Shown: in pieces, positions 1 through 64,000 of the stretch
How the letters are laid out: every line of letters begins with the position of its first letter
How positions within the stretch are numbered: position 1 is the stretch's first letter
Assembly: GCA_011033025.1 (NCBI GenBank)
Contig: WFMF01000131.1
Coordinates: 186,001 to 250,000, forward strand
Origin: Beroe forskalii
Taxonomy: Eukaryota; Ctenophora; Nuda; Beroida; Beroidae
Length of the DNA stretch: 64,000 nucleotides
Direction of reading: 5' to 3'
Notes under the pieces: generated by a model
Seen by the model: only the letters and a program-made list of their open reading frames with translations
Databases searched by the model: none
Told to the model about the DNA's origin: nothing
Made by a program: the position numbers and the translations under genes

Positions 1-1997
1 TTCAGCATGGTCTAAAGTACCGAAAACCGTCGAGAAACCTTCTCGACAATGATGGGTACACGACTTTGCCCTCAGCTACTGGAGTAAAGGTGGGGTGAGG
101 GAGATAAGTCGTGAGATGATGGAATCGTTAGTTACTGCTAAGGGGATTCTAATGGCGGTATTATGACGATGAATTCCATTCACAGCTTTTGAATACCAAA
201 GAAAATGTTTCAAAAGGTTAGTAAAATAATTTGAAGGAAGGAGGTTTATTAATGATCATGTTGCTTTTGATGAAGGGTGCTTTAAACAGAGAAACTGTTA
301 TTGTATGTGACTATATTGATGACTGCTCCATCAAAAAACAGAGCTGGATACGGTATTTTTGAATAATTGAATAAAGCCCTCGGCCGCGAATACCAAAGTT
401 TTATATAATTTATTAGTTTCTTCCGCTGGAACTCCCCCTTTTTTAACCATTGACGCAAATGATCCAGCACAAATAGCAATACAATGGGACTGCTTTGGAA
501 TAGCACCCATTTGTTTCCACAAAAAGAACTCCTATAGAATCGGACCTGGATCATTAAAAAGTTATTATAAAATCAATTTAAAAGGCGGCAAAAATTGCCG
601 AAATGCCAGACACCTCTGTGTCTTTGGAAACGTAACTCACCTTAAAAACCATTAAAAACTGGAAATGAATCGACTCGAGGAGGAAAGAGAGAAAGAGTGA
701 GACAAAGAACAGGTTAGTGCACCACCACGCTGCAAACCTTCAGATTGAAAAATCAAATGATACCTGGTTACAATGGGTGCGAGTGTACGCGCGGGGTTTC
801 GAACATACTGTTGTCTCGATCGACAAATTCTGTACAAATTTATAAACAAAGGGGGCACAAAAATCTAAAGGCAGCGGCTGGGGGTCACGTGGTTTTTTCA
901 GAGATTTGAGTAAAGAGGATGGTTGAATGCTGCTATGGAGCGATATAATTTGAAACATGGATTATATATAAGACTTATATGAGGAGGTAGGGGAGGGAGG
1001 AAAGTTTTAAGTAAAATTCGAACCCTGTCTCGTGCGCTAGAGTTATCTGTGATGCCAAATATTAGAAAAATAAATAAAACCAGCGGTTGATGAGAGGTTC
1101 GGCTTCGATTATACAATTTTTGGTCACCACAGCGGACATAAAATTAACGTGACTTTTTCTAAGAAATAAATTTCTCTGCACGACGGCAGTTTGATACAGT
1201 GGCTGTAAGAATTGGCCCATTTGGTCTAATGCCTCTCATTGTACCCTTCTTCCACTTCACTCACTTTCATTTTCACGGAGACAAACTGAAACATTTATAT
1301 AATTCGTATCAAAATCTTCAGATTCCTTTTGCCCTCAGTGGCTACTTATATTACGATTCCATGGTCAAATCCAATTGCAATAGAACTGTGTCACTAACTT
1401 TAATGGTTTTCGCTGCTGAGGGAGGTGCCGACTTATTACCAACCCTGTAGTTTAATCAGTCGCTAAAACCATTTCATTTAGAAAGGGCCACAAGCTACCC
1501 TCTGATTCTCTCGAGTGGGGTTGACGTCCTCAGATACTTTAAACTAAGCCCCCACATACGATCTTAACTCTCAACGCCTCCCTCTTTCACACGATCTAAA
1601 TAAACTCTACACACCAACTTCGCCATTTGAAGGCTGTACATATTGACAAGCCATGGTTGGTATGTATATATAACTATAAATACAGCCACATCAGGGCATG
1701 AAATTAAAATAATGCCTATTATAAATTTTACAGATTGGCAGGTATCCGAACGATCAAAGCAACAGCTGTCACCCGTTCCTTTGAGGCATCTCGATTGGAA
1801 AGCCCCTTTGAAAATTGGAATCGTGGGCCGTAGTAGCTACTCCCCCTTCCCGCCCTGGCCAGGGCGGTAACCCCCCGCGGTAAAAAGAAAACTGGCCAGG
1901 GGTATAAGTTAGAGATTTGAGTGTCACAGGGTGATAGTATAATAAGATAGATATAATAATAATATCATGATAATTGGGAGCAAATTTAAAACGATGA
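1..1997. other. No gene recognised
   Basis: I see no supported gene here. Short open frames occur on both strands but none shows a recognisable domain, a start in good context or a matched splice pattern. A GC-rich inverted motif lies near 1,853-1,885 (CCGCCCTGGCCAGGGCGG), a perfect hairpin-forming palindrome. The rest is AT-rich single-copy-looking sequence. Confidence 0.5.
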
Positions 1998-2700
1998 GAT
2001 GTCAAGAACGGGAAATGGTAGAGCCATGATCGAGGTCAGGTTTTGTTGATCTAAGATGGGAAAATGTTATAGGCTATAAGAGAAGTTCTGGTGACGTCAT
2101 TTTCACGTCACTATGACGTCATCAACTTAGCGAAATTTTGTTTCTTTTTTAGCGAAAATAGGCTAATTTCGAGCGCATTTTTTTCACCAAGAAGGAAAGG
2201 AGATAGCGGTCTGATTTTTCGGAACAATTTTTAGAAAATTTAAAGAGCTTTCAGAAAATCATACGGATTATTGGGCTATCTCGATTTTTCATCGAGATAT
2301 ACGCGATTTTCTAAGGTACGGTGAAAAATCGATTTCCAAATTATAGGACAAAAGTTAAATGAGTGAGGTGTCAAGAACTGCAACTTATCTTGAGATGAGA
2401 CCGGTCAAAGTATGTTGTACTAAGGTGGAATTGTCTTATAGGCTATATGGGAAGTTGGTTTGAGTCTATTTGGGTGCTGTGATGACGTCATCAAAATCGC
2501 GTAAAACCACTAAAATAGCGTATTTTGCGATAGAACGCTATTTTGCGCTACTTTGGACATCTCTAACTCAAATAGTTTTCATCGGATTATTACTTCATCA
2601 GTTTACTTTGATATGCTGCTTTTAAGACCTTAAGATTTAGCTACAAAACGAGTTTCAGGGCGATCGGTCGGAGATTGTTGTCGTGGGAGGCTTCTAAAAA
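1998..2700. repeat. Diverged tandem duplication with TGACGTCA motifs
   Basis: Two blocks starting near 1,998 and 2,366 share order and wording: GTCAAGAAC, then 'ttataggctata', then TGACGTCAT sites, then 'agcg' and 'ttttgcg' stretches. The period is about 365 bp and the copies are strongly diverged. The TGACGTCA octamers match the cAMP-response-element consensus, but here they travel with the repeat, so regulatory use is not implied. Confidence 0.45.
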
Positions 2701-2842
2701 TTGAACTGCAAATTGATTGAAATTACGTTTATGACGAAAAATTGTACTGTAATCCTATTCTGTGATACGATGGTCTACTGATAATGGTTTCTCCATGTCT
2801 TGCAGTGAATAGGGATGGGAAATATACGATGAACTAGTGGAG

Positions 2843-3090
2843 CACGTGAGTTGACGCGGACGTTTTGTAGAAATTAGGGGATTTAAAGAAATTGATATTT
2901 TGGGATTTTCGACTTGATTACGTTGAAATGAGTTTTAAATACGACTAATGCACGTGAAATTAGATCTAGTTGCCATATTTCAGCACGTGAGTACACACGG
3001 ACGTTTTGTAGAAATTAGGGGATTTGAAGAAATTTATGTTTACAGGATTTTCGACTTGATTATGTTGAAATGAGTTTAAATACGACTAAC
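2843..3090. repeat. Direct repeat, two copies, period about 140 bp
   Basis: Two long, near-identical blocks begin at 'agcacgtgagt' (about 2,840 and 2,981). They continue through a shared 'cggacgttttgtagaaatta' segment and 'ttttcgacttgatta' to 'tacgactaa'. The second copy runs directly into the minisatellite that follows. Confidence 0.8.
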
Positions 3091-3245
3091 GGGGGTCTGA
3101 ATAACGGGGGTCTGAATAACGGGGGTCCGAATGACGGGGGTCCGAATGACGGGGGGTCCGAATAACGGGGGTCCGAATAACAGGGGTCCGAATAACAGGG
3201 GCCCGAATAACGAAGGGGTCCGAATAACGAATAACGGGGTCCGAG
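3088..3245. repeat. Minisatellite, 14-16 bp unit (GGGGGTCCGAATAAC)
   Basis: About eleven tandem copies of GGGGGTCCGAATAAC or close variants (tctgaataac, ccgaatgac). Because the unit is near 15 bp, the minus strand reads as a repetitive open frame (YSDPR / VIRTP). That is a by-product of the repeat length and not a gene. Confidence 0.9.
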
Positions 3246-3282
3246 TAACATGGGTTTAAACTACATACATCTGTCAAGATAT

Positions 3283-3429
3283 CACCACCAAAACCGTTGG
3301 ACGGTTGGTCTAGCGTAACCCCCCGCGGGTTTGGATGTGACAACGGAACCTGAAAAGAGACAAAATGGGCTGATCACATCCAAACCAGCGGGGGGTTACT
3401 AGACCAACCGTCCAACGGTTTTGGTGGTG
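3283..3429. repeat. 147-bp hairpin (MITE-like inverted repeat)
   Basis: Arms of about 58 bp read CACCACCAAAACCGTTGG at the left and CCAACGGTTTTGGTGGTG at the right. The arms also share 'acggttggtct / agaccaaccgt' and 'ggtttggatgtga / tcacatccaaacc'. The loop is only about 30 bp. This is a non-autonomous DNA-element hairpin; no target-site duplication was clear. Confidence 0.85.
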
Positions 3430-4543
3430 TATTATATAATGCGATCATGCGTACAAATCCATATTAAATAAATATATGTGGAAATTCTAAGTTCTAAACC
3501 ACCATGTGACAAACAGAGAAACTTACCAGCAGATTGGAGCACGGCATGCCCGAGGTAAGGCTATCCGCTTGACATTCCTCATAGACAACCATGGTGACAG
3601 AGTCCAAAGAACACAGGGGGCAATGTCAGAGTCCAAAGAACACACGAGGGCAATATGTCACGGATATCTGTCAAATATACGCAGGAGGAATCTCAAGACG
3701 GAAAACGGTTGCGGAGGAAACGCTTACGGAGGAAGGCACGGGTTTTGACACACAAATTTAAACGTGGCGAAACTCTTTAAACGGGGGTGAAGGAGCTCGA
3801 TGAACAGGGCTTATAAATAACATGTGAGTATGACGAGCTGACAACCAATCATGGAGCAGGCTGAATCATTGCGATGCGATCATTGGGTGAGCGAGATCAC
3901 GTGTTAGTAAGGTGTGATCTGATTGGTTGCCCGGCAACATACAGTAGGGTGCATGCAAACTGTTTTGAGAAGGTTTCGAGGGTCACGTGGGTACAACAAA
4001 GCTCCTAATTGGATATCACCTAGAAGCGGAAGCATGTTGATTGGACGCTTTTGGGGGACCTTATCGGGGGTCGTTTGAGGGCTGCGCGGCTCCTTCTGCC
4101 ACGTTAAAATGCAGAGCACTAATAGGACACAGAGCAGTCCAAGTAAACAGACGGTTTCATTCCACAATTCACCACTTTAAACCAAGGTAATGACGTCATT
4201 TAGGGTAATCTAATAGTCTCTCACCATCATAGAACCGTGGGGAATTTCACTGCAATAAGGACTTAACAAGTTGAGGATGCATAATAGATATAAGAAGACG
4301 CATTGGAACCTGCAACAATTTGTGAAGATCAAACTTAACAAAAATTTTTATTGAGTTCAGAACATTGCAATACCTCTGCCAAATAATTTCTTTTCTCAAT
4401 AAAAAGTTAAAAGTTTATTAACTATAAATCAAAATTTCGCCGTTGTTAATAATCAGATAATAGAAGAATTGAACAGCACTATAACCGTGTACTTATTTCT
4501 AAATTCCGACTATTTTATTTCAATTATTGAGGTATGTAGATAT
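3430..4543. other. No supported gene; one hydrophobic open frame
   Basis: An open frame on the minus strand (3,904-4,167) encodes a leucine-rich membrane-like segment followed by a proline-rich stretch, which could be an anchored N-terminus. It starts only at TTG with an in-frame stop just upstream, and I found no continuing exon, so I do not call it. A CRE-like ATGACGTCAT sits at 4,190-4,199. Confidence 0.35.
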
Positions 4544-5204
4544 TAGGGCGTTTCATAATTTCCCAACTAGAGAACTGTATACTGTTCGGGGTCAAAAGCT
4601 ATCCTTCAGGACATAAAAAATTGACAGGAACAAGTTTCAGACGGAAAAAACAATTTCAAGCACGTGCACAGGCCACAGCCATTTTTACCTGTAAAAATCA
4701 TGATTTTCGATAAAAAGTCACCCATCTCTTTTTCTGCTTGAGTAACATATTTCTAAGCCTTCTCATCGTGTTCCTCGGCCCAGAAAATGGGTAGGGGGTA
4801 TAGGTCCAAAAATTTTTGACCAACGACCTTCAGAAGCTGAGTTATCTTCGATTTTCATACGCCCATATATGGGCATGCGCCTGTTTTTGCTGGCGTGCCC
4901 ATATGGGACATATGAAAATCGGTGATAACTCAGCTTCTGAAGGTCAGGTCGTTTTGGGACCTATACCCCATTTTCAGGCCGAGGAACACGATGGAGGCTT
5001 AGAAGTATGCCACTCAAGCAGAAAAAGATGGGTAACTTACCGAAAATCATGATTTTACAGGTAAAAATGGCTGTGGTCTGTGCACGTGCTTAAAGTTATT
5101 TTTTCGTCTGAAACTTTTTTCTGTCAATTTCTTATGTCCTAAAGGATAGCTTTTGACCCCGAACAATATACAATTCTCTAGTTGGGAAATTATGAAACGC
5201 CCTA
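4544..5204. mobile_element. hAT-type MITE, 661 bp, perfect 8-bp target duplication
   Basis: The element begins TAGGGCGTTTCATAATTTCC and ends in its reverse complement (GGAAATTATGAAACGCCCTA). It is almost palindromic throughout; the centre lies at about 4,880, where CCCATATATGGGCATGCGCC faces GGCGTGCCCATATGGG. It is flanked by the identical octamer GTAGATAT at 4,536-4,543 and 5,205-5,212. An 8-bp duplication with a T/CAGGG-type end is the signature of hAT transposition. It encodes no transposase, so it is non-autonomous. Short open frames inside are shadows of the palindrome. Confidence 0.93.
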
Positions 5205-5377
5205 GTAGATATGCAACAGCAGAATGGTGTAACTCTATACATATTCTCAAGTATTCTGAAATTTAGTGTTATACAATCACAAATTAGCAAAGCTGCAAGG
5301 AAAGAAGGCAATCCTAATGCCTACAAAGACGGCCTTGGCGATCAGGGTCCATTCATCCAATTCATCATATAATATTA

Positions 5378-5610
5378 GGCGCCCGTAATGTTCGTCGGTC
5401 GATCCAATGGAATTGGTCGATCGATCAACTTCATTTGAACAAGTGATGTGTTTTACTGGTCCCTAATGACTTGAATCGTGTTTGAATGAGCAATATTTAG
5501 TTGTTTCCCTACTAACTCCAAGATTTTCTATTTGAAACACATCAGTCGATCAAATGACGTTGATCGATTGACCAATTCCATTCGATCGACGGACGAACGT
5601 TATGGGCACC
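5378..5610. mobile_element. Harbinger-type MITE, 233 bp, TTA target duplication
   Basis: The termini are GGCGCCCGTAATGTTCGTCG at the left and CGACGGACGAACGTTATGGG followed by CACC at the right. The inverted arms of about 60 bp also include 'ggtcgatcgatcaac' facing 'gttgatcgattgacc'. Both sides carry TTA (5,375-5,377 and 5,611-5,613), the duplication expected for PIF/Harbinger elements. There is no coding capacity. Confidence 0.85.
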
Positions 5611-5873
5611 TTAAATCAAAGTTCGTATAATGTGTAATGAGTTGGTATGCATGGCAGCATCCCTACAATAAGGTTCCTGATGGCGCGGTTACTAGGGCCT
5701 TGGCCGAGTAATACCATTCCACCCCAAAGTAATTAAAGAAGGTGCAGAGTGAATCCCTTACTGAGCCCTCTTCAGGTCAAAGTTCCTTCAGGTTTAACAA
5801 GCACACATCTTTACATGCAAGATGCAACAGTTATCTCCCTCTCCCCTTCACACCATTTAATCTGTCACAGCTT

Positions 5874-6923
5874 TCAGAGCTTCTGTGATTCCGAGCTTCT
5901 AAATGTGTTGCGGGACATCTGTGACCTCAAAGTTACTCGGCGCCTGGAGAATTGAGGGGTGAATGGCTCTGGCTGGCACTTCAAAACCCTCATCATGAAT
6001 TGCCTGATATCTCTTATTCGGATTATGTATATCACTGGATTAATTGTGCTGTTAACTGGAATGGTATATAAGTACATCCATATGCAAACCTCTGGTGGAA
6101 TGTTCATTGTACTCATAATACCAAACACAAAAGAAAAATGAGTAGCTACTAAAAAACAGAAAGGTATATTAAAGGTTAAATAAACTGCTGCCAGAATGAC
6201 AATTGTTACCGTGGCTGAGTTTTTCTTTCTTATTCCAATTCCCGAGTTTCCCTGAACGTTTTGTGAGTTGCATCTTGGTGATTTGGTCTTCTTATTCTTC
6301 AGAAGACAGGTGGATAAAAGGCAACTCATGAAAATTGGGAGTAGTGGTAATATATATTCTACAATGACACAGACAATGAAAAAAGCCTTGTACATGTACT
6401 CTGAACTGTCTGCTTGAAATACCTCTAAGAGATCAAGGTCACACATTCCAAAAATCGGGAAAAAAGCATAGGACCCTCCATACCACCAAGGAAATGACTG
6501 TTGAACCAGAAGGACTACAAGGTATGCTGTGATGGGCCATGTGGCATGTTTGTAGTTGAGTCTGAGGAAAGGCCTGAACATGGTCAATGTCCTGAGGATA
6601 CTCATCAAACCAACACAGAAAACAGAAAGTCTACTGAAAACTTGGAAAAGGTAGCCCCAAGCAGAGCAGAGAAAAGGGACAGAAAAGAAATAGGGCTTTC
6701 CTTCAGAGAAGTTGGAGACTGCAGAGGGAAGGAATAGAGCACAGATAACAAGATCAACAGCATTCATGAAAATGTAGAGCAGGGAAACATAGCTGGATTT
6801 GTCCTGGTACTTCCTGATGAAGTAGGTTAGGGAGAGCAAGTTGGCAGGCACTCCAAGGCTGAAAGATAAGGTACTTGCAATTCCATAGGGCCACAGTTTG
6901 ATTGTTAACATCAGCACTTGATA
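5874..6923 (-). CDS. Class A (rhodopsin-like) G-protein-coupled receptor
   Basis: A cell-surface seven-helix receptor of about 345 residues from the first ATG (6,911), coupling presumably to G proteins; the ligand is unknown. Visible landmarks: TM1 with GVPANLLSL, where N occupies the conserved helix-1 position; a TM2 aspartate in MNAVDLV; a cysteine before TM3 (LCSAW) and one in the second extracellular loop (GMCDLD) for the canonical disulphide; TM6 with NIPFCF; TM7 with NSTINPVIY, a clear NPxxY. The DRY motif is replaced by LRT (SILRTL). The basic tail (FSRRRVTLRSQMSR) is serine-rich, suiting phosphorylation. A strong acceptor (TTTTCAG) lies just upstream at 6,924, and the frame stays open to it (Tyr-Gln-Val-Leu before Met), so a short 5' exon may exist. 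Identity as a GPCR is firm; the subfamily is unknown. Confidence 0.9.
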   Translation of the reverse strand, partial: YQVLMLTIKLWPYGIASTLSFSLGVPANLLSLTYFIRKYQDKSSYVSLLYIFMNAVDLVICALFLPSAVSNFSEGKPYFFSVPFLCSAWGYLFQVFSRLSVFCVGLMSILRTLTMFRPFLRLNYKHATWPITAYLVVLLVQQSFPWWYGGSYAFFPIFGMCDLDLLEVFQADSSEYMYKAFFIVCVIVEYILPLLPIFMSCLLSTCLLKNKKTKSPRCNSQNVQGNSGIGIRKKNSATVTIVILAAVYLTFNIPFCFLVATHFSFVFGIMSTMNIPPEVCIWMYLYTIPVNSTINPVIYIIRIRDIRQFMMRVLKCQPEPFTPQFSRRRVTLRSQMSRNTFRSSESQKL

Positions 6924-7019
6924 CTGAAAATAAAGAAATAATTAATGACGAGAGAAATAAAGAATGAAAACACCTATGAAGTTTGAAGAAATCGTTTATT
7001 AAGGTGATATATGCCACTC

Positions 7020-10000
7020 AGCTAATAGCAGTGTTCTTATACTCTATAACAGTTCACAAATCACACTGCCTAAATATAACTCAATTTGATAGCGGTAGAT
7101 GAAAGTAACTTGAAAAGATGTGCAACTGTTACTATCTGTGAAACTGTTACTATCTGGTAAATCAGTGAATTCACAAATTCTGAGACATTTAGCAGTATTG
7201 TTAAATATTTAGCCGGTTACTGGACCAACGATCTCTGACTTTTTGTGTGGCAAAAACATCCTCCTTCCTCATTTGAAATTCGTTTTTAGCAACATGAAGA
7301 GATGTGCAATATTCTGATAATCTGGACATACTGAAAATGAAGATATTGATTGACAAAGAGAAATAAAGAAAATTATGAAAACACTAGCAGGCCCGTTGGG
7401 CCTGCAAATACCCAGCACCTCGTTCGCAAATCTCGACCTTTGCAATTCAAATTGATTGGATACTTTTTACGGCATCAAAAATTTCAATCAGATCAAAAGT
7501 TATGAGTGCCAGCGAAATGAAACAGCATTAAACATTGACTTTTATGAAGGAGCAGAGAAAAATAGCTCGTCGGTTAGTTGTTTAAAACCATGTGAGTTTT
7601 GCTCCGTTTTGATTTGCACGATAAATTTATTGTGACAACTGATTCTCATACTGACATTCAACAATTTTGCTTCGTTCACATTATTCCAGGCCAGGAACTG
7701 TCTTCGTAATGTTTTATATTCGACTCGATTAAATTGTACACTTTGTAAACCTCAAATTGATCTGAACAGTCAATTTTGAAACTACATCTGGAATATCCTC
7801 TGTTATGTCCATTCTAAATCTTGAGATCTTGAATTTTCAGTAAAGAAAAACGTCAAATTTTCAAAACTGCAGCACAGGATTTTAAAACATTGGTAGCGTA
7901 ATAGAAAGCACTCTCAAAGGACTGATTATAAGCTGCACGTGCACAAAATTTAGTTTCCATAGCAACGGCACCAATATGCACCATTTACCCTAGTTTCTCT
8001 TGATAATCTCTTGGCAAGGTCAAAAAATTTTCATCGGAAGGGAAAAAACGCGAGTTACGAAATTATAATCAAGATTTTCGAGGTGTTATAAAATATTTAT
8101 ACGAGATTAAGAACCAAAAAAGCTTCGAGATCTGCAGAAGACAGAAGTCAATCAAACTAAAATTTTATTGTTCTCGACACACATATTATCCCTTACATCA
8201 CTACATAGAGCCTAGTTATATTTGAGCTTAAGTAACCGACTCATGAGAGAAGTATGGGTCTGTTTTAATTCTGTCAGTGAAGTGTCAAATCGTTACTCAT
8301 ATTCACAGCCTACTCACTACTAGTTACATGGGGAAATGCGTCGAAGGTCACCCACTGTCTGGTACTTGGTAAAAAAGGCCATGGCTAGTTAGAACAAGAA
8401 GATAATATTTTAGAACCGTCAGTGTCTATATACTACCCTAAATTTACGTTCTATAGAAAATCGTAAATGTCAAATTAATGACAAGGCTTTCACAACAATG
8501 AATAAATTAAATAAATCAACATAAAGACCATATTTGAGCTATATTATGTCGTTCGTTATGCTATATACAGTATACAGTATAATAATTATAAATACTATAT
8601 AGCTAGAATACCTTCATCCTAACGAACAACGCCAGCAAGGCCTCGTACCTGCCCTTAGTAAGTTATGTAAAACACTTCTTTGGAATAATACACAGTGCAG
8701 CTGAAGTGCAAAACGATTGTCTCTTGACCGAGATTTTTTCCTCAAGTACTAAAAACTTTACGGACCTATGCTACAGAGCACCTTATGTCTGCTTTTGCGC
8801 ACAATCACACTTATACAAATCGCCGATAAGTGCCGAATTAGCGCCCATAGGTTTTTTTCGGCACTGATTTTCGTCACCTCTTATAGGCACCTATAGGCGC
8901 CGAAAAATAATATTTTTCAATTTATCGGCGATCATCGGCTCCTATATGTGTATAGGCGCCGATAAGCGCCTATACACCGATTATCGGCGCTTTCCTAAAC
9001 TCATTTCATTTCCTGTAGGTACTCATGATACGGTCTCAACTCTCAGAAGCAGACGATCTACAGCACTGGAAATATACTGCCACTGAAACCAATACACATA
9101 TCTGGCTGACAGGTAAATTATACTCAGAAGTCCCCCCCTTCTTTCTCAATTACTCAATTATTGAAATCGCTAAAGACAGACATTTATTTAATGTTCCGCA
9201 TGGTGCGTAGTCCGGGATTTAATAATTGAAGACATTTTCGCCGACCGATATTTTGAAATTCGCAATGAAATTCTATAACTGACATTTGAGTTTTGACTGT
9301 TGCACAATATCAACTCTTCACTGATCATGTGACTCGTTTGACAGGTAGGTACAATGTATACAAGCGTAAAACAGTGACGTGATGAGAAAGAGAGGAGACT
9401 GTTAAAATCCAGCCCCTATCCGAACACCTCCGATCTCTTCCTTGTGATACAGACCCATGCTCACTGCTCAGGGTCTCAGGTAGAAACTCACCCCAATTTT
9501 CTAGAGGTCTAAGATCGCCTCAAACCCAAATATTACACTATGGGATGAGGTTAAGTGAATCCTCCCGGGGATTCTATCAAAAATACCTTGTTTTAGCTTC
9601 AGCGCACGGTCAAAATTTTCTAAATTTGAATTACGAATTGAAACACATCGATCTCAGTCTTAACTAATAGCTTTATAGTTTCATGGTTATAACTGCTCAG
9701 AAGTCACCGCCATTCTCAACTATTAAAATCGCTAAGAAATGTTCTGCATGGTGGAGTTAAGGAAGTATATTTTGACTTATAATACTTTAATGTAAGATAC
9801 AATAAGTTTCGGAAGACTAAAGCACTTCTTCGACGCATGAAATGGCTAAAAACTGTAAAATCCAGGTTTTCAGCGTCGATACTACAGACAGGCACTACCC
9901 GAAAGAAGCGAATCAATCCCAAACAAGAGAGACAACCCATTCCCAGCTTCCCTAACCCTGACCCGGGTTGGCTCGGAGAATCGACACAAATCTGAGACTT

Positions 10001-10245
10001 ACAGTGGTGAGCTTCCTTTACTTCCTTGAGAGTCAATAGTTCTCTATTCTTGCTAATGTTTATGCTTTTATGGACATGTCTACGGGCACTACTAGGGCAG
10101 GCATCACATTCAGAGTCCTCTTTTTGTGCCCTAATTCGGGGATCAGCGACTCTCCTGTTCGATTATCCATGATAATGACGTCACCCACATTCAGAAAAAC
10201 ATGGTTCTTACCGTTTCTTATTAATTCTCTTAATTAAACACTTTC
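7020..10245. other. Intergenic, no gene recognised
   Basis: AT-rich sequence with no supported coding region. A short perfect hairpin, GCAGGCCCGTTGGGCCTGC, is at about 7,388-7,406. Small duplications occur (for example 'gtgaaactgttactatctg' copies near 7,120-7,155). The GCCGATAA-rich block is listed separately. Confidence 0.5.
8818..8992. repeat. Imperfect inverted repeats of GCCGATAAG/GCGCC motifs
   Basis: The block contains repeated and inverted forms of 'cgccgataag', 'ataggcgcc' and 'atcggcg' (for example TTATCGGCGATCATCGG and TATAGGCGCCGATAAGCGCC). It looks like a small degenerate palindromic element. No target duplication was seen. Confidence 0.6.
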
Positions 10246-10620
10246 AGATCGATCACCCTGGCTCAAGAGAAGGGTGCCGGGGCATGGCTTTCTGTTCTTC
10301 CCCTAGGTTCACTTGGATGGGTGCTGAACAAGGAAGAGTTTCGGGATGCACTCGGGCTGAGATACGGCTGGCAAATTCCTAACATCCCAGCATTTTGTGT
10401 TTGTGGCAAGAAGAACTCTGTAGACCACACCTTGATTTGTAAAAATGGTGGCTACTTGATCTTCAGACACAACAAGATTCGTGACACAAATGCTGCGTTT
10501 CTACGGGAAGTTTGCCATGACGTTAAAACTGAGCCTGAGTTGATCCCGATTGACTCTAGTCAGACAGTCCAAGGGAACACGGAGGAGAGAGCTCGCCTCG
10601 ACATTTCTGCTCGTAATTTT
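10246..10620 (+). pseudogene. Retroelement reverse-transcriptase C-terminal region, 5' part
   Basis: The frame reads LAQEKGAGAWLSVLPL, then FRDALGLRYGW, then a metal-binding-looking CVCGKKNSVDHTLICKNGG, RHNKIRD, FLREVC and ERARLDISARNF. I recognise this order from the C-terminal end of reverse-transcriptase proteins that are abundant in cnidarian and other marine-invertebrate genomes. The CxC-x6-H-x4-C pattern with the following RHN/RD is characteristic of them. The region ends abruptly at 10,620, where a CAACGTT-rich element starts, and resumes at 12,966. The polymerase domain is not present upstream, so this is a truncated, dead copy. Confidence 0.85.
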
Positions 10621-10854
10621 GGTTGCCAACGTTGCAGTAACGTTGCAATACATTTTACCAAGGTTGCAAAAGGTTGCAACGGGGTTGCAACGTTGGCAAC
10701 CTATTGCAACGTATACTAAACGTTTCAATTGTTACCTTTTGGAACGTTGCCTAGGCAACGTTGTGAAACGACATTTAAACGTTTCTTTTGAAACGTTACA
10801 AAATAATTCCAATGGAACGTTTCAGCAACTTCAAAAATCCAACGTTAAGGAACG

Positions 10855-11415
10855 TTGCATATGGAACGTATTTTAAACGTTTCCAAGTAACTTGTATGCA
10901 ACGTTACTTTGATACGTTTGAAATACGTTGTTTCAACGTCTCAAGTAACTTGTATGCAACGTTACTTTGAAACTTTGAAATACGTTGTTTTAACGTTTCC
11001 AAGTAACTTGTATGCAACGTTACTTTGATACGTTTGAAATACGTTGTTTTAACGTTTCAAGTAACTTGTATGCAACGTCATTTTGAAACTTTTGAAATAC
11101 GTTGTTTTAACGTTTCAAAGTAACTTGTATACAACGTTACTTTTGATAAGTTTGTAATACGTTGTTTTAACGTTTGCAAATAACTTGTATGTAACGTTAC
11201 TTTTGAAACGTCTGAACTACGTTGTTTAACGTTTACAAGGAACTGTATGCAACGTTATTTTGATACGTTTGAATTACGTTGTTTTAACGTTTCCAATTAA
11301 TTTGTATACAACGTTATTTTGAAACGTCTGAACTACGCTGTTTAAACGTTTAGAGGTAACTTGTACGCAACGTTACTTTGATACGTTTGAAATACGTTGT
11401 TTTAACGTTTCCAAG
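10855..11415. repeat. Tandem array, 60-61 bp unit rich in AACGTT
   Basis: About nine copies follow the plan 'aacgtttccaagtaacttg', 'tatgcaacgttactttga', 'tacgtttgaaatacgttgtttt'. The self-complementary hexamer AACGTT recurs throughout. Open frames crossing the array (for example 10,550-10,876) are repeat artefacts. Confidence 0.88.
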
Positions 11416-11463
11416 CGCTTCCCTGTTCTAAATCTAAATCTGGGGAAGCGTGCTGTCGAACTC

Positions 11464-11778
11464 GACGGACGTTGCCCCGTCTATTTCTTCTGACTGGATG
11501 GCTATCAAGGCGAGGTTGCAAAGTGACGTCCAAATGTGGAACGTTGCGCCGCGCGCGAGGGTAGGGTAACATCCTACGAGCGTGCTGCGCATCGCGAACT
11601 GATGTTATACATTTTTAGCAAAAGACGCGGCTTGTCAATGTCAGACGTTGTCTGAATTGGCCGTAGGATGTTACCCCACCCTCACGCGCGGCGCAACGTT
11701 CCACATTTGGACGACTGGCGGTCACTTTGCGCTCTCGCCATCCAGTCAGAAGAAATTTAGACGGGCAACGTCCGTCGA
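11464..11778. repeat. GC-rich inverted repeat, about 315 bp
   Basis: The left arm runs CGACGGACGTTGCC, then TTCTTCTGACTGGATGG, then ACGTTGCGCCGCGCG, then GTAACATCCTAC. The right arm returns these as GTAGGATGTTACCCC, CGCGCGGCGCAACGT, CCATCCAGTCAGAAGAA and GGCAACGTCCGTCG. A third, partial copy of the inner segment follows at about 11,848-11,905 (GTAGGATGTTATTTGTTACC). It is a palindromic module within the CAACGTT element. Confidence 0.8.
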
Positions 11779-12764
11779 CTGAATTGGTTGCGTCGTACTC
11801 GAAGAAATGAAGAATGATAATACCCTACCACCGCGGCACCGCGCGCGTCGTAGGATGTTATTTGTTACCCCACCCTCGCTCGCGCGGCACAACATTCCAC
11901 ATTTCGACTTCCTGTGATGCAAAAGCGCGCGGCGTGAGAGCCCCACAGGGTTATTTGTGTTTTAGCAAGGGTCTGCCGATGGGGTCAGACAACTTCTGAC
12001 AAGCCGTGGCCATGCCACTTTGTCAAAGAAATACTGTAGATTGTGGTAGCAATTATAACGAGTAACAAAGTTTTTGAAACGTTTTGAAAACATCACAACA
12101 ACGTTTTTCTGCAATTTTGTTTCACGAAATAAGTTGATAAAGAAGCCCAATTACAGTCATGAATGATTGTTTGAGTGAAAATTTTTGCTTCGAGTATTAA
12201 AGAACAAGAAAATTGTAATTTAAGGACGTTGAGATGACATCAATTCAAATTATATCAAAATGAATTTTCAAACGCAAGAAAATTTTTTATCGTGAGAGAT
12301 ATATTCGAAGGGTAACTAAATGACGCAATGCAACCTCTTTGCAACGTGATGTTCAGCGTGACAACATCGTTACTGAAGTAAGTATGGTGAGTATTCGACT
12401 TCTTATGTAACCTCCTCTGGGGGTTAATGAGGCCTTCTGGATGCTGATGGGTATCCAATATCCATCACATCCTCTCTTTCTTTGTACTCGAGAGTGCAAT
12501 GAAAGGACTTTTGGAAGACCTTGGTCAAGAGCCTGCAGCTCCTGAACAAGGTCTTGGCTGTGCGCTAAATCCATTACAGCTGCTTCAGCCACAAACACAA
12601 ATCGGAACAATATTGCTCTTCAATATTATTGTTGTTGACGTGGGGTTCGCTTTGGGTAAGTTGCAGCAACGTTGCAGCAACGTTATTTTCAACATTGTAG
12701 CAACAATGTGCCAACGTTTTAGAACGTTGCATTTACAACCTTACAATGGTTGCTTGAAGGTTGC

Positions 12765-12904
12765 ATAGGGGGTAAATTGTCGTCCGCAAATAGGTTGCAG
12801 AAACGGTGGAATTACGTTTCAAGTGAAACGTTTCGCAACGTTTCATGAGGAACGTTTCACTTAAGTGTAAGCAACCTCCCTGCACACGACAATTTACCCC
12901 CTAT
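12765..12904. repeat. 140-bp hairpin inside the CAACGTT element
   Basis: The ends are ATAGGGGGTAAATTGTCG and CGACAATTTACCCCCTAT, an exact 18-bp inverted repeat. The inner sequence is GAAACG/CGTTTC-rich and continues the pairing (AGTGAAACGTTTCGC). It may be a small separate MITE nested in the larger element. Confidence 0.85.
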
Positions 12905-12965
12905 GAAACCTCCCTGAGACGTTGTAGGTTGCATATGAAACGTTGTGCAACTCCTGTGCAACCAA

Positions 12966-13325
12966 AAATGTTGGGTGGGGAGGACGATGTTCGATGTCAG
13001 AATCTTCCATCCAAACGCTGACACCTACAAGGATCGGGACATCAAGTCGGTCTACACCCAGCATGAGAACATCAAGAAGAGGGACTATGAGCAACGTGTC
13101 ATCCAGGTGGAGAAGTGCAGCTTTACACCCCTTGTTTACAGCACGTCAGGAGGGATGGCTCCACAAGCACAGGTGTTTCATAAGAAGCTTGCAGAACTAA
13201 TTGCTGAGAAGACAAACGAAGAATACCGAGACGTTATCAGTATGATGCGAACAAAACTGTCCTTCGCACTTCTGAAAAGTGTTCTCGTGTCAGTGAGGGG
13301 ATCTCGGGGCAAATCTTCTCACAAA
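12966..13325 (+). pseudogene. Retroelement reverse-transcriptase C-terminal region, 3' part
   Basis: This is the continuation of the 10,246-10,620 fragment. The frame reads GRTMFDVRIFHPNA, ENIKKRDYEQRVIQVEKCSF, TPLVYSTSGGMAPQAQVFHK, LAELIAEKT, then LSFALLKSVLVSVRGSRG. FDVR-F-PNA, the 'KKR-YE-R---VE---F-PLV-S--GG' stretch and the LSF-LL-S-----RG-R end are hallmarks of the same protein tail. These proteins are self-mobilising retroelements, and the domain may be nuclease-like (inference). The stop at about 13,398 follows extra residues beyond the usual end. Confidence 0.85.
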
Positions 13326-13329
13326 CGCG

Positions 13330-14277
13330 AAATTCCGATTTCAGAGATTTCGTTCAATCTCATACCGGATGGATTGACAGGGGGATTTCACTTTTCTTGA
13401 TTTCCATTGCCTTCAAATGCCCAATTGGCGTTTAAGTCTTAGAATTCCAAGAACTCAAGGGATAGTTCGGTATTATCATGAACTGCATTATGTTATTGTT
13501 ATTTCTGTTTATTGAATATCTTCTATGTTTTTGTTAAATGGCATGAAATTTCAATTTTTGTTTTATTCAATTTTTTGTTTTATTCAAGATACAAGCATTC
13601 CATGATTATTTTTCATTTTCAATTTTTTATGCTGAAACTGTGCCTTTTACTTTCAGAAATACTGGCACACAGGCCCCTGAGGGCTGTAATTTCACTGCTG
13701 CGTAACTTGTCACACTGTGGCAAAATGACTAAACAGGAACGCGCGACACTATTTCTTGTGATGTCCGGCGCAAAATGTGGATAAATTTAACGCGCACAGC
13801 GCGCGCCTGCCAGCCATTTTGCGTACCTGGGTGCATTTCGTGAGACGTTATCCGACCCATTTTATTTCCAGTCTGGTCCTGACATTGGGTTTAGTAATGA
13901 GTAAAAAGTGCAAACCGTGATATCACACATGAGTGGCCAAAGGCCAGAGTTTGTGATATCGCATTAAAAATCCAGGCCGAGGTTTTTATTGTACTATTGC
14001 AGAGGTTAATGTACTTTTTACGAGTTATTAACGGGCCATCCATAATGAGGACGCCCTCATTTTAGCCCCTTCCTCTAGTTCGAAAACTTCCGCAATCCAA
14101 AATACCCTCCCGTGTAGCCTTGTGATGAAAGTAGCGTTGATATTCAATCAATTAGTCAATGTGCTAATGTAGGTGTGCTATCTATTCAATGGTAGGATCC
14201 TGCTTCAGTGTGTCTGGTTGGTTACCGAGGTAGGGCAGTCTCATGGCGCTCCTCTCTTGTTCCTTGTGTTGAAGGTG
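13330..14277. other. No gene; small inverted motifs
   Basis: No supported coding region. GTGATATCAC at about 13,917 and its counterpart near 13,961 form a short hairpin. At about 14,033 the phrase GGGCCATCCATAATGAGGACG resembles the terminus of the element at 57,553, suggesting a solo relic of that family. Confidence 0.45.
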
Positions 14278-14520
14278 ACGCTCTCTCATTGGTCAGCTCA
14301 ACAGAGCTGCGCGCTGATTGGCTCGCGTGTCACGTGAACTGATTGCGCGCTCCTATTGGCTGAACTACAACTCCATAGTAGAATTATCTCCAACCAATCG
14401 GAGACTCGTATTTAGGTCACGTATTCAAGCCAGCCAATCAGCGCGCGGCTCTGTTGAGCTGACCAATGATAGAGCGTCACGTGACAGCACAAGAAGCAGG
14501 TCACGTGCGTGACACAGAGA
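14278..14520. promoter_or_regulatory. Palindromic CCAAT-box and CACGTG cluster (promoter or MITE)
   Basis: Inverted arms of about 46 bp (ACGCTCTCTCATTGGTCAGC facing GCTGACCAATGATAGAGCGT, with 'gcgcgctgattggct' facing 'agccaatcagcgcgc') enclose 100 bp. Six CCAAT boxes, counting ATTGG on the other strand, and three CACGTG E-boxes fall within 240 bp. That density is typical of a TATA-less, possibly bidirectional promoter. A CpG-containing, gene-like stretch follows, with an ATG at 14,627 close to a GTAGGT/GTAATT donor-like site. The strict palindrome leaves a MITE as an alternative. Confidence 0.5.
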
Positions 14521-15817
14521 GTAGCTTCCACAGAGCTCTCATTTCATGGTCACGATCGTTTCCTAATTGAGTTGCTCTGAGCTGCTCTGCCTCGCATTTC
14601 GTGTTTGCCCGTTGATCATCAGACGCCATGACGTAGGTAATTAACTAATTACTTTTATTATAACTTTAATAAATAATTAGTAATCATAGATTAATCTACG
14701 CATTGATTCCAATCTATATTTGATACAGTATTTATTACTTTTTCACTGTTTCTCTCATCGTTTTACATTCCATTAAACTGGCAACTGTGGAACTTGCGGC
14801 ACATTTCAGTCAAACTGTAAATCTGTCACACTCCTACACATTCCACATTCCTTTCCGATAACTTGACTCGTTGATAACACATTCTTTTCACTCATCATTG
14901 ATTTACCTTAAATACGCCACTTCATTTGTTCTGATTTCTTTTGCTTTTTTCACTTAACGCTGAATAAACCCCCATGTGCGTACCCTGATAAAAGAAAATT
15001 TATCAGTTTTGTGGACTTCGTCAAACAGTCACTTGTTTTAGCCGCACGATATATGCATTGTGTACGTAAATGGGTAAAAGTGTCACAAGAGTTGTGAATT
15101 TTGATGGTCAATGGATGTCCATTGGACATGTCCATTGGACATGATGGATCCATTGGACAAAATTCACAACTCTTCTCACTCGTAAATTTACGTATACGTA
15201 GGAGCACCATTCTCTGCCGTGAAAGTTACTCAGTCTCGGGATATAATAACCGTAACATTTCCACACTTATTTTTTATTCCAACCCTCATTTTAAATCTAT
15301 TTCATTTTCATCGTTCCATTTTAATTATAATTGTAATTAGTTCTCACCCAGTGACCTGTCCTAGGTTAATCTGCATCAAGATTCTCCCTGACTGTCAAGA
15401 GAACCCTCTCAGAGAGTCAGAGGGTTGCTGATGAGATTCTGGATTCTGTTGCTGCCTCTGATTTGTGATGCCACTCACTGCTTCTGGATGATGTCAGAAA
15501 GGAGTCTCTCATGCTTCTTCAAGAACAAAGCTAAGTATTTTCAGTTTTCGTTTTTTATTCTAACTTTTATTGGGCGGGGTTTGGGGAGGGAATACGGATT
15601 GGAGACTGAGAGGAAGGTTGAGAGAGTTGGGAGGGAGGGCAGGGTTTCAAGATGGGGACCTCAGTGCCCTCAGCCCAACCCAGCTGTGCATTTTACTTGG
15701 TGAGTCAGCCATGGACAACGTATCAGTCCCACCCACTCACTGACTGACAGACAGACTGACTGACACATTCACTCTTTCATAACTCATACCACATTCACTC
15801 AATCTCGTTCGTTCACT

Positions 15818-15973
15818 CGCACGTATTTTGAACGTACGTTACGCACGTATTTTGAACGTACGTAACGCACGTTTTTTGAAAGTACGTAACGCACGTTTTT
15901 TGAAAGTACGTTACGCACGTATTTCGAACGTACGTTACGCACGGATTTTGAACGTACTACGCACGTTTATCGC
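15818..15973. repeat. Minisatellite, 24-bp unit (GCACGTATTTTGAACGTACGTTAC)
   Basis: Six tandem units of GCACGTATTTTGAACGTACG followed by TTAC or TAAC, with minor variants. The unit holds the palindromes ACGTACGT and GTACGTAC. A short ACTG/ACAG microsatellite precedes it at about 15,741-15,770. Confidence 0.9.
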
Positions 15974-16129
15974 ACGCTGAAGAAGGAAGGAAAGGAGAGA
16001 AGGAAGGAGGTGAGCCGTGAGGAGGGAGGAGTGAGCGGAAAGGGGCAAGGGAGCTGGGGTGGGAGTGATGAATTTGTGAGTTTTATTTCGTTCACCTCCA
16101 ACTCTGTTCTTTCATGAAATTTCTTTCAG

Positions 16130-16182
16130 GAGACGTTGCAGGGACCAAAACAACGGAAGCTGAGAAGAGGCTGGAGACTTGT
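16130..16182 (+). CDS. Probable internal exon of an unidentified gene
   Basis: It follows a good acceptor (TTTCTTTCAG) and reads, after two phase bases, DVAGTKTTEAEKRLETC, then a GTATGA donor. Seventeen codons with charged heptad-like composition suggest a helix. It ends in phase 0 and so can join the exon at 17,507, which starts in phase 0. A hAT-like element sits 14 bases after its end. The product is not recognised; the exon call rests on splice sites and phase agreement only. Confidence 0.4.
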
Positions 16183-16196
16183 GTATGACAGGAGAG

Positions 16197-17310
16197 CAGT
16201 GGTGCAAATCCCGGGGGGATGGGGGGGGAGGATTTATCCCCCCCAAAAATTGAAGCCCATCTCCCCCAAAAAATTTCAAATTTCATCCCCTCCAAAATTT
16301 CACAAAATATTTTCAATAGCTGAAATCCCTCATCATGTTATTTTCAAGATCAGAAAGTTATTGTTGCCCAAGGGTAACCTATGTAGCGACTCAATGAGAA
16401 TTGAGACATTTAAGTGCGTACACTGTCATTTGTGACTGTCAATAAAGCAATAATTAGGAGTCCATTCACATCATCAATGTAGCAATGTCAACTGCCTATC
16501 TTTTGTGGTTAGTGATTACGTAATACTTACCTACCTAGCCCCATTCTTTAAAGTGCCGAAAAATTTATTAAACGTTGTTTCTCTCTATTAAACGTTGTTT
16601 CTCTTCCAATTATTTTACCTATGGGTCCTTTGGTCTGAGTTAATTGAAGTAATCATCCTTGACACATTAGAATCTGAAAATAGGGACCTGACATGATAGC
16701 CGATTCTTAACTTTCCCCAGTATTTCTTAGAGCTAAGATCAATTATCGTATGAGTGTGATTTGCAACTGTACCGTTTGCTTTTTGGTGACTTTGATGATA
16801 ATTCATGTAAGTACATTTGAAATTAGCACTGCTAATTTCAAATGCCCTTGCCCCTTGGTGCCTGCAGCCTGTGTTTTTAAGAGTAACCTTCAATTTTTAA
16901 TTTCTAGATCTTCTCATCAAACATAATTCAGCCGGACATTATACAGGGACTGGGGTTAGAAATTATTATGGATGCTGGGATGAAATTGAAATTTTGGATC
17001 CTTTTTGGTGAGTTTTCATATAAAATCTCTCATTGATTCTGCTAATGAGTTAAACTACAAGATAAGCTTGTAATTATAATGCAAGAAGTACTTCTTTGAG
17101 TATAATGTGTGTCAGACCGCAAATATAGGCCAAGAATTTGATGAAATGGTCGCAGACATGAGCCAGAAACGAATTTTTTCTTTAATTTAGTAATCTAATT
17201 GAGTAATTAGCGACAATTTTGATCATCCCCTCCAATTTTCAAAAGTGCCAAAAATTAGCCTTAAAAGTCGAATCATCCCCTCCAATGAAAAATACGGATT
17301 TGCACCACTG
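16197..17310. mobile_element. hAT-like element, 1,114 bp, perfect 8-bp target duplication
   Basis: The terminal inverted repeats are CAGTGGTGCAAATCC and GGATTTGCACCACTG, an exact 15-bp match. The octamer CAGGAGAG flanks the element at 16,189-16,196 and 17,311-17,318. CAGTGG-type ends with an 8-bp duplication are diagnostic of hAT transposons. Subterminal 'atcccccc...aaatttc' and 'catcccctccaa' repeats occur at both ends (about 16,240-16,300 and 17,224-17,287). No transposase domain was recognised; it is probably non-autonomous. Confidence 0.92.
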
Positions 17311-17506
17311 CAGGAGAGCCTTGCAAAGTACCTTGCAAAATTTCATTGAGTTTGCAATCATGCACATTTCATGCACATTTCATTGAGTCTGCAATCATGC
17401 ACATTTATTCCTAAATTTCATTGAGAAAATCTTTTATCATAGGTTCTGCATCACTTCATAATAAACACTGTGGCATTTAATCAGATGTTTACAGTAAATT
17501 TCTCAG

Positions 17507-17584
17507 GAGCTGTACCAAGAAATGAGAGCTGGTGAACTCTCATTCGAGGAGGGAGCGGAGATACGAGCTATACTGGATTCCGCT
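17507..17584 (+). CDS. Probable internal exon of an unidentified gene
   Basis: A 78-base exon lies between TTTCTCAG and GTGAGT, both strong splice sites. It encodes ELYQEMRAGELSFEEG then AEIRAILDSA, in phase 0 at both ends. The acidic, helix-prone peptide looks genuinely coding: no stop, balanced codons and clean borders. It probably joins the exon at 16,130. I do not recognise the protein. Further exons must lie beyond the mobile elements from 18 kb onward or are lost. Confidence 0.55.
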
Positions 17585-18421
17585 GTGAGTATTTCAACTT
17601 TTAATTTCAACAAATTGCGCGCATTTTGTCGCATTTTAATTGACTTTTGAATAGCATAATTATTAGTGGGAAGTGGGTATTCATGATTAATTCTTTAATT
17701 GTTTTTAGGATCGATAATATTTCATGATTGGTGTCACCTATGTAAGTATGTACCTATGATGGTCTCTGATTAGTTTTATGATAGGTGGTTTCTGATTGGT
17801 TGTTTTTTATGATCAGCAGTTGTTGGCTTGTGGACTGACGGTTTCTTGTATGGTTGATGGATGGGATATTTAGGAAATAGAGGGAAGAGGTATGAGTAGC
17901 TTACTGCTTTACTTTTATTTCAATTACTTTTTTATTTACCTTAACCCTTAATAACCTATTTGTGATAATTTATTTCTAATTACTAATTCTTTACTAGCTT
18001 TATATATTTCAAACTTCTTTTTCTTTTTCACCCCAAATTACTTATATCACCCGAATCGATTTCGATAACCTATATCCTGTGGAGAAACGGACTCTAGGTC
18101 GGGGGACTCTGGGTCGGCGGTGGCAAACCAGGGTGAACTCTTGGTCGGGAGATCCCCACATGGTAGACTCTAGGTCGGGAGACTCTTTAGTTTATATACA
18201 CTACCTAAAGCTTTTCACTTATAATTAAACGGTGAATCTCTCTGTGAAACATGATGAGACACTGATCATTGCTGAGACGCTGGATTATTGCCGAGGCATT
18301 GAGGGACACAGGGTGCCATCATGTGATCCGCCGGATCGTAGCTGAACCTTGACAGATGTGATGCGGGCGTGGAGGTGTGTCGAGCGGAGCTGCGGGTGTC
18401 CTGGACGCCTCTGAGCCCTGA

Positions 18422-19035
18422 ATGGTGCTTTCCACTCCCCACCCCCACTCCCACCCTGCTGATGCTGCGGACTCCAATGCTGCTGAGGCCCGCTCCAACA
18501 TCAAGCAGATGGCTGCCACAACCACCACCACCAACCACCGGATCTACTGTGTTGTGACTGGACCCCTCCCTGCAGACACCCTCGCCCTTCTCTCTGCAGA
18601 AGAAACCTTGAAGGAGTCAGCTCAACGGGCCAGAGGGAGACTCAACCCCCGCCCCAGAGCTCGCCCGCCCTTGCTGACCTGCTCCTTTAACCAGAAGACT
18701 GCCAGACCCTCAGACAAGCGGACATGCTCCTCTACGACAATGCTTCTGATGAAAGGAGGGCGATCATCCTTGCCACCAGTGATAACCTCAATTTCCTGCA
18801 TTGAGCACCAGCTGGTACCTCGACGGAACCTTCAGGTGCTCCCCCAACTCTTTTACCAGATCCTCATCCTCCATGCAGAACTCTCCTCCCTCACAGATGA
18901 CAGATCCTGGTGCCTCCCCCACATCCTCCTCACCCACAAGACTCTACCATCTGCCTGAGGGCTTCCCAGTCCCTTGTTTCCAACTGCCCCTTCCTAGCTC
19001 CTCAAGTTCTGATTGTGGACTTCGAACAGGCAATG
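18422..19035 (+). pseudogene. MULE transposase fragment, forward copy
   Basis: Degraded transposase sequence encoding the N-terminal alanine/proline-rich part and the start of the catalytic core (YDN-ERR, LDGTF, FYQ--ILHAE, VDFEQAM). An in-frame stop follows NFLH near 18,801 and at least two frame changes separate the blocks. The family cuts and pastes DNA through an RNase-H-like fold; only the first two acidic residues are visible here. Confidence 0.75.
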
Positions 19036-19117
19036 TGGAAGCAAGGGACTGGAAAGCCTGCGGGCGGAGTCCTCTTGTGTGAAGAGGATACAGACCGTGG
19101 GGAGGCACCAGGATCTG

Positions 19118-19570
19118 TCATCTGTGAGGAAGGAGAGTTCTGCATGGAGGATGGTAGAAGAGTTGGGGGAGCACCTGAAGGTTCCGCCGAAGAACCAGAG
19201 CTGCAAAGAGCACCATGGAGCTCTCTGCTAGGATGTTGAAGTTGTCACTGGAGGCAAGGATGATCGCCCTCCTTTCATCAGAAGCATTGTCGTAGAGGAG
19301 CATTTCCGCTTGTCTGAGGGTCTGGCAGTCTTCTGGTTAAAGCAGCAGGTCAGCAAGAGTGGGGAGCTCTGGGGGTTGAGTCTCCTCTGCCCTGGGAGCT
19401 GACTCCTTCAAGGTTTCTTCTGCAGAGAGAAGGGCGAGGGTATCGGCAGGGAAGGGTCCAGTCACAACACAGTAGATCCGGTGGTTGGTGGTGGTGGTTG
19501 TGGCAGCCATCTGCTTGATGTTGGAGCGGGCCTCAGCAGCATTGGAGTCAGCAGCATCAGCAGGGTGGAA
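19118..19570 (-). pseudogene. MULE transposase fragment, inverted copy
   Basis: Reverse complement of the forward fragment. On the minus strand it reads MLLYDNASDERRAIILAS, then RRNLQVLPQLFYH. Upstream it carries the same threonine/proline-rich stretch ('gtggttggtggtggtggttg' on the plus strand) as the forward copy. The copies differ by small indels, so the duplication is not brand new. Confidence 0.75.
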
Positions 19571-20088
19571 GTAGGGTTTGCCGAGGGAGGGGAAGGCATC
19601 ATTCAGGGTTTAGAGGCGTCCACTTGCAGCTAGAGGACACTTGCAGCTCCGGTTGGCACACCTCCAAACTTGTATCCCATCTGTCAAGGGCTTGCTATCT
19701 CTGAAGTAGCGGGAGCCAGCATGAAGGTGGGATTTAGAAATGAGGTTTCTACCTTGGATGATCTTGGTGGAGGTGTCTGTAGGGAGAGAAGGGGTTGGTT
19801 TTGAGGAGTAGGGAGAGATTGAGAGAAGGGGTTGATTTAGAGGAGTAGGGTGGAGATGGGGTTCTCCGTTGAGGACTGCATTAGCTTGATTCAGCTACAA
19901 TACGGCGGATCACATGGTTGGACCCTCTATCCGGGTTCTGTCATCAGGGTTAACCGAGAGATTCACCGTATAACTATAAGTGAATAGCTTTAGTGTATAT
20001 TATAAAGTAAAGAGGCTCCCGACCCAGAGTCCACCCTGGTTTGCTGCCGCCGACCCAGAGTTCCCTGACCTAGAGTCCGTTCCCTTCG

Positions 20089-23000
20089 CTCAAACAAAAA
20101 TACCTTACGCTATTTTTCGCGGCGCGTTCCATCACCTTTGCGCGTTCCCAAATCTGCAATTTATACAATTGCGCCGCAAAACCAATTATCTCAGCGCGCG
20201 CAATTTATTTTCAGACCAAATCTCAAATTTACGCCGCGCACTATATCAGGAGGTATTTCTCGAAATCGGCGTAAGTAATTATCGCGTTGGATAGGGTATT
20301 TCTCATTTCCAATTTTATTCACTGTGGATGGCGGCCATATTGGTTTGTGTTCTTAAATTTATGAGTCATTCATTCTCGCAGGGAATTTTGTTTCGTTTCC
20401 ACGTTCGTACTTTCTTTTTTAATTCCTGTTTCAGTGTTCACAGGACACATTTGAGCGTCTATTTTTTCAAAGATTTTCATTCGATTTTTCATGTGATTCC
20501 TTTGATGTGTATGTGTACGATCATTCCATACGACTTGGGGACTTGGCAACATTTTGATTTAATTCAATCATATCATCTCATGATCAAAAAATAAGATCTG
20601 CTGCCCAGATCATATACTATCGACCATTCACCATCAAGCTTTTTCCGAAGAGTTGTTGTCAACCAATCAGATTACTCCGGCAATATGTGCACATTGTATG
20701 AATGAACTTACTGTGACTTACTTTTGATGACCTTTTTCCTCATAGACCCTATTGTATTTTGTGTAAATGTAATTCACAAAATTTCAGTTTAAAAAAGCTG
20801 TGTCCTGACATCCTGAAGCGTTAGCTGGTCAATTGTTGAAATTTTATTGAATTTGAATGTCGATTGCATCGAATTTCAATTATATCAGTATTTTAGAAGG
20901 GATTGTTTCATTTTAATTCGTACTCATTCATCAAACAAAAGACCTCTATTTTAGTATTTTGGTACTGGTATAACTATTTGCCCCTTAATTATTATTTTAA
21001 GTCTGCACCCGTTACGCTTATTTTGCTTTTTTGAACGTATTGAATAAATCTTTAGATTCAAAATTTCTTACTCCTAGCGTTGAAATGATGGCGACGATGG
21101 TGCACCACGAGTTGAGCAACATTGAGAGTTGAAAATGTCAATTCAGAGGCAGTTATGAAGCCGGTTGCTTAGACGGCCAGAGCTACCATTGAATATTTAA
21201 GTAATGCTAAAATTGGTCAAAATTAAATACCAAATTGTGGTTAGATGTACAATCAATCTGAGTTACAGATATCTGTCTGCATATTCATGGAATTGAATGC
21301 TGAGTGTGATAAATGTCACGCAATCGATTTAAGGTTTGGTTTCGAGATCTGGAGCTCATGGAAGTTATACTTATATATTCTCGAATATAGTCAGAAGTTT
21401 GTTTGATCTGATGATGTGATTCACACAATAGTCTTAGAGATATTTCGCCAATACCAACTCAATTTAATTGTTTTTTTACAGATGTCGACTGTCGGAATAC
21501 CATTCAACTGCTGGATCTCATACTGCCAGGGTATTTCACACGTTGAGGATATCAACCACTGTTATGGGTCATCGAACTGTTCAAGATTCAATTTCAAGAA
21601 GCGGAGTTCAACTTCATGCCATTGAAAGAGCCAAACAGTAAGTCTTCAGTTAAACACATCCTTCGTCCTTTCATCCAAAGGGCCTTTCTGGCGACCTTCG
21701 TATTATTGTTATCCCATTTGTTATCATTTATAAATTTTTAGATATGTATATTGTGCGAATCTAAAAGTGTGTAGCTGGTAGCTCTTACTCCCCAGTCCAG
21801 AAAAATTGCCTTATTTGCACAATATCCATTTGTATGTTAACTCTGTACATTAATCCAGGCGCCGCGGCACACTCTCGATCCTGTGAAACCATCCGGCCCG
21901 GGACACACTATGTACAGATCCCGGGACACCTCAGATCCCGGGACACTCTCCTGACCCCGTGGACATTCTCTGGGAGTCTGGGACACCCTCCATATTCCGG
22001 GACACTCCAGACCGTGGGACACTGTACAGATCCCGGGACAGCCTCCAGATCTCGGCACACTACAAACTCCGGGACACTCCAGATCCCGGAACACTCTGCA
22101 GACCACGGGAAACCTTCCAGACCCCGGGATACTCTCCTGACCCGGGACACCCTCCATATTCCGGGACACTCCAGACCGTGGGACACTGTACAGATCCCGG
22201 GACATTCTCCGGGACAGCCTCCAGATCTCGGCACACTACAAACCCCGGGACACTCCAGATCCCGGAACACTCTGCAGACCACGGAAACCTTCCAGACCCC
22301 GGGATACTCTCCTGACCCCGTGGACATTCTCCGGGACACCCTCCATATTCCGGGACACTCCAGACCGTGGGACACTGTACAGATCCCGGCACACTACAAA
22401 CCCCGGGACATTCCAGATTCCGGAACACTCTGCAGACCACGGAAACCTTCCAGACCTGGGATACTCTCCTGACCCCGTGGACATTCTCCGGGACACCCTC
22501 CATATTCCGGGACACTCCAGACCGTGGGACACTGTACAGATCCCGGGACATTCTCCGGGACAGCCTCCAGATTCCGGCACACTACAAACCCCGGGACACT
22601 CCAGATTCCGGAACACTCTGCAGACCACGGGAAACCTTCCAGACCTGGGACACTCTCCTGACCCCGTGGACATTCTCCGGGACACCTCCATATTCCGGGA
22701 CACTCCAGACCGTGGGACACATGCAGATCGGGACACCCCATATTCCTGACCCACACTCCAAACCCATATTGGGACCTCCAGACAGATTCCGGTACACTCT
22801 GCAGACCACGGGAAACCTTCCAGACCTGGGACACTCCTGACCCCGTGCTACTACAGAGCCGTGAATATCCAGACCGGAACACACTACATAGCCCGGGATA
22901 CTCCTGATCCCGGTATCCTCTCCAGATCCCGGCCCACTATCCAGACCTCGGGAAATTCTTCAGACCCCGAGACAAACTCTGCACCCTGACGCACTCTGCA

Positions 23001-23425
23001 GACCCCAGAACACTTGCCAGATCCCTGTAAACTCTCCATCCTCGGCTAACAATTGTAAGTACAAATTAAAGTAGGAGCGGCGGTTAGGCAAACTTTTGCG
23101 ATTTATTTCACTTTTTAGAGTTTGTTTTGTCTTGAGTCATTGGAATATTCCTGGACTGATGACACACCCGGACCCCAGCCTGGATTCTGATCTTTGATAC
23201 ATCCCTGGCACCAGTTTGAACTCTGACGTACCCGGACACCAGACTTGACTCTGATGCATCTCTTACACAAGTCCGGGCTCTGATGCATCACGACAGCAGT
23301 TTGAATGCTGATGCATCCGTGACATCAGTCTAAATTTGACTTTCCCTAGCACCACTTTGCACTCCAATGTATCCCTGACATCAGTCTCGACTCTGATGCA
23401 AAACCCGGCACCAGTTTGAACTCTT
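20089..23425. repeat. Giant inverted repeat, left arm (about 3.34 kb)
   Basis: This segment is the reverse complement of 28,440-31,859 at high identity, with small indels. It starts CTCAAACAAAAATACCTTAC, includes a non-repetitive part (20,089-21,855), then a GGGACAC-type minisatellite (21,860-23,040), then 29-bp-type repeats (23,160-23,425). The left border lies ten bases beyond the MULE end. A GGATGGCGGCCATATTGG motif occurs at about 20,326. No intact gene was recognised. Confidence 0.93.
21860..23040. repeat. Minisatellite with about 190-bp higher-order unit, left arm
   Basis: The basic phrases (GGGACACTCCAGACC, CCCGGGACATTCTCC, CCTCCATATTCCGGGACAC) are about 19-21 bp. They are organised into a higher-order unit of about 190 bp, seen from the spacing of 'ccatattccgggacactcc' (near 22,153, 22,343, 22,500, 22,688). 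Both strands lack stops over long stretches, which produces many overlapping open frames of 90-230 residues. These are not genes. Confidence 0.92.
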
Positions 23426-26400
23426 AGTCCAGGACGTAAGGTCCAAAAAATGCCATCCGTTAGCAACCCGTGTTAAAAGCGATTTTTCGACGGTTACTAG
23501 GCCTTTAGACCATGTAGAATCGATCTAGCTCGGTCAGGACATCTGATCTCGATGGCGCCAAGTCGATATTGACCACGCCCTTTTTTAAGGTTCTGGCGCA
23601 GGCTTGATATTTCATAACTTGGCTCAGGAAGGTCGTAGAAACTTCGTTTTGGGCGCAAACGAAGCGCAATGGCCATGTTTGTATACAATTGTTGAAGAAA
23701 TTATGCACTAAAATGATCAGAAAAAAAAGTTATGACCGAAAACAGTTTTAAGCCCTTGCCAAGCGAAATTTTCGGTGATTTTCGAAATCCGTTAGCAACT
23801 TAAATTTTAAAGCGATTTCTCGACAGTTACTAGCCTTTAGACCATGTAGAATCGAATTAGCTTGGTCACGACATCTGATCTCGATAGCGCCAAGTCGATG
23901 TGACCACGCCCTTTTTTTACAGCAGGCTTGATATTTCATAACTTGGCTCAGGAAGGTCGTAGAGACTTCATTTGGGCGCAAACGAAGGCAATGGTCATGT
24001 TTCTAGACAATTGTTATCATGAGGAAATTCGCATGCGTACAAATCTTCATCACGAATGGCGATAATAGAACCTACGCTCATAATACAGATAGGTGTGGGT
24101 CCAGACTGGTTTCTAATGCATAGGCTCAAGACTAATGTCAGTCATGTATCAGAGTCGAGACTGTTGCCCAGGTGCCAGCAACGGATAAGAGTCCAGACTC
24201 TTGTCCGGGTTAAAAATAAGTGTCAGGTGCCATCTAACTGGTGTCAGAGACATCAAACCAGAGTGGTGTTAGGAAAAGTCAGAACTTTGATTGATGTCAC
24301 GGATGAATCAGAGTCCAGATTGGGGTAAGTAACGCATCAGACTCGAGACTGATGTCACAGGCACATTAGCATCCAAGCTGGTGTCAAAGATGCATCGGAG
24401 TCAAGACTGGAGTCAGTAATACGGAGTCGGTAATACTGGTGCCAGGTATGTATGAGAGTCGAGACTGATGTCACGAATGCATCCGCATCCAAATTGATGC
24501 TGGTGTCAACTTTCAGAGATACGACAGAGTCTAAACTTGTGTTAGGTATAATACATCAGAGTCGAGATCAGATGTCAGGAACGCATCAGAGTCCAGACTG
24601 TTGTCCGGATTCTTCCTACTTTCAGAGTTCAAACGGCTGCCAGGTATGCTTCAGAGTCGACACTGGTCAGTGGTGTTAAGAACGCATCAGAGTGCAGAAT
24701 TGAGCTAGGGAAAAGTCAGGGCTTAGACGGGTGTCAGGGATGTATCAGAGTCTATACTGAAGTCAGGAATACGTCAGAGCCCAGACTAGTGTCCAGGTAC
24801 TTCAGAGTCCACACTGATACCAGGTATGCATCAGAGTCGAGACTTGACTCAGGAACACATAAGCATCCAAGAGATGCATCAGATTCGAGACTGATGTCAG
24901 GGAAGAATCAAATTCAAGACTGGTGTCACGGATGCATCAGCATCCAAACTAGTGCCAGAGATTCATCAGAGTCCAGACTGATGTCAAAGATGCATCAGAG
25001 TCCAGACTTGAGTCAGTGACACGGCAGAGTTCAAACTGGTGCCAGGTATGCATAACAGTCGAGACTGGCGTCAAGAATACATTGAAGTGTAGAGTGGTGT
25101 TAGGGAAAGTCAAATTTAGACTGATGTCACAGATCATGCATCAGAGTCCACACTGGTGTCAGGAACGCATCAGACTCAAGACTGATGTCACGGATGAATC
25201 AGAGTCCCGACTGGGGTAAGCAACGCATCAGACTCGAGACTGATGTCACAGACACATAAGCATCCAAGCTGGTGTCAAAGATGCATCAAAGTCCAGACTG
25301 GAGTCATTGATACGGCAGAGTTCAAACTGGTGCCAGGTATGTATGAGAGTCGAGACTGATGTCACGAATGCATCAGCATCCAAATTGATGCTGGTGTCAA
25401 CTTTCAGAGATACAACAGAGTCTAAACTTGTGTTAGGTATAATAGATCAGAGTCGAGACTAGTGGCAGGGACGCATCAGAGTCCAGACTGTTGTCCGGAT
25501 TCTTCCTACTTTCAGAGTTCAAACGGCTGCCAGGTATGCTTCAGAGTCGACACTGGTCAGTGGTGTTAAGAACGCATCAGAGTGCAGAATTGAGCTAGGG
25601 AAAAGTCAGGGCTTAGACGGGTGTCAGGGATGTATCAGAGTCTAGACTGATGTCAGGAAAGTATCACACCCAAGACTGGTGTCCGGGTACGTCAGAGTTC
25701 AAACTGGTACCAGGTATGCATCACTCTGATGCATTGCATCAGAGTAGAGACTGGTGTCAGGAATGCATCAGAGTTGTGTTAAGGAAAAGTCAGGGCTTAG
25801 ACGGGTGTCAGGGATGTATCAGAGTCTATACTGAAGTCAGGAATACGTCAGAGCCCAGACTAGTGTCCAGGTACTTCAGAGTCCACACTGATACCAGGTA
25901 TGCATCAGAGTCGAGACTTGACTCAGGAACGCACAAGCATCCAAGAGATGCATCAGATTCGAGACTGATATCTGGAAAGAATCACATTCAAGACTGGTGT
26001 CACGGATGCATCAGCATCCAAACTAGTGCCAGAGATTCATCAGAGTCCAGACTGGTGTAAAGATGCATCAGAGTCCAGACTGGAGTCATTGACACGGCAG
26101 AGATCAAACTGGTGCCAGGTATGTATTACAGTCGAGACTGGCGTCAGGAATACATTGAAGTGTAGAGTTGTGTTAGAGAAAGTCAAATTTAGACTGATGT
26201 CACAGATCATGCATCTGTAGAGTTAGATATAGGTTCAGCCATATATTTAGGATAATTGGGCTTGCGCTTTAAAGTCCAAAAATCTTACCCAAATTTTAGA
26301 TACGTATTTCTCTTGAGTTGTTTTGTCTATAAAAAGAAAGTGAAAGTTTTGTCCGAACGAAATATTTTGACGCCGCGTTTTTTATTTTGGCTTCTAGGTT

Positions 26401-28439
26401 AGATGTTTTGTCCAGAGTTAAAAGTTTCCAATAGCGTTTTCGATAAATATTTTTCAGTTTGATATTCTAGTACTCTCTATATTCTATACTTGCCATCACA
26501 AGAAGTAAAAGATACCGAGATTTTCCCTCCTATCCAAGTGTTTCCTATTACCACTCAGGAAGTCTGGGGTTGAATTGATTGGAGAACGACGACGACGGAG
26601 ACTTCTAAATCTCAAGATACGCGAGCAGAGCAGCCTAGAGGTGTTGGGTTACAAAACCTTTCTGTGCAGTGGACAGTGGACAAAGTGTAGCTGATCGGAG
26701 ACGGACAGTGCAGTGCTGAGTGTTGTCAGGGGACGTTGTGACCTGGACTACAGACATGAGTTCAGTGCGGGGTTACTAGGCAAGGAGTTCAGGACGCTGT
26801 GGAACACATGGAGCACGAGGAATGGAAGAGCAGACCCACAGGAGGGAGTTCAAGTCGGAATCTGTCGTTGTTATGACCTGCTGTCCTGCTGGGACGAGCT
26901 GAGCTTGAGCAAATATGGGCAGGCTACCCTCCACGAGGAAGGCGTCACACAGGAAAGCCAGCAGTCAGGGAGGAGTTCTTTACAGCAAGATGCTAACCAT
27001 CTTGATCAGTGTTTCAGTGTGTGGTTTTGGGGAACATGTTAAGTTTTCATGTTGGGCAAGAGTCAGTCACCAGTGTGCTGGATAAGTGAATGATTCCTAA
27101 ACTGCTCTGTTCTATCACAACATCTTGATGTTTTTAAATCTCTGTTTGGGTCGTGATGCTGCGATCTTAAGACACTTTCAGTTGTACAACATTCCGGAAT
27201 TGGAATGGTTGATTTGAATGCATATGAATGGCTGAGGTGTTCTTTTTTAATCAATCGGATACTTGGAAGGTGGTCGAAGGTGTGACAGTCCACCCGATAT
27301 TCTTTGTGTGTTTGAAGACATGATTTTATGATGTTTAGGTTGCTTCAACAGTCGAAACTGGACTGGTTTTGATTGGAATTTGAATACAGAGAAAAGTTGT
27401 GAACTGGTCACATGATTTAGATTGATGATGGTGATGGATATCAAGTTTAAACTGGAAAATCAGTTGAAAGCTGGTTAAGTGAGTAAGTGTCATCGGCATG
27501 TTTTGAAGTGTGAAGGCCACCCATCACATTTGCAGTTTGTAAGTCACTATCACAGTATGGTAGATAAAACTGGTGCTCCAGGAAGGCCATCAGTCGGATG
27601 GAGACTGGGCTCCTCAAAACAGCTCAGCAGTCAACTCTGGCCAGGTAGAGAAACGACAGGAGTTCGACGTCTTGGACTCAGGGAGGTAACTGGGCCTATT
27701 CAAGGTGATAAGTGATGGACTACGTACCCGCAGTCGGAGGCTATGTTCGGGGGACTTCGGTGCCACTAATACCAGGTTTGCTTCAGATCATCCGGTTGGA
27801 CAGCTTGGCTAACATCAAGGTGGTCAGCTCCAGGAATATCAAGTGAGGGACAACCCAGGGATGGTGTCTCTGGTTCCCCAGAGACGGAAGAACTAGTGGG
27901 TGTGATTCATTTGATTCATTGTTGGTGTGGGTTGCATCTGGCTACCGTACACAAGTGAGAAAGAATGATCTGGCTGCCAGGAACACATTAAGTCATAGAA
28001 TGTGATCTGGCTCCCAGAACACAAGAAGAGAGGTTGTGTTGGCTACCCAGAATTTGCAAAGAGACCTGTCAGTGTGATCATGCATCAGAGTCTACACTGA
28101 GGAAAGTCAGGAAAAGCTCAAGATGCTTGTTCTGAAAGTGAACTCCTTGGCTAACTGGTTCACAAAACTGGTATCCAATATGCATCAGAGTCCACACTGG
28201 TGTCAGGAACGCATCAGATCAAGACTGATGTTACGGATGCACAAACATCCAAACTGGTATCCAATATGCATCAGAGTCCACACTGGTGTCAGGAACGCAT
28301 CAGACTCAAGACTGATGTCACGGACGAATCCAGACTGGGGTAAGCAACGCATCAGACTCGAGACTGATGTCACAGACACATTAGCATCCAAGCTGGTGTC
28401 GAAGATGCATCAAAGTCCCGACTGGAGTCATTGATACGG
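23426..28439. repeat. Loop of the giant inverted repeat
   Basis: Three parts are visible. First, 23,440-24,030 holds a tandem duplication (period about 340 bp) with 'ccatgtagaatcga', 'catctgatctcgat' and 'gaccacgccc' in both copies. Second, 24,070-26,220 and 28,080-28,439 hold a degenerate 29-bp minisatellite. Third, 26,220-28,080 is single-copy-looking sequence. A 109-residue frame at 26,713-27,042 has no recognised domain and is not called. Confidence 0.8.
24070..26220. repeat. Degenerate 29-bp minisatellite with about 900-bp higher-order repeat
   Basis: The unit resembles GATGCATCAGAGTCGAGACT + GATGTCACG (29 bp) and contains the inverted core AGTC-NN-GACT, so each unit is quasi-palindromic. 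A longer period is also present. The stretch from 'caactttcagagatac' to 'gggcttagacgggtgtcagg' occurs near 24,507-24,750 and again near 25,397-25,630. A block at 24,720-25,135 recurs at 25,793-26,210. Confidence 0.88.
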
Positions 28440-31400
28440 CAGAGTTCAAACTGGTGCCGGGTTTTGCATCAGAGTCGAGACTGATGTCAGGGATACATTG
28501 GAGTGCAAAGTGGTGCTAGGGAAAGTCAAATTTAGACTGATGTCACGGATGCATCAGCATTCAAACTGCTGTCGTGATGCATCAGAGCCCGGACTTGTGT
28601 AAGAGATGCATCAGAGTCAAGTCTGGTGTCCGGGTACGTCAGAGTTCAAACTGGTGCCAGGGATGTATCAAAGATCAGAATCCAGGCTGGGGTCCGGGTG
28701 TGTCATCAGTCCAGGAATATTCCAATGACTCAAGACAAAACAAACTCTAAAAAGTGAAATAAATCGCAAAAGTTTGCCTAACCGCCGCTCCTACTTTAAT
28801 TTGTACTTACAATTGTTAGCCGAGGATGGAGAGTTTACAGGGATCTGGCAAGTGTTCCGGGGTCTGCAGAGTGCGTCAGGGTGCAGAGTTTGTCTCGGGG
28901 TCTGAAGAATTTCCCGAGGTCTGGATAGTGGGCCGGGATCTGGAGAGGATACCGGGATCAGGAGTATCCCGGGCTATGTAGTGTGTTCCGGTCTGGCTAT
29001 TCACGGCTCTGTAGTAGCACGGGGTCAGGAGTGTCCCAGGTCTGGAAGGTTTCCCGTGGTCTGCAGAGTGCGCCGGGATCTGGAGTGTCCCGGAGAATGT
29101 CCCGGGATCTGTACAGTGTCCCACGGTCTGGAGTGTCCCGGAATATGGAGGGGTCCCGGAGAATGTCCACGGGGTCAGGAGAGTATCCCGGGGTCTGGAA
29201 GGTTTCCCGTGGTCTGCAGAGTGTTCCGGAATCTGGAATGTCCCGGGGTTTGTAGTGTGCCGGAATCTGGAGGCTGTCCCGGAGAATGTCCCGGGATCTG
29301 TACAGTGTCCCACGGTCTGGAGTGTCCCGGAATATGGAGGGTGTCCCGGAGAATGTCCACGGGGTCAGGAGAGTATCCCGGGGTCTGGAAGGTTTCCCGT
29401 GGTCTGCAGAGTGTTCCGGAATCTGGAATGTCCCGGGGTTTGTAGTGTGCCGGAATCTGGAGGCTGTCCCGGAGAATGTCCCGGGATCTGTACAGTGTCC
29501 CACGGTCTGGAGTGCCCCGGAATATGGAGTGTGTCCCGGAGAATGTCCACGGGGTCAGGAGAGTATCCCGGGGTCTGGAAGGTTTCCCGTGGTCTGCAGA
29601 GTGTTCCGGAATCTGGAATGTCCCGGGGTTTGTAGTGTGCCGGAATCTGGAGGCTGTCCCGGAGAATGTCCCGGGATCTGTACAGTGTCCCACGGTCTGG
29701 AGTGTCCCGGAATATGGAGGGCGTCCCAGACTCCCAGAGAATGTCCACGGGGTCAGGAGAGTGTCCCGGGATCTGAGGTGTCCCGGGATCTGTACATAGT
29801 GTGTCCCGGGCCGGATGGTTTCACAGGATCGAGAGTGTGCCGCGGCGCCTGGATTAATGTACAGAGTTAACACTTAACATACAAATGGATATTGTGCAAA
29901 TAAGGCAATTTTTCTGGACTGGGGAGTAAGAGCTACCAGCTACACACTCTTAGATTCGCACAATATACATATCTAAAAATTTATAAATGATAACAAATGG
30001 GATAACAATAATACGAAGGTCCCTGAAAGGCCCTTTGGATGAAAGGACGAAGGGTGTGTTTAACTGAAGACTTACTGTTTGGCTCTTTCAATGGCATGAA
30101 GTTGAACTCCGCTTCTTGCAATTGAATCTTGAACAGTTCGATGACCCATAACAGTGGTTGATATCCTCAACGTGTGAAATACCCTGGCAGTATGAGATCC
30201 AGCAGTTGAATGGTATTCCGACAGTCGACATCTGTAAAAAAACAATTAAATTGAGTTGGTATTGGCGAAATATCTCTAAGACTATTGTGTGAATCACATC
30301 ATCAGATCAAACAAACTTCTGACTATATTCGAGAATATAAGTATAACTGCCATGAGCTCCAGATCTCGAGACCAAACCTTAAATCGATTGCGTGACATTT
30401 ATCTCATGACTCAGCATTCAGTGTTATTCCATGAGTCCATGAATATGCAGACAGATATCTAGCCAACTCAGATTGATTGTATATCTAACCACAGCCGTTT
30501 GGTATTTAATTTTGACGGTCAATTTTACTCGAAACATTACCTTAATTATTCAATGAAAGGTTTTTAACACATCAATGGCTAATCCACGCTACTACAATTT
30601 CGGTAGCTCTGGCCGTCACAACCGGCTTCATAACTGCCTCGAATTGACATTTTCAACTCTCAATGTTGCTCAACTCGTGGTGCACCATCGTCGCCATCAT
30701 TTCAACGCTAGGAGTAAGAAATTTTGAATCTAAAGATTTATTCAATACGTTCAAAAAAGCAAAATAAGCGTAACGGGTGCAGACTTAAAATAATAATTAA
30801 GGGGCAAATAGTTATACCAGTACCAAAATACTAAAATAGAGGTCTTTTGTTTGATGAATGAGTAGGAGTACGAATTAAAATGAAACAATCCCTTCTAAAA
30901 TACTGATATAATTGAAATTCGATGCAATCGACATTCAAATTCAATAACTCAATAAAATTTCAACAATCGACCAGCTAACGCTTCAGGATGTCAGGACACA
31001 GCTTTTGAATTTGAATTTGAATAAAATGTTTACAGCACAATGACAATGAATATATTTTCTCGGGTTTATATTATGAATGAAGCTTCTATGTTGTGCTGAG
31101 GGAAAACACTCAGTCAATCATAAAGACTGTTAACGAGGTTGCCCACTAAACTGAAATTTTGTGAATTACATTTACACAAAATACAATAGGGTCTATGAGG
31201 AAGAAGGTCATCAAAAGTAAGTAACAGTAAGTTCATTCATACAATGTGACATATTGCCGGAGTAATCTGATTGGTTGACAACAACTCTTCGGAAAAAGCT
31301 TGATGTTGAATGGTCGATAGTATATGATCTGGGCAGCAGATCTTATTTTTTGATCATGAAGTCATGAGATATGATTGAATTAAATCAAAATGTTGCCAAG

Positions 31401-31859
31401 TCCCCAAGTCGTATGGAATGATCGTACACATAAGCACATACACATCAAAGGAATCACATGAAAAATCGAATGAAAATCTTTGAAAAAATAGACACTCAAA
31501 TATGTCCTGTGAACACAGAAACAGGAATTAAAAAAGAAAGCACGAACGTGAAAACGAAACAAAATTCCTTGCGAGAATGACTCACATAAATTTAAGAACA
31601 CAAGCCAATATGGCCGCCATCCACAGTGAATAAAATTGGAAATGAGAAATACCCTATCCAACGCGATAATTACTTACGCCGATTTCGAGAAATACCTCCT
31701 GATATAGTGCGCGGCGTAAATTTGAGATTTGGTCTGAAAATAAATTGCGCGCACTGAGATAATTGGTTTTGCAGCGCAATTGCATAAATTGCGGATTTGG
31801 GAACGCGCAAAGGTGATGGAACGCGCCGCGAAAAATAGCGTAAGGTATTTTTGTTTGAG
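28440..31859. repeat. Giant inverted repeat, right arm (about 3.42 kb)
   Basis: Reverse complement of 20,089-23,425. It begins in 29-bp repeats, passes the GGGACAC minisatellite (28,820-29,855), and ends GGTATTTTTGTTTGAG. An insertion of about 130 bp at roughly 31,003-31,150 and small substitutions distinguish it from the left arm. Beyond 31,859 the flank has no similarity to the flank of the left arm. Confidence 0.93.
28820..29855. repeat. Minisatellite with 190-bp higher-order unit, right arm
   Basis: Four very similar higher-order units are visible from the recurrence of 'gtcccggaatatggag' near 29,137, 29,324, 29,515 and 29,705. The spacing of about 190 bp matches the inverted array in the left arm, but copy number and unit borders differ. 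Homogenisation has therefore continued after the arms formed. Open frames here are artefacts. Confidence 0.92.
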
Positions 31860-33105
31860 GATGTTTTTATAAATAATGCACTCATGTCACATGTGTACAC
31901 AACTAACCTACTAATAGAGGTTTAGAATTTAGATCATTGTCAAGAAGAAGAATTGTCAATACCCTTACTACCACCTTTGTCATGGGCCTGCAAAATGACC
32001 ACTCAGCTTGTGCAAATGTCGAAAATTATAAATTACTAGCAGGCGCGGTGAATGTTGATTTCAAAGGAGCAAACGACGAAAGTTGCGATGCGCTCGTGGT
32101 TAGGTGAATGTTGATTTCAAAGGAGCAAACGACGAAACTTGCGACGCACTTGTGGTTAGGCACTAGGAAACACTAACGCATTGTTTGACTGGTCTTACTG
32201 TGAATTATGATTTTTCCTTCATTCGTATTCTGAATAAAGCTGCATTAGAAATGGAAATAAATTAGATATTAATTTTAGGCCTTGCCTGGTGCGCGCTCAG
32301 ACTAAGCGCAAATTCATAATTCTACGCCGCGCATTTCGTCTTGTAAGTTTGTAACTATATCTGAAATAACTTTGCGACGCGCGCAGAGTTTCTGCGTTGC
32401 GCGCAAGATTAAAATGCGCGCGCGTCTTGCCCTAACCAGCGCCCTGGTTTCGCGCACGGAGTGCGCGGCGCGACACCCCTGGTTAGGGGAAGCGCGCGTC
32501 GTGTTTTGTTAGTTCAACAATTTTGTTTTCCCTTACCTTTACATGAAGTGTTCTGAATCGAAATTGGTGAACTTCTAATTAATTTTGAAACATGCCGAGA
32601 TGTAGGAACATCGTTCGATGCGAATTTATTTAATCGGTTGAACTCTACTGTTTAGATATTTGTTGTAATAATTTCCTACTTTCCTAAGCGTCCGATAATG
32701 TCGTCCAAAATTCCTATATGCCTCATGAACTACGGATTTAAAAACATCAACATTTAAAATAAAAGCAACATCTCGACAGCTTAAATCACTAACGTAATAG
32801 TAACACTACTTTAGAAACTACTTTATGTTGCACGTGCGCAAATATCCAACTCCATAGCAACGGCACGTCATTTCTCCCGTTTGCATTCGTTTCTCTTGAT
32901 ATTTTCTTGGCAAGCTCTAATTTAATTCGGTGCGGAAGCACAAACAAACATTATTCACGTGCTCTTACGAAATTATAAGTAAGATTTTGCCCCTAATGCT
33001 CTAATGCTGATATCAATTCCACCTGAAACTCATATTGTGGTGCCCTCCAAGGATTTTCTATAAGGAATCAACGTTTTTGATAGAATTAGGTGCCAATGCA
33101 GAACT
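31860..33105. other. No gene; CpG/GCGC-rich stretch and a 56-bp duplication
   Basis: Two tandem copies of a 56-bp phrase ('ggtgaatgttgatttcaaag', 'gagcaaacgacgaaa') lie at about 32,048-32,160. From 32,280 to 32,510 the sequence is rich in GCGCGC, with a hairpin of 'gccctaaccagcg' facing 'cctggttaggg'. Nothing recognisably coding was seen. Confidence 0.5.
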
Positions 33106-33372
33106 GATATGTGTGCTCATAGGTTGAAAGCAACAGGTGGAAAAGTAGGTCGAAAAGTAGGTGGAAAAGGTAGGTAGAAAGGGCTCAATAAAGACACTTG
33201 TTGGCTTGGAAAATGCAAATCATGCTTTCAATCTTCAAGAGAGATGAGGAAAAAATAGTTCCTGTTGTGAAAACCATCCAGACTGGGGCACAGTAAAACT
33301 CTACATGTCCTTTCGACCTTCTTTTCGACCTATTTTTCAACCTGTTGTTTTCGATCTATGAAGACACATATG
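33106..33372. mobile_element. MITE-like inverted repeat, about 267 bp
   Basis: The ends are 'gatatgtgtgctcatagg' and 'ctatgaagacacatatg'. Inner pairing is GGTTGAAAGCAACAGGTGG facing CAACCTGTTGTTTTCGATC, with 'agtaggtcgaaaagtagg' facing 'cgaccttcttttcgacct'. Some mismatches are present. No target duplication was clear. It lies about 370 bp upstream of the RNF103-like start codon. Confidence 0.7.
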
Positions 33373-33743
33373 TGGAAGATATTGAATGCAGAAGATATTG
33401 AATCCTATTTGCAACTTTAGTGTTTCACTATGGTATCTGGTTTCTTGTTATTTTTTGTAACTTTTGATTCAGTACATTGGGCTCCATACAGGAGCATATT
33501 AGATTGATCAATTAATTAATTAATTATGGTGTTCCCCTCAGTCAATGCTGTAAACAATCAAGTTCAGCACTATTTCTGATTCAAATTCCTATTTCTAGCA
33601 TTTTCTTTTTTGATATTGCTAATTTATTTTTGCAAGAGATATTATAAATTGGGCTCACAAGTTGGTGTCTATTAGATGAATTAATTCAAATTTGAGCAAG
33701 GTGGCAGCTGCTGGACTGGCGGACACACCCGGGACACCTTGCC

Positions 33744-33877
33744 ATGCTACTCCGTGTAGCTCTCTTGGTGCTCTGTGTCCTACTCCTTGTTGTGTGTATC
33801 CGCTTCTGTGAGTGGCTTTCATGGCTTGAAGCAGAACGACTACCCCTCCAGCTGGTGGACCCCCTTGCTCTTAAGGT
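33744..33877 (+). CDS. RNF103: RNF103-like exon 1
   Basis: Signal-anchor helix and the EAERLPLQLVDPLALK stretch. Two donors are possible. After Lys (33,875, phase 0) the join fits only an acceptor inside exon 2 (before CAG, 35,058). After GGT (33,877, phase 2) it joins TATC at 35,051 and keeps IKQLK at the cost of one extra residue. I give the second; the end is uncertain by two bases. Confidence 0.75.
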
Positions 33878-36800
33878 GTGTATCTTGCAAATTAATTTGC
33901 AGTTCTCAGTTTCACATATTTTGTTGCACAATTTAAAACCTTGCCTCATGCTTTGTCTGCTGGAAATGCACTGGACTCCAATGCTTTCAAGAGGTTTTTG
34001 TTTGTATGAGATGTAGTATTTTCTTTAATTAGTGTACTGCAAGTGTGCTGGCATCTGGGCATTACTATTCATGCTTATTCATTATTATGATTATTTACTC
34101 AGGTTAGCTCATTCAAAAGAAAATGGAATGAAATTTCAGATTTTCACTATTTTTGAAGCAATTAGGCATTATCCAGCAAAAATATACTTTTATGAAATCA
34201 CATAATTATAATATCTTTTTTTTAAATCATTCATCTAAGTAGAATCATTCAACTAAGTAGAAAACAGTTTTAAAAGCTAAAAAAGTGTCCATCATACCAG
34301 TTATAGCACTCTACTTTGAGGGGCTATTTTTCAATCATTTTACATATACTTATGAATTGTCTTGATTCTTAAGCAGGTGGTCCTTTCAACTGGATTGCCT
34401 TGGTGTTTTCCCCACTGCACAACCCATTAAGCGCTGTTTATGGTCTCCAATGTAGGAAGGTAGGAGTAGTATACATTTCATCCAATACCTATGTTATAAA
34501 ACATACCATTGAATTGAATTGAACTTAACATATAATTGTTGCATTATGCATAATTTGTGCACAGATTGCTCAATTGTTAGAGGTTTGGTATACTTTCAAT
34601 AGAATTTACAAAGACAGTTGTTAGGTGTTATGGTAAACTTGTTATCTTCATTGAGCCCTTCATCAGTTGAGTGATCTGCACACATATGTGTAACTTTTTC
34701 CCTTGATAGTGATTACTATACCTTGCCCTTGCATTCTATGATTGATGATGTGTCAGCAAATTTTCCCAATTTAAATACTGTCAACGTGATTAAACATATC
34801 ATCACCATGAGAAATTCGGTGAATGTTTTAAAAGTGAAACATCAACATTGTAAACTGGTGCATTGCTCACTGGAGCACTGCAAACTGGTGCATTGCAGCT
34901 CTATAGGCGTGCTCTCAAGGGAGTTAAATGTGAGTGTCATGAAGGGTTTCACCACATCTCTTTCAGTATCATACACATTGTGCAAGGAACACGTAACATG
35001 ATGCATATAATATTGTATAGTTTCCCTCCCTCTAACCCCCTTGCTCTTAGTATCAAGCAGTTAAAGGAGCTGTTAGAAGCGCGGGGTATACCCCACGATG
35101 ACCTCCTTGAGAAGAGTGCCCTGGTGGAGGCGGTGGAGGACAGTGGGGGTCTCAGTACGGAGGAGAGCGAGGTGCTGCTGCAGTCTGCCCCCTTCACAGA
35201 CTCCCTCAACTTTACCTCCGAGTCTCACTTCTTGGAAGAGGTCGAGTTTTTCAAAATACCTTAGTACACTGCGTCACTTATTTTATAACTGCGCACTGAT
35301 TAAAATTGTGTTGTCATAATGTTCTGCACAATTAAAAACTCGCACTAATTTAGTGCGCACATCTTAAAGTGCGCACCAATTACATGTTGCAATTTTTAAA
35401 TGCACTTAAGTAGTAAAGTATTCAGTTCAACTTTTCAATGAAGTACTGTAAATACTACGTACATGATATTAACATCATGCTGTGTACAGTAAAGCACCTG
35501 AGCCTTGCTGCATTTCTTTGTTATTGCGATTATACATACGGTACTTTACTAAGAATTTGAACGATGTTTAGAGTATACAGTTCCTAACGGAACGGAGCAA
35601 CACACTGCACTTTGAACATGCATAATTAGCTTATTATTATTGCATAATTCCTCTTGAAGTTACAACACTATTCTCTTATTCTGTGAATTATTGCATGTTA
35701 CTGTGTTATAAAAAGAGAGCTCACCCATTTTTTTCAACCAGTTCATCAGCTATAATAATGTGAAAGGTGTGATGGCAGTGGAAATTTTCTAATAGCATCG
35801 TTTAACAGCATCACCCATTATTAAAGACTCTGATTTATAAATGTATTATCTGAGTCTATATCTTTCATACCATAAACCTAGTACAAATTTGAATTTTTCT
35901 CTATCCAGGCTCTCACGCCTCCCCTTCCCCCAGGTCGAGGGACTCCAAGTCCACAGTTTGGGTGGTCCGAGTGGTCCCCCACGGACACAAGCCCTTCCCC
36001 CACTACCCGCTGTGGAACGTGCTGGCTAAGAGGCTGAGCCGTATCGGTATCCAAACCGGCACGTTTTACTGCCCCCGACACAACACCTGGTGTCTGAGGC
36101 AAGGCTGGAAGATAGTCCCTGCTATGATACTGACCATGCCCTCCAAACACGACAACAAACCGAACATAGAAGTTTACCAGGTTCGTTATACACATGGTAT
36201 ATTGGTCCTGTGTGTATTGGCAGATTGTGTATAATGTTATTCTGCTGTAAAATAGAACAATGTGACATTTTATCGTGTTGTCATTTTTGACGCTGTACAC
36301 CTCTAACTTTATATGGGTTGGGAAATGTCATCGCCCAGCATTTACAAATATTAAATTATCATACTTTATTATTTTATTGTGACGCTGAAGTTATAGATAA
36401 TCATGATCATTTGCAGTAACTTGGATTATTAGGATGACAGCTGTTCACTAAATCATGAACTTGATTTGATAAAATGATAACAATTGAAAATATATACTCT
36501 AAAGTAAGATCTATACTGTACCAGAACGTTGCATTATTTCCACTAAATCTTAGGGTGTGGGCACCGAGAAGAGCATGATCCGTTGGCTCTACTCCAAGTT
36601 AGAAGAGAGTGTGGTCCGGATCAGGACGGAGGCGTCCCTGGAAGCATGGGAGAAGGAGGAACCAGTCCGAGTTCTCCAGCACACAGCGTCTACCAAGTGC
36701 GGGATGAAACACCTCATTCCTGCTTTCTTCTCAGCGCTGGCAGTCCAGTTCATTGGCAAGGTCAGTGAGTAACAGTGTGTTGTTAGTTGATAGCTCAAAT

Positions 36801-39800
36801 CTCTCGTTTAGTAAGACAGCAGTTTTGTATGTCGCACTTCATGATATAGCGTCATTGGAGCATTAGATGTATCATATCACATATGCATGTATAAAAAGGG
36901 GCATAGATCCGTTTGCCACTTTGTCCAGGCGCCAGTCGAATGCAGGTCTACTGCCGGTTTAATGCAGGTCTAACGCCAGTCTAGTGCAGGTCTAATGCAG
37001 GTTTGGCGCCGGTTTTGTGCAGGTTTAGCGCCGGTTTAGCGCGGGGCCAGCGCCAGTCTAATGCAGGTCCTGTGCCACTCTAATGCAGGTCTAGCGCCGG
37101 TTTGGTGCAGGTCCAGCGCCGGTTGAGCGCGGGTACAGCGCTGGTGCAATGCAGGTCTAGCGCCGGTTTAATGCAGGTCTTGTGCCAGTCTAGTGCCACT
37201 CTAATGCAGGTCTAGCGCCGGTTTGGTGCAGGTCCAGCGCAGGTCCAGCGCAGGTGCAGCGCTGGTCCAATGCACCTCGGATGCTATCTCAATATTACTT
37301 ATGCATTTCATACAGATTTGGCGCCGATTAAATTATGCAGGTTTGACATCTTTTCATGAATGTTTGGCGCTGTTTTAATGCAGGTGCAACGCCATTACAA
37401 TGCGGGTTTGGCGCCGGTTTCATGCAGGTTTAGCATGTTCAATTCTATGCCCCATGACTCTTCATAATAATAATAAATAATGGTTACCGGTGGTAACTAA
37501 CGTACTTCATCATTGTTACCGGTGGTAACTAACATACGTTACCATGGTTACCGATGGTAACTTACGTACATAACCATGGTTATCTGTGGTAACTGACGAA
37601 CGTTACCATGGTTACCGGTGGTTACTAACGTACGTTACCATGGTTACCGACCTGGTAACTAACGTGGGTTACCATGGTTACCGATGGTAGCTAACGTACG
37701 TTACCATGGTTACCGGTGGTAACTTAGGTGGGTTACCATGGTTACCGATGGTAACTAACGTGGGTTATCATGGTAAACGGTGGTCACTGGTCACTAATGT
37801 AGTAACGTATGTTACAATGGTTACCGATGGGCGCTAACGGACGTTACCATGGTTACCGGTGGTCTCTAACGCACGTTACCATGGCTAACGGTGGTAACTA
37901 ACCTGCATTGGAATGGCGTTGCACCTGCATTGAAGCAGCGCCGGGCATGCATGAAACGACGTCGAACATGCATAATTTAATCGGCGCCAAATCTGTATAA
38001 AATGCATTAGTAATATTGAGATAGCATCCGAGGTGCATTGGACCAGCGCTGCACCCGCGCTAAACCAGCGCTGGACCTGCACCAAACCGGCGCTAGACCT
38101 GCATTAGAGTGGCACAGGACCTGCATTAGACTGGCGCTGGCCCCGCGCTAAACCGGCGCTAAACCTGCACAAAACCGGCGCCAAACCTGCATTAGACCTG
38201 CACTAGACTGGCGTTAGACCTGCATTAAACCGGCGCTAGACCTGCATTAGACTGGCGCCTGGACCCGGTTGGAATAACCTGCAATCCTGGCAATCCTAGC
38301 TGGGCAACATTATTTGTTAAAGCAACCATGAAATTTCAGAATTTAACGACTTAAAATTAGGTGTGCAGCTACAATTTTACTGTTACATCAGTCAGTTTTC
38401 AAAAATGGAGAGTGAAACGTGCAATCATAGTTTGCTACTCACTGTATCACCATCAGTATGCAATGCATAAAATTCCCATTTTATTCTTAGCACTAGTCAG
38501 GATTAGAAACACTGAATAACGTACATACTACGTTGGTATCATTCATATTATGATATCACACCTTCTCGCTTTAATAATTACTGCAGAAGGGATATGCGTA
38601 GTCTATCTACTTCCCTCATAATATCCAGCATATATCCAGAATTCCATGGACCATGCTAGCGCAACCAGAGCAACCCAACTTGTTACTTTTTTCGGAGGAT
38701 TGTAAGCGGAGCTTACAATCCTGAGGCTCTCTAGCAATCCTGGTTGCGATCCTGGTTGCAGCTGATTAGATTATTGTGAGGGTGAGCTGTAGTAAAACAC
38801 TGCTGCTGAGAGCAGCAACTTGCAAGCTCTCTAAAGCGGTGGTTGCACTTCCAGTCGGCATGATCTGATCGAGTTTTAACTTTTTAGGAGTGGACTTAAT
38901 TTTAACAAAAACAAAGATCCAATTAGAAATAAAAACCAGGAGTATATCTAATATTCGTATTCAAGATACAGCGACACATAGACAATATTAAATCATGATC
39001 AATATTCAGCCTGAAATTTGTTTTTTCGAACTCCTGTGTATGAGTAAAAGGTGACGTTTTGACTCGCTTATCAAACAAAAAATCTGTGCTTCCATTTTTT
39101 TAGGATAGTAATATATCAAACGACAGCCTTTTAGCTGATTATATTTGTTAGTTATTAAGTTATAAGCCTGACACACAATTGATCTTTGAAACATGAACAT
39201 TTACTTTTACAATTCATCAATTGGTTGAGTAAAAGAATAGTGAGCAGTGAGTAAGTGATTCAAATTTTGTCTGTCAGGTGGAAATAATTATGAATTACAT
39301 AATGTGTAGCCTACTCGGGGCTTCTGAATCAAAAAATTAGAGATTTTTGAATGAAACACGCTGTTTAAATCTCGGATATTTTCTTGCTCAAATGAAGGAA
39401 AACCCTGCAAAATTATACATTTTTAGCAAAAATTTTCCGGGGGGCTTCGCCCCCCTAGACCCCCCCACCAGGGGCTCTGCCCCTGGACCCCGCTGGGGGC
39501 TGCGCCCCCAGACCCCTGCTGCAGCTCGCTCGGCGCCGCTTCGCGGCACCTCGCTCGCTACCAAAAGCTACCGTGCTCGCTTCGCTCGCACAGGATTGGC
39601 AACCAGCCTAACCTTTATTCCAACCGGGCGCCTGGACAAAGTGGCAAACGGATCTATGCCCATAAAAAGTGCAGTGCAAGTCAGTTGCAGAACCAATAAT
39701 TTCAAAATTTCCCTCGTTCTCATTCCAGCATCTTTACGTTAACACCTAACTTCTCTTGTATACTAAGATACTAGTCACTAGATGATGTTTACTCGGCTAG

Positions 39801-40729
39801 TAAAATCCTATTTTCAGGTCTCGTTTGCTGTCATGGACACGTCAGAAGGCTGCAGTCCTAAGTCAGGGCAACGAACTCGCTTTGAAAGGACTAAATCCAT
39901 GATGCTGATAAAGACCCCTGAGTTTACCCACATATACGGTACTCGTAAGGGAGAGCAGTTCCAACACCAAGCTCTGAAACTCTTCCTTACCACTCTCACT
40001 CCAACCACCAACGATCTCTTTATCCTAGCCCTCATGTTCATCAACTACAGCTGTCTCTTCGAGATATTCCTCTCTAACGGCAACATCGCCCGGAGGATAT
40101 TCAGGACTTTGTGGTTTATGGCCAAACGGAACTTTCTGCTGTGCTCGGTGTGGCTGCCGCTGGTCAGCGTCTTCCAGATATCGCAAGTAAAGCCACTGCT
40201 GGCAGTCTTCATGTCGCACTACCGGCGGCTGATGAACACTGAATTGGCGGCAGTGCTGCGACATGACGCCCTCCTACTCTCCCGGTACCCAGTCCTCGTG
40301 TTCAGCACCGTCCTTGTGAGCATCCTCCTCCTCTCCTACCTGGACAGGAAGTACCGTCTCGGCCTCGTTACTCGGCATCAGGACCTCCAACTACCCTTCC
40401 TCGACTTCATGCCCACTGTCGAGCACCTCGTGCACTTCGACCCGATCACGTGGCCGTTATACACCACGCGAGTCAGTGAGTACCCGGATGAGAAGTGGTT
40501 GCAGCGATGTGTGTCGGAGCTGATGGTGGGGCTGAGTAGTTGGGAGTGGTGTGAGGAGGAGGAGGAAGGGGAGGAGTGTGCTATCTGTCTGGAGGGGTTC
40601 GGAGCAGGAACCACTGTCTGCTCCTTGCCTTGCTCCCACACCTTCCATCACTCCTGCACAGAGACCTGGATGACTAGCGACTGTCAGAATAGGTGGCGGT
40701 GCCCCATGTGCAGGGAACCCATATTCTAG
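33744..40729 (+). CDS. RNF103: RNF103-like RING-H2 E3 ubiquitin ligase, five exons
   Basis: An ER-membrane ubiquitin ligase; the vertebrate protein RNF103 (KF-1) acts in ER-associated degradation. The joined exons give about 562 residues against about 685 in human. The N-terminal anchor (LLRVALLVLCVLLLVV) is followed by LQLVDPLALK, IKQLKELLEARGI, SHFLEEVE, WVVRVV, RIGIQTGTFYC, IRWLYSK and PAFFSALAVQF, all collinear with RNF103. Exon 5 carries NDLFILALMF and further membrane helices. The C-terminus holds the RING-H2: CAIC, then 14 residues, CSHTFHHSC, 14 residues, CPMC. The vertebrate serine/acid-rich linker before the RING is shorter here. The start ATG (GCCATGC) matches the family's N-terminus exactly. 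A polyadenylation signal AATAAA lies at 40,752. The splice choices for introns 1 and 2 are uncertain (see exons). Confidence 0.9.
35051..35245 (+). CDS. RNF103: RNF103-like exon 2
   Basis: Encodes IKQLKELLEARGI, EKSALVEAVEDSGG and LNFTSESHFLEEVE, matching the LKTILECRG...SGDL...HFYELVE segment of RNF103. The donor that preserves the protein is GA|GTTTTT at 35,245. The more canonical AG|GTCGAG at 35,240 would shift exon 3 out of frame. Confidence 0.8.
35940..36180 (+). CDS. RNF103: RNF103-like exon 3
   Basis: Encodes DSKSTVWVVRVV, LAKRLSRIGIQTGTFYC and CLRQGWKIVPAMILTMPS, a thioredoxin-like luminal segment in RNF103 proteins. The in-frame acceptor is CGAG|G at 35,939. The pyrimidine-rich CCCCCAG|GTCGAG at 35,933 looks stronger but gives a frameshift with the canonical upstream donor. 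It ends TACCAG|GTTCGT in phase 0. Confidence 0.85.
36554..36760 (+). CDS. RNF103: RNF103-like exon 4
   Basis: Starts after TCTTAG in phase 0 and ends GGCAAG|GTCAGT in phase 0. It encodes GVGTEKSMIRWLYSKLEESV and PAFFSALAVQFIGK; the PAFFSAL-----G motif is identical in position to vertebrate RNF103. Both junctions agree with the neighbouring exons. Confidence 0.9.
36923..38264. repeat. Fold-back palindrome inside RNF103 intron 4
   Basis: Outer ends are GTCCAGGCGCCAGT and ACTGGCGCCTGGAC. Arms (about 36,923-37,405 and 37,902-38,264) consist of a degenerate minisatellite of about 20 bp, TGCAGGTCTAGCGCCGGTTT. They share a unique patch, 'caatgcacctcggatgctat' facing 'atagcatccgaggtgcattg'. The centre holds the palindromic TTACCATGG array listed separately. 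No target duplication was found. Confidence 0.88.
37478..37901. repeat. Minisatellite of about 32 bp with palindromic unit (TTACCATGGTTACC)
   Basis: About twelve units of ACGTTACCATGGTTACCGGT followed by GGTAACTAACGT. Within each unit TTACCATGGTTACCGGTGGTAA is full of nested inverted repeats (CCATGG, GGTTACC/GGTAAC, ACGTACGT). It forms the centre of the fold-back palindrome. Confidence 0.9.
39437..39595. repeat. GC-rich hairpin cluster in RNF103 intron 4
   Basis: Consecutive strong hairpins with tiny loops: GGGGGGCTTCGCCCCCC, CCAGGGGCTCTGCCCCTGG and CTGGGGGCTGCGCCCCCAG. They are followed by 'gctcgctcggcgcc', 'gcttcgcggc' and 'gctcgcttcgctcgc'. The open frame across it (39,347-39,742) is compositional. 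The sharp rise in GC against an AT-rich intron marks it as inserted sequence. Confidence 0.85.
39818..40729 (+). CDS. RNF103: RNF103-like exon 5 with RING-H2 finger
   Basis: Begins after TTTTCAG in phase 0 with VSFAVMDTS and continues directly from GK of exon 4, as FTGRVEFIFVNVEN does in vertebrates. It holds RKGEQFQHQALKLFLTTL and NDLFILALMF, then three or four hydrophobic helices. The glutamate run (EEEEEGEE) leads into the RING-H2, with eight metal ligands at about 40,577-40,718. It stops at TAG, 40,729. Confidence 0.93.
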   Translation, partial: VSFAVMDTSEGCSPKSGQRTRFERTKSMMLIKTPEFTHIYGTRKGEQFQHQALKLFLTTLTPTTNDLFILALMFINYSCLFEIFLSNGNIARRIFRTLWFMAKRNFLLCSVWLPLVSVFQISQVKPLLAVFMSHYRRLMNTELAAVLRHDALLLSRYPVLVFSTVLVSILLLSYLDRKYRLGLVTRHQDLQLPFLDFMPTVEHLVHFDPITWPLYTTRVSEYPDEKWLQRCVSELMVGLSSWEWCEEEEEGEECAICLEGFGAGTTVCSLPCSHTFHHSCTETWMTSDCQNRWRCPMCREPIF

Positions 40730-41134
40730 AGCGCGGCATCCTCAGTAGGTAAATAAAGTCGGGACTGTATTATAGCTTGAGCTCTTGAGGTTAGAACTGA
40801 ATTCATTTCCTACAGAACATTCTTAATTTTTTTTCTGAAACAACAGAAGAACACAAAAATAAAAAAACAAAATATTATGGACTTTAGCATGTGTTGATTG
40901 CAGATGAGTTAGGAGTGATTTCTTATGGTTTGGATCGCATTTTTAGCTCTTTTGAAAGTTTGAAGGTTATTCTGATTATTCCAGGGTCTGTCGCTTACTC
41001 AAATTTGATTGTTCTAAATCGTATAAGCACCTTGAAATGATGATTGTAAAGTTCTCTATTATTTTCAACACTCAGCAGACGAGTAGTATGCACTAATTGG
41101 ATACAATTTCTCTATAGTCAGGGACGAAATGGAA

Positions 41135-44100
41135 TCCCGTGCTTTTTTCGTGTTAATGGACAGTTAGGAGTGGTTCTACGTACTTTAGGCTATGCTGAAT
41201 AGATCTAGCTATGCCGACATTTTTTATTTCGATGACGTCACCTAGTTTTGGCCACGCCCATTTTTGCCCTGTATGCGCATGCCATAGGATCGAAAAGTTT
41301 TTGTTTTGCCCTTGAAATGGTGTATCATACATCGAAATAGGGGTTTTTCGACACGAGAAACACGATGCAATCCTCAGATTTGGCTCAAAATGTTCACAGA
41401 AAGGTCTAGAGGTGACCACACCCCTTTTTAGACACACGCGTGAGCCCAAAATTACAAAATTCCCATTTCCTTATACCCATGGCATGTGATATATCAAAAT
41501 AGGGGTTGTTAGACACGAGAAACACGATGCAATCCTCAGATTTGGCTCAAAATGTTCACAGAACGGTCTACAGGTGACCACACCCCTTTTTAGACACACG
41601 CGTGAGCCCAAAATTAAAAACTTCCCATTTGCTGATACCCATGGCATGTGATATGTCAAAATAGGGGTTTTTCGACACGAGAAACACGATGCAATGCTAA
41701 GAATGGACCAAAGAGGTTCATAGGATGACTTGAAAGTGACCACACCCCTTTTTGGGACCATCTGAGGTCCCAATATGACTCGAAAATTCCATTTCCTGAT
41801 ACCCATAGCATGTGATATATGTCAAAATAGCACTGGTTTTATGGCACGAGAAACGCGATGCAATGCTAAGAATGGACCAAAGAGGTTCACAGAACGATTA
41901 ATAAGAAGTGACTACACCACTTTTTAGGCTCATGCGAGACACCAGAATGCCATGACACGATATCCATGACACGAGAAAACGATTCTCTATTCAATTTCAG
42001 CCTAAAAGTAAAATGCTACCAGAGTGAAATATTGAAAATCTACTACTGGGCCCAGGTGGCGCCCAAGAGAGGGAGACCGAGACGAGGAATGAGCATTCCT
42101 TTTTTTTTATTTCGAAGGTTTTATGTCTATTCCAAAAGCCGTACGGCTAATGACAAGAATCGAAAGATTCAAGTTTAATCAAGCCAGTGTAATCCATACT
42201 TTCATCGCCCGAGACTTCGCTGCAATGGGCAGCTCCTCATTTAACCCTCCCGCACAGTGTCCTGTATGCTCGGCTGAGTGAACCGTTGTGCCTCATATAG
42301 GCTCAAGATGAATCTCTCACCCTTAGCTCATTGGTGCTGGCCGGGATTCGAACCGAGGATCTTTCAATCCTGTGCTCAATTCGATACCACTACACCACTG
42401 ACCCAGCTGTGGCCCCCGGTGGAGAGGACCGTTTTTCCCAGTTGCCACCCTGCTGGAGCGGGATGGTGTTGTCAGCCAAGCAGTGGGGTCAGGCCCTTTC
42501 TTCTATGACCGGAGCGAGGGCTACCTCTGCAACATCCTCTAGGGACGGCTTAACTGTTACCCTGATACCCAAGACACTTGTCCCGAGGGATAGAATCTTT
42601 AGTGGTTGCACTTGAAGAGTCGTCACCAGCTCTCTTAGACACTAGGCAACCAGTCCCTTATTGGTATAGCTAACAAACCTGTTAAGTTTGAACCTGTCCA
42701 CGATGTCGGTGTTTGCACATCACAATTGACAAACTTTGGAGTTGGACTTGGATCCCAATTTTGCAGAGAAATTCCTGTATTTCTTGTTCCATTTGTTGCC
42801 CTGCAGCATTTCATACCTCTTACGGGAATCCTTCCTTAGGAACTTATGGTTTCAAGGTCCGAGGTATATTCTGCTGCCTTCTCCTCATCTTTGCTCTCAT
42901 TTCTCTCCTGGGTTCCCCCTGCCCTCACCTAAGGCTGTCCCAACAAATGGTTTAATAATTAATTTTTGCTGACACGTAGGTCGGTTCAGTTGCCAAGTCA
43001 AAGGCACCAAAATGAGCGCAGATGCCGCTTTTTCCATTTTTGACGGAGTCAATATTCCTGAACACTTCTACTACAGATCATGATGAAACATGACGTGATG
43101 CCATCAATAGTGTTCTGTTACATAGTTTCTGACTTTCTGATGTTCTGGGGGATGAAGAAGAATTCAAAGCGACGATAATCACATGATTTCAGAAAGCTCC
43201 TGATTTAAAGTTTATCTTGCTCTCTAAAAATTGGTTCGTTGTCACAAGAATCTTAGAATGCTTCTGAAAGTCCCTATTTTCCACTATAATCAAAATGATC
43301 ACATCATCTTGAATGAGGCGGAATGAGGATGCAATTTCGAGGCCTATTAAAAAGCAACACAAGAGTTGTGTGTCAGCTTAAAGTATTTGTGCTCTCATGG
43401 TACATAATATTATAATGTACCATACAGGCATGATGTGGTAGGCGATGACCTTCACTGACGACTGCACTGTGATAATAAGGATAGAGGAAACTTGTTTTGA
43501 AACTGGGGCCAAGAGCATGGGAGCGCTCGGCCTGAAACTCCCTCTCTTGGGCGCCGCCTGGGTTCAGTAGTAGATTCACAATAATTTCAATATTTCACGT
43601 TTAACTGTATCTTTTGCTCTGAAGATTGAAGGCAGCATTTTACTTTAAGGCTGAAGTCGTGTTTCTCGTGTCATGGGTGTCGGTAAATGTAAACAGAAAC
43701 TTGGCATTCTGGTATCTCACATGGGCGCAAAAATGGGTGTCGTCACTTCTAGATCGTTCTGTGAACCTTTTTGGCCAAATCTAAGCATTGCATCGCGTTT
43801 CTCGTGCCAGAAAACCACTACTTTAGTATTTTGACATATCGCATGCTATGGGTATCAGGAAATGGAATTTTCGGGTCATATTTGGAACTTGGATGGTCCC
43901 AAAAAGGGGTGTGGTCACTTTTAAGTCATCCTATGACTCTATGAACCTCTTTGGTCCATTCTTAGCATTGCGTCGCATTTCTCGTGCCATAAAGCCAGTG
44001 CTATTTTGACATATATCACATGCTATGGGTATCAGGAAATGGAATTTTCGAGTCATATTGGGACCTCGGATGGTCCCAAAAAGGGGTGTGGTCACTTTTA

Positions 44101-45017
44101 AGTCATCCTATGAACCTCTTTGGTCCATTCTTAGCATTGCATCGTGTTTCTCGTGTCGAAAAACCCCTATTTTGACATATCACATGCCATGGGTATAAGG
44201 AAATGGGAATTTTGTAATTTTGGGCTCACGCGTGTGTCTAAAAAAGGGGTGTGGTCACCTCTAGACCGTTCTGTGAACATTTTGAGCCAAATCTGAGGAT
44301 TGCATTGTGTTTCTCGTGTCTAAAAACCCCTATTCTGATATATCACATGCCATGGGTATCGGTAAATGGGAAGTTTGTAATTTTGGGCTCACGCATGTGT
44401 CTAAAAAAGGGGTGTGGTCACCTCTAGACCGTTCTGTGAACATTTTGAGCCAAATCTGAGGATTGCATTGTGTTTCTCGTGTCTAAAAACCCCTATTTTG
44501 ATATATCACATGCCATGGGTGTCAGGAAATGGGAATTTTGTAATTTTGGGCTCACGCATGTGTCTAAAAAGGGGCGTGGTCACCTCTAGACCGTTCTGTG
44601 AACATTTTGAGCCAAATCTGAGGATTGCATTGTGTTTCTCGTGTCTAAAAACCCCTATTTTGATATATCACATGCCATGGGTGTCAGGAAATGGGAATTT
44701 TGTAATTTTGGGCTCATGCGTGTGTCTAAAAAGGGGCGTGGTCACCTCTAGACCTTTCAGTGAACATTTTGAGCCAAATCTGAGGATTGCATCGTGTTTC
44801 TCGTGTCGAAAAACCCCTATTTCGATGTATGATACACCATTTCAAGGGCAAAACAAAAACTTTTCGATCCTATGGCATGCGCATACAGGGCAAAAATGGG
44901 CGTGGCCAAAACTAGGTGACGTCATCGAAATAAAAAATGTCGGCATAGCTAGATCGATTCAGCATAGCCTAAAATACCTAGAACCACTCCTAACTGTCCA
45001 TTAACACGAAAAAAGCG
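41135..45017. mobile_element. Fold-back-like element, 3.9 kb, long repetitive inverted arms
   Basis: The ends are TCCCGTGCTTTTTTCGTG and CACGAAAAAAGCGCGGGA. Next come mirrored unique blocks (TGACGTCACCTAGTTTTGGC facing GCCAAAACTAGGTGACGTCA). Then both arms carry tandem units of about 180-190 bp with 'cacgagaaacacgatgcaat', 'gtgaccacacccc' and 'cccatggcatgtgatat'. The left arm (41,135 to about 42,110) has about four units, the right arm (about 43,500-45,017) about seven. The loop (about 42,110-43,500) is unrelated sequence with a tRNA-like SINE head. Long frames such as 44,414-45,004 are repeat artefacts. No transposase was seen. Confidence 0.85.
42336..42407 (-). ncRNA. tRNA-like SINE head (degenerate tRNA)
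   Basis: The minus strand has a B-box GGTTCGAATCC, an A-box-like TGGTGTAGTGG, 72 nt between GCTGG and CCAGC ends and a 5-bp anticodon-type stem (AGGAT/ATCCT). The anticodon loop has six bases, and the acceptor and T stems contain mismatches. It is therefore not a functional tRNA, but it fits the pol III promoter part of a tRNA-derived SINE. The body probably extends to about 42,180, toward lower coordinates. Confidence 0.65.
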
Positions 45018-45034
45018 CGGGACTTCTATATTGA

Positions 45035-47460
45035 CCAATTGGGCCTTGACTACTAGTTTCACCTCAAAAACCACGCCCTCATTTTGCAAAGTTACAAATT
45101 ACAATGAGACCTGAAGCGTTAATTACCCTGATTAATTAAGCTGATATTATATGAAACAGTGTCCAGTATCTGCTCTGTGTTGAGTGTTGCTTGGTAATTC
45201 TAGTCCGTATCTTACAACTGGCATGGTGGAAAGTAAGTGTTCTTTCTAAAGCATGAAGTTTTCAGACTTTGTTATCATCGTTCCGTTACCTGATCGCTTC
45301 ACAACATGATATATTTGTCCATTAATTCTTTACATTGATTATTGAAGTTTCTAAATCTGGTGGAAATGATCTCTTTTGTTTACTCTCGAGGATTATAACT
45401 GTTGAGTGTTGTGCTACACTACTGTTCGTTAGAGTTGTTCAATTAAATAGAAAGTAATGATTCCCTATAGTGTTGAACTAGTTCAATGGTTATGATTCTG
45501 CCATTTTCTCAGGAGTCGAATAGATTTTAAATGTTGGAAAAGTTATTTAATCTTTTGTTATTAAATGAATGCAACAGATTGATCTTGTTCTGATCGCAGT
45601 GAGCTACGATTTTAAATCATAATGTTCCGTGATTTGATTCACACATTTTAAGCTATGATACTAATATATGCTAATACGTTTTGTCGAATTTCTTCCAAAT
45701 CCAACGTATGGATGCTAAATAATTTCAATGAGAATTGAGTTTTTTATTTTTTATTTTATATATTTGTTTGCGCCAAATTCTGCTCTAAGCATTCACTAGA
45801 TGGTAATCACTTGTAAATAGTTTATTATGATATATACTTGTTATTCTATAAACTCTTGTTTGATTGGCTTTTATAATGAACTCAACTTATCAAAGAAACT
45901 GCATGAAACTCGATTGAAACTTAAAAGTGATAAAATTTCATCTAAATCTCGTCCTCGAATCTGCTGATGTTAGCTGTAGTTAATTCTACAGTATTGATAG
46001 ATAATCACACCATGTACTCATGACAACAAGATGACTCTTGCATACTGAAAATGTTTAAGTATGAAGTACATCATGTACTGTACAATCGTCAATCATCTGA
46101 TAAATCTCATGGAATAGTGTCAAAACACGCGCAAGAAATCCTTTCCCTTTGTTACGTTGTACATGTTACATGTAGGGTGTAGTTTTACATTGTTTATTTT
46201 TGTTAACTATAATGAATATCTGAAACTCTTCCCACTATTAGCACGAGAACCCTAATATCGTTAATTACCAGGTCACACGCACTGAAAGTGTAATGGGAGG
46301 GGCATGGTTTCCCAGAATCTACTTGAGTAATTATTGTGAAGTGACAACTGAGGCGACAAGCATGCTGCTTCAGTATATTCTATAGATTCTAGAATGCGTT
46401 AAATGGCTATGTGTAGTTTTGCTGCTAACAGTATGCTGATTCTATTTATAACACCCACCCACTGTTGGGGAATCCTCATCAGTACCACAACACGAACCAT
46501 ATAACGTCAAATGACATGTAGGTATTGAGTCCAGGGAGGAGACGATAACGAGTTACTGTACCGTAGGATAAGCTCTCCAGATCTCAGAACTCGGTACACA
46601 AATTGTCACTATGTCGTATCATGTATTCAGGTGTGTTTTTGGAACCTCTCCTACTTTTAATTCCTCGCCTTTCACACAAAATTCAATGAATTGCTCCATC
46701 TTCAATCAGAATGATCAAGATAAGAAGATCCAAGCCTATGTTTATTGTTTACTCTAGAATTCTCCGACAATTGGCATGCGCTACATCATCACTTCAACAC
46801 TTTTCAATGACAAAATCATGTTTGTTATAATCTTCATGTACCAAGTTATTATAAATATCCAATTGCTGTTGCAGCTCCCATTATAATTAACAAAATATCC
46901 ACAACTTAAAGGTTTCATGTGTCATTAAATCATTCACCTTGATGTTCATTCACCTCGATGTTTGGATGAACGACATTAACTACGTCAAGAAATAACTTGT
47001 GAAGTTAAGTTAACTACCTCTTGTAAGTTATAACTTATACAGATACCACCCAGAATCGGAGAGGGAATCGTATTCAGTGTTTAACGAGAAAATAACAAGG
47101 CAATAAGAACGTAGACTCTAATAGATGCTTATTCCATTATACCACTTCAGTCTTCTTGTCTTTAATATGGTGTAGTGTTGACTGCTGTGAATAGACATGG
47201 GGTAGTGTACGGTATCTTGAAACCTGTTGAAGCCAACAATTAATTAAACAAGAAATGACTCTCATCTTTTCCTCAAAACTCAAAATAGACATTGCTTCTC
47301 CCTGTCAATGGCGATTCTAATTTACACTTACGAAAATGAAAATGAACAGTAGGAATGATACGTTTTTTGATCAGTCTCCCATTTAAACGAGAGCCTTCAT
47401 TATTTATGACAGTGACGTCACTCAGAAAAATATAATTAAGCCCATCTAGCGCTTCAAGCA
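45035..47460. other. Intergenic, no gene recognised
   Basis: AT-rich, mostly unique-looking sequence with no supported coding region or repeat array. Occasional TTTATTAAT-type runs and short direct repeats are unremarkable. Confidence 0.5.
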
Positions 47461-47465
47461 TTTAT

Positions 47466-47560
47466 GTTAGGGTTCTGGTTAGGGTCAGGATTTGTTAGGT
47501 TTAGGGTAAGGATTAAGGTTAGGGTTTTGGTACGGGCAATGATTAGGTTTAGGATACAGA
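47466..47560. repeat. Degenerate TTAGGG-like run
   Basis: Imperfect repeats such as 'gttagggttctggttagggt', 'ttaggtttagggtaagg' and 'aaggttagggttttgg' resemble the metazoan telomere repeat TTAGGG, heavily mutated. Flanking inverted phrases ('agtctcccatttaaac' and 'gtttacatgggagac', with 'cgttttttgatc' on both sides) suggest it lies within a small inverted-repeat element. Confidence 0.6.
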
Positions 47561-48214
47561 AAAATTGAAGTATAGATCTGTGACGTCACTCAGAGCAGTT
47601 TACATGGGAGACAGGACCCGTTTTTTGATCTACAAACCACAGTACAGAAGTGCTGTTATTTGATCCGTTCATAGCTCTGTGTTATGTTAGAATGATTAAT
47701 GGAGGTTTTGAGTCGGCCAAAACACTGTAAGAACTGTGAGGTCCAATAAGAACCTTCTGGAGTCCCTCGTAAAGTCGGAAAGGATGCAGAGGTATCTGCA
47801 GCTATACTTCAGTCACTTCAATCTATGACTGAACTATTTTCTGCGACGTTTTTGACACAAGGTCGCAATAGTATGGTATTTTGGTTAGATGGTAACTTTA
47901 CTTTTTCATTTTTATTCTTTGTTTTTCTTTCAATTTTATCAATGTTATTCTAATTGATCTTGCTTGTGAGAAGCCATTTTTATTCTCTTGTTTTTCTTTC
48001 ATTATTTGCTCTGCTTGTAATCTTGGACATCTGGCACAGTTTAGATTGTATAATGGCAATGTGGAGAAGCCAAAAATTATCTGGAAATATTTTCAAACAA
48101 ACAATTCATGTCGAGAGTTTGGAAAGCAAGGTTTCGCAATTAAGATGATTTGTGATAAATCAAATAAGCGAGGAAATTAGCATATGTATCTACCTACCAT
48201 TTATTCTGTTAGGA

Positions 48215-48329
48215 ATGATTGAAGAAATTGCAGATGTCTTGGATGAGATGAAGCAATGTAGTGACTTGGAGCAAATCCAATGTTGCAAGAATCTACTTTC
48301 CCTTATTGGGGACGGAAGTCTCACAGCCG
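48215..48329 (+). CDS. Copy 1, exon 1
   Basis: Encodes 38 residues rich in acidic and cysteine positions (MKQCSDLEQIQCCKNLLSLI). It ends ACAGCCG|GTAAGG in phase 1. A TTAG immediately before GAATG could be an acceptor, so a 5' untranslated exon may precede. Confidence 0.65.
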
Positions 48330-51247
48330 GTAAGGAATTGTCTTCAACGCTGAATATTTTCATTGCTACATAGTTTCCTCTTGTTGCTTTTATGCTGCTT
48401 TGTATGTAACTAGGTTATTCTACTAATCTTCTCAAAATGCTTGTTGATATGGGGTCATCCACAGCAGGGGGACCAGGGTGGGTCGGCCAATGCAGCTGTA
48501 GGGAAAGCGTGATGTGGACAGCTGCATTTTATGAACATTCTGCATGAAAATTTGCTTAAAATTTGAATAATCATTTGATAATTATTTTAATTTTGTAAGA
48601 TTATAATCGTCCAAAGGCTTACCTATTATGTACTGTTATTCTTCGGAAGTTTTCTTGACAGAGATTATAGAATACACACGATACCTGACAGAGGATGTGG
48701 GGTCTCCCGGGTATGAAATTATCAATATTTGGTGGACCTCCTTTATCTCTAAATATGGATTTATTATGGACAGCCCCTAACATAATAAGATAATATGGAC
48801 AGCCCCTAACATAATAAAAATATGGAAAGCCCCTAACATAATTTTTAAAGTCGAATCTGCTTTTGTAAATTAGAAAATATTGATACAATAATTGAAAATA
48901 TATCAGAGATTTATTCATAAAGTGCTAAAGTGTTATTACTATCCCAGATATATCAGAAGCCATTACTGCAGATCCAGGCAATCTCAGAATTTTGTTGAGT
49001 AAGGCCGACTCCCTGCCCATATTACCTTTTCTCGACCAACTTTTATGCTCAAAACCTGAACAGATAATTAAAGTCATCACAAATGGAGCAGATGTTGAGC
49101 AACTCATATCAGCCGCTGATACCACTACTGATTTGAAGCATGTGCTACAAATCCTTTACTATCTCACTGGTTCTTTAACAGACGATGATTATCATGTACC
49201 ATCATGCGACTATGTTGCTCCTCTACTAAAGTTATTGGTTGACAAGATAAAGTCTCACTGGAAAGATGAAGAGCTTCTACACCGACTACTCAGACTGATA
49301 AAACGTATTCAGACTTACTGTTTGATAGAAGAAACTGTTTATAATATCATTCTCAATTCTGGTATTTTGAAAACTTTATCAGTTTTATTGGGTTTGATGT
49401 TTTCAGATAACCAAGATACCATGAATATTGGAAGAACGTATGAATATCAGAACTCTAGGTCAACCAGTGGTTCAATAATCGTCTTATGGCTTCACATCCT
49501 TATTGATTATCGATATATCAAAACACCACCCGTCATGGTTGATGAAATTCGTCCTATAATTCCAATCATCGACAATTGTGTTGAACAGCTAATTGAAAAT
49601 CCTCTGTTGACTGAAAAGTGTCCCAGCAGTCTCCTTGTGTACGCCTTTGTGCAGTTCTGTTTCAACTTCAAGACAAAGAAGGATCTTGAAGTCTTGGCGA
49701 ACTCTTCGGCTCTAAGACATATGATCAAGTTTTGTGAATCTCATCCCTGTGATGCATTGAACTTGGCACATGGTGCAATAGACAGCTATGTTTGTAATGA
49801 AGGAGTTACTCTCTATGATTCGGAAGACAATTGTGAGCTTGACATAGATACAGTTCTTTTACTGCACCAGCAGAAGAGAAAAGAGAGAAAAATAGCTCCA
49901 GTCGATTTAGATGAATATGGCAGTTATATCAGTGGTGAGCCATTGATTGTTAATGCTATCTTCATCTATCTTCTGAGAGTTGATAGCCCTCAATGGGAAC
50001 ATGACGGTGATCGTTTTAGCAACAGAAACAAAGATATCAATTATGCCTAGTTTGGCTGCCATTGCGAATTTTGCATTACTAAATCCTAGAGAAGATTTCG
50101 TCAGTCGTACTCTATACCAAAGTCAATGGGGTTCTGCCAAGATGCGATTATTTGTGATCATAGCTAACTATGCACGTTCTGAAGCCAAAAACATTGATTT
50201 CTGTAGGTCATTTTATGAGAACAGATTCGTGTCCTCTCTTTTTTCACTTTTAAAAGGGGACTTGATTTTTGCTGATCTGTTTGTGTGCGGTGTTTCAGAG
50301 ATTTTCAAGTTTTCTTATCACTTGTTCAATTTTCATCGTCAATTGGCTGAGCATTTGCCCTTTTTGTTGAATTTAGTTGCCAACAGAAAATCATTCAAAA
50401 ACTTGATACTAATGGGACACATAAGGGTAGGTTAGCAGAAAATACTGTTCAGATAATAGCATGTGTTACAGAATTTGGAACTCTTGATGAAATCAAGACA
50501 ATGGATAAAGATTTAAACTTGTTTAGTATCCTTTTCGCTGCTTTGAAATATGCTAATCATTCATGCATCCTTGGAGAATTTATAAAATCATTCTATAACA
50601 TATATAACAGAGGCTTTCATGATGTAATTGAATGGGAAAAAATGGCAGCAATTCTTCCTCGAATTTGGAAGAAAGCAAGTCGAGAAGATGGCATGAATAA
50701 GTCCATTCTACAGCAAAAGTTTGAACTCACAGAAGCAATATCTCTTTCGTTCTCTCTTGATAAAATCCCAAGGATTGATGACATGCAAAAATATATAGTT
50801 GATAACTTCTACCTTATGAGCGATCCCCTTCCTGTTGGCTTTATAACCTGCTGCTGGAGTACTGCCAAAAGGAAAAAGTCATGCAAATTGACTGAAATAT
50901 TAGCAGAACATTCTAAAGACAAGGAAACATACTGCTCGAGGCCAAAATTAGAGAAAAATGCTAAGATATTCAAATTCCTTTCTGAGTTAATTATTCAGTT
51001 TATGGATAGAGAACCACTGCATAGTTTGAAGTATCTCAGACAGTTGACTCGGAGTATGGTTGTGATTGCCAGTGCTAGCCCATCCGATGAAGAACTCTAT
51101 GTGTTGGAGGACTTAGTGTCTCCTGCAATGTGGCTGCTAACTCGAACAAGTGATACTGTTGTGACAGAGAATGTCAGGGGATTGCTGTCAGTATTACACG
51201 GCTCAGAGTTGATCACATCAAACAAAACTGAAACGGAATTGGAGTAG
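48215..51247 (+). CDS. Unidentified alpha-solenoid-like protein, copy 1 (frameshifted)
   Basis: Two exons: 48,215-48,329 (MIEEIADVLDEMKQC... to SLTA) and 48,948-51,247, joined in phase 1 to give TADISEA. The exon lengths sum in frame to about 804 residues. However, the frame shifts near 49,975-50,020 and shifts back near 50,385-50,435. The intervening stretch (ETKISIMPSL to LPFLLNLVANRKSF) still matches copy 2 in its own frame. The product is helical and leucine-rich with no signal peptide and looks like an ARM/HEAT solenoid; no family was recognised. The start is the ATG in AGGAATGATT, which both copies share. AATAAA lies at 51,318. The gene is either recently inactivated, or the shifts are sequence errors. 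Confidence 0.65.
48767..48842. repeat. Short tandem repeat in copy 1 intron
   Basis: Three copies of 'tatggacagcccctaacata' or close variants, spaced about 30 bp, lie within the 618-bp intron. Confidence 0.8.
48948..51247 (+). CDS. Copy 1, exon 2 (two compensating frameshifts)
   Basis: Starts after ATCCCAG with DISEAITADPGNLRILL. It contains TTDLKHVLQILYYLTGSL, DDDYHVPSCDYVAP and, near the end, LRQLTRSMVVIASASPSDEE and VLHGSELITSNKTETELE. The last twelve residues or so extend past the end of copy 2. The frame is interrupted by the two shifts described for the gene. Confidence 0.65.
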
Positions 51248-51329
51248 CTCTTTAGATACTAAAAAAAGTAACAATTGCATGTGCAACTCTTAAGTCTTAA
51301 CCCCAGTGATCCAGTGGAATAAATCGGGC

Positions 51330-53400
51330 AAGGTTGTTAAACACGTATTTTTTGAACATACGGCAAAAAATACAAAACGTATTTTTTCTCCTTCAGTTTT
51401 GAATTTTTGCTTCAAATTCGAATAAGAAAATATTGTCATGTATAGGTCGCGCGTGCACTTTAAATGTTCACGATACCATCGTACTTTTTGGCGATTTTTC
51501 CCTGGAACTCGGGAAATATGGGAATTAAATTCCCAGTCAAATTTCCACATACGAAAAATTTGGGAAAAGCATAAAATCGAACGAAATTAGCTTTTCTGGA
51601 CACGTTTCACAAATGATGAACTCAAAATCATGAAATTCATAGTGCTGAATCGACCTCTCTTGGTGCCCAATCCGAATCCAGCCGCTGCATTCCCACTGCA
51701 TGAAACACACTGTTGTACTTCTATTGTTTCTCCAGCTTGCAATCACGCCTATTTTTTTTAAATTTTGGTCATTTAAGTGAAAACATGCAAAAAGTCACTT
51801 TTTGCTCTAATTTACCGATTCCCAGTTAATTTTCAAAAAATTCCACTGGGCTTTATACAACAGTAACTTACTGTTGTGTGGAGTTGCACAAGTTATTCTG
51901 ATCGAGGACTCCTGTTTGAGTGATCAAACACATCAGAACAATATGAACCACAGATGCTAATAGACAAGGAGTTCGATTATTTTCACGGAGCTAATAAACT
52001 AAGTACCAAAATATCTTATATTCCTTACAAAATAAACAAGCTGTGCATTCTAGTTGATATTTTTTATTTGCCATCACGTTTTATTTGTTTAAATTGCATT
52101 GATTGATTCTTTTATTGTTGCTTAAGTTATTTGATTATTTTTTATTGGTTTATTTCTGATGCACCTATTAAAGTGAAGTAATGCAGTCAGTAAGTTAAAG
52201 TTTTCCCTTCAACTTTTCAAGTCAAACTCAAAGTTTTGAATTTCTTTCATTGTTAGAAATTTCAATCTAAGGTTTTATTGTAACAACTTCGATAAGTACA
52301 TAAATATTTAGATATTAATTTCACCATGTAATTATATCATTGTATTATTCATTATTCAATTATTATTACTGTTGGGATATGAATGTATTAATAACAGTTG
52401 GAATATATTAATTATTGTGACTTGGGTATATTACAGTTGTGACTTGGGTATATTATTAATTACAGTTGGGATATTGAAATATAACATATTAAAAACATTT
52501 TATTTCATATTTATATCTTAATATTTAAATATTCTTAATTATTAAATAATCTAGATCTTTTTATTATATTATTCACAGAGTTATAGATAATTGATAATAA
52601 CATACTTTGTTAGGAACTTAGAAAGATGATCTATCTTATAGGCAGCTTATACTTATAAGTACAACGAACTTTATCCTTAGATTCAACATTTTATTAGTTA
52701 ACAAGATTTTAAGGGAAGATGGGAGTACATGGCTGATGGGACCTTGTATTTCTACAATTTCTATGATGTGTGAACTGTACAGTGTCCATTATGCAGAGTA
52801 ATATATTGTATATTTCTGAGGTATTCATGTATATAATATTATAATATACTACCTAATATAAATATCTGTGTCTACTTGTTTTAATTATTGATGATGGTTA
52901 TCATACTGAGGTTCAAACTCGAGAAATCTTGGGTGGATCCGATTAAATCTTTAAGTTGTCAAATAAGGAATTAATTTTCCAGGGACTATGGGCCATGGGG
53001 GTTAAACTGATTTAGATCACCGTTTGTAACCATAGTTCATCTCATCTTTAGATCATTTCTCATAATATTTTACAATGAATTTGAACAAAAACATTTCCCC
53101 TCTAATAATTTATGAAATACTTATCAGCTCTGGTCAGAAAATTCGATTCTCCTTCAAAACAGGACCATTTAAATTTAGGATTTTATGTACACTTGTGGTG
53201 GATCTGAAAAATATCCAATTGGGGATTTAATTTTCATTGTAGATTAATAAGAGGCACTTTATTTTTCGCACCTTTTTGAAATGGTAGGTATTTGATTATA
53301 TATGCAGTCATGAAATGATAAAGTCTATAAAATTCAGTCTATAAAATTCAGTTTAACTTAGGGTTTGTTGCTTAGTTACTGTACCCATGATTTGAATATA
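51330..53400. other. Intergenic between the tandem copies
   Basis: Very AT-rich. Short repeats occur at about 52,375-52,480 ('gttgggatat', 'gtgacttgggtatatta' twice). CAGTGGAAT at 51,312 and ATTCCACTG at 51,840 are inverted and might be ends of a hAT-like element, but no matching 8-bp flanks were found. No coding region was recognised. Confidence 0.45.
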
Positions 53401-53408
53401 ATCAAGGA

Positions 53409-53529
53409 ATGATAGAAGTGATTGAAAAAGTCTTGCATTGGATGCAGCAAAGTAATTGCAATGATTCTGAAAAACTCGATTGTTGCAAGGAACAGCTGGA
53501 AATCTTGGGAAATACAGAGCTCGCTGCTG
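53409..53529 (+). CDS. Copy 2, exon 1
   Basis: Encodes MIEVIEKVLHWMQQSN, EKLDCCKEQLEILG and NTELAA, then GCTGCTG|GTAATG in phase 1. It aligns with copy 1 exon 1, including the adjacent cysteine pair. The ATG is in the same AGGAATGAT context. Confidence 0.75.
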
Positions 53530-56500
53530 GTAATGTTTAATAAATAAAGTTATAACTTTACAGTGCTGGTACGTTTGGTACGTTTGTTGGTTTGGTACGA
53601 TAATTGTGTGGCTTGGCACAGTCAGAACATTCGATTTTTGCATGATTTCTGTTGATTATTAATTTTTCTAATAGCACGCAACTTGTGTAAATCAGTAGCA
53701 CGTGTTTGTCGAAAAGTTGATCTGTGTTAGAGATCAAGCAAAATGTTATGACTGTGCCAAACCACACAATTGTACCCAACCTAGAAACTTACTAGGTTCA
53801 GCATTGTGGAATTTATAATTTCTTTATTTGATAACATATTTTTGACCTTTAATTCTTGACTCATAACAGAATAGTTTTGACACTGGCATATATCATGTGA
53901 CAGGCAATAGGCATATATCGTGCGACAGTCAATTAATGTTCTTCTCAAGTAGGTACCTTCTGAAAATTTACAAATGCACTTGTTTGTGGAATAGTTCGGA
54001 CAGTTATAGTACAATCTACAAGGCATGCTGCTTGCACCTTATCTAAGCCCTTAGAAGCCAAGAGCACATTTTTCAACACCCAAAGAATCCAATTGACTGT
54101 GGCCGAAATATAATTTTCAAAGCTACTTTGCTGCAAAAAGTAATGGAGGCAGAATGTTGAATGAGACCATGGCAATTTTGCTGAATGTCTTTTGTGACAT
54201 TATTTATTATTCTGGGGGGCTATAATTCAAAGACTAATATGATTTTTCCTGCAGATATATCAGAAGCTTTTGCAGCAGATGCAAACAACCTCAGAACTAT
54301 TCTCCATAGAGCAGACACCCTACCCCTACTTCCTCTTCTTGCCCGAATCCTGTGCTCAAAACCGGAACTGACAATAGAAGTTTTCAGAAATGAATCAGAT
54401 GTTCAGCAACTAATAACAGCTGCTAATACCACTACTGATTTGAAGCATGTGCTACAAATCCTTCACTATCTCACTGGTTCTCTCATAGATGATGATTATC
54501 ATGTAAATGCACCATCATGCGACTATGTTGCTCCTCAACTCAAGTTATTGGTCGACAAGATAAAGCCTCACTGGAAAGATGAAGAGCTTCTACATCGACT
54601 ACTCAAAGTCATAAAACGTATTCAGACTTACTGTTCGATGGAGGAAACTGCATATAGTATTATTCTTAATTCTGGTATTTTGAAAACGTTATCAGTTTTA
54701 TTGGGTTTGATGTTTTCAGATAATCCAGTTACCATGCATATTGGAAGAACGTATGAATATCAAAACTCCAGGTCAACCAGTACTTCAATAATCGTCTTAT
54801 GGCTCCATATTCTTATTGATTATCGATATATCAAAACACCACCCATCATGGTTGATGAAATACGTCCTATAATCCCAATCATCGACAATTGTGTTGAACA
54901 GCTAATTGAAAATCCTGCATTAGCTGAAACGTGTCCTGAGGGTCTCTTATGGCATGCCTTTGTGCAGTTCTGTAACAATCTAAAGACTAAGAAGGACTTT
55001 GATGTTCTGGCAAACTCAACAATTCTCTCGCATCTGATTGAGTTTTGTGGGACACAATCTTCCAATACATGGGAATATAAAGATGGGCCTGATGGGTATG
55101 AAAGTGATGAAGACATAACTTACTACGAACCAGAGAAATTGGTTGATTCAGACATCGTGAAAAGTAAAGCTGACAAAGGAACATCGAGTTCTGATAAAAA
55201 GGGTAAAAAGTACAAAGATACCAGCATCGATCCATACTGTGTATCAGATGCTGATGCCAATACCAGAAATCAATCCATGCTCTTAATTGCTATCCATGCC
55301 TTCATTGCTAAAGTTTGGACTTTTATTAAAGATATTTCGACAAAAACTAGAATATCAATTATGCCGAGTCTGGTTACAATTACGAAATCATCAATGCTAT
55401 CATTTGAGTGTTGTTGTAAAATCAACAATGAAAATGCTAAAGGGTTATTTGACTATTTCATGGCGAGAACAACAGAAATTACATGTGAATTCATGGCGTC
55501 TGAACAAGACAATGTGGAGTTCTATGACTCATTACAGAATGACAATGTCAAACTGTTTTCGGCGCTTTCATTCGGTAAAAAATCAGACCCGGAAGTTATT
55601 GAGATGGTTGGGACAGTTCTGTACACTATTTTGTCTTCATGTAAGGACAAGGTCAACTTATATGATCAAATACCAGAACATTTACCCCCTCTTATTAACT
55701 TGATTACCGACAGAAATATGTTCAAAGCAGGCAAATTCCGTTCTTTATCCCATGCTTTGGACAAGGGCCCAGGTGAACGTAATTGTAAAGATTTTTTGCT
55801 CTTTTATATCATTCGGATCATTGAATGCATCACAGAGTTTGCCACGCTCGATCAAATCAAGAGTATCGACGAAGATTTCAAGTTGTTCAATAAAATCTTC
55901 GCTGCTTTGGACTTTTCCGAACATCCTTACTTTGACATTCTCCTTATTGGACCATTGCATAACATATATAGCAGGGGTTATCATGACGTTATTAGTTCTG
56001 AACAAATGGTAGAACATCTTCCTCGAATTTGGAAGAAAACTATTCGTTCTGATGACATAACTTTACGGCAAGTTTTTGACCTAACAGAAGCAGTTACACT
56101 ATCATTTTCCCTTGATAAAGTTTTAAGGATTGAGGAAATACAAAATTATATTGCAGATAACTTTAACCTTATGGCTGATCCCCTACCTGTTGGCTTTATA
56201 ACATGTTCGTGGAGCATTGTCAAGAGGAACAAACCATGCAAGCTAGTTGAACTATTGGCAAAGCACTCTGAAGACAAGGAAACCTACTCCTCCAGTCCCA
56301 AATACCAGAAAATTGCTAAAATATTCAAGTTCTTGTCAGAAAGAATCATCCAATACCTAGACACAGAACCGTTGTATAGTTTGAAGTATCTCAGACAGTT
56401 GACTCGGAGTATGCTTGTGATTGCCAGTGCTAGCCCATCCGATGAAGAACTCTACGTTTTGGAGGACTTAGTTTCTCCTGCAATGTGGCTGTTAACTCGA

Positions 56501-56569
56501 ACTAGTGATAGTGTTGTGACAGAGAATGTCAGGGGGTTGTTATCAGTGTTACACGGCTCAGAGTTTTAA
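53409..56569 (+). CDS. Unidentified alpha-solenoid-like protein, copy 2 (intact)
   Basis: Two exons, 53,409-53,529 and 54,255-56,569, join in phase 1 (AAD-ISEA) to give 811 residues. It is a tandem paralogue of the 48,215-51,247 gene with the same exon structure. The N-terminal third (TTDLKHVLQILHYLTGSL, HRLLKVIKRIQTYC, SIIVLWLHILIDYRYIKTPP) and the C-terminus (LRQLTRSMLVIASASPSDEE, VTENVRGLLSVLHGSEF) are highly conserved. The middle contains a charged, probably disordered linker (YESDEDITYYEPEKL, GTSSSDKKGKKYKD). The composition is helical and repeat-like, with no signal peptide or clear membrane span. No catalytic motif was seen and the function is unknown. AATAAA lies at 56,656. Confidence 0.8.
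54255..56569 (+). CDS. Copy 2, exon 2
   Basis: Starts after TTTTCCTGCAG with DISEAFAADANNLRTIL and runs 771 codons to TAA without interruption. An open frame also continues upstream through the acceptor to 54,185, but that part is intronic, because copy 1 has the same junction. Confidence 0.85.
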
Positions 56570-56669
56570 GTTAATATACGTTAGTTTCTTTTGTTCGTTT
56601 GTTTGTTTTGTTTTAACTTAAAATGATCTATATTACTACATACTATTGAACGCGTAATAAAATAATAGA

Positions 56670-57552
56670 TTTTTAATGTCTTGTCGTCCAACAAAACACA
56701 GACGTAAAACTTTATAGCTTCGGCATTACTTCGGTCCTGAGAATTTTCAAAATGCTGGATGCCCACAATATGAAAATCATACACTGAGCAAAATTATAAA
56801 GGTACCTCAACCAGTCCGTTTGCTTTCATCCTATTTATGTACGGTATTGGTGGGATACACCTTTGATGATATACCTAATTGAGGTTGGTGTGTACACTCT
56901 TTGCGTCCCAAATAGTATTTTTCTTCGAAATACCGAAATAGAAATTTGATATGTTGATACGTAATTTTGGCGAGTATGGCACACTGAACGTCACAATTTT
57001 GAAAATAGTGGTACTCCTACGGGAGTACCCCGGGAGGGATTCTCGGAGAACTCCCGGAGGATTCCCGAGAGTGCAGAATACTTATGGCTATACTGTAGTA
57101 GTTTGAAATTTGGACTAAAGTAATTTGAAATTTCTAATCTATATATTCTGATAATTTATGATTGTTTTATTGATCGGTTTTATTGAATTGACTTAAAGTC
57201 ATTTGCTGTTCATAAGTTTTAAGTTTTTACCCTTGGCGTTTTGATATGTTCGATTCAAATTAATTTTTTTGGCAATTTTTACATTTTTATTGACCGTAAG
57301 TTTTCATATAATCATCATTCAAAGATGTTTTCATCAGTTAATTTGTTAATTTGCAGTTATGTTATTTCTGAAGTTCTATCTGATCCAATATGTGCTAAAT
57401 ATAATATTTTCATTGTCCACCTTATGGGTCCGTTTAAACTTCTTGAAACTTTGAAATTCTTAATGGCCTACTGAAGTCAGAAATCCGATTAAAGGATTAA
57501 TGACGAAAAACAATTTTTGTCATTGCCAGCAAAAGCTGGAAAATACATTTAA
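56670..57552. other. Intergenic, no gene recognised
   Basis: AT-rich with a short GC-rich palindromic patch at about 57,017-57,070 ('cgggagtaccccgggaggg', 'ctcccggaggattcccgag'). No supported coding region. Confidence 0.5.
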
Positions 57553-57863
57553 GGGGCCGTCCATAAAGGACGTCCGCAATGAGGGGAGTCTGGCCTATGC
57601 GGACGTTTGTGGACATAGGGGGAGGCCGGAGGGGGCTGTTTGGCCAAATGCGGACGTCCGCAATTCATGGAAATTTTGGGCGATTTGACGGCTATTTCAC
57701 TAGAAAATCATGAAATTCGTGCCTAAAATTGATGACTGAAAAGATTTTTAGGAAAAATGCGGACATCCTGGGGAGAGGGAGAGGTTCGGGGGATGCGGAC
57801 AAGGGGGGAGGGAGAGGTCTAGAATGGCTGAAATTTTGCGGACGTCCAATATGGATGGCCGTA
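57553..57863. mobile_element. MITE-like element, about 311 bp
   Basis: Terminal inverted repeats: GGGGCCGTCCATAAAGGACG, then TCCGCAA, at the left; TTTTGCGGACGTCCAATATG, then GATGGCCGTA, at the right. The interior repeats 'gcggac' many times. A related terminus occurs near 14,033. No target duplication was certain and there is no coding capacity. Confidence 0.75.
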
Positions 57864-58378
57864 ATATGTGAGCGATCCGTAGGTTCCGACGACAGAAGTT
57901 TTGTGTCTCTACGTTCCATATGAAAAAGTTTGAGAATCGCCGTTGAAATTTGAATAATGAATATTTAAGAGACCTTTAAATCTCGATATTTACGACGTCA
58001 GCATTTCAGCAATATGGGATCGCTCATGACATATGTTATTGCCACAGGGCTGGGCCATATTGAGAAAGAGACCAGTGTGTCCTCTGTCCATTCAATTTGG
58101 AAGTGGTAAAGAATTTATGTTCAATGTTTTTTGGCCGCTGTAAAGGATAAGAATCAGCGAAGATTCGAATCATGGAGCAATAACTGAAATTAATCTTTCT
58201 GTTTACGTCAAGAAGTACACCATTGTCAGTGCGCGCTAAATTTCGTTACTTTTAATTTAAAGTATGAAGCGTTCATCATAAAACTAAGACGCGCATGGCG
58301 CGCGTGCACATGGTCAACATGACGTGTTCCTTACTTCCTTTTTGCTTATGGACTTTATCTGGCCTCATTTTCGCCGAC

Positions 58379-60531
58379 TAACAGCGTTACGCTGCTGTAA
58401 CAGCGTTACGCTGCTGTAAAAGCGTTACGCTGCTGTAACATAATTAAGCGCATCTAACAGCGTTACGCTGCTGTAACAGGTTATACTGCTGTAACATGTT
58501 ACGTTTAGGAAAGAGTTAAGGTTGTAACAGGGTTTTGCTGCTGGGCATTAGGTTTAACAGTTTAGCTGTAAATAGTTACGCTGCTGTAACAGCGTTACGC
58601 TGCTGTAACAGCGTTACGCTGCTGTAACACATAACAGCGTTACGCTGCTGTAACAGCGTTACGCTGCTGTAACACATAACAGCGTTACGCTGCTGTAACA
58701 GCGTTACGCTGCTGTAACAGCGTTACGCTGCTGTAACAGCGTTACGCTGCTGTAACAGCGTTACGCTGCTGTAACAGCGTTACGCTGCTGTAACAGCGTT
58801 ACGCTGCTGTAACAGCGTTACGCTGCTGTAACAGCGTTACGCTGCTGTAACAGCGTTACGCTGCTGTAACAGCGTTACGCTGCTGTAACAGCGTTACGCT
58901 GCTGTAACAGCGTTACGCTGCTGTAACAGCGTTATGGTTACGCTGCTGTAACAGCGTTACGCTGCTGTAACAGCGTTACGCTGCTGTAACAGCGTTACGC
59001 TGCTGTAACAGCGTTATGGTTACGCTGCTGTAACAGCGTTACGCTGCTGTAACAGCGTTACGCTGCTGTAACAGCGTTACGCTGCTGTAACAGCGTTACG
59101 CTGCTGTAACAGCGTTACGCTGCTGTAACAGCGTTGCAACAGCTGCTGCTGTAACAGCGTTACGCTGCTGTAACAGCGTTACGCTGCTGTAACAGCGTTA
59201 CGCTGCTGTAACAGCGTTACGCTGCTGTAACAGCGTTACGCTGCTGTAACAGCGTTACGCTGCTGTAACAGCGTTACGCTGCTGTAACAGCGTTACGCTG
59301 CTGTAACAGCGTTACGCTGCTGTAACAGCGTTACGCTGCTGTAACAGCGTTACGCTGCTGTAACAGCGTTACGCTGCTGTAACAGCGTTACGCTGTAACT
59401 GCTGTAACAGCGTTACGCTGCTGTAACAGCGTTACGCTGCTGTAACAGCGTTACGCTGCTGTAACAGCGTTACGCTGCTGTAACAGCGTTACGCTGCTGT
59501 AACAGCGTTGTAACAGCGTTACGCTGCTGTAACAGCGTTACGCTGCTGTAAACAGCGTTACGCTGCTGTAACAGCGTTACGCTGCTGTAACAGCGTTACG
59601 CTGCTGTAACAGCGTTACGCTGCTGTAACAGCGTTACGCTGCTGTAACAGCGTTACGCTGCTGTAACAGCGTTACGCTGCTGTAACAGCGTTACGCTGCT
59701 GTAACAGCTGCTGCTGTAACAGCGTTACGCTGCTGTAACAGCGTTACGCTGCTGTAACAGCGTTACGCTGCTGTAACAGCGTTACGCTGCTGTAACAGCG
59801 TTACGCTGCTGTAACAGCGTTACGCTGCTGTAACAGCGTTACGCTGCTGTAACAGCGTTACGCTGCTGTAACAGCGTTACGCTGCTGTAACAGCGTTACG
59901 CTGCTGTAACAGCGTTACGCTGCTGTAACAGCGTTACGCTGCTGTAACAGCGTTACGCTGCTGTAACAGCGTTACGCTGCTGTAACAGCGTTACGCTGCT
60001 GTAACAGCGTTACGCTGCTGTAACAGCGTTACGCTGCTGTAACAGCGTTACGCTGCTGTAACAGCGTTACGCTGCTGTAACAGCGTTACGCTAATGTAAC
60101 AGCGTTACGCTAATGTAACAGCGTTACGCTGCTGTAACAGCGTTACGCTGCTGTAACAGCGTTACGCTGCTGTAACAGCGTTACGCTGCTGTAACAGCGT
60201 TACGCTGCTGTAACAGCGTTACGCTGCTGTAACAGCGTTACGCTGTTGCTGTAACAGCGTTACGCTGCTGTAACAGCGTTACGCTGCTGTAACAGCGTTA
60301 CGCTGCTGTAACAGCGTTACGCTGCTGTAACAGCGTTACGCTGCTGTAACAGCGTTACGCTGCTGTAACAGCGTTACGCTGCTGTAACAGCGTTACGCTG
60401 CTGTAACAGCGTTACGCTGCTGTAACAGCGTTACGCTGCTGTAACAGCGTTACGCTGCTGTAACAGCGTTACGCTGCTGTAACAGCGTTACGCTGCTGTA
60501 ACAGCGTTACGCTGCTGTAACAGCGTTACGC
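58379..60531. repeat. 19-bp self-complementary satellite, roughly 105-110 copies
   Basis: The unit is TAACAGCGTTACGCTGCTG. Most copies are identical from 58,575 onward; 58,440-58,575 is degenerate. Each unit contains two overlapping hairpins: CAGCG-TTA-CGCTG, and GCTG-TAA-CAGC across the unit border. TAA occurs on both strands and 19 is not a multiple of three, so no reading frame stays open. Occasional variants (GTTATGGTTACG, CTAATG, a lone GTTGCAACAGC) are shared between neighbours, indicating unequal exchange. Confidence 0.97.
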
Positions 60532-60539
60532 ATTATTCT

Positions 60540-61899
60540 TATGTCCCAGAAGAATAAGTTATTTCTATATTTTCAAAGAGGAACGATAACTTGTTCTTCT
60601 GGAAGTGGAACACCGTAGGCGCGTCGCTCGGAAGGGTCTATCATCAATAGAGTAGACAAGCTCGTGAGAATTCAGTGCAGCTAGCTGACACAAGCCACTC
60701 CAGGGCTTGCGTCAGCAGGTCTGACAAAGAGAATCTGACAGTAACGTTGTCAGACCCATTTTTCATCATCATTTTATAGTCGGGGTTTTGATGAAAATAT
60801 CGAGGAAAGTTTTGAATTTGAAAAATGTTCCTGAAAAGTGCTGTTCTTTACGTAATAAGAGTATCCAATTTTCGGCACAATCTTTGAAATTTTATCCTAA
60901 ATTCTCGGTATTTTTGGCCAAATCTTCAGAAAACTGATCGGTTCTCTGGGAATTTTGCCAAAAATAGGAATTCTTCAGACATGAAAGGGCTTGGTAAAGG
61001 ACCAATGTGGAACTTGAAGGACGGAGGATTTTAACTTGTTTATTGTAGGTAAATATCGGTAAATTTCGACATTTCGGCCGCGGAAATTTATTTATTTTCC
61101 GACCTCAGGGACGGACATATTCGCGTTCTTTTTAAACGAAAAAGTGTCGTGAAGAGAAAACCCTCTGGATGAGAATTCGATAATTTTTTGGAAGTTTCTA
61201 AATTCACTCTGAGTTACCGCCTCCTACTATGAATGAACAAGGTATGATGTATGACTTCAGCTTTCACTTCGAGTTATAGAGCACCATATATCTGTTATTA
61301 CCAGCACCCTAAATACCACTATACCATGACATTCACTATGTACTGGCACTATAATTGAAAATTTATCGCAGCTCTCACACAAGAAGTGGACGCTAAGTAG
61401 CCAAGGGCTACTTTATTTAACATGGAGAGGAACCATTCACCACTGCTTTATATTCCGTGTTGTCACCTGTCTATCTTTAATCCTATTTACTTGCTATTAA
61501 TCCTGTACTGCGACTTCACACATATATACAATGCTGAGATCTTTATTTTTGTCCAAAGGGCTGGCTAAAAAAGGCGGGTTGAATCAAAGGTCCATTATTT
61601 AGGTCAAATGAAACTCTTATTATTTAGCTTTATAGTTATACAGAATTTAATATACTTACTTGAACTTCATTGTATATCACAGACAATGACGTAAATAATG
61701 AGATTACACCGAGATTGCAGTCTTTTGAATTTTATGCAATTATATATTAGGTATAAATGGGTTTTGCAGTTGTTTCAGAGCATATAAACTTCTTTTTGGC
61801 AACCGCTTTTGTCCGATTACACTAGTTCAATTTTTTGCCCATAAAAAACGTAAACTATAACTCTATAAGTAAAGCATACTGATACTGTCACTTGATTGC
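60540..61899. other. Intergenic, no gene recognised
   Basis: No supported coding region. Direct and inverted phrases near 60,535-60,605 ('ccagaagaataagttat' and 'ataacttgttcttctgg') make a small hairpin at the edge of the satellite. Confidence 0.5.
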
Positions 61900-62412
61900 C
61901 ATTTACCAACAAAGTGCCGCCTATGTCACCTATTTGGTAAGGCATCAGCTTCACTTGATTTGCAAAGCAACATAGTGTCACCTGATCGGCATAGCAACAT
62001 AACAGTGCAACATAGTGTCTCTTGATTGTCATAGCAACATAATGTCACCTGATTTGCAAAGCAACATAGTGTCACCTGATTATCATAGCAAAATAGTTTC
62101 ACTTGGTTGTAAGCTTGTAAGACTAAGAGCAACATATCGTCACCTATGTTGCTTAACCTGATTTGCAAAGCAACATAGTGTCACCTGATCGGCATAGCAA
62201 CTTAACAGCAACCAACATAACAGTGCAACATAGTGTCTCTTGATTGTCATAGCAACATAACAGCAACATAGTGTCACTGGATTATCACAGCAACATAATT
62301 TCACCTGATTTGCAAAGCAACATAGTGTCACCTGATTTGCAAAGCAACATAGTGTCACCTGATTGTCATAGCAACATAACAGCTACATAGTGTCACCTGA
62401 TTAACATAGCAA
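61900..62412. repeat. 27-bp minisatellite (AGCAACATAGTGTCACCTGATTTGCAA)
   Basis: About fifteen units of AGCAACATAGTGTCACCTGA followed by TTTGCAA or TTGTCAT. The unit is exactly nine codons, so the minus strand reads a repetitive VTLCCFANQ. This explains several open frames, which are not genes. Degenerate units resume at 63,105. Confidence 0.92.
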
Positions 62413-62415
62413 AAT

Positions 62416-63081
62416 ACCTTATTACAGGAAATTAAGTTTACATATAATTAAGCCCTAAGGTCTCGAAAAGGGCTTAATTTCATGGACCTTAATGACATGT
62501 AATCTTAATTTCATGAGGACTAATTTTTCAAGCAAATTTGAGCATAAATAAGTTCGAAAACATTGATTTTTGTTAAATTATTCATTATTCAGTATTGATT
62601 AAGCTTTGAATTGATGCCGGATGGAAAGCCACTGGTATTGCCAAACTATCAATAATGCAAGAGACTCATCTTGGAGCTCAATCATACCTTAACACCTGAA
62701 TTTACATAGCATGCAATGTTTCCAAGGCCGTTTTGATAATCAGCCATAGGTGTTTAGTGGAAAAATATTCGATCATTAATTTGATGTACCTGATAAGATT
62801 CTCATACTGTGATAATTTATTCTATAGGTTATTTTGTCATACTAATTATCGTCTCTGAAAATTCCCCAACTGTGTGAAGTGGTAATTGGAGTAATTTAAA
62901 CTATCAAAGTGTCAAATGAAAATTAATGGCATATAAAGTCTTAATTATTTGCATATTGAAATTTATATCTCATGAAATCTGCATGTATTTAAGAATTTAA
63001 ATTAAGCCCTAGGGCCTCAAAAAAGAGCTTGTGCTGACATGTAGGCTCATTTTTCTGAAGGCGATATTTCCTGTAATAAGT
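62416..63081. mobile_element. Terminal-inverted-repeat element inside the 27-bp array
   Basis: The ends are CTTATTACAGGAAAT and ATTTCCTGTAATAAG, an exact 15-bp inverted repeat. Subterminal 'taattaagccctaaggtctc' and 'aattaagccctagggcctc' occur as direct copies near the two ends. The 27-bp minisatellite lies on both sides, as expected of an insertion. No transposase and no clear target duplication were seen. Confidence 0.75.
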
Positions 63082-63104
63082 TAAGAAAGTTTGCTGGATA
63101 GTGC

Positions 63105-63290
63105 CCTGGTTGACATAGCAACTTCGTGTCACCTGATTATAAAACTAACACCACCTGATTGGTATAGCATTAGCAACATAGAGTCACTTGATTGTAACAT
63201 CATATAGTGTCACCTGACTGTTATAATAATTTAGAGTCACCGTAATGGCATATTAACATATTGAGATTGCCACCTGATATTTATTATAGT
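63105..63290. repeat. 27-bp minisatellite, degenerate continuation
   Basis: Units such as 'gcaacttcgtgtcacctgat', 'gcaacatagagtcacttgat' and 'catatagtgtcacctgac' are diverged copies of the array ending at 62,412. Confidence 0.8.
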
Positions 63291-63761
63291 GCCGCAGTCT
63301 TCTGTGATTAACAAAGTTTGCTGGAGGGGGTGAAGTGTAAGTGAATAACCAGCCAACATTATGACATGAAGTGAATAACCAGCCAATATTATGACATGAA
63401 GTACCAAGTCATCAGGGCAGACATTTATCAGTTCTTTAAACGTTCATAATATGCCAATTGACAGTACTTCATCAGCATATTTTCGTAATTACCTTGACAT
63501 GTCCATATTCACATTACTGGTTCATACACAGGCACTTTACTTGATATTTACACACTGTATTTACAAGGCATTATATTTCCTGCAGTTGCTATAGCTTAAA
63601 TTGCAATTTGGAGATCCTAGCTTGCGTTCATTAGAGTAGATTTCTCCTGGCATGTTCGATAAGATTTGAATGATACAGTAAATAGAAAATCACAGAATAC
63701 TTTCCACTCCTCGACCAATCAGGAGGGAGCTTGCCGCTAATTCCCTGGAGGAGAAAGGAAT

Positions 63762-63925
63762 ATGGCTGCGGGCAGTGTAGCGGCCGGTGGCTTGTATATG
63801 CACTCAGAGATCACTGAGCTCAAGACTCGTAAACTACAGCAGCTTGGAGTTCAGTTGCAGGGAGACCCTTCACCCGCTAGACAGGGACCCAAGGTCAACG
63901 AATCGAGAATGCCAACACCCGCTAT
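63762..63925 (+). CDS. First coding exon of an unidentified gene (partial)
   Basis: ATG in AATATGGCTGCG opens a 54-codon frame: MAAGSVAAGGLYMHSEITEL, then TRKLQQLGVQLQGD and ESRMPTPA. It ends in phase 2 at GCTAT|GTGAGT, a strong donor. A CCAAT box lies at 63,715 and the alanine/glycine-rich start is typical of a genuine N-terminus. The protein is not recognised, and the gene continues past the window. Confidence 0.65.
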
Positions 63926-64000
63926 GTGAGTTTCAATTTGTCATTGTAATTTGTCATAGTTTCGCAGATTCATCGTAAGGTTTGATAAGGATTTTATACT

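What the first reader, a model, noticed from the sequence alone, without database searches (positions are those of the whole stretch)
20089..31859. Giant 11.8-kb inverted repeat with minisatellite arms and loop
Arms of about 3.4 kb are near-identical reverse complements separated by a 5-kb loop. Both arm and loop are largely tandem repeats. This is the architecture of fold-back (FB) transposons or of a large palindromic duplication, and is unusually large.
Basis: seen in the sequence. Interest (0 to 1): 0.75.

Follow-up and report, generated by a model that had tools for sequence, protein, structure and literature searches.

The report
Two broken transposons, head to head
The giant inverted repeat is real, but it is best read as two damaged copies of one large, apparently non-coding jumping element lying head to head with other mobile elements dropped into them, not a fold-back transposon moving as one unit.

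Summary
The inverted repeat is confirmed: arms 20089-23424 and 28441-31859, 97.6% identical over 3,140 aligned bases, with a 5,016-base loop. Searching the host's own 216-Mb genome shows what it is. The arm end (TCAAACAAAAATACC) is the right end of a dispersed family of TIR DNA transposons: 46 right ends and 39 left ends found. Ten left-right pairs face each other 6.3-14.4 kb apart. The four copies read whole (6.3-9.6 kb) show no recognisable transposase, and subfamilies carry different internal minisatellites. Intact ends abut TA. The window holds two right-hand pieces of this element facing each other. The left piece is about 3.3 kb. The right piece (~24018-31867) is colinear with a complete 9.6-kb relative on contig C2. 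The loop is therefore one end of an unrelated high-copy transposon (23425-~24017) plus the extra length of the right piece, which carries a 1.86-kb insertion flanked by an 11-bp direct repeat. The left outer end lacks its last nine bases and TA. One smaller right-right pair (2.5 kb) exists in another subfamily. How the pair arose is unsettled: two insertions fused by deletion, or inverted end duplication as proposed for Galileo.

The parts
20089..23424 (-). Left piece: right-hand ~3.3 kb of the transposon, inverted. Its outer end starts at CTCAAACAAAAATACC; the outer nine bases of the TIR and the TA are missing
23425..24017 (+). One ~590-bp end of an unrelated high-copy transposon (its copies often occur as facing pairs about 3.4-5.1 kb apart), at the head-to-head junction; inner break between about 24015 and 24023
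24018..31867 (+). Right piece: right-hand part of the transposon, colinear with the complete 9.6-kb copy on C2 (C2:1075331-1081751); TA at 31868-31869
   Evidence: end position read from the letters
28441..31859 (+). Part of the right piece that pairs with the left piece (right arm of the inverted repeat)
21915..22847 (-). 19/36-bp minisatellite in the left arm
29067..29775 (+). 190-bp higher-order array of the same minisatellite in the right arm
24873..26088 (+). 29-bp minisatellite arrays of the right piece, also present in the C2 copy
26216..28075 (+). Nested 1.86-kb insertion flanked by an 11-bp direct repeat GATCATGCATC (26205-26215 and 28076-28086); its first ~400 bp recur elsewhere (ten places at 91-95%, others weaker); class not settled
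31006..31146 (.). About 140-bp high-copy short repeat (35 other places in a capped list) inserted in the right arm only
31859..31867 (+). Outer nine bases of the right TIR (diverged), present at the right end only

Best explanation
The structure is a compound of two right-hand fragments of one family of large non-autonomous TIR DNA transposons, lying head to head. Shown: the family, its two different ends, the TA next to its intact ends, internal minisatellites, the two fragments, the foreign transposon end between them, and the later insertions. Inferred: complete members are moved by cut and paste at TA by a transposase supplied from elsewhere. Two copies of one subfamily came to lie in opposite orientation, by separate insertion or by copying of one right end in inverted orientation; both left-hand parts are missing at a junction that now carries one end of another transposon. 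Patches of near-identity between the arms may reflect later gene conversion. As it stands the unit should not move as a whole, because its left outer end is incomplete. The confidence given is for the compound anatomy; within it I favour two insertions fused by deletion (about 0.5) over inverted end duplication (about 0.35).
For: The arm end recurs as the right end of a dispersed family (46 places, up to 2 mismatches; reversed-pattern control 0) and a different left end at 39 places (up to 3 mismatches; control 0). Eleven facing left-right rows are ten distinct elements, 6.3-14.4 kb between ends (one C817 left end is paired with two right ends). Conservation stops at TA: TAAAGT is exact at 30 of 46 right ends and 16 of the 23 left ends examined (of 39 found), and bases outside it vary. 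The complete C2 copy is colinear with the right piece, so most of the loop is ordinary internal transposon sequence. The nested insert has an 11-bp direct repeat. Left, right and C194 are about equally related.
Against: Two facing right-right pairs among 46 right ends, against about 0.03 expected under uniform placement, is more than chance, so some process favours same-end inverted pairs; independent insertion alone does not explain it. The innermost 417 bp of the arms are identical: p = 0.0013-0.0017 against uniformly placed mismatches, but 0.023 if 23 mismatches in a probably misaligned minisatellite stretch are left out. That would also fit copying of one arm from the other. Further inward, where C194 does not reach, 25 sites unite the two arms against C199 and C2. 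No transposase was found, and no empty site.
Confidence: 0.8

Rival explanations
1. Origin variant within the same anatomy: inverted end duplication. A broken left end was repaired by copying the right end and the sequence behind it onto the left side, as proposed for Galileo TIR extension.
For: Marzo et al. 2013 propose this route and list solo-TIR copies (PMC3573991: passages, Discussion read). A second right-right pair (C212, 2.5 kb) and a facing left-left pair (C633, 3.6 kb) exist here. The inner 417 bp of the arms are identical.
Against: The left outer end should then keep its own outer TIR bases and TA; in both right-right pairs it does not. In the 1.1 kb shared with C194 only one site unites the arms alone, and in C212 the arms are closer to the C225 copy (99.1% and 99.4%) than to each other (98.6%). 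A foreign transposon end sits at the junction.
Confidence: 0.35
2. A fold-back transposon that moves as an 11.8-kb unit.
For: Shape, arm length, tandem repeats in the arms.
Against: Incomplete left end, no matching flank duplication seen, no second copy of the unit found, junction made of another transposon.
Confidence: 0.05
3. Assembly artefact: one arm is a chimeric or mis-joined copy of the other.
For: Long inverted repeats are prone to mis-assembly (general knowledge); reads were not available.
Against: The arms differ at 76 aligned bases and 27 gaps, the right arm has its own short insertion, and the outer flanks differ.
Confidence: 0.06
4. Large palindromic (segmental) duplication of a chromosome stretch.
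For: High arm identity.
Against: The outer arm limits coincide with transposon ends rather than lying in host sequence, and the arms are as close to C194 as to each other.
Confidence: 0.04

Closest known systems
Galileo (P superfamily) of Drosophila: extended-TIR (2RT), two-TIR and solo-TIR copies, PMC3573991 (passages and Discussion read)
   Same: Solo-end copies, long recombinant inverted ends, tandem repeats in some arms, subfamilies
   Different: Here the two ends of complete copies share only about 24 bp, the flank is TA rather than a 7-bp duplication, no transposase was seen, and the left outer end is incomplete
Tetris, a Foldback element of Drosophila virilis, PMC4079207 (passages read)
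   Same: Apparently non-autonomous, tandem repeats inside long inverted arms
   Different: Tetris has three structurally complete copies with 8-9 bp TSDs; this unit has one copy found and no matching duplication
Tc1/mariner-type elements (TA target; recalled)
   Same: TA next to both intact ends, short TIRs
   Different: Copies are 6-10 kb with minisatellites; a DDE transposase was not found and not searched for; superfamily not established
Helentron-type non-autonomous elements with a tandem-repeat core (oyster PMC7492417 and DINE-1 PMC4067079, search listings only)
   Same: Tandem arrays inside dispersed non-coding elements
   Different: Ends here are symmetric TIRs at TA; the asymmetric ends of Helentrons are recalled, not tested

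Membership tests
Fold-back (FB/Tetris-type) transposon, for the 11.8-kb unit | Two long TIRs with intact outer ends | tested here: not met
   Left outer end lacks nine bases and TA; right end present but diverged
Fold-back (FB/Tetris-type) transposon, for the 11.8-kb unit | Matching target site duplication at both outer ends | tested here: not met
   TA on the right, none on the left; flanks compared by eye. A joined-flank search, with the neighbouring 2-kb palindrome left out as well, gave no empty site
Fold-back (FB/Tetris-type) transposon, for the 11.8-kb unit | Tandem repeats inside the arms | tested here: met
Fold-back (FB/Tetris-type) transposon, for the 11.8-kb unit | More than one copy of the same unit | tested here: not met
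   Only single arms found elsewhere in this subfamily: C2, C194, C199; tool counts are lower bounds
TIR DNA transposon, for the family to which the arms belong | Inverted termini at both ends of dispersed copies | tested here: met
   Left and right ends share AAGT..TCAAACAAAAATAC; ten distinct facing left-right elements
TIR DNA transposon, for the family to which the arms belong | Fixed short target at the ends | tested here: met
   TA boundary; TAAAGT exact at 30 of 46 right ends and 16 of 23 left ends examined. TA being palindromic, a duplication was not separately proven
TIR DNA transposon, for the family to which the arms belong | Transposase of the family | tested here: inconclusive
   No recognisable transposase in ORF lists of four complete copies (C2, C159a, C580, C817, cut-offs 90-150 aa). 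Only six of those ORFs were run against Pfam, without a match. The 14.4-kb C159 copy has a stretch read as N
Tc1/mariner superfamily | DDE/D transposase | not tested
   No coding partner in hand
LINE (considered first) | Reverse transcriptase ORF belonging to the element | tested here: not met
   The ORF in C159a that looked CR1-like by eye (no Pfam match) lies in a separate high-copy insertion, absent from the C211 relative
Large palindromic duplication | Arms are each other's closest relatives | tested here: inconclusive
   Not closer to each other than to C194 over 1,091 columns; further inward C194 is missing and the arms group together against C199 and C2
Large palindromic duplication | Duplicated host sequence in the arms | tested here: not met
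   The outer limits of both arms are transposon ends and the outer flanks differ

The most novel reading that the evidence does not exclude
Inverted right-right and left-left dimers are a regular by-product of this family's transposition or gap repair: two facing right-right pairs and a facing left-left pair were found where about 0.03 and 0.02 are expected. In both right-right pairs one outer end lost its outer nine bases just before the conserved TCAAAC, pointing to a defined aberrant reaction at that position rather than random decay.
Probability: 0.15. Interest if true: 0.5.

Novelty: new member of a known kind. Interest (0 to 1): 0.3.

Why it matters
It replaces a 'giant fold-back element' with a worked example of how a head-to-head pair of minisatellite-bearing transposon fragments, plus nested insertions, comes to look like one. 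The family itself is of moderate interest: 6-10-kb apparently non-coding TIR elements in which the three subfamilies read carry different minisatellites (12-bp, 23-bp, and 19- plus 29-bp units), so a common pair of ends spreads unrelated tandem arrays through a genome.

Tried and rejected
LINE reading: the ends looked 3'-anchored with variable 5' truncation and an ORF that looked CR1-like by eye lay upstream in C159a. It was dropped when that ORF proved to lie in a separate high-copy insertion and a true left end was found. The ORF itself has no Pfam match; a neighbouring ORF outside the C159b copy is a reverse transcriptase, PF00078. Some apparent truncations are insertions: C159b continues after a ~155-bp insert (my reading).

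Penelope-like or ribozyme-bearing element: an Rfam search of window 19900-32200 gave one sub-threshold lncRNA match, and nine other loci gave none at gathering threshold.

Palindrome inserted into the left terminus: the missing outer TIR bases are not on the far side of the 18086-20081 palindrome.

Empty site: joined outer flanks found only the window's own two halves, and a high-copy repeat further out on the right.

Right piece as an insertion into the 590-bp-end transposon: the inner sequence of two other copies matched no part of the right flank; not exhaustive.

Transposase: ORF lists of four complete copies and partial ones; none recognisable. Six ORFs from C2, C159a, C580 and C817 were run against Pfam, without a match.

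Tree of the C212 arms: too few informative sites, and both arms are closer to C225 than to each other.

Full report
Setting. The window is part of contig C172 (186001-250000) of an unnamed 216-Mb genome in 1,134 contigs. A rhodopsin-type receptor ORF and a RING-finger ORF suggest an animal (inference). The species was not identified.

The observation. Inverted pairs found tile 20089-23424 against 28441-31859 with 5,016 bp between. A global alignment gives 3,064 of 3,140 aligned bases identical (97.6%), 18 gaps in the left arm and 9 in the right. Identity is uneven: 28441-28857 is perfect (417 bp), the minisatellite part is 95.9%, and the outer 700 bp are 97.4%. TRF finds 19/36/190-bp arrays in the arms and 29-bp arrays in the loop; they make up a minority of each arm.

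Who else has the arm end. A 703-bp arm-end query finds close copies on C199 (98%), C194 (94%) and C2 (89%), plus weaker matches, mostly to the first 60-200 bp. A looser pattern gives 46 right ends (25 forward, 21 reverse; up to 2 mismatches; reversed-pattern control 0).

A false trail. Right-end copies looked anchored at one end and truncated at variable points, and an ORF that looked CR1-like by eye lay upstream in C159a, which suggested a LINE. One search showed that ORF to lie in a separate high-copy insertion: the C211 copy runs straight across the point where C159a has it. Comparing C633, C211, C159a and C2 then exposed the real other end: TA, AAGT, a few variable bases, TCAAACAAAAATAC, then AGGGAGCCGCGCG. 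A pattern search found 39 such left ends (up to 3 mismatches), control 0.

The family. Within 20 kb there are 11 facing left-right rows, which are 10 distinct elements of 6.3-14.4 kb (one C817 left end is paired with two right ends), 2 facing right-right pairs (window 11.77 kb; C212 2.48 kb), 2 facing left-left rows (both on C633), one left-left pair pointing away, and two tandem pairs. Most of the 46 right and 39 left ends thus have no partner within 20 kb. TAAAGT is exact at 30 of 46 right ends and 16 of 23 left ends examined (of 39 found); bases outside TA vary, with C or T favoured just before it. The ends that deviate include the window's left end and C212's left end. The patterns required TCAAAC within the mismatch limit, so ends broken deeper would have been missed, and clustering of breaks just before TCAAAC may be a search effect. 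Complete copies read through are C2, C159a, C580 and C817. They show no recognisable transposase in ORF lists, and the six of their ORFs run against Pfam had no match. Subfamilies have different arrays: 12-bp (about 2.1 kb, C159a and the partly read C179), 23-bp (2.2-3.4 kb, C580, C817), and 19- and 29-bp (C2 and the window).

Anatomy of the window. The right piece is colinear with C2: C2 1075331-1076383 with window 24023-25041, 1078366-1079769 with 28165-29615, 1079114-1080997 with 29032-31005, and 1081000-1081751 with 31147-31869. So the loop from about 24018 on is the rest of the right copy. 23425-24015 matches a separate family at more than 30 places (40 of 1,340 candidates were scored), many as facing pairs about 3.4-5.1 kb apart by their coordinates, but only one such end is present here. 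Inner sequence of two other copies matches only 23615-24015 in the window. 26216-28075 is bounded by GATCATGCATC on both sides (26205 and 28076; a third copy of that motif at 25132 lies in the 29-bp array). Its first ~400 bp recur at ten places at 91-95% and at others more weakly. About 31006-31146 is a short repeat with 35 other places in a capped list, absent from the left arm, C2, C194 and C199. The right end keeps a diverged outer TIR and TA; the left end does not.

Relation of the arms. Over 1,091 columns shared by both arms and C194, left-right is 97.34%, right-C194 97.80% and left-C194 97.62%. In that stretch eight sites unite left, right and C194 against C199 and C2; one unites left and right alone, one right and C194 alone, and three single sites conflict with these (left-right-C2; left-C199; right-C199). 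Further inward, where C194 does not reach, 25 sites unite left and right against C199 and C2, and one conflicts. A 28-bp segment present in C194 and C2 is absent from left, right and C199. This fits three copies from one burst; it does not require one arm to be a duplicate of the other, nor exclude it. The perfect inner 417 bp are unlikely under uniform mismatches (p 0.0013-0.0017), less so (0.023) without the 23 mismatches of a probably misaligned stretch, so gene conversion is a suggestion only.

How it works and how it arose. Shown: family, ends, fragments, junction, nested insertions. Inferred: mobilisation in trans at TA. For origin, two insertions in opposite orientation fused by deletion explains the foreign transposon end at the junction and the star-like relation; inverted end duplication, as proposed for Galileo (PMC3573991, Discussion read; passages), explains why facing same-end pairs exceed the ~0.03 (right) and ~0.02 (left) expected by a uniform-placement estimate. 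I put these at roughly 0.5 and 0.35 within the compound reading.

Compared with known kinds. Tetris has long arms with tandem repeats and three structurally complete copies with 8-9-bp duplications (PMC4079207, passages). The window unit meets only the arm features. The Helentron papers were seen only as search listings. I did not find a published description of this family, but no paper search used its sequence or a species name.

Surroundings. The same 64-kb window holds two more inverted minisatellite pairs: 36923-37153 against 38034-38264 (97% identical) and 41327-41928 against 43898-44506 (94%), and a 2-kb palindrome at 18086-20081. They were not studied further.

Limits. No reads, no species name, no transposase, no empty site. 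Genome counts are lower bounds by the tool's own statement.

Noticed in passing
window 18086-20081: A separate 2-kb palindrome (inner 18347-19689 about 82%, outer parts about 72%) ends about 8 bp before the left arm; it gave no match to the C2 or C159a copies of the family.
   Followed up: partly
window 36923-38264: Another inverted repeat with minisatellite arms: 36923-37153 against 38034-38264, 97% identical, with a 32-bp minisatellite between.
   Followed up: partly
window 41307-44850: Inverted pair of 162-bp tandem arrays: 41327-41928 against 43898-44506, 94% identical.
   Followed up: partly
window 58379-60531: About 112 copies of a 19-bp tandem unit, 91% matches, 2.15 kb.
   Followed up: no
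window 48929-51247 and 54185-56569: Two neighbouring similar stretches in the same orientation (84% and 76% DNA identity over two blocks; the second holds a 794-aa ORF); the two ORFs tested have no Pfam match.
   Followed up: partly
window 5877-6941 (-) and 39782-40729 (+): Rhodopsin-family receptor ORF (PF00001) and RING-finger ORF (PF13639).
   Followed up: partly
C212:59696-62187 (L016, L017): Second facing right-right pair of the family, arms about 650 bp, 98.6% identical; its left outer end also lacks the outer TIR bases.
   Followed up: partly
C633:8182-11798: Facing left-left pair of the family, 3.6 kb, with a third left end at 17650.
   Followed up: no
L106 (C352) and L087 (C310): Two copies abut CCCTAA-type telomere-like repeats, at the TA of that unit.
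   Followed up: no
C159:426877-428029 and C159:265146-266300: Two stretches of one contig 99% identical over 1.15 kb, possibly a recent duplication.
   Followed up: no
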